A stretch of DNA of 39,689 nt from Lachnospiraceae bacterium (GTDB taxonomy: Bacteria > Bacteroidota > Bacteroidia > Bacteroidales > Muribaculaceae), in the NCBI GenBank assembly GCA_023663655.1, contig JAMPGZ010000026.1, positions 1 to 39,689 of the forward strand. The letters run 5' to 3'. Under the pieces are notes generated by a model. That model saw only the letters and a program-made list of their open reading frames with translations. It was not told the origin of the DNA and did no database searches. Below are positions 1 to 39,689 of the stretch, piece after piece. Every line of letters starts with the position of its first letter. The first letter of the stretch is position 1. Position numbers and translations under genes: made by a program.

Positions 1-62
1 CCCGAAACCGGTAGTGACGGCAGCTTCGTGTTGGTGGTCTGTGCACATTGATTAAAGGACCA
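1..62. repeat. Left copy of a 62-bp terminal direct repeat
   Basis: These 62 bases are identical to the last 62 bases of the window (39628-39689). The repeat lies inside a minus-strand reading frame. It is either the overlap left by closing a circular contig or a segment of a multi-copy sequence at which the assembly stopped. The sequence alone cannot separate the two. Confidence 0.95.
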
Positions 63-317
63 ATTCAAGCAGTCTTTCAGGTCAAGCCTGAAACTTAGCG
101 AATTCTCGGGCGACTCCATCTGCTTCCGCACGTCATTACCGGATCGGTTCTGCGAAAGGGAGCCTGTCGGAGTACTCCAACGGCTACGCGCAATCATCAT
201 CCCGGCTCTCAAGGCTGACTGTTGCCGGCGTGTGTCAATGCCTTGGAGCGTTGGGCGATAATCGGAGCGCAACCGTGACGGGACTCTCAATCGCAGGTGG
301 ATACGGTGGGTTTTCAT
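1..317 (-). CDS. Hypothetical protein, 3' end beyond the left edge
   Basis: A minus-strand frame starts at the ATG at 317-315 (MKTHRIHLRLRV...) and stays open for 105 codons to the window edge. If the window is joined end to end through the 62-bp repeat, it continues in frame to a TAA at 39554-39552, giving 130 residues. The product is rich in Arg and Ser with no signal peptide, membrane segment or domain I recognise. A Bacteroidetes-type box (TACCTTTG, minus strand 348-341) sits 23 bp upstream of the ATG, which supports transcription in this direction. GC content is higher than in the flanking DNA. The locus could instead be a structured RNA or part of a multi-copy element, so the protein call is tentative. 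Confidence 0.4.
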   Translation of the reverse strand, partial: MKTHRIHLRLRVPSRLRSDYRPTLQGIDTRRQQSALRAGMMIARSRWSTPTGSLSQNRSGNDVRKQMESPENSLSFRLDLKDCLNWSFNQCAQTTNTKLPSLPVS

Positions 318-340
318 TCTCGTGATAATTTGTTTTGTCA

Positions 341-348
341 CAAAGGTA
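341..348 (-). promoter_or_regulatory. Candidate -7 box for the left-edge ORF
   Basis: The minus strand reads TACCTTTG, matching the Bacteroidetes -7 consensus TAnnTTTG. The ATG at 317 would then have a leader of about 17 nt. No TTG is seen at the -33 position, so the call rests on the -7 box and its placement. Confidence 0.4.
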
Positions 349-490
349 GTGTATGGATGGAGGGGATTTACCCACTTTTTGTCCCACCTGTGTGAATTTT
401 TTTGTACAACGGGCACGTGGGTGTGTGGGGTTCGGTTGGGTTGAGGGCGTTACCGGACATCTTCGATGCCCGTTTGTTTGTGCCGGCTTT

Positions 491-521
491 CACCGCGCCT
501 CGGCTTCGCCTCGTGGCGGTG
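491..521. repeat. Degenerate REP-like hairpin
   Basis: Arms CACCGC (491-496) and GCGGTG (516-521) enclose a loop with the CTCGGCTTCGCCTCG-type core also seen in the REP units at 19.8 and 20.2 kb. It lacks an adjacent GTAG. A short GAATGGATTC palindrome follows at 531-540. It looks like a decayed relative of the REP unit just downstream. Confidence 0.5.
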
Positions 522-581
522 CTCAAAACCGAATGGATTCATCCATATCTGTACACACACGGACAATTCACAAACAAATCT

Positions 582-673
582 GAATCCGAATGGATTCATC
601 CATTGGTAGCCGTGGGCCGAGCGTAGCGAGACCCACGGAATGTGATTGTTTATAAAATGTTTCTGAAAGAATC
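582..673 (+). repeat. REP-like unit left of the RAYT gene (GTAG orientation)
   Basis: The unit has three palindromes in order: GAATCC/GGATTC (582-587, 592-597); GTAG (606-609) followed by a hairpin with 7-bp arms CCGTGGG (610-616) and CCCACGG (632-638); and an imperfect TTTCTGAAAGAATC element (660-673). A GTAG tetranucleotide 5' of a hairpin is the signature recognised by RAYT enzymes in other bacteria. The same three-part unit occurs in the opposite orientation right of the transposase gene (1187-1278). The rest of 318-731 holds only this unit, the degenerate hairpin at 491-521 and the promoter of the transposase gene. Confidence 0.8.
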
Positions 674-708
674 GTCTTAATAAATTATTCAATTCAGATA
701 TAATTTGG

Positions 709-716
709 TATCTTTG
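709..716 (+). promoter_or_regulatory. -7 box of the RAYT gene
   Basis: TATCTTTG matches TAnnTTTG. It lies downstream of an in-frame ATG at 705, so a transcript from here can only use the ATG at 732. This decides the start chosen for the transposase. No clear -33 TTG is visible. Confidence 0.55.
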
Positions 717-731
717 TCTAAAATCAATTCT

Positions 732-1178
732 ATGAGCTTTATACGACTTAATTACCACATTGTGTTTGCTACAAAACGACGAGAACCGACAATTGATATC
801 GCTAATGAACGACGGGTATATGCACTGTTATTTTCTATCATGAAAAAATATGGAGCAACGGTTTTTAGAATAGGCGGGATGCCTGATCACGTTCATATTT
901 GCGTGTCTATTCCATCAACGATTGCAGTTTCAGATTTTGTCAAACACGTAAAACGTGAGTCGAGTCTGGCGATTAAACAAAATTCAATATTGGCAAATTG
1001 GGACGGTTGGCAGAATGGCTCAGGATGTTTTTCATATTCCAAAAATGATGTTGACAATATCGTTAATTATATCAAAGGGCAAAAGGAGCATCATAGGAAA
1101 AGATCGTTTATCGATGAATATTGTGCATGGTTGATTGAAAACGGGATAAGTCCCGATGATCCATATTTTCCCGATTAA
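732..1178 (+). CDS. REP-associated tyrosine transposase (RAYT, IS200-like Y1/HUH family)
   Basis: This 148-residue protein belongs to the Y1 single-strand DNA transposase family. The HUH motif is His53-Val-His55, within MPDHVH. The likely catalytic tyrosine is Tyr113 in NYIKGQKEHH. The N-terminus (MSFIRLNYHIVFATKRRE) and the tail ending in an NGI-type motif are typical of IS200-like proteins of Bacteroidetes. The length is normal and no residue looks lost. No tnpB-like gene lies beside it; instead the gene sits between two inverted GTAG-hairpin units, the arrangement of domesticated RAYTs that cleave and spread REP sequences. The start at 732 is preferred over 705 because the promoter box lies between them. 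The exact subfamily cannot be settled by eye. Confidence 0.88.
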   Translation: MSFIRLNYHIVFATKRREPTIDIANERRVYALLFSIMKKYGATVFRIGGMPDHVHICVSIPSTIAVSDFVKHVKRESSLAIKQNSILANWDGWQNGSGCFSYSKNDVDNIVNYIKGQKEHHRKRSFIDEYCAWLIENGISPDDPYFPD

Positions 1179-1186
1179 TATTTGAT

Positions 1187-1278
1187 GATTCTTTCAGAAT
1201 CACAAATTATATTGCATCATTCCGAGGGTCTCGCTTCGCTCGGCCCTCGGCTACCGACGGATGAATCCTTGCGGATTC
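1187..1278 (-). repeat. REP-like unit right of the RAYT gene (inverted)
   Basis: This is the mirror image of the unit at 582-673: GATTC/GAATC palindrome (1187-1201), then a hairpin with arms CCGAGGG (1222-1228) and CCCTCGG (1244-1250), then CTAC (1251-1254, GTAG on the minus strand), then GAATCC/GGATTC (1263-1268, 1273-1278). Spacings match the left unit to within a few bases. The arm sequence differs (CCGAGGG versus CCGTGGG) with the partner arm changed to match, so the stem is maintained. Confidence 0.8.
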
Positions 1279-1510
1279 GGATTTTCGGTTCATTGGGGTC
1301 TCGCTCCCCAGAGATTAACCTTTCAGGTTTTTCTTTTTCGTTCCGACTTTCCGGGTATAGGTCGCCTACGGCTCCCTGTACCACGGTTATTCATAGGCAC
1401 TGCCTTTCTGGTATTAGCCGCATGGCGGCGGCATATATGAGGTGTTGCAGAATTGCAAAGAGCGGACGTATAAAAACAGTGGGAGTCAGGGTGTTTTGGT
1501 GGGGTTGATG
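1279..1510. repeat. Degenerate repeat debris downstream of the REP unit
   Basis: Small palindromes occur here (TGGGG/CCCCA near 1290-1306, AACCT/AGGTT near 1318-1330), plus a degenerate hairpin-like stretch around 1358-1395. An open frame crosses 1182-1508, but it runs through the palindromes and has no protein-like features. I see no gene. Confidence 0.4.
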
Positions 1511-1541
1511 TTGTGAAATTTAATTAATATGATTATATTTG
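1511..1541 (+). promoter_or_regulatory. Promoter of the first TlpA-like gene
   Basis: TTG at 1511-1513 and TATATTTG at 1534-1541 are separated by 20 bp, the standard -33/-7 arrangement in Bacteroidetes. The start should fall near 1548, leaving a leader of about 60 nt. Confidence 0.7.
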
Positions 1542-1583
1542 CCAAAATATGTTACGTATTGACATTAATTATTAACAACCACT

Positions 1584-1598
1584 AAGGAGGTGGCGTGA
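1584..1598 (+). promoter_or_regulatory. Shine-Dalgarno-like insert found only in copy 1
   Basis: The leaders of the two tandem genes are the same around AACCACTA and ATTTTACCATG, but copy 1 has 14 extra bases between them (1585-1598). They create AAGGAGGT at 1584-1591 and an in-frame GTG at 1595. Strong Shine-Dalgarno sites are unusual in Bacteroidetes, so this could raise or shift initiation on copy 1. Confidence 0.6.
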
Positions 1599-1606
1599 AT
1601 TTTACC

Positions 1607-2713
1607 ATGAAAAAACTTTTATTTCTTTTGCTTGTCTTTTCGGCATTAATGACGCTTCAGGCGCAAAATGTGGTCATCACCGGCACTACTACGATTATTC
1701 CTGACGGGAATGACGTGAATTTATATCAAATAGAGAATGGGCTCTTGAATATTATAGCCTCGGATGTGGTTAAAGATGGCAAGTTCTGCATCACTACAGA
1801 AATAGGTGAGCATGAAATTGTGGCAGCTCTGGGGTCTTTTGCTAAAGAATTGCCTATTTCGTTCAGACGTCTGTATCTCACTCCCGGTGCAGAAGTGTCG
1901 GTCGCGATTGATGATATTAGCGTGCAAGCATGGAAAGTGGTCAGCAATGTGCCTAAACAGAAGGAGGAGGATTTGTATGGCGAAAACTCCCGACTGCTGT
2001 GGAAAGAATACTATTCTTATAAGATTAAGAATGATGACTCACGAAGCCCTGAACTGAAAGCGAAGATGGATTCGTTGCTAAATCTTATACATCTAAATGA
2101 CATTGAATTGATGAAAGGCTTGCCTCACACTGATATATGGTTTGAGCATCTTGTAGATCTCAGTAAATTCTGTAAAAAAACGAGTTACACCTATTCACCT
2201 AAACTTGAAGAGTTGTATGCGACCCTTACACCCGCTGAGTTGGAAAGCGATGCCGGTAAGAAAGCTGCAGCCTATCTGTTTCCTCCTAAGGTGGTCGAGG
2301 TGGGAGATACGGTGCCGGAGGATGACCTGTTTGATCTGAATGGGGCGGTCCATCATCTGTCGGATTTAAGAGGCAAATGGGTGCTTATTGATGTTTGGTA
2401 TATTTATTGTGATCCCTGCATAAGGGCTTTCCCGGAAATTTCAGAGCTTTTAGCCCGTTATAAAGATGTGTTGGAGGTGGTTAGTTTGAGCTTTGATGAG
2501 GAGGATGTTTGGGTGCGCGGCTCGGCTGTTCATAATCTCTCATGGCACAATTGGAGCGACAAGAAAGTGGATAGGGGAATCCTTCAGAAATTAGGAGTTA
2601 ATGGATGCCCTTACTTTATTGTGGTTGATCCTCAGGGAGTCGTGCGGATGAAAACATTAGGATACTCTACCGGCAAACTTAACGAAATCATCCCTCCGCT
2701 GGTGGAGCAATAG
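1607..2713 (+). CDS. Secreted TlpA-like thioredoxin-fold protein, copy 1 (CDPC active site)
   Basis: This 368-residue protein has a signal peptide ending near LQAQ, an N-terminal beta-rich region of the kind that precedes many Bacteroidetes TlpA proteins, a helical middle, and a C-terminal TlpA/AhpC-TSA domain from about residue 235. The family carries out thiol-disulfide exchange in the periplasm. The active site reads WYIYCDPC instead of the usual WxxxCGPC, and the cis-proline loop carries an extra Cys (GCPYF). The gene is a tandem duplicate of the one at 2760-3866. The ATG at 1607 matches the start of the duplicate. A GTG at 1595, 4 nt after a strong AAGGAGGT (1584-1591), would add four residues and could be used instead. 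The substrate is unknown; the altered active site suggests changed redox properties. Confidence 0.85.
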   Translation: MKKLLFLLLVFSALMTLQAQNVVITGTTTIIPDGNDVNLYQIENGLLNIIASDVVKDGKFCITTEIGEHEIVAALGSFAKELPISFRRLYLTPGAEVSVAIDDISVQAWKVVSNVPKQKEEDLYGENSRLLWKEYYSYKIKNDDSRSPELKAKMDSLLNLIHLNDIELMKGLPHTDIWFEHLVDLSKFCKKTSYTYSPKLEELYATLTPAELESDAGKKAAAYLFPPKVVEVGDTVPEDDLFDLNGAVHHLSDLRGKWVLIDVWYIYCDPCIRAFPEISELLARYKDVLEVVSLSFDEEDVWVRGSAVHNLSWHNWSDKKVDRGILQKLGVNGCPYFIVVDPQGVVRMKTLGYSTGKLNEIIPPLVEQ

Positions 2714-2759
2714 GATGTTATACATTGATATTTAATTATTAACAACCACTAATTTTACC

Positions 2760-3866
2760 ATGAAAAAACTTTTATTTCTTTTGCTTGTCTTTTCGGCATT
2801 AATGACGCTTCAGGCGCAAAATGTGGTCATCACCGGCACCACTACGATTATTCCTGACGGGAATGATGTGAATTTATATCAAATAGAGAATGGACTCTTG
2901 AATATTATTGCCTCGGATGTGGTTAAAGATGGCAAGTTCTGCATCACTACAGAAATCGGTGAGCATGAAATTGTGGCAGCTTTGGGGTCTTTTGCTAAAG
3001 AATTGCCGATTTCCTTTAGATTACTGTATCTCACTCCGGGAGCAGAAGTGTCGGTCACTGCTGATGACATTAGCGTGGGCACATGGAAAGTGGTCAGCAA
3101 TGTGCCTAAGCAGCAGGAGGAGGATTTATATGGCGAAAATTCCAGACCGTTGTGGGAAGAATACTACTCTTATAAAATTAAGAATGATGACTCGCGCAGC
3201 CCTGAACTAAGAGCGAAGATGGACTCGTTGCAAAATCTTATATGTCATAATGATATCGAGCTGATGAAGGGCTTGCCTCACACCGATATATGGTTTGAGC
3301 ATCTTGTCGATCTCAGTAGATTCAGTAAAGATCCGAGCTACACCTATTCACCTAAACTTGAAGAGTTGTATGCGACCCTTACCCCTGCGGAGTTGGAAAG
3401 CGACGCCGGGAAGAAAACTACAGCCTATCTGTTTCCACCAAAGGTGGTCGAGGTGGGGGATACTGTACCTGAGGATGACCTGTTTGATCTTAAGGGGGCG
3501 GTTCATCATCTGTCGGATTTAAAAGGCAAATGGATGCTTATTGATGTATGGAGTGCCGGTTGTGGTCCGTGCTTAAGATCTTTCCCGGAAATTTCAGAGC
3601 TTTTAGCCCGTTATAAAGATGTGTTGGAGGTGGTTAGTTTGAGTAGTGATGAAGAGGAAGTCTGGATACAAAGCTCGGCTTTGCATAATCTCTCCTGGAG
3701 CAATTGGAATGATAAGAAAGAGGATACGGGAATCCTTCAGAAATTTGGGGTTAAAAGCTTTCCTTACTTTATTATGGTTGATCCTCAGGGAGTTGTGCGG
3801 ATGAAAACATTTGGATACTCCACCGGCAAACTTAACAAAATCATCCCTCCGCTGATAGGGCAATAG
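2760..3866 (+). CDS. Secreted TlpA-like thioredoxin-fold protein, copy 2 (CGPC active site)
   Basis: This 368-residue tandem duplicate of the preceding gene follows it by 46 nt. The first 90 or so residues are nearly identical, including the signal peptide. The C-terminal thioredoxin domain keeps the canonical WSAGCGPC active site and a SFPYF cis-proline loop. Differences from copy 1 cluster around the active site, the loop at about residues 310-330 and the cis-proline segment. It probably acts in the periplasm as a thiol-disulfide oxidoreductase. The two genes share a promoter, or copy 2 depends on read-through. A weak AGCT/AGCT hairpin followed by six T (3865-3881) may end transcription. 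Confidence 0.87.
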   Translation: MKKLLFLLLVFSALMTLQAQNVVITGTTTIIPDGNDVNLYQIENGLLNIIASDVVKDGKFCITTEIGEHEIVAALGSFAKELPISFRLLYLTPGAEVSVTADDISVGTWKVVSNVPKQQEEDLYGENSRPLWEEYYSYKIKNDDSRSPELRAKMDSLQNLICHNDIELMKGLPHTDIWFEHLVDLSRFSKDPSYTYSPKLEELYATLTPAELESDAGKKTTAYLFPPKVVEVGDTVPEDDLFDLKGAVHHLSDLKGKWMLIDVWSAGCGPCLRSFPEISELLARYKDVLEVVSLSSDEEEVWIQSSALHNLSWSNWNDKKEDTGILQKFGVKSFPYFIMVDPQGVVRMKTFGYSTGKLNKIIPPLIGQ

Positions 3867-3934
3867 CTTGGCAGCTTTTTTCATTTGTCGTGCGGATAGA
3901 TGGAGATGATGATTATTGTAGTTGTGCCGGAAAT

Positions 3935-3965
3935 AAAAAAAGGGCATCACGGTGAAGTGATGCCC
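3935..3965 (-). terminator. Rho-independent terminator of gap
   Basis: The arms GGGCATCAC (3942-3950) and GTGATGCCC (3957-3965) form a 9-bp stem with a 6-nt loop. On the minus strand the stem is followed by a run of seven T (3941-3935). It lies 22 nt after the gap stop codon. Confidence 0.9.
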
Positions 3966-3986
3966 TTGGTGTTAAGTGAGGTTGGA

Positions 3987-5003
<1,017 letters not shown>

Positions 5004-5052
5004 TTATAAATTGGGTTATACAATCATCTACCTTAGAATATAATTCAGGCTG

Positions 5053-5060
5053 CAAAATTA
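5053..5060 (-). promoter_or_regulatory. -7 box of gap
   Basis: The minus strand reads TAATTTTG, matching TAnnTTTG, 56 bp upstream of the ATG. The 320-bp gap between the gap and Fic genes (4998-5317) holds this promoter, an A/T-rich tract and the divergent Fic promoter; nothing else is evident. Confidence 0.6.
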
Positions 5061-5188
5061 CTATTTTTTTTTGAATAACATACCCCTTGAGACAAAATAA
5101 AGGAAAAATTTCTTTAATTTTTGCTTACGCGACATTTTGGTGCCCCGCTAAAGGGGGATTTACTTGCTGAATTTCTGATGATATTGGC

Positions 5189-5218
5189 TTGAAATATGCG
5201 TGATTATTTGTATTTTTG
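5189..5218 (+). promoter_or_regulatory. Promoter of the Fic gene
   Basis: TTG (5189-5191) and TATTTTTG (5211-5218) are 19 bp apart. The predicted leader is about 93 nt. Confidence 0.65.
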
Positions 5219-5317
5219 CATAATTAGAGTGCATACTCTGATTATATTGTTTCATTAACGGAAATATTGCGTTCCTTCACAGACTTGACCTGATAATTTG
5301 GAATCATAGTCGAGCTG

Positions 5318-6337
5318 ATGGATGTATCTACAAAAAATATGGCAACACCACCTTTTAGCGTTTCGACTAAGGCTATCAATTTGATAGCTGAGATTTCGGC
5401 TCTTTTGGAGCGGCATAATATTGCTCTTGAATCAGAGCAGGGATTGTTGTTGCGCAAAGCTAACCGTATCAAGACCATCCATTCATCGCTTGCTATTGAG
5501 GGAAATAGCCTTTCAGAGGATGAAGTTGCCGACATCATGAACGGTAAGAATGTTGTGGCTCCGATTAAACAGATTCAGGAGGTTAAGAATGCAATCAAGG
5601 TTTATGATGCTTATTCCTCGTTGAACCCGTTTTCAGAGAAAGATATGATGAGAGCCCATGCAATTATGATGGAGGCGCTGACCGATGATGCCGGACGCTA
5701 CAGGTCTAAAGGCGTCGGGGTGTTCGGTGAGCAGGGGTTGGTGCACATGGCTCCACCTCCTCATATAGTGCCTAAGCTCATGGCGGAACTGTTTGATTGG
5801 CTGAAGGAATCTAAAGACCACCTTTTGATCCGGTCGTGCGTGTTTCATTATGAATTTGAGTTTATACATCCGTTTTCTGATGGGAATGGACGCACCGGTC
5901 GGCTTTGGCAATCTTTGATTCTTGGACGGTTGAATCCTCTATTTGAGCATCTTCCGGTAGAGAATATGGTCCATGCTAATCAAGATGCTTATTACAATGC
6001 CATAGCCGCATCTTCGTCAATAGGTGATTCCGCTCCGTTCATCGATTTTATGTTGGAGGAAATACGGAACACTCTTATAAAGCATAAAGTTGAAAAAGTA
6101 GACAATAAAGTAGACAATAAAGTAGACAATAAAAAGCTGAATAAATCGGAAGAAGCTGTGGTAAGGTTGCTGTTGGCGGAACCTTATCTCACGGTAGACA
6201 ATCTGGTGGAAAGAACAGGGCTGTCGGCAAGCGGAGTCAAGAAAGCGCTGACATCGTTGAAATCAGAGGGATGGATTGCCAGAGTGGGCAGTCGAAAGTC
6301 CGGTTCATGGCGAGTGTTGGTTGAACTTAATAAATAG
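5318..6337 (+). CDS. Fic family protein with N-terminal inhibitory motif and C-terminal winged helix
   Basis: This 339-residue protein has a Fic core with the full motif HPFSDGNGRTGR (184-195), so the catalytic His184 is present. Fic enzymes usually transfer AMP from ATP to a hydroxyl of a target protein. An inhibitory-helix motif of the (S/T)xxxE(G/N) type, SLAIEG (57-62), places Glu61 to block ATP productive binding, as in class II Fic proteins. The C-terminus (about 275-335) resembles a winged helix-turn-helix, which suggests DNA binding or self-regulation. A linker at 259-271 contains VDNK three times, encoded by a perfect 12-bp triplet repeat. The gene is monocistronic. A second ATG at 5339 is possible. 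The target is unknown. Confidence 0.9.
   Translation: MDVSTKNMATPPFSVSTKAINLIAEISALLERHNIALESEQGLLLRKANRIKTIHSSLAIEGNSLSEDEVADIMNGKNVVAPIKQIQEVKNAIKVYDAYSSLNPFSEKDMMRAHAIMMEALTDDAGRYRSKGVGVFGEQGLVHMAPPPHIVPKLMAELFDWLKESKDHLLIRSCVFHYEFEFIHPFSDGNGRTGRLWQSLILGRLNPLFEHLPVENMVHANQDAYYNAIAASSSIGDSAPFIDFMLEEIRNTLIKHKVEKVDNKVDNKVDNKKLNKSEEAVVRLLLAEPYLTVDNLVERTGLSASGVKKALTSLKSEGWIARVGSRKSGSWRVLVELNK
6095..6130 (+). repeat. Three perfect 12-bp repeats inside the Fic gene
   Basis: The unit AAAGTAGACAAT occurs three times without a mismatch. It encodes the linker repeat and sits between the Fic core and the winged helix. Copy-number change would keep frame and only lengthen or shorten the linker. Confidence 0.9.
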
Positions 6338-6364
6338 TTTATGCGTTGCAAAAATGCATAAACT
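6336..6364 (+). terminator. Possible weak terminator after the Fic gene
   Basis: Perfect 9-bp arms AGTTTATGC (6336-6344) and GCATAAACT (6356-6364) overlap the stop codon. No T tract follows, so termination may be inefficient or the hairpin may only protect the 3' end. Confidence 0.4.
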
Positions 6365-6502
6365 CAACTTGTGCATGGTATGTGACGTGTTGATGCGGCT
6401 TGTGTCATTTGCTCCAACAGCTATAGTGTTGCAAAAAAGCGGCTCGATGATGGCTGTTTTTATTTCGTGCTCATGAAACAAGTCGATATATGCGCGTAAG
6501 TG

Positions 6503-6534
6503 TTTGGATTAAGTATAAAATTTGCTTAATTTTG
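6503..6534 (+). promoter_or_regulatory. Promoter of mscL
   Basis: TTTG (6503-6506) and TAATTTTG (6527-6534) are separated by 20 bp, a full consensus arrangement. The leader would be about 45 nt. Confidence 0.75.
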
Positions 6535-6585
6535 CACTTAACCAGTATAGCTATTTTCAGATACTAATTTAATACGCAATAGAAT

Positions 6586-7017
6586 ATGGGAAAATTTTTG
6601 ACAGAATTTAAAGAGTTTGCCATGAAGGGCAATGTCATTGACATGGCAGTCGGTGTGATCATCGGCGGTGCTTTCGGCAAGATTGTCTCTTCGCTTGTCA
6701 ATGACGTGATCATGCCTGTGGTGGGAATAGCTACCGGAGGTCTTGACTTCAAGGAACACAAGCTCATTCTCAAAGAGGCTGTGATGAATGGAGAGGAGAT
6801 TGTGACTCCCGAGGTGGCGATGACCTATGGCATGTTCATCCAGAACATAGTCGATTTCCTTATCGTGGCTTTCTGCATATTCATGGCGATACGCATCATG
6901 AACCGTCTGAAGAAGAAAACCGAGGAGGCTCCCGCTCCTGCGCCCGAGCCAAGCAAAGAAGAGGTGCTTCTCACCGAGATACGCGACTTGCTTAAGCAGC
7001 AGAATGAAAAGAAGTAA
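6586..7017 (+). CDS. mscL: Large-conductance mechanosensitive channel MscL
   Basis: This 143-residue inner-membrane protein opens a wide pore under membrane tension to release solutes during hypo-osmotic shock. The N-terminal amphipathic segment ([16 protein letters not shown]) precedes TM1 (about 17-45) with the Gly/Ala-rich packing face [14 protein letters not shown] periplasmic loop follows, then TM2 (about 84-104) and a charged C-terminal helix (about 125-143) after a Pro/Ala-rich hinge. All family landmarks are present. It is followed after 28 nt by the dehydrogenase gene, with which it probably shares a transcript. Confidence 0.96.
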
Positions 7018-7045
7018 TTGAATCATATACTAACCTGAAAAAACT

Positions 7046-8251
7046 ATGTCAAAAGTAATAATAATCGGTGCCGGCGGCGTGGGAACCGTTGTTGCCCACA
7101 AGTGCGCCCAGAATCCTGACGTGTTTACTGAGATAGTCCTTGCCTCACGCACCCAAAGCAAGTGTGACGCGATCGCCAAGGCTATCGGCGCGCCCAACAT
7201 TGTGACCGACCGCGTGGATGCCGACAATGTGGATGATCTTGTGGCTCTTTTCCGTCGCCACAAGCCGGAGCTTGTAATCAACGTGGCTCTCCCTTATCAG
7301 GACCTCACCATCATGGATGCTTGCCTTGAATGCGGAGTGAACTATCTTGACACGGCAAACTATGAGCCTAAGGATGAGGCACATTTTGAATACTCATGGC
7401 AGTGGGCTTACCGTGAACGCTTTGAGCAAGCCGGCTTGACCGCTATCCTCGGATGCGGATTTGACCCGGGAGTGTCGGGCGTGTTCACCGCATACGCCGC
7501 CAAGCATCACTTCTCGGAGATGGAGTATCTTGACATCGTCGACTGCAATGCCGGAGATCATGGCAAGGCGTTTGCCACCAACTTCAACCCTGAAATCAAC
7601 ATCCGCGAGATCACTCAGAACGGACGTTACTATCAGGAAGGAAAATGGGTGGTGACCAAGCCGCTTGAAATCCATGCTCCGTTGAATTACCCCAACATCG
7701 GCGCCCGTGATTCCTATCTTCTCTATCATGAGGAGCTTGAGTCGCTGGTGCTTAATTTCCCCACCATCAAGCGCGCGCGTTTCTGGATGACATTCGGGCA
7801 GGAGTATCTCACTCACCTGCGTGTGATACAGAACATCGGCATGGCTCGTATCGATGAGGTTGACTATAACGGCACCAAGATCGTGCCGCTGCAATTCCTC
7901 AAGGCAGTTCTTCCCAATCCTCAGGATCTCGGTGAAAACTACCATGGCGAGACCTCGATCGGTTGCCGCATCTCAGGAAAGGACAAGGAGGGCAAGGAGC
8001 TCACCTACTATATCTATAATAACTGCAGCCATGAGGCGGCATTCAAGGAGACCGGTATGCAGGCGGTGAGCTACACCACCGGTGTGCCAGCGATGACAGG
8101 CGCCATGATGTTCCTTACCGGAAAGTGGGTTAAGCCGGGCGTTCACAACGTGGAGGAATTTGATCCCGATCCATTCCTTGAAGTTCTTGCCAAGCAGGGT
8201 CTGCCTTGGCATGAAGTGTTCAACGGCGACCTCGAAGTTGATAAGGTGTAA
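7046..8251 (+). CDS. Saccharopine dehydrogenase-family enzyme, probably carboxy(nor)spermidine dehydrogenase
   Basis: This 401-residue cytoplasmic protein has an N-terminal Rossmann fold (IIIGAGGVGTVVAHK, about 4-18). The overall sequence resembles carboxynorspermidine/carboxyspermidine dehydrogenases, which condense aspartate semialdehyde with a diamine using NADPH in the alternative bacterial polyamine pathway. A related enzyme makes spermidine in gut Bacteroides. The decarboxylase partner is not in this window. The position 28 nt after mscL and before a strong terminator suggests a two-gene unit. A role in lysine metabolism is the alternative, but the length and the N-terminal sequence fit the polyamine enzyme better. 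Confidence 0.85.
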   Translation: MSKVIIIGAGGVGTVVAHKCAQNPDVFTEIVLASRTQSKCDAIAKAIGAPNIVTDRVDADNVDDLVALFRRHKPELVINVALPYQDLTIMDACLECGVNYLDTANYEPKDEAHFEYSWQWAYRERFEQAGLTAILGCGFDPGVSGVFTAYAAKHHFSEMEYLDIVDCNAGDHGKAFATNFNPEINIREITQNGRYYQEGKWVVTKPLEIHAPLNYPNIGARDSYLLYHEELESLVLNFPTIKRARFWMTFGQEYLTHLRVIQNIGMARIDEVDYNGTKIVPLQFLKAVLPNPQDLGENYHGETSIGCRISGKDKEGKELTYYIYNNCSHEAAFKETGMQAVSYTTGVPAMTGAMMFLTGKWVKPGVHNVEEFDPDPFLEVLAKQGLPWHEVFNGDLEVDKV

Positions 8252-8277
8252 GCGTAAATATCGCAAGATAAATAAGA

Positions 8278-8312
8278 AGAGTGTCGCGGTGTCATGCCAC
8301 GACACTCTTTTT
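8278..8312 (+). terminator. Rho-independent terminator
   Basis: The arms AGAGTGTCG (8278-8286) and CGACACTCT (8300-8308) are followed by a T run (8308-8312). This ends the mscL-dehydrogenase unit and separates it from the next cluster. Confidence 0.9.
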
Positions 8313-8364
8313 GTTATTAAAATGAGCTATTTCAAAACTAAATCGGATAAAAACATTTGCAAAA

Positions 8365-8396
8365 TTGGAAATATTAAATGTTTTTCTTTAAATTTG
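8365..8396 (+). promoter_or_regulatory. Promoter of the tubulin-like cluster
   Basis: TTG (8365-8367) and TAAATTTG (8389-8396) are 21 bp apart. It is the only strong promoter seen before the long co-directional run that reaches 19343. The leader is about 85 nt. Confidence 0.7.
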
Positions 8397-8487
8397 CAAG
8401 TATCTCATGTACTGAACGAGGTAAGCCTCAGTTTAATGCCGGGAAGACATAATAAAAGTGTAATAAACCAAGAATAAAGGCAATCTT

Positions 8488-9132
8488 ATGCTATGCTTCA
8501 TATTTAACGGACTCATCAGTCAAGCGGCAGGAGCCCTGGCGACCGGAATTGTTATTGCGGTTCTGCTTGTGGGGCTGCTCTTCTTTGTGATAAATATTGT
8601 GGCTGAACGCGGTCGTTTTTCCATTGCCGGCTATGCGGTGGGTGTGGCGCTCTTGCTTTTTCTGGGTTATCACGTGATTCCGGCTTGCGGAGCTGTTGCC
8701 TTGCGGTGGAAATGTGACGATATAGAGCAGTGGCTCAATCAGAATGTGATAAGCCGGATGGATGTCAACAATCTTGCCGAGCTTACACCTGATGAAAGCC
8801 GTGAGGTGGTCGATGCGTTGGTCGAAAATGTGCCGCTTGTGGGCAATTACGTCAATGATCTTCAGCTTGCGGGCATGAGTGCTTCTGTTGTCACATCGAC
8901 TGTAGCGGGAGAGATCCGCTCTACACTTGATTCATTCGTATGGAAATCGGTGCTGTGGAGCCTTGCCGGGCTTCTTGTCGCCTCTGTAATCATATATAAG
9001 ACCATGGAATTCAGGGCATCCGGCTCACGTCAACGTGCGGCAGTCCCGGGTGCCGATAATCGCCGCTCGCCTGTATCTGCCAACCGACGCAGGGCAGTGT
9101 CGGGCGGAGGAGGAAGTTTGAGACGACGTTGA
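8488..9132 (+). CDS. Three-TM protein of the tubulin-like cluster
   Basis: I do not recognise a family. The 214-residue protein has hydrophobic segments at about 16-38, 46-66 and 152-170. Between TM2 and TM3 lies an 85-residue mostly polar domain, probably helical. After TM3 comes a basic, Arg/Ser/Gly-rich tail ending in GGGGSLRRR. With the positive-inside rule, the tail should be cytoplasmic and the middle domain periplasmic. The gene is first in the cluster, 34 nt before the tubulin-like gene, so the basic tail could be a membrane anchor for the GTPase. That partnership is inferred from gene order only. Confidence 0.8.
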   Translation: MLCFIFNGLISQAAGALATGIVIAVLLVGLLFFVINIVAERGRFSIAGYAVGVALLLFLGYHVIPACGAVALRWKCDDIEQWLNQNVISRMDVNNLAELTPDESREVVDALVENVPLVGNYVNDLQLAGMSASVVTSTVAGEIRSTLDSFVWKSVLWSLAGLLVASVIIYKTMEFRASGSRQRAAVPGADNRRSPVSANRRRAVSGGGGSLRRR

Positions 9133-9166
9133 ACATAATTAAAAAATCAATCAAAATAATAACTGT

Positions 9167-12100
9167 ATGATAAATCACATTCTTGTCGGTCTTGGAGGTA
9201 CCGGAGGTAAAATTCTCCGCGAGTTCAAGATGCGAATGTTTGAAGAGTATCCCGATGTCAATGACCGCATGAAGATCCCTGTGGCGCTTCTTTACGTGGA
9301 TACCACCCGTGAGATGATGGGTCTCGGCAGAGAGGACTTCAATGTGCTCGGTCAAGATGCCGGATTTGCCGAAAATGAGTTCTTGAACGTGAAGAGTGTC
9401 GATGTTACCAAGATTATCGACGAGATTGACAACTATCCGAAGCTCCGCGGCATTGTTGACAATGTGAAGGGTGTGCGCTCGGCGATAGGCAACCTCGGTG
9501 AGGCAGCCGGACAGAAGCGTCGCGCAGGCCGTCTGCTCTTTGCAGTCAACGCCGACCGTTATGTGATGGCTCTTCAAGATGCCTATGCCCGTTGCCATAG
9601 AGCTAACTCATCGGGAGAAGCATCGAAAACGGTTCATATTTTTGCCGGTCTTTCCGGTGGTACCGGTTCCGGTTCTATAATCGATGCCGTGGCTCAGGCT
9701 CGTAAGTTGTGGAACGATGCCAAGATTCTTGTTTACGCCATGTTGCCTGAACGTGATCTTCCGAAGCCCGACATGGACAAAGGTCGCTATTATCCCAACG
9801 CTTATGCCGCCATGCGCGAGCTTAACGCGCTTCAGGTGGGCAAATTCCAGCCCTACGATGTGACCGGCGACGGTGAGCCGCTCGATTACATCTCGATGAA
9901 GCCTTCGGCAAAGGGTGTTGCTGACGGTATCTCGGTCTACAGCAACTTGAATGAGAATGAATGCACCGTCAACTCATTCACCGAGCTGCCGCGCATAGTG
10001 AGCGACTTCGCTTATTCACGCATATTCCAGATACGTCCCGATGTTGAGGAGTGCCACGATATACTCCGAGCCTATAATTTCGAGAATCTTGACGGATTTG
10101 AGATGGAGAACGACGAGCGCCTTCTGCCCGATGAGGTTGACAAGGATGAGGAATTCCCCAAGACACGCACCTGCAAGATCAGCTCATTCTCAATCAAGCG
10201 TATCATCTATCCTGAGATGCGTGTGCTCAAGCATATCACCTATTCCACAGGCGAGGATGTGCTCAATCAGCTCCGCTACAACCACTGGAGCGACAACCAC
10301 GGCTTCCTCAACGAGCCGCAGAACAAGGATTACCGCAGCGTGTATCTTGCCGACTCCTATCTCCAGCGTTGGATGCTCGACCTTGAGCACCTCACTTTGG
10401 AGAAAAAAGTGCTTCCGCTCGACAAAGAGTATCCGCCTTTTAAAGAGGACTGGACTGAAAATATAGAGAATCTTGCTGTGCCGTGCCAGGAAGACAGCTG
10501 CCCGCCAGCCGCTATCCGCAGCAGCATGAATCAGATATATAATGAAACTTTCCGTGGCAATGGCGTTGAGACTTATTATAAGGTGAAATCTAAATCCATC
10601 AAAGAGATTGCCAAGGAGATACGCCGCACAGTGGAGCATCAGCTCTTCTCTGAGTGGCGCAACGGCGACCTCTCAATGATGGATCTTGTCAAGATTGTCT
10701 CAATACTGGCTGAATACGTCAGCGATGACTTGAAAAAGAAGATCGATGAGGCTATCGTCAGAAATGATGAAGAGCTGAACAAGAGCTCCAAGACTCTCGA
10801 CGCTATCATCGACGACTGGGCTAACTCAGGATTCCTGCGCGGCAAGCTTCTCGGAAAGAAGAACGACTATTACGCCGAAGCGCGTCTTGAGCTTTCTTAT
10901 CTCATGACCGCCCGCACAATGAAGGTGGCGCTTGAATTTGCCAAGGAACTTCAGCAGTTGCTCAACATGGAGTTTGGCAAATTTGTGGAAGCTGTCAACG
11001 GATTCAATGCTCTTATCAATGATGCTATCGAACGCACCGAGCAGCAACTTGCAGCTCAGAAAAAGAAGAACCCGGGACTTGAAAATCCGAAGGGCTCTAT
11101 CATTGAGGTGAGTGAGGATTCAGCAATGCTCGACTTCGAGAGAGATACCCGTGTCGACAAGAAGATGATGCGCGAGTCGTCTCAGCAATTGCGCGAAGCT
11201 CTTGTGGGCGACAAGGATTTCATTGATTTCGCCGATCTGCATTCGCGTCTCACTATCGATGACTTCCTCCATGCTTTCGACGTGCAGCTCTCAAAGAAGA
11301 TCATTGCCCGCCACGAGGAACTTCCCGTATCGGCTACCAAGGTTCTTGGACTCAACATTCTCACTCAGTTGAAGCAAAAACTCGATACTCAGCAGAAAAT
11401 CAACGAATTTGCTCAGAGTGTGATTCGCCAGACCGGTCCATACGTGATTCTTGATTCAGGTCAGCTCGGTTTTCAGGTGCGCAACAACGACATAGCCAAA
11501 GAGGGCGTGAACCGCAACCTGAAAGAGACCTATATCGCTCTTCCTGATCCCGAGAAGAATCCCGAACTTGAGGACTTCGCCAAGAAACTTGAAAAGGCAT
11601 TCCGTGACATGACACCTCAGGGAGTTAAGGAGCCGAAGATTCATCGTGGAGGAAGCCGCGACAATGAGATGTTTATCATCTCCATCAACTCCGGTTATCC
11701 GATGCGCGCTATCAAGTGGCTCACTCCCGACAAGAAGAAATATGACCGTTTCATGCACTCAGGCAACGCAGTGACCGATCAGACCAACGCCATCATGCTA
11801 CATAGCGAGGGGGAAGGCGACAGTCTGCCCGACATCTTCGCGCTCTCCGACAAGGAGTGCCGCGAACTCGACGCCAAGAAACCTCAGCGTCAGCAGCCCC
11901 AGGCTCCCCAGCAGGCAGCTCCGGCGATGCCCGGTGCTCCCGTGCCTCCCCCGATGCCGGGTGCCGCTGTTCCGCCTCCCATGCCGGCGGCTGACCCCGT
12001 GGTGCAGATGTTCCTCTTCGTAGGTGGCGCCCAATATGGTCCTTATGACTATGCTACTTGCCGCCAGTTCACCACCACCGGACAGTTGACTCAGGAAACT

Positions 12101-12247
12101 ATGGTGTGGGAACAAGGTATGGCTGCATGGACTCCCGCCGGTCAGGTGGAGAAGCTGAAAGGACTGTTTGCTCCGGCGATGCCCACGCCACCTCCTATGC
12201 CACCGGCAGGTGGAGCGACACCGCCGCCCATGCCTCCGGCTATGTAA
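9167..12247 (+). CDS. Tubulin/FtsZ-like GTPase (Tubulin_2 / FtsZl type) with C-terminal GYF_2-like domain
   Basis: This 1026-residue cytoplasmic protein begins with a tubulin/FtsZ-type nucleotide-binding domain: a first glycine loop ILVGLGGTGGKI (5-16), the tubulin signature GLSGGTGSGS (161-170), and a conserved NAYAAMREL segment (211-219). Residues about 330-900 are long and largely helical. The tail is Pro/Gln-rich (about 905-945), then a GYF_2-like domain (about 946-1000, with YGPYD and a W-x-x-G-M-x-x-W pattern), then a second Pro/Met-rich end. Families of this kind (FtsZl) have been proposed to act in membrane remodelling. It has no signal peptide. The genes around it encode membrane and exported proteins, unlike the cell-division context of ftsZ. 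Polymerisation is not shown by the sequence. Confidence 0.87.
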   Translation: MINHILVGLGGTGGKILREFKMRMFEEYPDVNDRMKIPVALLYVDTTREMMGLGREDFNVLGQDAGFAENEFLNVKSVDVTKIIDEIDNYPKLRGIVDNVKGVRSAIGNLGEAAGQKRRAGRLLFAVNADRYVMALQDAYARCHRANSSGEASKTVHIFAGLSGGTGSGSIIDAVAQARKLWNDAKILVYAMLPERDLPKPDMDKGRYYPNAYAAMRELNALQVGKFQPYDVTGDGEPLDYISMKPSAKGVADGISVYSNLNENECTVNSFTELPRIVSDFAYSRIFQIRPDVEECHDILRAYNFENLDGFEMENDERLLPDEVDKDEEFPKTRTCKISSFSIKRIIYPEMRVLKHITYSTGEDVLNQLRYNHWSDNHGFLNEPQNKDYRSVYLADSYLQRWMLDLEHLTLEKKVLPLDKEYPPFKEDWTENIENLAVPCQEDSCPPAAIRSSMNQIYNETFRGNGVETYYKVKSKSIKEIAKEIRRTVEHQLFSEWRNGDLSMMDLVKIVSILAEYVSDDLKKKIDEAIVRNDEELNKSSKTLDAIIDDWANSGFLRGKLLGKKNDYYAEARLELSYLMTARTMKVALEFAKELQQLLNMEFGKFVEAVNGFNALINDAIERTEQQLAAQKKKNPGLENPKGSIIEVSEDSAMLDFERDTRVDKKMMRESSQQLREALVGDKDFIDFADLHSRLTIDDFLHAFDVQLSKKIIARHEELPVSATKVLGLNILTQLKQKLDTQQKINEFAQSVIRQTGPYVILDSGQLGFQVRNNDIAKEGVNRNLKETYIALPDPEKNPELEDFAKKLEKAFRDMTPQGVKEPKIHRGGSRDNEMFIISINSGYPMRAIKWLTPDKKKYDRFMHSGNAVTDQTNAIMLHSEGEGDSLPDIFALSDKECRELDAKKPQRQQPQAPQQAAPAMPGAPVPPPMPGAAVPPPMPAADPVVQMFLFVGGAQYGPYDYATCRQFTTTGQLTQETMVWEQGMAAWTPAGQVEKLKGLFAPAMPTPPPMPPAGGATPPPMPPAM

Positions 12248-12267
12248 ATGCAACGACATGACCGCTT

Positions 12268-12298
12268 ACAGGATGCACGATCAATGCGTGCATCCTGT
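12268..12298 (+). other. Perfect 12-bp hairpin between the GTPase and zinc-ribbon genes
   Basis: The arms ACAGGATGCACG (12268-12279) and CGTGCATCCTGT (12287-12298) enclose a 7-nt loop. No T tract follows, so this is unlikely to be a simple terminator. It may stabilise the upstream message or adjust expression between the two genes. Confidence 0.7.
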
Positions 12299-12345
12299 CA
12301 ATGCAAAAACCGATATTAGTTTAATGTTATAAAAATAAAATAAAA

Positions 12346-13008
12346 ATGGCTGAACCATCAAGACGCGGTTCACGCGCTGCCGGAAAAACCGGAATGTGTG
12401 TGAACAGAGATTGTAAAAATTATCAACAGAAAATCACAGTGGATCACGGCGATTTCGTGTGTCCCGAGTGTGGAAAAACTCTTGTGCCCATCAAAGGCGG
12501 CGACAAGCCCCAGAAGAAAATGTGGGTGAGCGCCATTATCGGCGTTGTTGTCATCGCGGCTGCAGTAGCTGTCTATATGATTTCTCAGGCTGGCGGCTCC
12601 TCAGAACCCGAAGTTGCCCCTGTAGACACTGCCGTAGTTGAAGAACCCGTAGTAGAGCCGGTTGATACTGTAGCTCCGGTTGACACTGTGGCAGCAGTGG
12701 AAGAGCCCAAGGAAGAACCGAAAGCGGAGCCTTCAGAAACTTCTAAAGCTGCGCCTGCCGGCGGAACTCTCCCTTATGGCAAGTACACCGGTCCCATGAG
12801 CGGCGGCAAACCCCACGGTGTGGGCGGCAGCGTGGCTGTGAACAGCAGCTACACTTTCGATCTTAACGACGGCACCACTGTCAGCGTGGCTTCGGGCGAC
12901 AAGATCGAGAACACCAAGTTCCAGAACGGACGCCTTGTGCAGGGTGAGATCCAGCGTACCAACGGCGACCGCAAGTGGATCACCTTAGGTGCATCCAATG
13001 GTCGTTGA
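12346..13008 (+). CDS. Zinc-ribbon / single-TM / MORN-like protein
   Basis: This 220-residue protein has an N-terminal four-Cys zinc ribbon (Cys18, Cys23, Cys39, Cys42), one TM helix (about 61-80), a Val/Glu/Pro-rich linker with repeated PVDTV (about 85-135) and a C-terminal domain whose start resembles a MORN repeat (YGKYTGPMSGGKPHGVGG, 144-161). The topology should place the zinc ribbon in the cytoplasm and the MORN-like part in the periplasm. No family member with a known role is recognised. Its position after the tubulin-like GTPase suggests a link between the filament side and the envelope. The next gene overlaps its end by 11 nt, so the two are translationally coupled. Confidence 0.82.
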   Translation: MAEPSRRGSRAAGKTGMCVNRDCKNYQQKITVDHGDFVCPECGKTLVPIKGGDKPQKKMWVSAIIGVVVIAAAVAVYMISQAGGSSEPEVAPVDTAVVEEPVVEPVDTVAPVDTVAAVEEPKEEPKAEPSETSKAAPAGGTLPYGKYTGPMSGGKPHGVGGSVAVNSSYTFDLNDGTTVSVASGDKIENTKFQNGRLVQGEIQRTNGDRKWITLGASNGR

Positions 13009-14110
13009 TCGGCGCGGAATATTATTGATTCTTACATCGTTGTGGGCGGTTATGCTGCCTGCAACGATGCTTCCTGTTGTAAACTATGCCACTGACCGCC
13101 TTGAGCGCATAGCTTCGATGTTGCGCATAGGAGCGGCGGTAGAGCGTGGTGAGACAGATTTTACCCATAATGGCAATCAGGTGAGCGTGGTCAGAAACAA
13201 CGATGTGGTGACCCATATAGGCTACAGCCTGTTTGTCAACAACGAAAGGGAATTGTTTGACTTGCCGGTATTCGATTTTCTCGAGCGTTCAGCGCTTGAG
13301 GCTGACTTGCCCGGCATCCTGAAAGATGTGACTGTCGAGCGCTCTCTTGAAGAGGACGGAGTGAGATATGCCAACGGCGATCTGCGTTCGCTCCTTACCG
13401 TGGCTCCTGACAAAACGCTGTCGCTCGCTATCGAGAATCCCGACGGGAGGAATTATCTGTTGCGTTGGACCGATGCTGCCGGAAATGTGGCTTACGCGGT
13501 CACTTTCCCCATCTTTTACGATCTCTTGCATGGAACAGAGATGAAGGAGAATGAGCGCCGGCTGTGGGAAGGGTTGTCGCGGCATTCCATTGTGCATCGC
13601 GACACGCTGCAAGTTGATGCGTCGATGCTCATTGAGTCGCCCGATTCAGCAGTGCTGGTCCTTGAAGGTGACCAGTATTATTTCCCTGAAAACAATTCCA
13701 ACCGCTACTATGAGTCGGTTGACTCCGCCACATTCAAGCTCGTGTGCAGCGACGATCATCCGCTCTACAGCCTTGCCAATCTTGTGACGAGCACCGAGAT
13801 AGTGAACAACTATAAGGTGCGTGTGCGATTGGTGGGATATGATTATTCCGACAAGTATTTTACCATGCCGTTAAGTGAGTTTGTCGATTATTTCATCGGT
13901 AAGGGTTGCAAGCCCTACTTTGGAGTGATTGAGGCTGACGATAAGAAAATAACGGCATTGCTCTCGATGAAAAACGAAAAGGAGGGATATTGCCACAATA
14001 TCAGGCTCACTGCCCCCTCTTCGATAATCAACATCGAAAACGGGGAGATAACGGCAAGAATAACTCCCTACATCCCCATTTCACGTATTTTGTCATTATT
14101 TGACGATTAA
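12998..14110 (+). CDS. Hypothetical exported or membrane-anchored protein
   Basis: I do not recognise a family. The 370-residue protein starts with a hydrophobic segment after a basic N-terminus (MVVDRRGILLILTSLWAVML), an export signal or membrane anchor. The rest is soluble, acidic and mixed alpha/beta, with no Cys cluster or clear enzyme motif. The ATG at 12998 overlaps the previous gene by 11 nt; an in-frame GTG at 12989 would add three residues. The following gene begins directly at its stop codon. The tight packing supports a shared function with its neighbours in the envelope. Confidence 0.75.
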   Translation: MVVDRRGILLILTSLWAVMLPATMLPVVNYATDRLERIASMLRIGAAVERGETDFTHNGNQVSVVRNNDVVTHIGYSLFVNNERELFDLPVFDFLERSALEADLPGILKDVTVERSLEEDGVRYANGDLRSLLTVAPDKTLSLAIENPDGRNYLLRWTDAAGNVAYAVTFPIFYDLLHGTEMKENERRLWEGLSRHSIVHRDTLQVDASMLIESPDSAVLVLEGDQYYFPENNSNRYYESVDSATFKLVCSDDHPLYSLANLVTSTEIVNNYKVRVRLVGYDYSDKYFTMPLSEFVDYFIGKGCKPYFGVIEADDKKITALLSMKNEKEGYCHNIRLTAPSSIINIENGEITARITPYIPISRILSLFDD

Positions 14111-14995
14111 ATGATTATGAAATTAAGACTAATCATAGCATTATTGCTCATCACAGCCGGTATCGGCTCGGTGTCAGCTCAAAAGACCGAAGCTAAACAG
14201 ATCAATATGATCAAGCTTGACGGTCGGTATCTGTATGGCGAAGCTACAATGCCTACAGAAGCAGAAGCGAAAGAGGCTGCCGATATAACGCTGATCAATT
14301 ACATCAATGATAAGCTCAAGGAACACCACATAGACCGCCGTCTCGGTCTTGACGGGCTTGAGCAGACTCAATATATAACTGTCAAGAGGGGAGCCAACAT
14401 CCGCGTGTTCGCCTACGTGGAGTGCAGCGTCTACGGCATCCCCTCCGCAGCATCGCAGGCGGCTGCCGTGACCGAGACAAGCGTGCCTGTGCAGCCGCAG
14501 CCTAAACCGCAGCCGCAACCTGTGGCCCAGGCTCCCGCCGCACCGGTTGAAGCTCCACGCCAACAGCCGCAACCTAAACCGGAACCGCAGCCTGTAGCCC
14601 AGGCTCCCGCCGCACCGGTTGAGACACCACGTCCCTCAGCCCCGCAACCCGCTCCCAAGCAGCAGGTGCCTGACCGCAGCATTGCTTCCGGCTCGGGGCT
14701 CTCGGCATGGCAGAATGAGGCGATTGAGGACCTTCTTAGAGCCCCCAATCTCAACAGTGCCGCCCAGTTGCTCAATGAATTTCGTGGCGCGCGCAAGGTG
14801 CTCGCTTTCGGAAGCCCCAAGGAATGCCCTGACGCATCCAAGTGTTTTTGGGTGGTGTTTGACAATAACTTGAACACTATTACCGTTTTAAGTAACGGCG
14901 ACAATGATGTGCGACACAATTTCAAGACCGGATCCGGTGACGGGCTCGGCAACTATTCGGGAAACACAGCAGTGTGGTTTATGTTAAGTAAATAA
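14111..14995 (+). CDS. Hypothetical exported protein with Pro/Gln-rich repeat linker
   Basis: This 294-residue protein has a signal peptide (cleavage near SVSAQ), an N-terminal domain of about 100 residues, a Pro/Gln/Ala linker (about 120-200) and a C-terminal domain (about 205-294). The linker holds two copies of a 24-residue unit containing PVAQAPAAPVE, encoded by a 72-bp tandem repeat (about 14519-14636). The start follows the upstream stop codon without a gap; a second ATG at 14117 gives a cleaner signal peptide. I do not recognise a family. The layout of two globular parts joined by a flexible linker suits a periplasmic spanning or peptidoglycan-crossing protein. Confidence 0.75.
   Translation: MIMKLRLIIALLLITAGIGSVSAQKTEAKQINMIKLDGRYLYGEATMPTEAEAKEAADITLINYINDKLKEHHIDRRLGLDGLEQTQYITVKRGANIRVFAYVECSVYGIPSAASQAAAVTETSVPVQPQPKPQPQPVAQAPAAPVEAPRQQPQPKPEPQPVAQAPAAPVETPRPSAPQPAPKQQVPDRSIASGSGLSAWQNEAIEDLLRAPNLNSAAQLLNEFRGARKVLAFGSPKECPDASKCFWVVFDNNLNTITVLSNGDNDVRHNFKTGSGDGLGNYSGNTAVWFMLSK
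14519..14636 (+). repeat. 72-bp imperfect tandem repeat in coding sequence
   Basis: Two adjacent copies with a 72-bp period encode the Pro/Gln linker unit of the exported protein. The period is a multiple of three, so copy changes would keep the frame. Confidence 0.75.
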
Positions 14996-15014
14996 TAAAT
15001 TCAATCATATAGCA

Positions 15015-16082
15015 ATGAAAAAGCTTTTATCAATATCTCTGATATTAATTCTGTCATCGGCAGGTGGCATCAACGCCGCTCCCGATGAAGCCGGCTGGAA
15101 TGCTGAATCGGCAGCCGCATATTTTAAATATCTTGAGGGTATGTCGGAAGTCTACGGCGCTCCGATGGCTGTTGATGATTACGGCAAGGATGTGACTTTC
15201 CAGTTCTCCGACGGCATCTCCTCTCCGCAGTTGAAGCAGAAGATGGAGCAGCAGATGAGCCAGCTTCTCACCAACCTCAATAAGGCTGCATATAACAATG
15301 CCGATGTGAACTATGCCGGTCTCGATATCGATAACCTCGCTTCGCAGACTATAGGCATGACATGGAACAATGTCCACTTCACCACCGAGGAGGATTTCAT
15401 CGTGGACCACTGCCTCACCATAAAGTCGGGCGGCAGAGTGTCGGGCTATCAGGTGAGAAATATAGGGGTGAATATGCTCCCCATCAATGACACTTACGGA
15501 GGTCCCATGAGAAAGGAGCTTTGCATCGATTTCAATTCTGCGGGCAAGATCATCGACTTCAACTTCACTATGGATAAGACCAACTATGTCAACATCATGA
15601 AGGAGGGGCTTCGCCTGAAGGATGAGGATCGCCGAATGATGATCATCGGTTGGTGCCAGCAGTTTGAGAAGGCGTATTGCGACAAAAACATCCGCTTCAT
15701 CGAGGATGTGTTCAGCGATGATGCGCTCATCATCACCGGTAAACTTGTGACCCAGCGCGTGAAGAACGATGTCATGCCGCAGAATGGCGTGGTGTTTGAG
15801 CAGAAAGGCAAGAAGGAATACATCGCAGGACTGAAAAGAATGTTTGCCAACAATCAGCGTCTTAAGGTGAAGTTTGACGATTACCGCGTGGTGCGTCATC
15901 CGGCAAAGCCCGATTATTATGGCGTAACTCTTAAGCAGGACTGGCATTCCGACAGCTACAGCGACCAGGGAAGCGTGTTCCTGTTGTGGGATTTCACCGA
16001 TGAGGATCACCCCAAGATTCATGTGCGCACATGGGAGCCGGGCATCGAATGCTCGTTCAAGGCTACTGACTTTAAAATCTAA
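15015..16082 (+). CDS. Exported protein with C-terminal NTF2/SnoaL-like domain
   Basis: This 355-residue protein has a signal peptide (MKKLLSISLILILSSAGG...). The C-terminal part (about 210-345) has the pattern of an NTF2-like cone fold: a helical start (FEKAYCDKNIRFIEDVFSD), a central KKEYIAGLKRMF segment and final strands ending in VRTWEPG. NTF2-like domains bind small ligands or act as scaffolds; no catalytic residues can be assigned. The N-terminal half has no recognised fold. It lies 19 nt after the previous gene and 21 nt before the SUMF1-like gene, so it is part of the same transcription unit. Confidence 0.75.
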   Translation: MKKLLSISLILILSSAGGINAAPDEAGWNAESAAAYFKYLEGMSEVYGAPMAVDDYGKDVTFQFSDGISSPQLKQKMEQQMSQLLTNLNKAAYNNADVNYAGLDIDNLASQTIGMTWNNVHFTTEEDFIVDHCLTIKSGGRVSGYQVRNIGVNMLPINDTYGGPMRKELCIDFNSAGKIIDFNFTMDKTNYVNIMKEGLRLKDEDRRMMIIGWCQQFEKAYCDKNIRFIEDVFSDDALIITGKLVTQRVKNDVMPQNGVVFEQKGKKEYIAGLKRMFANNQRLKVKFDDYRVVRHPAKPDYYGVTLKQDWHSDSYSDQGSVFLLWDFTDEDHPKIHVRTWEPGIECSFKATDFKI

Positions 16083-16103
16083 AAACCACTCATAACAATA
16101 ACA

Positions 16104-17234
16104 ATGAAACATTTTTGTCTTTCAATCATCACACTCCTTTTCGCTTTTGCCGCAAGCGCTCAGGAGCTAATGGTCACCAAATTTTCGGCTGATCCGAGCG
16201 ACATCAGTGCCGTGTCCCACCAAGTGCTTGACGGCAACGGAGATCCGTGTGCGTTGGTGAAAGTGGGTATCAAAGCTCAGAATCCTGTATTTGAAGGCGA
16301 CATCATCAAGACCGAGGATAAGAACGGCGAATACTGGGTGTATATGGTCGACGGCGCCCGCTATATGAATATAAAGTCGGACAACTACATTCCATTGCGT
16401 TATGATTTTGATCCGCTTGCAAAGAACACCACCTATATCATGCAGGTTTCCGAGGCTGACGGTTCAGTGCTTCAGGAACGTCTTTCTGTCACCATCCAGC
16501 CCAATGCGAGCAGCGTATCGATAGGCGGACGCAAAGTGAAAGAGTCCAAGCCGGTGGTATTTGACCTTATTCTTGTGCCTGCCGGAATGTTCAAGATGGG
16601 AGCCACTGCCGAGCAGAAGGGCGCCGATGATGATGAGAAGCCTGATCACTGGGTGACCATCTCCAAGCCGTTCTATATCGGCGAGACCGAGGTGTCGCAG
16701 GAACTTTGGGAGCACGTCATGGGCGAGAATCCGTCTAAGTTTAAAGGTGCCGATCTTCCGGTGGAGAGCATCTCCGTTGCCGATGCCGAGGACTTCGTGA
16801 AGCGTCTCAGCACTCAGACCGGCGCCAAGTTCCGTCTCCCGACTGAAGCCGAATGGGAGTATGCCGCACGTGGTGGCAACAAGGTGCCAACCCAGACTCT
16901 TTATAGCGGCGGCGACGATGCCAATGCCGTGGCATGGCACATAGGCAACTGCTTGAATAAAACTCATGAGGTGAAGTCCAAGACTCCTAATGCCCTCGGA
17001 TTGTACAACATGAGCGGAAATGTGTTTGAAATATGCCAGGATGCCAAGGAAGATTACAGTTCAAGGGCTGTCGATGATCCGTTGGTAGTGAAAAAAGGCG
17101 CTGCCAGAGTGCGCCGTGGCGGAGCTTGGGACAGCGAGAGCACCAATGAGCTTCGTGTCGCTTTCCGTCGCCGCATGGCTCTTGACGGAGCATATCGCAA
17201 CACTGGTCTGCGTGTAGTCATGGAAGCTGAATAA
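16104..17234 (+). CDS. Exported SUMF1-like (formylglycine-generating-enzyme fold) protein
   Basis: This 376-residue protein has a signal peptide cleaved near ASAQ, an N-terminal beta-rich domain (about 21-140) and a SUMF1/FGE-type domain (about 150-375). Landmarks of the fold are FRLPTEAEWEYAARGG (243-258), LYNMSGNVFEI (300-310) and RRGGAW (337-342). The paired cysteines that bind copper in true formylglycine-generating enzymes are absent from the segment after RRGGAW, so sulfatase maturation is unlikely. Related proteins in Bacteroidetes serve as surface or secretion-associated components. It is the last of the exported cluster proteins; the metallophosphoesterase gene follows after 10 nt. 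Confidence 0.86.
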   Translation: MKHFCLSIITLLFAFAASAQELMVTKFSADPSDISAVSHQVLDGNGDPCALVKVGIKAQNPVFEGDIIKTEDKNGEYWVYMVDGARYMNIKSDNYIPLRYDFDPLAKNTTYIMQVSEADGSVLQERLSVTIQPNASSVSIGGRKVKESKPVVFDLILVPAGMFKMGATAEQKGADDDEKPDHWVTISKPFYIGETEVSQELWEHVMGENPSKFKGADLPVESISVADAEDFVKRLSTQTGAKFRLPTEAEWEYAARGGNKVPTQTLYSGGDDANAVAWHIGNCLNKTHEVKSKTPNALGLYNMSGNVFEICQDAKEDYSSRAVDDPLVVKKGAARVRRGGAWDSESTNELRVAFRRRMALDGAYRNTGLRVVMEAE

Positions 17235-17244
17235 CCGGTAACTT

Positions 17245-18249
17245 ATGCTACGTAAAATATTATTCGGCATGGCAGTCCTTGCAGGGGCTGCCATGTTTGC
17301 TAAAACCGAGCTTCGTTTCAATCCCGAGGGAGAGTTTAAAATCGTCCAGTTCACCGACAATCATTTCAAGGTGGGCAAGAGCGCATCGGAAGCCACAGTG
17401 AAATGCATCGAGGAGGTTATTACAGCCGAGCAGCCCGATCTTGTGATGTTCACAGGCGACCAGGTGTATTCCGATTCTGTCATAGACGGATTCAAGGCGA
17501 TTCTGCGCCCCATACTCCAACGCAAGATTCCGTTTGCTTTTGTGTTTGGCAATCACGACACCCAATTTGAGCTCGATCATGCTCAGATATATGACTTCTT
17601 GCAGCCGCTTCCTTACTCGGTCATGCCGCAGCGCAATCCCGGCATCGACAGTCCCGACTATGCCATAGAGGTAATGTCGGCTAAGAGCGACAGCGTGGCA
17701 AGTGTGCTGTACTGCCTTGACTCCCATAGATCTACCCCGATAAAAGGTATTGGGAAATATGCTTGGCTGAAACCCGAGCAGGTGATGTGGTACAAGGATC
17801 TGAGCTGGGCTTATCAGGTGAAAAATGACGGCGACACGCTTCCGTCGCTGATGTTTTTCCACATCCCTCTCCCTGAGGTGGCTACGGCTTGGGATGACAA
17901 TGAGAACATGGGCTATGGCACCAAGGGCGAAAAGGTGTGCTGTCCGGCGTTGAATTCCGGAATGTTCACTGCAGTAAAGGAGCGTGGCGATGTCATGGGT
18001 ATATTCTGCGGTCATGACCACGACAATGACTATGTGGTGGATTATTACGGCGTGTTGCTGGGCTATGGCAGATATTCCGGTGGGAACACCGTCTACAATC
18101 ACATCGGCAAGAACGGTGCCCGCATCATTGTTCTGAAAGAAGGTGAGAAGAGTTTCGACACTTGGGTAAGGCTCCGCGACGATGAGGTCATCGACAAAGT
18201 GTCGTATCCCGCCGACTTCACCGGCAAAAAACGCAAAAAACAAAAATAA
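17245..18249 (+). CDS. Exported calcineurin-like metallophosphoesterase
   Basis: This 334-residue protein has a signal peptide (MLRKILFGMAVLAGAAMFA) and all motifs of the dinuclear metal site: FTDNH (D-x-H), FTGDQ, FGNHD and GHDHDND. Such enzymes hydrolyse phosphomono- or diesters in the periplasm; the substrate is unknown. It begins 10 nt after the SUMF1-like gene, so it is co-transcribed with the cluster. It may be a passenger rather than part of the tubulin-like system, since exported phosphatases of this type are common on their own. Confidence 0.9.
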   Translation: MLRKILFGMAVLAGAAMFAKTELRFNPEGEFKIVQFTDNHFKVGKSASEATVKCIEEVITAEQPDLVMFTGDQVYSDSVIDGFKAILRPILQRKIPFAFVFGNHDTQFELDHAQIYDFLQPLPYSVMPQRNPGIDSPDYAIEVMSAKSDSVASVLYCLDSHRSTPIKGIGKYAWLKPEQVMWYKDLSWAYQVKNDGDTLPSLMFFHIPLPEVATAWDDNENMGYGTKGEKVCCPALNSGMFTAVKERGDVMGIFCGHDHDNDYVVDYYGVLLGYGRYSGGNTVYNHIGKNGARIIVLKEGEKSFDTWVRLRDDEVIDKVSYPADFTGKKRKKQK

Positions 18250-18269
18250 AATCCAAAAAATCCGATACC

Positions 18270-19343
18270 ATGATAAGATCAATAAGTTCGGTGTGTCTAA
18301 GTATATTACTATCTGCAATATGTGCCTATCCGATTGACTATGTTGTCGAGGGGCAAATAAGCGGAGCTGACGGTCAGGTGCTGTATATTTATGATTACGA
18401 TAAAAAAATAAATATCGACTCTACCAGTGTGTCCGATGGCAAATTCTGTTTTAAAGGAACTTATGATCGACCTGCATTTGTAAGAGTTGAAGGGGGTAGA
18501 TATTATTCCAATTGTGTTCTTGATACTCTTGCAGTGCTTGACTTTGACACTCATTTCCCATCATCCGGTTCCATTCTCAATGAAAAGCTCATTGAACTTA
18601 GTGCTAAAGATAAAGCAATTGATGATGAACTGGATAGATTTAGCCATGAGCTTAAGAGCCACGGCTTTAAACAGCCGGAACTCGGTGATATTTATAAGCG
18701 TTTATATGACCGGTTGCGCCCCGGCAGGATTGAGCTTTACAGCAAGGCAATCATTGAGAATCCGAATGGGGTTGGCGAGTCTGCCATGCTGAGTCTTGGA
18801 GGAATGTGGGGACTTACGCCTGAGGAATGGGAATCGGCTTACACTCGTATGCCGGCTTATTTGAAAGAGCTGTCTACGGCTGACTATTTCAATAATCTGT
18901 ACATAGGGTTGCGTAATTCCCAGCCCGGAAAGCCTTTTATAGACTTTAGCGCAAAAACTTTAGATGGCAAGGATGTGATGTTGTCTGATTATGCAGGTAA
19001 AGGAAAATATGTGCTTATGGATTTTTGGGCATCATGGTGTGGTCCATGCAAGAAAGAAGCGGAGAAAACCCTTAGACCGTTGTATGAGAAATATAAGGAC
19101 GATGAACGGTTCATGATACTTGGAGTGGCTGTGTGGGACAGTCACGATAAAACTCTTTCAGCACTTGAAAAATTAAAATATCCATGGACTCAGATTATAG
19201 ATGCTGAAAAAATTCCGATGGAACTGTATGGATTCAATGCAATACCTATGATTATCTTATTGGATCCGAATGGCGTAATCGTGGAACGAGGATTTAGAGG
19301 CAACGATATCATCGAAAAAGTTGATTCAGTACTCGGCAAATAA
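18270..19343 (+). CDS. Exported TlpA-like thiol-disulfide protein with DUF4369-like N-terminus
   Basis: This 357-residue protein has a signal peptide, an N-terminal beta domain of DUF4369 type (VEGQISGADGQVLYIYDYD, then KINIDSTSVSDGKF), a helical spacer and a C-terminal TlpA/thioredoxin domain (about 215-357) with the canonical DFWASWCGPCKKE and the cis-proline at AIPMI. It differs strongly from the tandem pair at 1.6-3.9 kb and is not a recent copy. It lies 20 nt after the phosphoesterase gene. AT-richer codon use than the upstream genes may mean a different origin. Confidence 0.88.
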   Translation: MIRSISSVCLSILLSAICAYPIDYVVEGQISGADGQVLYIYDYDKKINIDSTSVSDGKFCFKGTYDRPAFVRVEGGRYYSNCVLDTLAVLDFDTHFPSSGSILNEKLIELSAKDKAIDDELDRFSHELKSHGFKQPELGDIYKRLYDRLRPGRIELYSKAIIENPNGVGESAMLSLGGMWGLTPEEWESAYTRMPAYLKELSTADYFNNLYIGLRNSQPGKPFIDFSAKTLDGKDVMLSDYAGKGKYVLMDFWASWCGPCKKEAEKTLRPLYEKYKDDERFMILGVAVWDSHDKTLSALEKLKYPWTQIIDAEKIPMELYGFNAIPMIILLDPNGVIVERGFRGNDIIEKVDSVLGK

Positions 19344-19415
19344 ACACTGGGTAAAATAATTTGAGCGATAAATCAACGTAGAATGAGCTAAGCAGTCTGC
19401 AATGTTTTTAAAGAT

Positions 19416-19508
19416 GAATCTTTCAGATTCAATCGCCATGTCATATCTTTTCCGGACGTTTCGCTTCGCTCGGCGCCCGGCTACCGAGAGAAGAATCCAT
19501 TCGGATTC
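19416..19508 (-). repeat. REP-like unit C (CTAC orientation)
   Basis: Order: GAATC/GATTC palindrome (19416-19430), hairpin with arms CCGGACG (19452-19458) and CGCCCGG (19474-19480, one mismatch), CTAC (19481-19484), GAATCC/GGATTC palindrome (19493-19498, 19503-19508). The layout is the same as the unit right of the RAYT gene. Confidence 0.78.
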
Positions 19509-19600
19509 GCGTTTCCGGAGATGTAATTGCGTGCATCCGATAACGCTACCGACAGATGAATCCTTACGGATTCGCGTTTCCGGAGATGTAATTGCGTGCA
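19502..19600. repeat. 65-bp tandem repeat within the first REP array copy
   Basis: A 34-bp block beginning CGGATTCGCGTTTCCGGAG is identical at 19502-19535 and 19567-19600, period 65 bp. A further related CTACC plus GAATCC/GGATTC element follows around 19611-19638. The second array copy has only one of these blocks. Confidence 0.8.
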
Positions 19601-19749
19601 GCTGATAACTCTACCCACGGATGAATCCATTCGGATTCAATTTGGCGTCCGTCAGTATGTATTTGATGAGCCTGTGTCCCAAGAGAAATCTTCTTAGTCG
19701 GGATTTAAGGAATGCTGCATTCCCACGCGAAACGTCATTGGCACATAGC

Positions 19750-19842
19750 GTTTCCGCAGGAAACATCCGTCGGTAGCCGGGCGCCGAGGCAAAGCCGAGA
19801 CGCCCGGAAATAATGCGATGTGATTATGATTCTGAAAGAATC
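19750..19842 (+). repeat. REP-like unit D (GTAG orientation)
   Basis: Order: GTTTCC/GGAAAC palindrome (19750-19764), GTAG (19773-19776), hairpin with perfect arms CCGGGCG (19777-19783) and CGCCCGG (19801-19807), GATTC/GAATC palindrome (19828-19842). It is inverted relative to unit C. Confidence 0.78.
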
Positions 19843-19885
19843 ATCCCTGTATAACGCCGATTCTCTATGGTCAGGTCTGAAAGAT

Positions 19886-19979
19886 GAATCTTTCAGATTC
19901 AATAACCGTGTCATATCCTTTCCGGACGTCTCGCTACGCTCGGCGCCCGGCTACCTACAGATGAATCCTTACGGATTCG
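19886..19979 (-). repeat. REP-like unit E, duplicate of unit C
   Basis: Same order as unit C: GAATC/GATTC palindrome, arms CCGGACG (19922-19928) and CGCCCGG (19944-19950), CTAC (19951-19954), then a GAATCC/GGATTC palindrome ending near 19979. Confidence 0.78.
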
Positions 19980-20155
19980 CGTTTCCGGCGGTGTCATTGC
20001 GTGCATCCGATAACGCTACCCACGGATGAATCCATTTGGATTCAATTTTGGCGTCCGTCAGTATGTATTTGATGAGCCTGTATCCCAAGAGAAATCTCCT
20101 TAGCCGGCGTTTGAGGAATGCAGCATTCCCATGCGAAACAGCATTGTCACATAGC

Positions 20156-20248
20156 GTTTCCGCAGGAAACATCCGTCGGTAGCCGGGCGCCGAGGCAAAG
20201 CCGAGACGCCCGGAAATAATGCGAATTAATTTTGATTCTGAAAGAATC
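20156..20248 (+). repeat. REP-like unit F, duplicate of unit D
   Basis: GTTTCC/GGAAAC palindrome, GTAG (20179-20182), arms CCGGGCG (20183-20189) and CGCCCGG (20207-20213), then the GATTC/GAATC palindrome. It is nearly identical to unit D. Confidence 0.78.
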
Positions 20249-20298
20249 ATCCCTGTATAACGCCGATTCTCTGCAAGCAGAGTGACACAAGGCATTGT

Positions 20299-22155
20299 TT
20301 ATTTCACTGTTGTGCCGCGGAATGTTTTTCCTTTGAGGTCGGGACCGAAATAGAAGCCCGGTTGGGTGGGCTGGTTGTATGCTACGTTCTGGGTCGCGAT
20401 GCTTATGCGGTAGACCGGATCCTCAAGGAATGTGTGGAAGCGATATTCTGTGGGTATTGTGGATACGTACAGGCGCAGCGCCGAATTGTCGGCTGTGCGG
20501 AGCAGCACTTCCTCGCGCCAGTCGCCCACGATATCGCCCTGCAGGCATGGATTTGCCTTGGTGCCATTGTTTGACACACATCCTTCAAACACCGTCATCG
20601 GCACTGCCGTGCCTTTTTCCCAGTCATATTTGAACACTGTGTTTCGGTCAAGAAGTTCCCTGAGCAGGTCACCGTCCCACCACACAGCCATATTAACCGG
20701 CACACGAGCTTTCGCAGGTCCATTAAACTTGTGTTTGGAGGAGATGAGTTCCCCCTTGAATGAGCGCACTCCACCGGTGTTGGGTGACCACACTTCCACT
20801 CCCGGATATCGTGGGTCGATGTCGGCAGCCATGCATCTGCCTATGTCGTAATCGCTCGGATAGCGGAGCAGCACCTTGCCGGTGGCTGCGTCGCGCAGGG
20901 TAGAGCCGTCGATTTTGTTTTCATGACAGCACCACACCTGGAAATTGTTGCTGTCGGGGTCAAACATGGTGAGATGCATCGCGTCGCCGTGATACATGCC
21001 GGTTGTGTACAAGCCCTTGCCGTCATTATCCACAGCCATTTGACCGTAGATGATTTCGTCGCATCCATCGCCGTCAACGTCGGCTACGCGCAGGTTGTGG
21101 TTGCCTTGACCGGCATATCCTTCACATCCGGGATTGTTGCTGTCAAACACCCACTTGGAGGTCAACTCCTTTCCATCCCAGTCAAATGCGGCGAGCACCG
21201 TGCGGGTGTAATAGCCTCGGCACATCACCACACTCGGACGGCTGCCGTCAAGGTAGGCGACACAAGCGAGGAAGCGGTCGCTGCGGTTGGCTTTTTCATC
21301 GCCCCAGTCCGATGGATTGCCGCGTTGAGGTATGTAGTCGACGGTTTTCATCGCCTCGCCTGTCAACCCGTTGAACACCGTCAGATAATCGGGACCCTCA
21401 AGTATGCGCCCCATGGGGCTGCGCCAGTCGGCATTGGCATCGCCAATCACGTTGCCCTTGGCGTCCACTGTTCCGTCGGCGGTGCGGCATATCACCTCCG
21501 CCTTGCCGTCGAGATCGAAGTCATATACCATGAATTGTGTGTAGTGAGCTCCGGCACGTATGTTTCTTCCAAGGTCTATGCGCCACAGCCGCTCGCCGCT
21601 GAGCCGGTAGCAATCGAGATACTGGTTGCCGGTGTAGCCGTTGTGTCCGTTGTCATGGGCGTTGGATGGATCCCATTTCAGGATTATCTCATATTCACCG
21701 TCGCCGTCCACGTCGCCTATCGATGCGTCGTTGGGTGCGTAGAAACAGGTCGATCCGTCGGGCATAGTCAATTTGTCGGGAGCAGAAAGCGGAATGTTGA
21801 TGTATCCTTCAGGCGCGTTTTCAGGGAGAGTGTATTGTCCCGATTTCTTTCCGCGCATCGGTTTCACTACATATTCCGCACTATTGCTTCCGGAATATGC
21901 ATCCTTGAAAAATGTGGTTTTCTTTAGAGGAGAAGAATTGAGTTTCTTTCCGTCGCGATACACGTCGAAAGCCTCGTTTTCGGAGTCTTCCGACAGGTAT
22001 CTCCATGACACAGTGACCGTGTCGGCATTATCACGGACGGCTACTACACCCCTGCCGAGATTCTCTTGTTGGAGTTTGTAAAAATCATACTGTGGTCCGG
22101 CAAAGATTGTCATAGCCGCAGGAAATGAACACAGCAACAATAGAAAATTTTTCAT
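20299..22155 (-). CDS. Rhamnogalacturonan lyase, PL11 family
   Basis: This 618-residue exported protein resembles PL11 rhamnogalacturonan-I lyases (YesW/YesX type), which cleave the alternating rhamnose-galacturonate backbone by beta-elimination. A signal peptide (MKNFLLLLCSFPAAMTIFAG) is followed by a fibronectin-like N-terminal domain and an eight-bladed propeller with many calcium-type loops (IGDVDGDGEYEI, YDFDLDGKAEV, VADVDGDGCDEI). The length fits the family. The start at 22155 gives a proper signal peptide; an upstream in-frame ATG at 22254 would put 33 non-signal residues in front and is rejected. The only promoter-like box is TAACTTTA on the minus strand (22193-22186). The gene is divergent from the rest of the pectin region. 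Confidence 0.93.
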   Translation of the reverse strand: MKNFLLLLCSFPAAMTIFAGPQYDFYKLQQENLGRGVVAVRDNADTVTVSWRYLSEDSENEAFDVYRDGKKLNSSPLKKTTFFKDAYSGSNSAEYVVKPMRGKKSGQYTLPENAPEGYINIPLSAPDKLTMPDGSTCFYAPNDASIGDVDGDGEYEIILKWDPSNAHDNGHNGYTGNQYLDCYRLSGERLWRIDLGRNIRAGAHYTQFMVYDFDLDGKAEVICRTADGTVDAKGNVIGDANADWRSPMGRILEGPDYLTVFNGLTGEAMKTVDYIPQRGNPSDWGDEKANRSDRFLACVAYLDGSRPSVVMCRGYYTRTVLAAFDWDGKELTSKWVFDSNNPGCEGYAGQGNHNLRVADVDGDGCDEIIYGQMAVDNDGKGLYTTGMYHGDAMHLTMFDPDSNNFQVWCCHENKIDGSTLRDAATGKVLLRYPSDYDIGRCMAADIDPRYPGVEVWSPNTGGVRSFKGELISSKHKFNGPAKARVPVNMAVWWDGDLLRELLDRNTVFKYDWEKGTAVPMTVFEGCVSNNGTKANPCLQGDIVGDWREEVLLRTADNSALRLYVSTIPTEYRFHTFLEDPVYRISIATQNVAYNQPTQPGFYFGPDLKGKTFRGTTVK

Positions 22156-22185
22156 GATTTGAATGTGATTTTTGAATTGGAGTTT

Positions 22186-22213
22186 TAAAGTTAGCGCATT
22201 TTTCTTAAATTTG
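22186..22213. promoter_or_regulatory. Back-to-back -7 boxes between PL11 and the GH28 remnant
   Basis: TAAATTTG on the plus strand (22206-22213) points to the GH28 remnant, with a leader of about 25 nt. TAACTTTA on the minus strand (22193-22186) points to PL11. The boxes are 12 bp apart, so the two transcripts may compete or respond together. Confidence 0.5.
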
Positions 22214-22243
22214 CTGTACATACCAAATAAATTCTTATCGTCC

Positions 22244-22414
22244 ATGAATTTCATTGCACGTGCGTGGCTGACGATACTGTCAGCTTTTTCTATTGTGGCT
22301 CTATCGGCTCAATCCGGTGAGCTTGTCTATAATACTCAGCTCCGTGACAGCATCTTGTCACAGATCACCGGAGGCCTCCACCCCGTACGGGAGATTGCTT
22401 CCTCGACATATTAA
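22244..22414 (+). pseudogene. Truncated 5' end of a GH28-type gene (or small exported peptide)
   Basis: The frame encodes 56 residues: a signal peptide (MNFIARAWLTILSAFSIVALSAQ), then YNTQLRDSILSQITG, then 13 unrelated residues and a stop. The YNTQLRDSILSQITG stretch is also found at the mature N-terminus of the intact GH28 gene at 25325. The DNA is identical over 46 bp (22328-22373 and 25424-25469), although the signal peptides differ. A promoter box and start codon remain, so a short secreted peptide may still be made. The likeliest reading is a GH28 paralogue cut just after its N-terminus. Confidence 0.72.
22328..22373 (+). repeat. 46-bp direct repeat, left copy
   Basis: Identical to 25424-25469, 3096 bp away. 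It contains GTGACA/TGTCAC arms around a 6-bp loop inside CTCCG/CGGAG. The LRR_5 gene lies between the two copies. Confidence 0.9.
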
Positions 22415-22496
22415 TTTTAAAGCACTGAACTCCCGAAAATTTGTAACTTAGGCAAGAGATCATTTTACCTGTCAACCAATCTTATACTTTATCACA

Positions 22497-25223
22497 ATGA
22501 AAAATTTGATGCATCGTTTATTCTCAATCTTTATACTCGTAGCAGTTTTTGGAACGCCATTGTATAATTACGCACAAACATTCAGCTATAATGGAATAAA
22601 TTATAGTATTCTTGATGAAACAGAACAGACGGCGGTTGTAGGCTATAACTGCTATGCACAGGGGGATGTCTGCGTAAGTCCGCGTGTTCTTTTTAATGAT
22701 AAAATCTACAGTGTGGTCGCCGTGTGTGATAGCGCGTTTTATCTTAACAACACTGTCAAGAGCATTACCTTTCAGGGATCCGGTTCTCTGACAGAGATCG
22801 GGCAGTACGCTTTTTATGGTTGCACTTCTCTTGAAAAAATAATTCTTCCAGAAACGGTTTCATTTATAGGCAGTAATGCTTTTGGAAGGTGTGAACAGTT
22901 GGCTGATATCAAGCTTCCAGCTTCCTTGAAAACTATATACCACTATGCTTTTTGGATGTGTACGGGACTTGCTTCAATCACTCTGCCGGCTTCGGTGGAG
23001 TATGTGCGGAGCGGAAATGTGTTTGCAGGCTGTACGTCACTGACACGGATTAATGTTGAAGAAGGAAGTCAACATTATAAATCCATTGACGGGGTGCTCT
23101 ATAGCTATGACGGTAAGAAAATATGTGCCTACCCTTTAGGAATATCAGATTCCTATGCAATTCCTGAAGGCGTGATTACCATTGGCGAGGGAGCTTTCAT
23201 TGGGCATGAGACTTTGTCAGGAGTCACGCTGCCGAGCACCATAACATCCATAGAACGCGAGGCTTTTTTACTTTGTGAAGGTCTCACTTCGATAGAATTG
23301 CCCCCCGTGCTAAATACCATAGGGCTTCAAGCATTTACTGGATGCCCTTTGACTTCTGTGAAATGTCACTCATTGACCCCGCCGACAGCGCCGATAAATA
23401 TTTTTGATGAGGATGTCTACAAAAATGGACGGTTATGGTGTCCCGGCGAGAGTGTTGACGTTTATCGCAATCAGGAGCCATGGAGCAAATTCAAGACAAT
23501 TGACTATCCTTATACTATGAAGTTTGACATTAATGAGGATAGAGAAAGTGTCGCCCTTACATCTCTGGATGTAAAAGATTACACAACCATCCACATACCA
23601 TCGGTCGCTACCGTCAATGGCAAGTCTTATCCCGTCACTGTGATAGGGCCGGCAGCTGCAAGTAGCGTTTACAAACTGAAGGAAGTGGTTATCCCAAATT
23701 CGGTGACTGAAATCAAGGGTTCTGCTTTTAATAATTGCGTCAATATGACAAGCGTCACTCTCCCGGAATCTTTGACTTCGATTGGAAATAGTGCTTTTAT
23801 GCGATGTGTATCGCTTAAAGAATTGGACATCCCGGAGTCTGTCGGAAGCATTGGTCCCTTTGCATTTTCTGGGTGTAGCTCCATGGAACATATCATGTTG
23901 CCCCGGTCATTGACAGTGATTGATGCAGGGTTGATGAGCGGTTGCTCTGCTCTGCAAAGCATAAACATCCCTGAAAGTGTGACAACCATAAACCGAAGTG
24001 CATTTAATGGCTGTGAAAATTTGAAACGGATAGAAATTCCTGCCGGCGTGGACACAATAGATCCTTCAGCTTTTAATGATGCATTTTCGTTAGAGATGAT
24101 TGAAGTCCATCCAGATAACAAAAAATACAAATCGGAAAATGGAATAGTGTTCACTGATGACTGCAAAACTCTGTTCCGCTATCCATGTGGCAGGGTAGGG
24201 GCGTATACTATACCCAGCGATGTGGATAAATTGTACGGGTACGCATTTCAAGGTAGCAGGAATCTTAGCTCTGTTCTGATTCCGCATTCAATAAAAACTA
24301 TTGATGGTGGAGCATTTGAGGATTGTGCAAGTCTTGAGTGCCTTGAGATACCGGACAATGTGACATCTATTGGAATTGGTGCGTTTATGGACTGTGAAAA
24401 CTTGAAAAAAGTGAAGCTCCCAGAGTCAATCGATATAGTTCCAAGCTCATGTTTTGGTGGTTGCTCCAATCTGGATAATGTCACCATTCCGGAGTCGGTT
24501 TACATCATAGAATACGGGGCATTCGCCAACTGCGAGAATTTGACGAAGATAGCCATTCCAGAATCTGTGACCAACATATACGATGATGCTTTCGTCGGTT
24601 GTACTGCCCTTGAAGAAATATTCATTCCTAATTCGGTTAAGGAAATGGGGAATTCGGTGTTCAGATATTGCCAGTCATTGAAAAATATCCATTTGCCTGA
24701 GGGGCTTACGAATCTACAATATTCGACATTCGAATATTGCAGTAGCCTTGAGAAAATTGATATTCCAAGCTATGTGATCGCTATCGGCAATATGGCATTT
24801 TATGGATGTGTCAATCTGAAGGAAGTGCTTTTGCCAAGTGGGATAGCAAAAATAGGCGCAAGTTGTTGGGGGGAATGCTTAAACCTAAAAAAGATTCAAT
24901 ACACTGCCTCAACCCCAATCGAAGCTGAAAAGAATATTTTCAGCGATCAAACTTATGGTATGGCTGTGCTATATTGTAATGGCAATAATGTGTCCCAATA
25001 TTATAAGACTATGCCATGGGGGCTTTTTGGTAACATAATAGGAGTGGAAGAAGAGACCGATGGTCTATCTGATACTGTTGTTCATGAAGAACAAGCCGAC
25101 ATCAAGGTCTATGACCTTTCGGGAAGGATGGTGTATTCCGGATCCCGCTCAGAAATGACTCTTGATTCCGGATTTTATATCCTGTCACAAGGAGCCTCTG
25201 CCAAGAAAATTGTAGTGCCTTGA
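22497..25223 (+). CDS. BspA-type leucine-rich repeat surface protein with type IX-like C-terminus
   Basis: This 908-residue protein has a signal peptide (cleavage near NYAQ) and a long run of LRR_5 repeats of about 23 residues with the pattern IGxxAFxxCxxLxxIxLPxSVxxI, in two blocks separated by a non-repeat stretch (about 300-390). Such proteins bind host or bacterial surface ligands. The last 70 residues resemble a type IX secretion sorting domain (IKVYDLSGRMVYSG, then SGFYILSQG and KKIVVP), which suggests export to the cell surface. A Glu/Asp-rich hinge precedes it. The coding sequence is AT-richer than its neighbours and lies between the 46-bp repeats, which hints that it entered this locus separately. 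Confidence 0.9.
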   Translation: MKNLMHRLFSIFILVAVFGTPLYNYAQTFSYNGINYSILDETEQTAVVGYNCYAQGDVCVSPRVLFNDKIYSVVAVCDSAFYLNNTVKSITFQGSGSLTEIGQYAFYGCTSLEKIILPETVSFIGSNAFGRCEQLADIKLPASLKTIYHYAFWMCTGLASITLPASVEYVRSGNVFAGCTSLTRINVEEGSQHYKSIDGVLYSYDGKKICAYPLGISDSYAIPEGVITIGEGAFIGHETLSGVTLPSTITSIEREAFLLCEGLTSIELPPVLNTIGLQAFTGCPLTSVKCHSLTPPTAPINIFDEDVYKNGRLWCPGESVDVYRNQEPWSKFKTIDYPYTMKFDINEDRESVALTSLDVKDYTTIHIPSVATVNGKSYPVTVIGPAAASSVYKLKEVVIPNSVTEIKGSAFNNCVNMTSVTLPESLTSIGNSAFMRCVSLKELDIPESVGSIGPFAFSGCSSMEHIMLPRSLTVIDAGLMSGCSALQSINIPESVTTINRSAFNGCENLKRIEIPAGVDTIDPSAFNDAFSLEMIEVHPDNKKYKSENGIVFTDDCKTLFRYPCGRVGAYTIPSDVDKLYGYAFQGSRNLSSVLIPHSIKTIDGGAFEDCASLECLEIPDNVTSIGIGAFMDCENLKKVKLPESIDIVPSSCFGGCSNLDNVTIPESVYIIEYGAFANCENLTKIAIPESVTNIYDDAFVGCTALEEIFIPNSVKEMGNSVFRYCQSLKNIHLPEGLTNLQYSTFEYCSSLEKIDIPSYVIAIGNMAFYGCVNLKEVLLPSGIAKIGASCWGECLNLKKIQYTASTPIEAEKNIFSDQTYGMAVLYCNGNNVSQYYKTMPWGLFGNIIGVEEETDGLSDTVVHEEQADIKVYDLSGRMVYSGSRSEMTLDSGFYILSQGASAKKIVVP

Positions 25224-25311
25224 AAAAAGTGGGATTGACCAATATGTGATTGGAGGATTTACCTCTTCTGATTTTGTGGAGAGCGAGAGGGGATTATTCG
25301 TGTATAATTAT

Positions 25312-25319
25312 TAAATTTG
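25312..25319 (+). promoter_or_regulatory. Candidate -7 box before GH28
   Basis: TAAATTTG matches the consensus but lies only 5 bp before the ATG at 25325. If it is active, the message would be nearly leaderless or translation would start at the ATG at 25343. No -33 TTG at the right distance. Confidence 0.35.
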
Positions 25320-25324
25320 CTAAA

Positions 25325-26740
25325 ATGAAAAAAGTCACCATAATGAAACTGCTATTATCACTGTATGCCGCTGTGGTCGCTGTCCTGTCGGCAGCTGTAC
25401 CCCTCGGAGCGAAAGGTCTTCTATATAATACTCAGCTCCGTGACAGCATCTTGTCACAGATCACCGGAGCCTCTATTTCTGAGAATAGGGTCAGTATCCT
25501 TAAGTTCGGAGCAAAGGGCGATGGAGTCACCGATTGCAAGAAGGCTTTCGACAAGGCGATGAAGAGTGCCGATAAGAAAGGCGGCGCCTATATAACCGTG
25601 CCTGCGGGGGTCTATTATATAAAAGGTCCGGTGACATTGACAAGCAACGTGTGCATAAATCTTGAGGAGGGCGCCGTGCTGAAATTCGCTCCCGAACCGG
25701 AATATTATCCTATAGTCAACACGAGTTGGGAGGGTACGCTTCTGTACAATTATTCCCCTATGATCTATGGCTATGGATTGCATGACGTGGCGATAACTGG
25801 CAAGGGCACTATCGATGGCAATGCCATGACCACATTTGCCACATGGAAGAAACTTCAGAAACCGGCGCAGATGCGCAGCCGCGAGATGAATCACACCGAC
25901 GGCGGCACGGATATTGCCGCCAGACGGTTTGGCGAGGGCGACTGGCTGCGTCCGCATCTCATGCAACTTTATAAGTGTGAGAATGTCACTCTTGAAGGGG
26001 TCAAGATCATCAATTCCCCGTTCTGGTGCGTGCATCTCTTGCAGAGCGAGAATGTGATATGCCGCTCGCTGCGCTATGATGCCAAACTCGTGAACAATGA
26101 CGGCATCGATCCTGAAAGTTCGCGTAATATACTCATAGAGGATGTGTATTTTGACAACGGCGATGACAACGTGGCTATTAAGAGCGGGCGTGACAATGAC
26201 GGCTGGAGAGTGGCTCTTCCTTGTGAGAATATCATAATACGCAATTGCCATTTCAAGGGGCTCCACGCAGTAGTGCTTGGCAGTGAGATGTCGGGCGGAG
26301 TGCGTAATGTGTTTGTGGAGGATTGCGACTATGCCGGGTACTGCAAGCGCGGCATCTATATCAAGACCAATCCCGACCGCGGCGGTTTTGTGAAGAACCT
26401 TTATGTGAGGAATTGCGTGTTTGATGAGGTTGAGGACCTTTTCTATGTCACAAGCAAATATGCGGGCGAAGGGCTCGACAACAATCATTTCTCAGTGATT
26501 GAAAATCTTGTGGTCGATGGATTGAAATGCCGCAAGGCATCGAAAGCCGCCCTTGTCCTGCAAGGCACCTCCGAGCAGCCTGTGACCAATGTGCGGTTTG
26601 ACAACATTGAGGTGGGCGAGGCTAAGACCGGCATCAGTTTTTCCGACACACGCAATGTGGGTATGGGCGAGTGTCACATCGGCGGCAAAGTCGATGTTCC
26701 CACTCAGGTCACCTCCAAGGATAATCTCTTCAATCGCTGA
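25325..26740 (+). CDS. Glycoside hydrolase family 28 (polygalacturonase-like)
   Basis: This 471-residue exported enzyme has a signal peptide and a right-handed beta-helix. The N-terminal helix cap reads ILKFGAKGDGVTDCKKAF. Catalytic landmarks of GH28 are NNDGIDPESS (the NxDG motif), NGDDNVAIKSG (the DD pair), GLHAVVLGSEMSGG and the downstream RGIYIK. It should hydrolyse galacturonic acid linkages in pectin; exo- or rhamnogalacturonase specificity cannot be told by eye. The start at 25325 is the first that gives a signal peptide; 25343 (MKLLLSLY) is equally good and would fit the nearby promoter box better. It carries the right copy of the 46-bp repeat just after the signal peptide. Confidence 0.92.
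   Translation: MKKVTIMKLLLSLYAAVVAVLSAAVPLGAKGLLYNTQLRDSILSQITGASISENRVSILKFGAKGDGVTDCKKAFDKAMKSADKKGGAYITVPAGVYYIKGPVTLTSNVCINLEEGAVLKFAPEPEYYPIVNTSWEGTLLYNYSPMIYGYGLHDVAITGKGTIDGNAMTTFATWKKLQKPAQMRSREMNHTDGGTDIAARRFGEGDWLRPHLMQLYKCENVTLEGVKIINSPFWCVHLLQSENVICRSLRYDAKLVNNDGIDPESSRNILIEDVYFDNGDDNVAIKSGRDNDGWRVALPCENIIIRNCHFKGLHAVVLGSEMSGGVRNVFVEDCDYAGYCKRGIYIKTNPDRGGFVKNLYVRNCVFDEVEDLFYVTSKYAGEGLDNNHFSVIENLVVDGLKCRKASKAALVLQGTSEQPVTNVRFDNIEVGEAKTGISFSDTRNVGMGECHIGGKVDVPTQVTSKDNLFNR
25424..25469 (+). repeat. 46-bp direct repeat, right copy
   Basis: Identical to 22328-22373. Flanking bases differ at once on the left side and after one more base pair of mismatch on the right. Confidence 0.9.
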
Positions 26741-26822
26741 CACGGTGATTGTGCAGCTGACGTTTTGTCGCTGAAAAATTGAAAAAAAGAATGGTGCGGG
26801 GCATATTGTCATGGATAATTGC

Positions 26823-26830
26823 TAACTTTG
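26823..26830 (+). promoter_or_regulatory. -7 box of rex
   Basis: TAACTTTG matches TAnnTTTG, 14 bp before the rex ATG, so the leader would be short (under 10 nt). No TTG at the usual -33 distance. The gap 26741-26844 holds nothing else evident. Confidence 0.5.
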
Positions 26831-26844
26831 CATCATAATTAGAT

Positions 26845-27510
26845 ATGGCAAAGACTAATACCACATACAACCACCGGGAGATGCTGCCCGAACCCACGGT
26901 GAGACGTTTGCCGTGGTATCTGGCTTATGTCAGCTTGCTGAAAGCTGCCGGGGTGGAGTATGTCTCTTCGACTCAGATTTCCAAGCAATTGCACGTGGAT
27001 GCGTCGATGATAGCCAAAGACCTCTCATTTCTCAATATAAAAGGCAAAACAAGAATCGGTTACGAAGTAGCCGGCTTGGAGCATGAATTGCAGGATTTTC
27101 TGCGGTTCAAGGTGGTTCATAATGCGGTTATGATAGGTGTGGGAAGTCTTGGAAGCGCATTGATCAGCGACTCAGGTCTGGATAATTACGGTCTGCACAT
27201 CGTTGCCGGATTTGATGTTGATCCGCAGCGCACCGGTCAGTCGGTGTGCGGAGTGCCTGTCTATGATGTATCTGAGCTTGATTCACGCATGGCTGAGCTT
27301 GACGCAGAGATTGCCATAATAGCGGTGCCTGTCGACCATGCCCAGGAGATGAGTGATCGTGCGGTCGCCGCCGGAATAAAGGCGTTGTGGAATTTTACTC
27401 CGTTCCGCATCACCGCTCCTGAAGGAATCGTGATTCAAAACACATCAATCTACGCTCATCTCGCGGTGATGTATGACCGTCTGGACGCAAATAACAGCAG
27501 CAAGCAATGA
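26845..27510 (+). CDS. rex: Redox-sensing transcriptional repressor Rex
   Basis: This 221-residue cytoplasmic regulator senses the NADH/NAD+ ratio. The N-terminal winged helix (about 15-75) contains VSSTQISKQLHVDASMIAKD. The C-terminal Rossmann domain has the NAD(H)-binding loop GVGSLGSAL (about 98-106) and an acidic end of the second strand (FDVDP). The tail (SIYAHLAVMYDRL) matches the domain-swapped C-terminal helix of Rex dimers. The length is normal. It overlaps the next gene by 4 nt (ATGA). Its place inside a pectin locus is unusual in theme but may simply be a housekeeping insert between two polysaccharide segments. Confidence 0.95.
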   Translation: MAKTNTTYNHREMLPEPTVRRLPWYLAYVSLLKAAGVEYVSSTQISKQLHVDASMIAKDLSFLNIKGKTRIGYEVAGLEHELQDFLRFKVVHNAVMIGVGSLGSALISDSGLDNYGLHIVAGFDVDPQRTGQSVCGVPVYDVSELDSRMAELDAEIAIIAVPVDHAQEMSDRAVAAGIKALWNFTPFRITAPEGIVIQNTSIYAHLAVMYDRLDANNSSKQ

Positions 27511-28064
27511 AAGTTTTAGTTTTTGACCGCTGTTCCACCGGCGATTTCAGTGAAAACACCATTGCCGAGATGATTCCTGACTCGGCTATAATAAAGGACG
27601 GCAAGCCGTTTTTCATCCCTGCGAGCGCTCCCGGTTGGCGGTATTCGTGTGGCGTGGCGGTGCGTGTGTGCCGCCTTGGAAAGAATGTTTCAGAAAAGTT
27701 TGCTCCACGCTATATTGATGCCTACGCTCCATGTGTGACCACCGTGCCCGATGGTATTTCAGGGTTCAATGCGCTCAACCGTTGCCATGAAGGCGGAGTG
27801 ATCATCGGTGAATGGCGATCGCCTGAAGAGTGTGGCACCCGATTTGATTTCCTTACGTCGGCGGGCGACTCTGTATCGGTCGGAATTGATAAGGCGATGG
27901 CGGCATCTATGGTCGCTCTCATCGGTCATAGAGGAGTGTTGAAGATTGGCGATATAATTATAATGAACGAGGACTTTCTTGCTGCCGACCTTCCGGTGGA
28001 TACCCGTATCAGCGCCGTTGCAGGGACTGATGGAGCGGATGTTCTCGGATTTTCCGTGAAATAG
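27507..28064 (+). CDS. Conserved protein coupled to rex, possibly FAH-like
   Basis: This 185-residue cytoplasmic protein starts inside the rex stop region (ATGA overlap), so it is translationally coupled. The C-terminal part (LKIGDIIIMNEDF, then a Pro-containing turn and a final strand ending LGFSVK) is reminiscent of the end of fumarylacetoacetate hydrolase-fold proteins, but the usual metal-binding Glu residues are not clear to me. I do not assign an activity. Three to four Cys residues in the first half could matter for a redox-linked function. Coupling to rex suggests a redox-related or constitutive role. Confidence 0.7.
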   Translation: MKVLVFDRCSTGDFSENTIAEMIPDSAIIKDGKPFFIPASAPGWRYSCGVAVRVCRLGKNVSEKFAPRYIDAYAPCVTTVPDGISGFNALNRCHEGGVIIGEWRSPEECGTRFDFLTSAGDSVSVGIDKAMAASMVALIGHRGVLKIGDIIIMNEDFLAADLPVDTRISAVAGTDGADVLGFSVK

Positions 28065-28091
28065 AATGAAATCCAACTTGTTATTTTTGCA

Positions 28092-30359
28092 ATGTTTAAA
28101 TCCATATCCTTATTTTGCATTGCCTCGGCAATATCCGGGGCGATATGTGCGGATGACCGCACCCCCTTGCCCTATGTCGAACCGAGAATAGGAACCGCTC
28201 ACAGCGAGACTTTTGCCGCCGGTATGTTTGGTAAAGGCACTGAAGAGTTGGGACAGACGCTTCCTGCCGTTCTGGAACCTAACGGAATGAATTTCTGGAC
28301 TCCGCAAACCCGTGACACCGAGCGTAAATGTGTGGCGCCATATTATGACACTGATTCCGTGTTCCGAGGTTTCCGCAACTCCCATTGGATTGTGGGTGGA
28401 TGCACTCAGGACTACGGCTCGATGACGCTGACACCTATGGCGGGCAAGTTTTCGGCAGTGTCGTTGTCGCGAGGCAGCCGCATGGACAAGAGTTCGGAAG
28501 TGTCAGCTCCCGACTATTATTCAATCAACCTTCCCGATGAGGGGATCACTGCCGAGATGACCGGCACGTCGCGAGCCGCAATTTTCAGAATGACCTATTC
28601 CGACTCAGGAAATGCTTTCATCTCCGTTTGTCCCAACAGCGATGAAGGGGAGGGCTATGTAGAGATTGACATGGAAAACCGCCGTATTCTTGGGCGTAAT
28701 CCCGTTCACCGCATCTATCAGGGTTGGGGTAAAACGGCAGGATTCTCCGGATGGTTTGTGATTGAGTGGGCGGAATCGCTCAAGGTGGTTGCCCACGGCA
28801 CATATAACAACGACTCGGTGTCTCCCGGCAATATGATGGTTCAGAATGAGCCCGGAGTGGGAGCATACATTGAGTTTGAGGTGGCGCCGGGAGAGCAGGT
28901 GTCGGTTAAGGCGGCATCTTCGTTCACAAGCATTGACGGGGCGCTTGCCAATCTCAATGCTGAATTGCCCGGTTTTGACTTCGATGCAGTGCGTTCCCGT
29001 CTTGCCGGAATCTGGAACCGTCAGCTTGGAAAAATAAAGGTGGAAGGTGGAACTGCCGAGGAGCTTACGAAATTTTACAGCGCGCTCTATCGTGCGTCGT
29101 TCCTGCCGCGCGCGTTCAGCGATGCCGACGGACGCTATCCGGCATTCGGCTCAGCCCATAAGGATGGCTCTGTGGCAAGTATGCCCGAGGGTCGTGTATA
29201 TTATGAGGACTACAGTATGTGGGACACTTATCGAGCCTTGCATCCGTTGCTCAACATCATCTCGCCGTCGAAGAGCGCCGATATGATGCAGTCGCTTGTC
29301 CTGAAGTATGAACAGGGCGGATGGCTGCCTATATTTCCCTGTTGGAACAGCTACACGGCGGCTATGGTCGGCGACCATTGCATTGCTGCCATTGCTGACG
29401 CATACGTGAAGGGAGTGAGGAATTTTGATGTGGAGAAAGCCTATGAGGGAATGAGGAAAAATGCGTTTGTCACCCCTGCCGATATTGCTGATTACCGCAA
29501 CGGAATGGGTCGCCGCGCTCTTGCTTCTTACATGAAGTACGGATATATTCCGGTGGAGGATGAGGTTGCCGACGCATTCCATAAGAAAGAGCAGGTGTCG
29601 CGCACGCTTGAATATGCCTACGATGACTTTGCCCTCGCGCAGATGGCTAAGGCGCTCGGGCATGACGATGACTACGCTGAGCTTACACGCCGCAGCCTCA
29701 ACTACCGCAACGTGATAGATCCGTCGACCGGCTATGCGGCGCCGCGCGATTCATCGGGCGCGTTTCTTGACTCCGATCCATTCTCGTTCTCACCCCACAT
29801 CACCGAAGGGGCGCCGTGCCACTATACGTGGTATGTGCCTCATGATCAGGAGGGCTTGATGGAGCTTATGGGCGGCAAAGAGGCATACGCCGCCAAACTT
29901 GACTCAATGTTCACCCACGGACGCTATTGGCATGGCAACGAGCCGTGTCATCAGGTGGCATGGCTTTTCCAATACGCAGGCGAGGCGTGGAGAACACAGA
30001 AGTATGTGCGTCACATCATGGACACCGAATATCTCCCCACCCCCGGAGGGCTGTCGGGAAATGACGATGCGGGACAGATGTCGGCATGGTATCTTTTCGC
30101 CGCTCTCGGATTCTATCCCGTGTGTCCTGCATCACCGGAGTATGTGATAGGCAGCCCGGTGTTTCCCAAAGCTGAGATTGCTCTTGAATCAGGCAAGAGA
30201 TTTACAGTGATTGCTGAAGGGGCTTCGCCGGAAAATATATATGTCAAGTCGATGACTCTCGACGGAGTTCCGCTTGAACGACCATTCCTGAGGCACGATG
30301 ACATAATGTCGGGCTCGGTGCTGAAGCTCACGATGGGCGACACGCCGTGCTATAAGTAA
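28092..30359 (+). CDS. Glycoside hydrolase family 92 alpha-mannosidase
   Basis: This 755-residue exported enzyme has a signal peptide (MFKSISLFCIASAISGAICA) and the two-domain GH92 architecture. The N-terminal beta-sandwich starts at YVEPRIGTA. The C-terminal (alpha/alpha)6 barrel has the diagnostic motifs HYTWYVPHDQEGL, NEPCHQVAWLF, and GLSGNDDAGQMSAWYLF, which includes the catalytic acidic residues. GH92 enzymes are calcium-dependent exo-alpha-mannosidases acting on N-glycans or yeast mannan; the linkage preference cannot be read here. The length is typical. It begins 27 nt after the rex-linked gene and is followed by a C25 peptidase gene. Confidence 0.95.
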   Translation: MFKSISLFCIASAISGAICADDRTPLPYVEPRIGTAHSETFAAGMFGKGTEELGQTLPAVLEPNGMNFWTPQTRDTERKCVAPYYDTDSVFRGFRNSHWIVGGCTQDYGSMTLTPMAGKFSAVSLSRGSRMDKSSEVSAPDYYSINLPDEGITAEMTGTSRAAIFRMTYSDSGNAFISVCPNSDEGEGYVEIDMENRRILGRNPVHRIYQGWGKTAGFSGWFVIEWAESLKVVAHGTYNNDSVSPGNMMVQNEPGVGAYIEFEVAPGEQVSVKAASSFTSIDGALANLNAELPGFDFDAVRSRLAGIWNRQLGKIKVEGGTAEELTKFYSALYRASFLPRAFSDADGRYPAFGSAHKDGSVASMPEGRVYYEDYSMWDTYRALHPLLNIISPSKSADMMQSLVLKYEQGGWLPIFPCWNSYTAAMVGDHCIAAIADAYVKGVRNFDVEKAYEGMRKNAFVTPADIADYRNGMGRRALASYMKYGYIPVEDEVADAFHKKEQVSRTLEYAYDDFALAQMAKALGHDDDYAELTRRSLNYRNVIDPSTGYAAPRDSSGAFLDSDPFSFSPHITEGAPCHYTWYVPHDQEGLMELMGGKEAYAAKLDSMFTHGRYWHGNEPCHQVAWLFQYAGEAWRTQKYVRHIMDTEYLPTPGGLSGNDDAGQMSAWYLFAALGFYPVCPASPEYVIGSPVFPKAEIALESGKRFTVIAEGASPENIYVKSMTLDGVPLERPFLRHDDIMSGSVLKLTMGDTPCYK

Positions 30360-30387
30360 AAACTTCACATCCCCACTTTCCAATCCT

Positions 30388-32367
30388 ATGAAATATTTCG
30401 TCGCTGTTCTTTGTCTGTTGTTTTTGCCCCGGCTGTTGAAAGCCGAAGAGGCAGGAGTGAGAATGCTCATCATTGCCGACAGCCGGTTTCTCACGTGTGC
30501 CGAGCGGCTTGCCGATATTCACCGCAGCCGTCAGGGGATGAATGTGAAGGTGCTGGAGGCGGAATATGACACTCCGGCGGAGGATCTGCGTCTTAAAGTG
30601 AAGGGGATATATGATTCATCCGGCGGCGCTCTTGAATATTTGATGCTTTATGGAACAGGATGGACCGATGGCGGTTGCGATGCTTATCATGGTATGGTCA
30701 AGGGGGTGTTTTCGCTGTCGCGTCTTCCATTCACGGCTCCGGCGCTGGCGGTAGGCAGGATTCCCGTTTCTTCCATCGTGCAGGGTGAGGAGTATAATGA
30801 CAAGATACTCCGTTATCTTGACTCTACGGATGCTGTGGCTCATAGTCATGAAATAGTGCTTGCTGCTGACGACGGTGACAATATGTCGCATCAGAATGAT
30901 GCTGAAGAGGCGGCAGGGTGCTTATTGTCATATCCAGGCGCGGTGTTGCACAAGATTTATGTCAGTGAGTATTCAAAGATTAACGGCACCTCCCCCGGCT
31001 GCTCCCGGAGCCTGATTGAAAGGCTTGAAACCGGGGCAGGGCTATGGGTTTACGTAGGGCATGGTGATGAGGTGTCAATCACCGGCGATGGATTGATGGA
31101 CAGTTATGGCGCGGGCATTCTGCGGAATGATGTGTTGCCATGGGGATTCTTCAGCTCATGCTGCATAGGCAAGTTTGGTGGAACTACGGAATCATTTACC
31201 GAATCGCTGCTGTTCAACAGGGATGGCGGTGTCATAGGTTGTGTCGCGTCGCCGCAGGAAGTGTATGCGTCCTACAACCGGCAGGTGCTTATGGCTTTTG
31301 CGAGAAGATGGACTGATGCTGCCGGGGAGAGCAAAACTTTTGGTGATATATGGCTTGCTTCACAGAAAGAGTGCCTTCTCGCCGCCGCTTCTCAGGCTAA
31401 TAAGGTGCTCGGGCAGAATACTCAGTCGTTTAATCTCCTCGGTGATCCCGCTCTGCCTCTCAAACGTGCTTGTGGAATTATTGAATGCGAATATCAGCAA
31501 TCGGAGGGGAGTATAGCCGGCGTGATAGATGCTCCTGTGGGTGACCTCGAAGTGGAGGCGATGATCTATACCTCGTCTATGCGTGACAATGAGGTGAATC
31601 ATGACGACATTCAGGCAGGATGGTCGGCAGTTAAAGTTGAGGACGGAGCCTTTGAGATTCCGGTAAGGCTTCCGGCTTCTTTTTCCGGACGGCAATGTAG
31701 GGCTGTGCTTTCGGCTGTAAGCCGGTCGTCGGGAGACGTATGGACGGGCGATGTCAGGTTTGAGTATTCTCATAAAGTGAGCGGGGATGCAGCCCATGAG
31801 CCTGTCATACTTGGCGTGGAGGTGGCTTCGGGAATAATCAGCGTGGATGTTGTCACCGATGGCTCCATGCCGTGTCAGAGTCTCGGAGAGATTGGCGCAT
31901 ATTCGCGATGTGTGATTGATGGTCGAGTCGTGGTCCCGCTTTCTGTAGCCGATGCTTCGGGCGACTGTTGCCGTTTGGTATCGCCGTGTCCGGTGTTGCC
32001 TTCCGACAAGCATGATGCGGAGGCTGTTGTGGTGGATAATAACGGGGCTGTGTCACGCCGGCGTTTTTCATTTGTGAATGGAGCCGAGAAGCTGTTAAAG
32101 TTGTCGGCTTACCCTGCAGTGGCACGTGAACAGGTTGAATTTCATTGGGATATGCCTTTACCCGGAATCCCGTTGCTTCTGAAAATTACGGATGTTGACG
32201 GAGATCTCGTTCACTCGGCGCAGGTAGCCGATGTTGCTGAATACGGTTGGAATCTGCTGAGAGATGACGGCGTAAAAGCCTCTCCGGGAATATATTATTG
32301 CCACATAGTGTCAAGCGTTCCGGGATTGGCATACTCCCGTAGATTGCGGTTCTCCGTGCTGCCTTAA
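30388..32367 (+). CDS. C25 (gingipain-like) cysteine peptidase with C-terminal sorting-like domain
   Basis: This 659-residue exported protein has a signal peptide and a caspase-like C25 peptidase domain (about 25-355). The catalytic His is His225 in YVGHGDE and the catalytic Cys is Cys258 or Cys259 in FFSSCC. FNLLGDPALPL, typical of the family, closes the domain. A beta-rich middle follows, and the last 80 residues (YPAVAREQVEFHWDMPL, then SPGIYYCHI and RRLRFSVLP) resemble type IX secretion C-terminal domains. It is much shorter than the PorU sortase (usually above 1,000 residues), so a secreted protease is more likely than the sortase itself. It could process surface proteins such as the LRR protein upstream; that is speculation. 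Confidence 0.85.
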   Translation: MKYFVAVLCLLFLPRLLKAEEAGVRMLIIADSRFLTCAERLADIHRSRQGMNVKVLEAEYDTPAEDLRLKVKGIYDSSGGALEYLMLYGTGWTDGGCDAYHGMVKGVFSLSRLPFTAPALAVGRIPVSSIVQGEEYNDKILRYLDSTDAVAHSHEIVLAADDGDNMSHQNDAEEAAGCLLSYPGAVLHKIYVSEYSKINGTSPGCSRSLIERLETGAGLWVYVGHGDEVSITGDGLMDSYGAGILRNDVLPWGFFSSCCIGKFGGTTESFTESLLFNRDGGVIGCVASPQEVYASYNRQVLMAFARRWTDAAGESKTFGDIWLASQKECLLAAASQANKVLGQNTQSFNLLGDPALPLKRACGIIECEYQQSEGSIAGVIDAPVGDLEVEAMIYTSSMRDNEVNHDDIQAGWSAVKVEDGAFEIPVRLPASFSGRQCRAVLSAVSRSSGDVWTGDVRFEYSHKVSGDAAHEPVILGVEVASGIISVDVVTDGSMPCQSLGEIGAYSRCVIDGRVVVPLSVADASGDCCRLVSPCPVLPSDKHDAEAVVVDNNGAVSRRRFSFVNGAEKLLKLSAYPAVAREQVEFHWDMPLPGIPLLLKITDVDGDLVHSAQVADVAEYGWNLLRDDGVKASPGIYYCHIVSSVPGLAYSRRLRFSVLP

Positions 32368-32387
32368 TTCTTGCTTTTGCAGGTCGC

Positions 32388-32449
32388 CTATATTTGTGAA
32401 AATATAGCGATAAGCCGATTGTTAACTAAATTTAACAATGGGGGGGGGG
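32388..32449 (+). promoter_or_regulatory. Two palindromes and a G10 tract upstream of susC
   Basis: In order: CTATATTT/AAATATAG (32388-32395, 32400-32407); ATTGTTAA/TTAACAAT (32418-32425, 32432-32439); and a run of ten G (32440-32449) touching the second palindrome. The G run ends 19 bp before the -7 box at 32469, so it occupies the -33 position. The palindromes could be operators. Homopolymer length changes could alter promoter strength. Confidence 0.7.
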
Positions 32450-32468
32450 TATTTAGTAATAAATTATT

Positions 32469-32476
32469 TACTTTTG
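32469..32476 (+). promoter_or_regulatory. -7 box of the susC/susD operon
   Basis: TACTTTTG matches TAnnTTTG, 119 bp before the susC ATG. No TTG is found at -33, where the G10 tract lies, suggesting that an activator is needed. A second box, TATATTTG (32389-32396), lies within the first palindrome. Confidence 0.55.
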
Positions 32477-32595
32477 TGAAATTATATATGACCATGAATT
32501 TTATCTTGAACTGAAAGGAGTTGAAAACTCAATAAGGGATCGGAAAAACATAGTGTATAAATCAATTATAATTTTGTTAACCAACTAAACCAGTT

Positions 32596-35500
32596 ATGAA
32601 ACTTAAGCAGTGTATTATGTCAGTCAACCGGCATAATTTAGTGTCTCGACTGTTTGCTGTTGCGTTGATGCTCATGACGGCGTTCGCTGTCAATGCACAG
32701 ACGCAAAACGTGAGCGGAACAGTCACCGACACCGATGGTGAGCCGGTCATTGGCGCCAGTGTGATGGTAGCAGGTTCCGCTATTGGAACGGCAACCGATA
32801 TCGATGGTAATTATTCTTTGAAAAATGTGCCTTCAAATGCTAAGCTGCGCTTCAGCTATGTAGGTTGCACTCCTCAGGAAATCGCCGTAAAAGGACAATC
32901 AGTGATCAACGTCACCTTGAATCCCGAGGCTTCAATGCTCGACGAAGTGGTGGCGATCGGTTATGCCACAGTGCGTCGCAAGGACCTTACTGCGGCTACC
33001 TCTTCGGTGGGCGGAAAAGACCTTGTGAATATTCCTGTCACCACAGCCGCACAGGCATTGACCGGTAAAGCTGCCGGTGTGAACGTCGTGACTCAGAGCG
33101 GTGCTCCGGGTGCCGACATCAACATCACCGTGCGTGGTGGTACATCAATCACCCAGAGTTCTGAGCCTCTTTACATCGTCGACGGATTCCAGATGGAAAA
33201 CGGTCTTCAAAGCGTTGACATCAACGACATCGAGACCATCGACGTGATGAAGGATGCATCAGCTACCGCAATCTATGGTTCTGCCGGTGCCAATGGTGTG
33301 ATCCTTATCACCACCAAGTCAGGAAAATCAGGAAAGAGCGAGATAAGCTACAACGGTTATGTGAGCTTCACTCGTCTTGGAAAGAAACTCGACTTGCTCA
33401 ACACTGAGGAGTATGTGAAGTACCAGTATGAGTTCCAGAACCTTCGTGGCAATCTTGGCGCGTTCACCACTATTTTCGGCGGTGACATCAATGCTCCCGG
33501 ATTCTATGAAAATGTTTATGGCAACATCGAGCAGGAATACCGCAACCGCAAGGCTATCGACTGGCAGGATGAGGTGTTCGGACGCACCGGTATCACTCAG
33601 AACCACAACGTGAGCATCACAGGCGGAAATGACAAGACCAGCTTCATGGTTAGCTACAACTACACCGGTGAGGAGGGTATCATGAAGAAGCACAATTATG
33701 AGAAGAACAGTGTGCGCGCCAAATTGCGTCACCAGCTCTTCAGCAACGTGCGCTTCGATTTCGCTGCAAGCTTGCAGTCAACTAAAATCGAGGGTGGCGG
33801 TTCACTCGGCGGCACTTTGAAGCAGACTATTCTTCAGCCTGTGACCGGTGGTATCCTCTGGACCGACGATGAGATGATCAACAAGGATCTTTCCGATGAT
33901 TATACCGCACTTCCCGGTGGCTCGGAATATGACTCCAACAACCCCTTGCTCAGCAACCTTGCTGTTGATAATGAGAAATATGTGCGTCTTGCCACTGTAA
34001 ATGCCGGCATTGAAATCGACATCATCAAGGGCTTGACTTTCCGTACTGCCGGAAGCTATATGTGGAAGCAGACACGTCAGGACTACTGGGATGACGGAAG
34101 CACCAAGCAGGCGGCATCCAACAAGAGCCCCTATGGTTACGGCTACCGCAACAATGCTGAAAATGCCAACTGGCAGATCACCAATACTCTTAACTATAAT
34201 TTCGACATCAACAAGGTGCATAATTTCACCGTGTTGGTAGGTCAGGAAACTTCCTACTGGGAATCAATGAAACTCGACAACGAGTACCGTGAGTTCCCCG
34301 ACGGTAACTTCGGTCTCAACGACGTGAGCATGGCTACTCCTTACACCTGGACTTCAGGCAAGGATAGAGTGGGACTGGTATCAGTGTTCGGTCGTGTGTC
34401 TTACGGATATGACAACCGCTATCTTATCAATGCCACCATCCGTGGTGACGGTTCTTCAAAATTTGCCAAGGGCAACAAGTGGGACAGCTTCCCCTCTGTA
34501 TCGGCAGCATGGCGTGTATCAGAGGAATCATTCATGGAGGGCACACGCGCTTATCTTGACAACTTGAAGCTGCGTGTCGGTTATGGTGTTGCCGGTAACA
34601 ACAAGATCGACAACAATATGTATGCCACCAGCTACGGTTCAGGTCACTATGGCAACGGTTCTTCCGACTTCATTACTTTCGTTCCGGGTTCTACCATCGG
34701 CAACAATGCCCTTGTGTGGGAAAAGACCAAGACTGTCAACATCGGTCTTGATATGTCATGGTTCAACAGCCGCCTTAACTTCCAGATCGACTGGTATAAC
34801 AATGAGTCAGAGAATCTTCTTATCCAAAACAAGATTCCTACTGAAACAGGCTACACATATCAGTATCAGAACATCGGTTCAATCCGCAACCGTGGTCTTG
34901 AAATCGTGATGAATGCCGTTCCGGTTGCCACTCGTGATTTCACTTGGTCATCTGACTTCAACATCTCTTTCAACCGCTCCAAGGTGCTTTCGATCTATGG
35001 CGGCAAGGGTGCAGAGTCATTCACTCGTGACTATGACGGCGGCAAGGGTGCTCAGGCTACCTTCCTTATCGAGAAGGGAAAACCGCTCGGTCAGTTCTAT
35101 GGACTTATCTATGACGGTATCTACACTACCGATGATTTCGACCAGCTTCCTAACGGAAAATATATGCTTAAGGACGGCGTTCCTTCTTTGAAGGGTACTG
35201 CACGCGAAAAGGTTAAACCGGGTGATGCCAAGTATAAACCGGTTGCCGGAGAGACTGATAAGGATGGTAATCCGGTGTGGAGTGTGAACGACCGCACTGT
35301 CATCGGCAATGCCCAGCCCAAATTTACCGGAGGATGGACCAATACCTTCATGTACAAGGGATTTGACCTGTCGGTATTCTTGAACTTCAGCTACGGTAAT
35401 GAGGTGATCAACGTAAGTACATCACGTTTCATCGGTCCGTATCTCCCCAACCAGAACAACATGAAGGTGATGGCTAACCGCTTTGTCCTGATTGATCCTG

Positions 35501-35880
35501 CCACAGGTAAGGAGTGTACCGACCTTGCCCGTCTTGCCGAGCTTAACCCCAACCAGCACAAGGGTGGCATGATGTGGAATATCTCTGAAAACAACAAGAC
35601 GGCTATGACCGACCGCAGTAGCTACTTCGTTGAAGATGCTTCATTCCTGCGCATCAACAACATCACTCTCGGTTACACTCTTCCGTCGAAGTTGACCAAG
35701 AAAGCCCATATCAGCAAGCTGCGCATCTATGGTACGGCAAACAATATCCACACCTTCACCAACTATTCAGGTTATGAGCCTGAGGTAGCCGTGTCGGGAA
35801 GCGCCCTTACTCCGGGTGTCGACTGGTCGGCATATCCACGTGCCAAGAGCTGGGTTGTGGGTCTTAATCTAACATTCTAA
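32596..35880 (+). CDS. SusC-like TonB-dependent outer-membrane transporter
   Basis: This 1094-residue protein imports oligosaccharides across the outer membrane using TonB energy. Order: signal peptide (about 1-35), carboxypeptidase-regulatory-like domain (about 38-115, VSGTVTDTDGEPVIGASV), TonB box region and plug (about 120-240, with YIVDGFQM and DVMKDASATAIYGSAGANGVI), then a 22-stranded barrel to the end. The C-terminus (KSWVVGLNLTF) ends in the aromatic residue expected for outer-membrane barrels. No sigma/anti-sigma signalling extension is present. It is followed after 15 nt by susD. The neighbouring lyases suggest pectic substrates. Confidence 0.96.
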   Translation: MKLKQCIMSVNRHNLVSRLFAVALMLMTAFAVNAQTQNVSGTVTDTDGEPVIGASVMVAGSAIGTATDIDGNYSLKNVPSNAKLRFSYVGCTPQEIAVKGQSVINVTLNPEASMLDEVVAIGYATVRRKDLTAATSSVGGKDLVNIPVTTAAQALTGKAAGVNVVTQSGAPGADINITVRGGTSITQSSEPLYIVDGFQMENGLQSVDINDIETIDVMKDASATAIYGSAGANGVILITTKSGKSGKSEISYNGYVSFTRLGKKLDLLNTEEYVKYQYEFQNLRGNLGAFTTIFGGDINAPGFYENVYGNIEQEYRNRKAIDWQDEVFGRTGITQNHNVSITGGNDKTSFMVSYNYTGEEGIMKKHNYEKNSVRAKLRHQLFSNVRFDFAASLQSTKIEGGGSLGGTLKQTILQPVTGGILWTDDEMINKDLSDDYTALPGGSEYDSNNPLLSNLAVDNEKYVRLATVNAGIEIDIIKGLTFRTAGSYMWKQTRQDYWDDGSTKQAASNKSPYGYGYRNNAENANWQITNTLNYNFDINKVHNFTVLVGQETSYWESMKLDNEYREFPDGNFGLNDVSMATPYTWTSGKDRVGLVSVFGRVSYGYDNRYLINATIRGDGSSKFAKGNKWDSFPSVSAAWRVSEESFMEGTRAYLDNLKLRVGYGVAGNNKIDNNMYATSYGSGHYGNGSSDFITFVPGSTIGNNALVWEKTKTVNIGLDMSWFNSRLNFQIDWYNNESENLLIQNKIPTETGYTYQYQNIGSIRNRGLEIVMNAVPVATRDFTWSSDFNISFNRSKVLSIYGGKGAESFTRDYDGGKGAQATFLIEKGKPLGQFYGLIYDGIYTTDDFDQLPNGKYMLKDGVPSLKGTAREKVKPGDAKYKPVAGETDKDGNPVWSVNDRTVIGNAQPKFTGGWTNTFMYKGFDLSVFLNFSYGNEVINVSTSRFIGPYLPNQNNMKVMANRFVLIDPATGKECTDLARLAELNPNQHKGGMMWNISENNKTAMTDRSSYFVEDASFLRINNITLGYTLPSKLTKKAHISKLRIYGTANNIHTFTNYSGYEPEVAVSGSALTPGVDWSAYPRAKSWVVGLNLTF

Positions 35881-35895
35881 TTATAGATTACAATC

Positions 35896-37917
35896 ATGAA
35901 AAAAATATTTAATATAATTGCAGCGGGAGTTCTGCTGACCGGTTTGACTGCCTGTGAGGACTGGCTCGAAATGCCGTCGGAGTCTAAAGCCGACAGTGAG
36001 ACAATTTTTACTACGCTGAGCCGTGCCGACATGACTGTTGCCGGTGCATACGCGAAGCTCCACAGTCAGGAACTTGGTTACCAACTTCTCGAAGGAACCG
36101 ACGAATGCGCCTCTAAAGAGAGCAATTCAAAGTATGATATGTCCAACTATAACTATACCAACCTCAGTGGTATGCTTAGCACGACATATCGACAGATGTA
36201 TGAGGCGATTGAATATGCCACTGTATGTATTAAGAACTTGAATAATGTTCCGGTTTCGACCGATGCCGACAAGAAGCATCTTGATGGACTGATGGGCGAG
36301 GCTCTCGCAGTGCGTGCCTACGCTTATTGGAACCTCGTGCGCTTCTACGGTGATGTGCCCTTCAAGGAGGTGTCGACTGCCGAAATCAACACATTTGAAT
36401 CATCTCGTGTGAGCCGCGACACCATCTATGACCACTGTGTGCGCGACCTTCAGGAAGCTGTGCGTCTGTTGCCTTGGCGCAGCGAAAGCTACCTGAGCAC
36501 CCCCGAGCGTTTCACCAAGAATGCCGCTTATGGTATTCTCGCACGTGTGGCAATGTATGCCGCCGGTCATTCGCTCCGTTGGGACCTCTCGACCGTGCCT
36601 TACGACAATTCTACCGTCCGCATAGCACAGCGCGACGATCAGGCTCGTGTGCGTGAGCTTTATCAGATTGCTGCCGATGCTTGCAAGGCTGTGATTGAAC
36701 ATGGCGAAAATGACCTGTTAGGAACTTACGATCAAATCTACCGCGACCTTGCCTGCAAGAAATTCAACAAGGAGACTATGTTTGAATACGGATGGTATGG
36801 AGCCAATTCACTTGATGTGCGTACCGGTTACACCAACGGTATCCCCGGAACAGGTAAGGGCAATCCGCTCTTCATCCAGACCGGTTCGCAGATGATAACC
36901 ATTCCCACATTCTACTTTGAATTTGAGAACGGTGACACCCGCCGCGACGTGTCGATCTGCAACTATGCTTTGATTCTCGACTCCAAGAGCCAGAAATACC
37001 GCATGAACACATACGCCGGCATGGGTGTGGGTAAATACCGCATCAACTGGAAATCGGAGCCGGGAGCTTCCAACTCACGCACCAATATCAACTGGCCTAT
37101 GCTGCGCTACGCCGAGGTGCTGTTGACCTATGCCGAGGCTCTCAACGAGCTTAACAACGGTGCTACAACCGCTGCTGTTGACGCTGTTAAGGCAGTGCGT
37201 AAACGTGCCTTTGGCAACGATGAGTCTAAGATTGGAACCATCCCCACCGGTTATCAGGAATTCCGCGACTTCCTTATTCAGGAACGCAAGCTGGAGCTTA
37301 ACAATGAGGGTCTGCGCCGCACCGACCTCACCCGCTGGGGCATCCAGTATGAGCATCTGATGGCAGAGAAGGCTAAATTGATTCAGCTCGCCAAGCATGA
37401 AGGCAAGTATGCCAACGCGGCTCCTTATTGGGCATTCAAGATTGATGTTGAGCCTACGTTGCAGGATCCGACTATCGCCCTTTCTCATATCGAAGTGTCG
37501 GAAGCTGATCTTGCTCTGCTTGAACTTGATGCCGACAAGAAGGACAAGCTGCACATCATCAACGTCGACATGAAATCCAACGATATCGAGGGTTCGGGAC
37601 AGGTGTTCTGCAATCTCTATGAGGGAGCCGACGGTGTGGTTTACTTGAATGAGTCGCTTGTTCCTGCCGGTGTCGATGCCGAGAAAGTGAAATACGTGAT
37701 TCTGAATATGTGGAGTATCAACACTTCATCTCAGAAGGGTAACCTTTCGGTTGAGGATGTGGAAGGATATGCATCCAAAAATCCTTGGCTCACAAGCGCC
37801 AACGGTATTTTCTACGGTTTGACCAAGAATATGACCGAGCTTATGCCGTTCAACACCCCCAACATCATGGATGTTAATCCGGGTCTTGCCGGACAGCAGC
37901 ATCCGGGCTACAATTAA
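35896..37917 (+). CDS. SusD-like glycan-binding lipoprotein
   Basis: This 673-residue surface lipoprotein has a lipobox (LTGLTAC, acylated Cys20). The SusD/RagB fold follows: an N-terminal TPR-like part (GEALAVRAYAYWNLVRFYGDVPF is a hallmark segment) and a C-terminal part with WPMLRYAEVLLTYAEALNE and FLIQERKLELNNEGLRRTDLTRW. SusD caps the SusC barrel and binds the polysaccharide. It is longer than typical SusD proteins (around 550 residues); the extra length is mostly an insertion after about residue 500. It is co-transcribed with susC. Confidence 0.95.
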   Translation: MKKIFNIIAAGVLLTGLTACEDWLEMPSESKADSETIFTTLSRADMTVAGAYAKLHSQELGYQLLEGTDECASKESNSKYDMSNYNYTNLSGMLSTTYRQMYEAIEYATVCIKNLNNVPVSTDADKKHLDGLMGEALAVRAYAYWNLVRFYGDVPFKEVSTAEINTFESSRVSRDTIYDHCVRDLQEAVRLLPWRSESYLSTPERFTKNAAYGILARVAMYAAGHSLRWDLSTVPYDNSTVRIAQRDDQARVRELYQIAADACKAVIEHGENDLLGTYDQIYRDLACKKFNKETMFEYGWYGANSLDVRTGYTNGIPGTGKGNPLFIQTGSQMITIPTFYFEFENGDTRRDVSICNYALILDSKSQKYRMNTYAGMGVGKYRINWKSEPGASNSRTNINWPMLRYAEVLLTYAEALNELNNGATTAAVDAVKAVRKRAFGNDESKIGTIPTGYQEFRDFLIQERKLELNNEGLRRTDLTRWGIQYEHLMAEKAKLIQLAKHEGKYANAAPYWAFKIDVEPTLQDPTIALSHIEVSEADLALLELDADKKDKLHIINVDMKSNDIEGSGQVFCNLYEGADGVVYLNESLVPAGVDAEKVKYVILNMWSINTSSQKGNLSVEDVEGYASKNPWLTSANGIFYGLTKNMTELMPFNTPNIMDVNPGLAGQQHPGYN

Positions 37918-37944
37918 ACCGCATTTGAAATAGCGTAATATGGG

Positions 37945-37976
37945 AGGACGCGGGCTGCTTTATGCATCTGCGTCCT
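37945..37976 (+). terminator. Hairpin after susD
   Basis: The arms AGGACGC (37945-37951) and GCGTCCT (37970-37976) form a 7-bp stem with an 18-nt loop. The T content after it is low, so it is a weak terminator at best. Confidence 0.4.
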
Positions 37977-37983
37977 TCTGCTG

Positions 37984-38034
37984 TTTAATCGGCGGGCTAT
38001 TGCTTGCCGATTAAATGATTTATTTGTAACTTTA
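37984..38034 (+). promoter_or_regulatory. Promoter of the PL1 gene overlapped by a 10-bp palindrome
   Basis: TTG (38004-38006) and TAACTTTA (38027-38034, one change from consensus) are 20 bp apart, with a leader of about 15 nt. A perfect inverted repeat, TTTAATCGGC (37984-37993) and GCCGATTAAA (38006-38015), covers the -33 region. It may be an operator or the end of the susD transcript. Confidence 0.6.
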
Positions 38035-38055
38035 CTTAACAAATTATACTGAACA

Positions 38056-39438
38056 ATGAAAGCCAAACTATTTATGTCTGCATTGTCTCTGGCAGCGGCA
38101 TTTGCTGTTTCTGCCGGAAACGTCATTGCATTTCCCGGCGCTGAAGGCTACGGAAAGTACACCGTGGGCGGGCGTGGAGGTCGCGTGATCAAAGTGACTA
38201 ATCTCAACGATAGCGGTCCCGGTTCGCTACGTGCTGCCGTGGAGGCTGAAGGAGCCCGCACGGTGGTGTTTGATGTCGATGGCACCATCGAGTTGCAGTC
38301 GCCGCTTCGCATCAGCAACGACAGCATCACCATTGCGGGGCAATCAGCTCCCGGCGACGGTATATGTCTCAAGGATTATCCGCTGGTCATCAACGGCAGC
38401 GAAGTGATCGTGAGGTATCTGAGAGTGCGTCCCGGCGACCGTCACAATCTTGACAGCGACGGGATGGGTGGCGGACGTTACGGTCAGCGCAATGTTGTAA
38501 TAGACCATTGTTCGGTGAGCTGGAGCATCGACGAATGCCTGTCGATATATAAAACCGAAAACCTTACCGTGCAGTGGTGTCTTGTGGCTCACAGTCTCAA
38601 CCGCTCGGTACACACCAAGGGCAGCCACGGTTTCGGAGGTATATGGGGCGGTTACAAAGCCACTTTCCATCATAATCTTCTCGCCAATCATTCAAGCCGC
38701 AATCCGCGATTCTCGTCGGTCGACGGCACAAAGTGGGTGGACTTCCGCAACAACACAGTCTATAACTGGGGATTCAAGAGCGGATACGGCGGCGGACACC
38801 ATGCCGAGATAAACATGGTGGGCAACTATTACAAGCCGGGCCCCGCTTCAGAACATCAACGCATATTTGATGTCGCCGATGATGCCACAGGCAGGTATTT
38901 CATTCATGGAAATATCATGGAGGGGAATGACTCGGTGACTGCCGACAATCATAAGGGCGTGACCGACAAGCCGGGAAAACCTTATATACGTCATCGCCGC
39001 AGTGCCGGTCCGGGTTCGGGCATATCACCAGATGCGGTTCCTGAGATGGGCGAGGCTGCTCCGTCATGCCTTGTCAGTGAGCCGTTCCCGTTTGAGCCTA
39101 TCGAGGAAGATGCCCCTCAGGTGGCTTATCAGCGTATTCTTGCCGATGTGGGATGCAGTTTCTCACGTGACTCATACGACAAGGATCTGTTGCGACAGGT
39201 GGAGGCTGGACTTGGTGAAAACGGACGAAACGGCATAATCGACACTCCGGGAGATGTGGGCGGTTGGCCTGTGCTCGCCTCACGTGAGCCTAAAGCCGAC
39301 AGTGACGGCGACGGAATTCCCGATGAGTGGGAACTTGCCCACGGTCTTGATCCCAATAACCCCGCCGATGCGGCAACATTCTCCCTTCATAAAGACTATA
39401 CAAATATTGAGGTTTATCTAAATTCACTTCTCAAATAA
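38056..39438 (+). CDS. Pectate lyase, PL1 family
   Basis: This 460-residue exported enzyme has a signal peptide (about 1-20) and a right-handed beta-helix starting at FPGAEGYGKYTVGGRGG. It cleaves polygalacturonate by beta-elimination with calcium. Motifs include VVIDHCSVSWSIDE, a conserved His/Trp-rich strand WCLVAHSLNRS and the Arg-containing segment HHNLLANHSSRNPRF (catalytic arginine region). After the helix, a short calcium-type tail DSDGDGIPDEWELAHGLDP (about 415-435) resembles thrombospondin type 3 repeats. It has its own promoter downstream of susD and a strong terminator. It fits the pectin theme set by PL11 and GH28. Confidence 0.93.
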   Translation: MKAKLFMSALSLAAAFAVSAGNVIAFPGAEGYGKYTVGGRGGRVIKVTNLNDSGPGSLRAAVEAEGARTVVFDVDGTIELQSPLRISNDSITIAGQSAPGDGICLKDYPLVINGSEVIVRYLRVRPGDRHNLDSDGMGGGRYGQRNVVIDHCSVSWSIDECLSIYKTENLTVQWCLVAHSLNRSVHTKGSHGFGGIWGGYKATFHHNLLANHSSRNPRFSSVDGTKWVDFRNNTVYNWGFKSGYGGGHHAEINMVGNYYKPGPASEHQRIFDVADDATGRYFIHGNIMEGNDSVTADNHKGVTDKPGKPYIRHRRSAGPGSGISPDAVPEMGEAAPSCLVSEPFPFEPIEEDAPQVAYQRILADVGCSFSRDSYDKDLLRQVEAGLGENGRNGIIDTPGDVGGWPVLASREPKADSDGDGIPDEWELAHGLDPNNPADAATFSLHKDYTNIEVYLNSLLK

Positions 39439-39443
39439 TATAT

Positions 39444-39472
39444 AATCGGGCTGCGGCAACCGCAGCCCGATT
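39444..39472. terminator. Strong bidirectional terminator after PL1
   Basis: A perfect 13-bp stem, AATCGGGCTGCGG (39444-39456) and CCGCAGCCCGATT (39460-39472), with a 3-nt loop. A/T-rich sequence flanks both sides. It may also end the minus-strand ORF whose stop lies at 39552. Confidence 0.9.
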
Positions 39473-39551
39473 ATTATTGATACTGATTTTGGATTGGTTG
39501 AAATGTGCGGATGCGGCATTGCTCTTGCCAGTGTGAACCGCAAGAGTACAA

Positions 39552-39689
39552 TTATGAGCCGTATGGTTTTTGTGAATAGGGTGTGTCGTCGGGAGCCCTC
39601 GGTGCGTATGGAGAATGAATGCGTATCCCCGAAACCGGTAGTGACGGCAGCTTCGTGTTGGTGGTCTGTGCACATTGATTAAAGGACCA
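39552..39689 (-). CDS. 3' part of the left-edge hypothetical protein (wraps through the terminal repeat)
   Basis: The minus frame entering at the right edge stays open for 45 codons and stops with TAA at 39554-39552. Its first 62 nt are the terminal repeat, in the same frame as the ORF at 1-317. Joining the ends gives one 130-residue frame ending in SQKPYGS. Whether this is one gene on a circle, or the two ends of two copies of a repeated gene, cannot be told from the window. Confidence 0.4.
   Translation of the reverse strand, partial: WSFNQCAQTTNTKLPSLPVSGIRIHSPYAPRAPDDTPYSQKPYGS
39628..39689. repeat. Right copy of the 62-bp terminal direct repeat
   Basis: Identical to 1-62. The base before the repeat here is C (39627), which extends the reading frame of the minus-strand ORF without a break. 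Confidence 0.95.

Follow-up and report, generated by a model that had tools for sequence, protein, structure and literature searches.

Gut and rumen Bacteroidales carry a block of genes in which a large tubulin-like GTPase (B) is encoded together with two membrane proteins (A and C) and a set of exported proteins. Judged from gene content and profile comparisons, the exported module is shared, and this GTPase is one of several cytoplasmic front ends that can be exchanged on it. As the same exported set is coupled to a kinase or a TIR domain in related bacteria, the block looks more like a plug-in signaling device than a dedicated cytoskeleton. The FtsZl1 family has been recognized since 2010, with partners that are poorly defined. 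A fixed and testable six-gene core, A to F, is now defined and is present in named strains, and the occurrence of the same exported module behind a kinase or TIR domain provides a comparison that constrains function. If the signaling reading is true, a tubulin relative would act as a signaling switch across the envelope and not as a cytoskeletal polymer alone.

RESULTS

The gene block in the window

In the window, by which we mean the whole stretch of 39,689 nucleotides analyzed, the operon order is A(3TM)-B-C(zinc ribbon-TM-MORN)-D-E-F(NTF2)-G(FGE)-H(phosphoesterase) (Table 1). The original prediction had placed its open reading frames correctly and in a single same-strand run, and what it recognized there was confirmed: a tubulin signature (B), a three-TM protein (A), a zinc-ribbon/TM/MORN-like protein (C), and four exported proteins (D, E, F, and G), of which F is NTF2-like and G is SUMF1-like. 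The GYF_2 domain of B and gene H had both been overlooked. The gene calls come from our own selection of open reading frames, and errors in small genes or in start positions are possible. Export was judged from hydropathy alone, by a hydrophobic N-terminal segment in each protein, and not with a signal-peptide program.

Table 1. Features of the gene block, in positions of the window
Feature	Position	Strand	Basis
A: 214 aa, three TM segments and Arg-rich C-terminal tail	8488..9132	+	Hydropathy, charge count
B: Tubulin_2/FtsZl1 tubulin-like GTPase, 1026 aa	9167..12247	+	Pfam Tubulin_2
T4 GTP-binding loop of B, GLSGGTGSG	9647..9673	+	Alignment, 62 sequences
GYF_2 domain of B, between proline-rich stretches	12014..12157	+	Pfam, 53 bits
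C: zinc ribbon, TM, MORN-like; candidate membrane-spanning link	12346..13008	+	Alignment, hydropathy, profiles
Zinc ribbon of C (C18, C23, C39, C42), predicted cytoplasmic	12397..12471	+	Cysteine conservation; topology inferred
TM segment of C	12526..12582	+	Hydropathy
MORN-like domain of C, predicted periplasmic	12742..12999	+	Profile match 2.6e-25, residues 133-218
D: exported, without known domain	12989..14110	+	Alignment of 60 sequences
E: exported, proline-rich linker	14111..14995	+	Hydropathy, alignment
F: exported, NTF2-like C-terminal domain	15015..16082	+	Pfam Cds6_C, 27.4 bits
G: exported, FGE/SUMF1-like	16104..17234	+	Pfam FGE-sulfatase, 141 bits
H: metallophosphoesterase	17245..18249	+	Pfam Metallophos, 55.6 bits

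The tubulin-like GTPase

B matches Pfam Tubulin_2 at 152.6 bits (cut-off, 27; E value, 2e-44), with 355 of the 356 positions aligned. The tubulin signature lies at residues 161-169, where G161, L162, G164, G165, T166, G167, S168, and G169 are invariant among 62 aligned sequences; the GTP-binding loop of the GGGTG(S/T)G type is thus present as SGGTGSG, with an invariant GGTGSG core. Profile alignment with 17 FtsZ sequences spans only residues 106-183, around the T4 loop, and nothing in the C-terminal part of B was aligned in that comparison. The C-terminal region gave weak PDB profile matches, some of them to helical proteins, and the PDB sequence search with the profiles of B, D, and E returned weak matches only, with no common theme. 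The same genome encodes a separate FtsZ with an FtsZ_C domain, so B is not the division FtsZ. The GYF_2 domain occupies residues 950-997, and 51 of 80 full-length type I B proteins have one.

The membrane proteins A and C

The TM segments of A are at residues 21-39, 46-64, and 151-169, and exactly three hydrophobic segments were found in 72 of 77 A-labelled open reading frames, including that of the window. The last 35 residues of A have a median net charge of +9, and the charge is at least +5 in 62 of 76 tails. C has one TM segment in 80 of 82 C-labelled open reading frames. The four cysteines of its zinc ribbon are invariant in 16 aligned sequences, and the single-sequence Pfam match of this ribbon (16.3 bits) is below the cut-off of 29. 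Pfam MORN gave no match on the window's own C, and the MORN-like C terminus is supported by homologues: Pfam MORN matches the protein of locus L166 (26.3 bits; cut-off, 22.5), and a profile of tubulin-class C C termini recovers the MORN domain there at 1.7e-20.

Of the 50 loci whose B has GYF, 43 have a PPP motif beside the TM segment of C, versus 5 of 29 without GYF; the GYF loci that lack PPP, seven in number, include L087, whose C call is doubtful, and the window's own C has no PPP next to its TM segment. Docking of the GYF domain of B onto this proline motif is kept only as a lead, because the B tree shows a single change of GYF state and independent pairs do not support the link. PADLOC matches of C and E to PD-T4-6 were set aside as generic or low-complexity; they are weak and fall in the TM/linker of C and a proline-rich stretch of E.

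Conservation of the block

Homology to B alone was used to collect 88 loci. Only the best 80 out of 280 relatives are represented among the named loci, so the order counts describe the nearer ones; four duplicate loci (L032, L033, L034, and L040) are excluded from these counts. Within this set, 63 of 67 testable loci have C-D-E-F after B in this order, B adjoins D in 66 of 67, and A is upstream of B in 72 of 80, with A not detected in eight loci that have upstream sequence. Gaps within the block are short (medians of -4 to 36 nt), whereas the upstream flanking neighbors belong to 53 families among 58 loci. As the order is kept while flanking genes differ nearly everywhere, the block is, by comparison of loci, a real unit present at many genomic sites. 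Neighbors varying freely between genomes would have spoken against the original prediction, and they do not vary freely.

The core A to F is present in Bacteroides oleiciplenus YIT 12058, Xylanibacter brevis ATCC 19188, Phocaeicola faecicola AGMB03916, and Caecibacteroides pullorum AN421. In Paraburkholderia and in a Chitinophagales locus (L130), B and a zinc ribbon-TM C protein occur without detected D to F, and the Paraburkholderia C protein carries TPRs. A search for phage carriage of the block gave no phage match. Plasmid carriage was rejected, as the single plasmid match is distant (Paraburkholderia, 25.9% identity over 84%).

Exported proteins and the phosphoesterase

Pfam searches on 60 D and 33 E sequences found each family matched by one member only. 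An E-like N terminus is naturally fused to F in three loci (L192, L193, and L194), and the NTF2-like match of F stands just above its cut-off of 27. The iterated profile behind the G label draws in FGE, PEGA, and further exported proteins, and the FGE C-terminal motif is present in only 11 of 68 G-labelled open reading frames. The sulfatase-activating enzyme FGE/SUMF1 needs a C-terminal catalytic cysteine pair. A C....C pair after the RGG motif was found in none of the 11 motif-bearing sequences and not in the window's G, and an active FGE enzyme is therefore rejected for the latter. Four more tubulin loci (L036, L037, L039, and L125) also have H downstream of G, as do four loci of different types (L150, L162, L163, and L165); by its position, H is part of the block in this sub-lineage. 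No effector domain was recognized in the tubulin operon by Pfam.

Alternative front ends on the same exported module

Every B genome had D, both in the family sample (11 of 11) and in the order sample (5 of 5), and 18 of 29 and 4 of 9 D genomes, respectively, were without B. A Ser/Thr kinase is the front end in 14 of the 18 in the family sample, mostly as a fused kinase-TM-MORN protein, and TIR-TM-MORN is the front end in one other locus. Among 18 replacement front-end proteins, Pfam found Pkinase in 16 and TIR_2 in one. The profile of tubulin-class C matches the kinase and TIR proteins over the TM segment and periplasmic part, with contributions from low-complexity linkers; these matches start at positions 55-66 and so leave out the zinc ribbon, and that of L160, which has no kinase, starts at 98. 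By profile, kinase and TIR front ends share the MORN-like domain of C: the TIR protein matches at 1.7e-20 and 10 of 16 kinase proteins at 1e-12 or better, whereas the domain is weak in the L174 kinase protein and gave no match in those of L150, L164, L165, and L172 and one of two in L153. Among 15 kinase loci, PP2C is found in 5, caspase in 4, and FHA in 3. Two loci (L162 and L163) keep D-E-F-G-H without any front end, and the exported module may therefore have a role of its own. E-F sets without B also occur in other families of the same phylum.

The histories of B and F are discordant, as their trees disagree strongly. For the GYF state, the B tree shows a single change and the F tree 10 (p 4.3e-6 in the one-clade AU test). 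The kinase label changes 3 times on the F tree, an approximate count because the labels preceded the Pfam check and L160 carries the kinase label without a Pfam kinase match. These trees are quick searches with long branches, and duplicated F genes could add discordance. The original prediction of a cytoplasmic filament coupled to periplasmic factors thus stands in part: the conserved trans-envelope unit is upheld by the kept order and varying flanks, but the GTPase does not have the exported partners to itself, as they are found also behind kinases, a TIR protein, or no front end, with disagreeing B and F trees.

DISCUSSION

Membership of the block, its conserved order, the shared module, and the exchange of front ends can all be read from sequence. 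The reading that we favor, and to which we give an even chance, is a modular trans-envelope signaling system with a tubulin-like switch in the position of a receptor kinase. The exported module, made up of the MORN domain of C, of D, E, and F, and of whichever variable proteins come next (G in the window), would sense or act on something located in the periplasm or on the cell surface, with the MORN domain contacting D, E, or F. C would pass the signal across the inner membrane, from outside to inside, to its zinc ribbon and, by physical contact, to B. B would be a GTP-dependent switch that probably oligomerizes on the membrane beside the basic tail of A, with assembly depending on GTP, and converts the signal into a cytoplasmic state. 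It would hold the place taken by a Ser/Thr kinase or TIR domain in sister systems with the same exported module. More tentatively, a tubulin-superfamily GTPase may be a receptor transducer that is functionally interchangeable with Ser/Thr kinases and TIR on a common periplasmic sensing module, front ends being swapped by recombination within a genus.

The original prediction leaned toward a cytoskeletal or membrane-remodeling machine, in which A and C hold filaments of B on the inner membrane and the exported proteins tether these filaments to the wall or outer membrane. Membrane remodeling is also the published proposal for the FtsZl1 family, and a Bacteroides caccae sequence is already in the Figure 1 legend of that paper (Makarova and Koonin 2010; PMC2875224). 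B resembles FtsZl1/Tubulin_2 (PF13809) in its N-terminal FtsZ-like GTPase, long C-terminal extension, and membrane-associated partners. The invariant GTP loops, the conserved A and C, and the separate division FtsZ would all suit such a machine. However, the same exported module behind kinases and a TIR protein needs no filament, the FtsZ profile similarity of B is found only around T4, and T6-H7 was not confidently identified in the family (PMC2875224). The operon also differs from FtsZl1 operons: Pfam found no vWA (their partner gene), OmpA, P-loop GTPase, or kinase gene among A to I of the window, which has instead the zinc ribbon-TM-MORN protein, D to G, and a GYF domain in one clade. We consider the cytoskeletal machine rather unlikely.

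A conflict (immune-like) system, with exported FGE- or PEGA-type proteins sensing an intruder or neighbor and the GTPase, kinase, or TIR executing the response, seems to us improbable. Its themes and parts are those of Kaur et al. 2020 (PMC7159879), where tubulin, or kinase plus PP2C, are alternative themes near the membrane in GTPase-centric (GAP1-N2) systems that include FGS, GYF, NTF2, and PEGA parts. The multi-copy G-labelled genes (17 of 41 loci having one), the TIR genes located at the module or close to it (L166 and L168), and the patchy distribution fit as well. In contrast, PADLOC gives B no match, its matches to the L151 kinase look generic, no toxic effector was recognized, and genes A to I have no match to a TRAFAC-type or other P-loop GTPase, FNIII, or vWA. 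The tubulin theme of that study was described for firmicutes and actinobacteria, and "MORN" does not occur in its main text (PMC7159879). We find it very improbable that the module builds a surface complex whose expression or assembly the GTPase or kinase merely regulates. The E-F sets without B and the D-H loci without a front end are in line with this, but by itself it leaves unexplained that B never occurs without D in the two genome samples and almost always adjoins it.

Type II Tubulin_2 loci of the same family (L043-L051) encode a similar GTPase of about 925 aa. They differ in their neighbors, which in all nine are an upstream protein of 569-642 aa and a downstream protein of 1072-1161 aa, and in having no A or C-G labels; in L043, the sole type II locus scanned with Pfam, the upstream protein is vWA and the downstream one papain-like. 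Myxococcus GltJ has a zinc-ribbon/GYF switch role. NCBIfam GltJ weakly matches the GYF tail of B (19.6 bits) and the TM/linker of C (20.4 bits), far under the cut-off of 450 bits, and these matches were taken as generic or as linker or low-complexity similarity.

Results

All of the open reading frames (ORFs) behind the original prediction were found, on the plus strand and in a tight run; the source genome is 2.9 Mb long, and the window is one of its 45 contigs. They encode a protein with three transmembrane (TM) segments (A), a tubulin-like GTPase (B), a zinc ribbon-TM-MORN-like protein (C), two exported proteins (D and E), an exported NTF2-like protein (F), and an exported FGE/SUMF1-like protein (G); a metallophosphoesterase (H) is encoded next. 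In the Pfam scan, B matched Tubulin_2 (152.6 bits) and, at its C terminus, GYF_2 (53 bits), a domain overlooked before, G matched FGE-sulfatase (141 bits), H was a calcineurin-like phosphoesterase, and F scored 27.4 for the NTF2-like family, barely above the cut-off of 27; no Pfam family was found for D or E. The T1 residues G8, G10, G11, T12, G13, and G14 and the T4 residues G161, L162, and G164-G169 of B are invariant in 62 aligned sequences. Three TM segments are present in 72/77 A-labelled ORFs and one in 80/82 C-labelled ORFs. FtsZ itself is encoded elsewhere in the genome, and B is therefore an extra tubulin-superfamily protein.

Loci for comparison were gathered through homology to B alone. 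In the family sample, long B matches of this type (type I) occurred in 11 of 197 genomes; any B match occurred in 110, mostly the GYF/proline tail only or the type II protein of a second Tubulin_2 lineage. From named genomes the best 80 of 280 relatives were used, and the final set, after removal of four duplicates, comprised 88 loci (86 clusters at 95% identity). A lies directly upstream in 72 of the 80 loci with enough upstream sequence (not in L056, L094, L100, L120, L124, L126, L130, and L131). Of the 67 loci whose downstream sequence is long enough, 66 have C, 66 have D, 66 have F, 64 have E, and 63 keep the order C-D-E-F; E is missing from L069 and L107, C is not in place in L087, and L130 (a Chitinophagales metagenome-assembled genome) has C only. 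Median intergenic gaps within the block are -4 to 36 nt (four duplicate loci included). The first gene upstream of A belongs to 53 families across 58 loci; downstream of F, the first gene on the opposite strand belongs to 32 families across 34 loci. Such a constant block between ever-changing flanks strongly indicates a functional unit. The gene run is confirmed, on firmer ground than the window by itself could provide.

The region after F is more variable than the block. G-labelled genes follow in 41 loci. The label also takes in exported proteins of PEGA and other kinds, and the FGE motif is seen in just 11 of the 68 ORFs so labelled. Other loci have two proteins there (about 520 and 250 aa), as in L057, where neither protein has a Pfam family above the cut-off. 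Because 17 of the 41 loci have two to four copies and the enzyme's cysteine pair is absent from all 11 ORFs with the motif, the G-labelled proteins would fit a role in binding rather than catalysis.

A profile search found D in 29/197 family genomes, namely, all 11 with type-I B and 18 without B. When a B profile was run on 12 chosen genomes, type-I B was absent from 11 of these 18 (nine without a match, and G048 and G009 with weak matches inside 926-aa type II frames) and present in the twelfth genome, G157; the B-less status of the other seven comes from the first family-sample search alone. Replacement front ends, the cytoplasmic parts ahead of D, were taken from 25 regions retrieved with D. 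In 14 B-less genomes a Ser/Thr kinase protein lies ahead of D (in G108 separated from it by one gene), in G048 and G009 nothing does, and in G122 there is a protein with a MORN-profile match and no kinase; these counts cover 17 of the 18, all but G127. By Pfam, the 18 replacement proteins at 17 loci comprise 16 with Pkinase, one with TIR_2 (L166, from the order sample), and one with neither (L160). The C profile from tubulin-class loci matches the kinase and TIR fusions across the TM segment and periplasmic part. With the MORN-domain profile, the TIR protein matched at 1.7e-20 and 10 of the 16 kinases at 1e-12 or better, whereas L174 matched weakly (0.015) and five did not match. Kinase-TM-MORN is thus the usual arrangement, though with exceptions. 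Accessory domains at 15 kinase loci, some of whose regions stop at contig edges, were PP2C (5), a ZnR/FHA-like protein (4), caspase (4), FHA (3), and LytTR (3). In L151, L153, L156, and L157, genes for FHA, caspase-like, PP2C, kinase-TM-MORN, and LytTR proteins precede D-E-F (LytTR and FHA were not detected in L157, whose contig begins there), and these kinase-class operons are a eukaryote-like signalling cluster.

In the order sample, B occurs in 5/295 and D in 9/295 genomes, and all five B genomes also have D. Of the four D-only genomes, G019 has a kinase before D, G218 a TIR protein, and G300 and G448 a protein that matches Sel1 weakly. Two loci, L162 and L163, retain D-E-F-G-H, ahead of which A, B, C, and a kinase are all lacking, and their F proteins are nested among tubulin-class loci on the F tree.

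The exported module (MORN, D-E-F, and what follows) is thus not dedicated to the GTPase. The original prediction, a cytoplasmic filament coupled through membrane proteins to periplasmic factors, was half right: the trans-envelope unit holds, but a dedicated tubulin filament system is not supported, as the same module also stands behind kinases and a TIR protein.

Discussion

Front ends differ even within the window's own genus. Of its nine genomes in the family sample, four have B, two have a kinase instead, and the remaining three lack both B and D. A quick tree of F with 110 rows requires three changes of the kinase label; one row (L160) carries that label without a kinase match. For the 65 loci with both B and F full-length, presence of GYF in B requires a single change on the B tree against ten on the F tree, and a single clade of GYF-positive F proteins is rejected (AU p 4.3e-6). 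The window was compared with 12 chosen loci, six GYF-class and six GYF-less, with the near relative L052 (B 87.5% identical) set aside. Window B is 45-53% identical to the GYF-class versus 27-36% to the GYF-less loci, whereas window F is 50-58% identical to the GYF-less loci versus 31-41% to all GYF-class loci except L055 (57%). D points in the same direction as F (33-38% to GYF-less versus 23-29% to GYF-class loci); for G the values are 37-52% versus 25-33%, where an ORF was comparable. Judged by these identities, the window itself shows the discordance between B and F. It could be inflated by duplicated F genes and long branches.

F was found in 26/392 phylum genomes and 55/197 family genomes, partly in other architectures. 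Outside the family, 20 regions from 16 phylum genomes were retrieved; no B label and no match to the L151 kinase turned up in them, and a C label in one (L189). E- and F-labelled genes are repeatedly adjacent there, and in three loci an E-like N terminus is fused to F. A Paraburkholderia plasmid locus, L195, encodes a B homologue (25.9% identity over 84%) and, after it, a zinc ribbon-TM-TPR C protein; this stretch has no gene in the PLSDB table. D-F were not detected at this locus or at L130, both of which have B and a zinc ribbon-TM C. Since E/F sets without B and B-C without D-F both occur, the Bacteroidales operon looks like two separable modules joined via C: the tubulin-like GTPase with the zinc ribbon-TM part, and MORN with D-E-F and the following genes.

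A kinase-TM-periplasmic domain protein has a receptor architecture. The tubulin operon has the same periplasmic parts, with the zinc ribbon-TM part plus the GTPase standing where the kinase would be, and a trans-envelope signal path is the most economical inference for it. D, E, F, and the variable proteins after F would act outside, C would span the membrane, and B would be a GTP switch inside the cell. B is perhaps oligomeric and held by the basic tail of A.

B is a member of FtsZl1/Tubulin_2. The available text of Makarova and Koonin (2010; PMC2875224) gives vWA, kinase, GTPase, and OmpA as FtsZl1 partners, describes T6-H7 as not confidently identifiable in FtsZl1, and lists Bacteroides caccae in the legend to Figure 1; its additional files may cover part of the Bacteroidales neighbourhood. 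Nearer to the published vWA/FtsZl1 pattern is the type II lineage (L043-L051; about 925 aa), a separate locus type flanked by proteins of 569-642 and 1072-1161 aa, in L043 a vWA and a papain-like protein, respectively. The nearest conceptual precedent is the GAP1-N2 systems, for which the available text of Kaur et al. (2020; PMC7159879) describes non-overlapping themes of tubulin, HSP70, or kinase with PP2C; the GTPase and FNIII parts given there were not found here. Among the matches listed for open-licence PMC, titles and abstract starts held nothing on the operon or shared MORN module, which leaves absence unproven.

Proteins of 465-491 aa in family genomes (L013, L016, and L022) end in a GYF and proline-rich tail, 44-51% identical to that of B across the matched part; by eye, they resemble SPFH-type membrane scaffolds. 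Two further features of the window are listed below.

Other features of the window
Positions	Encoded proteins	Reading
5318-6337	Fic/DOC family protein with winged-helix domain	
20299-35880	Rhamnogalacturonan lyase 11, BspA-type LRR protein, GH28, GH92, C25 peptidase, TonB-dependent receptor	Looks like a pectin utilisation locus
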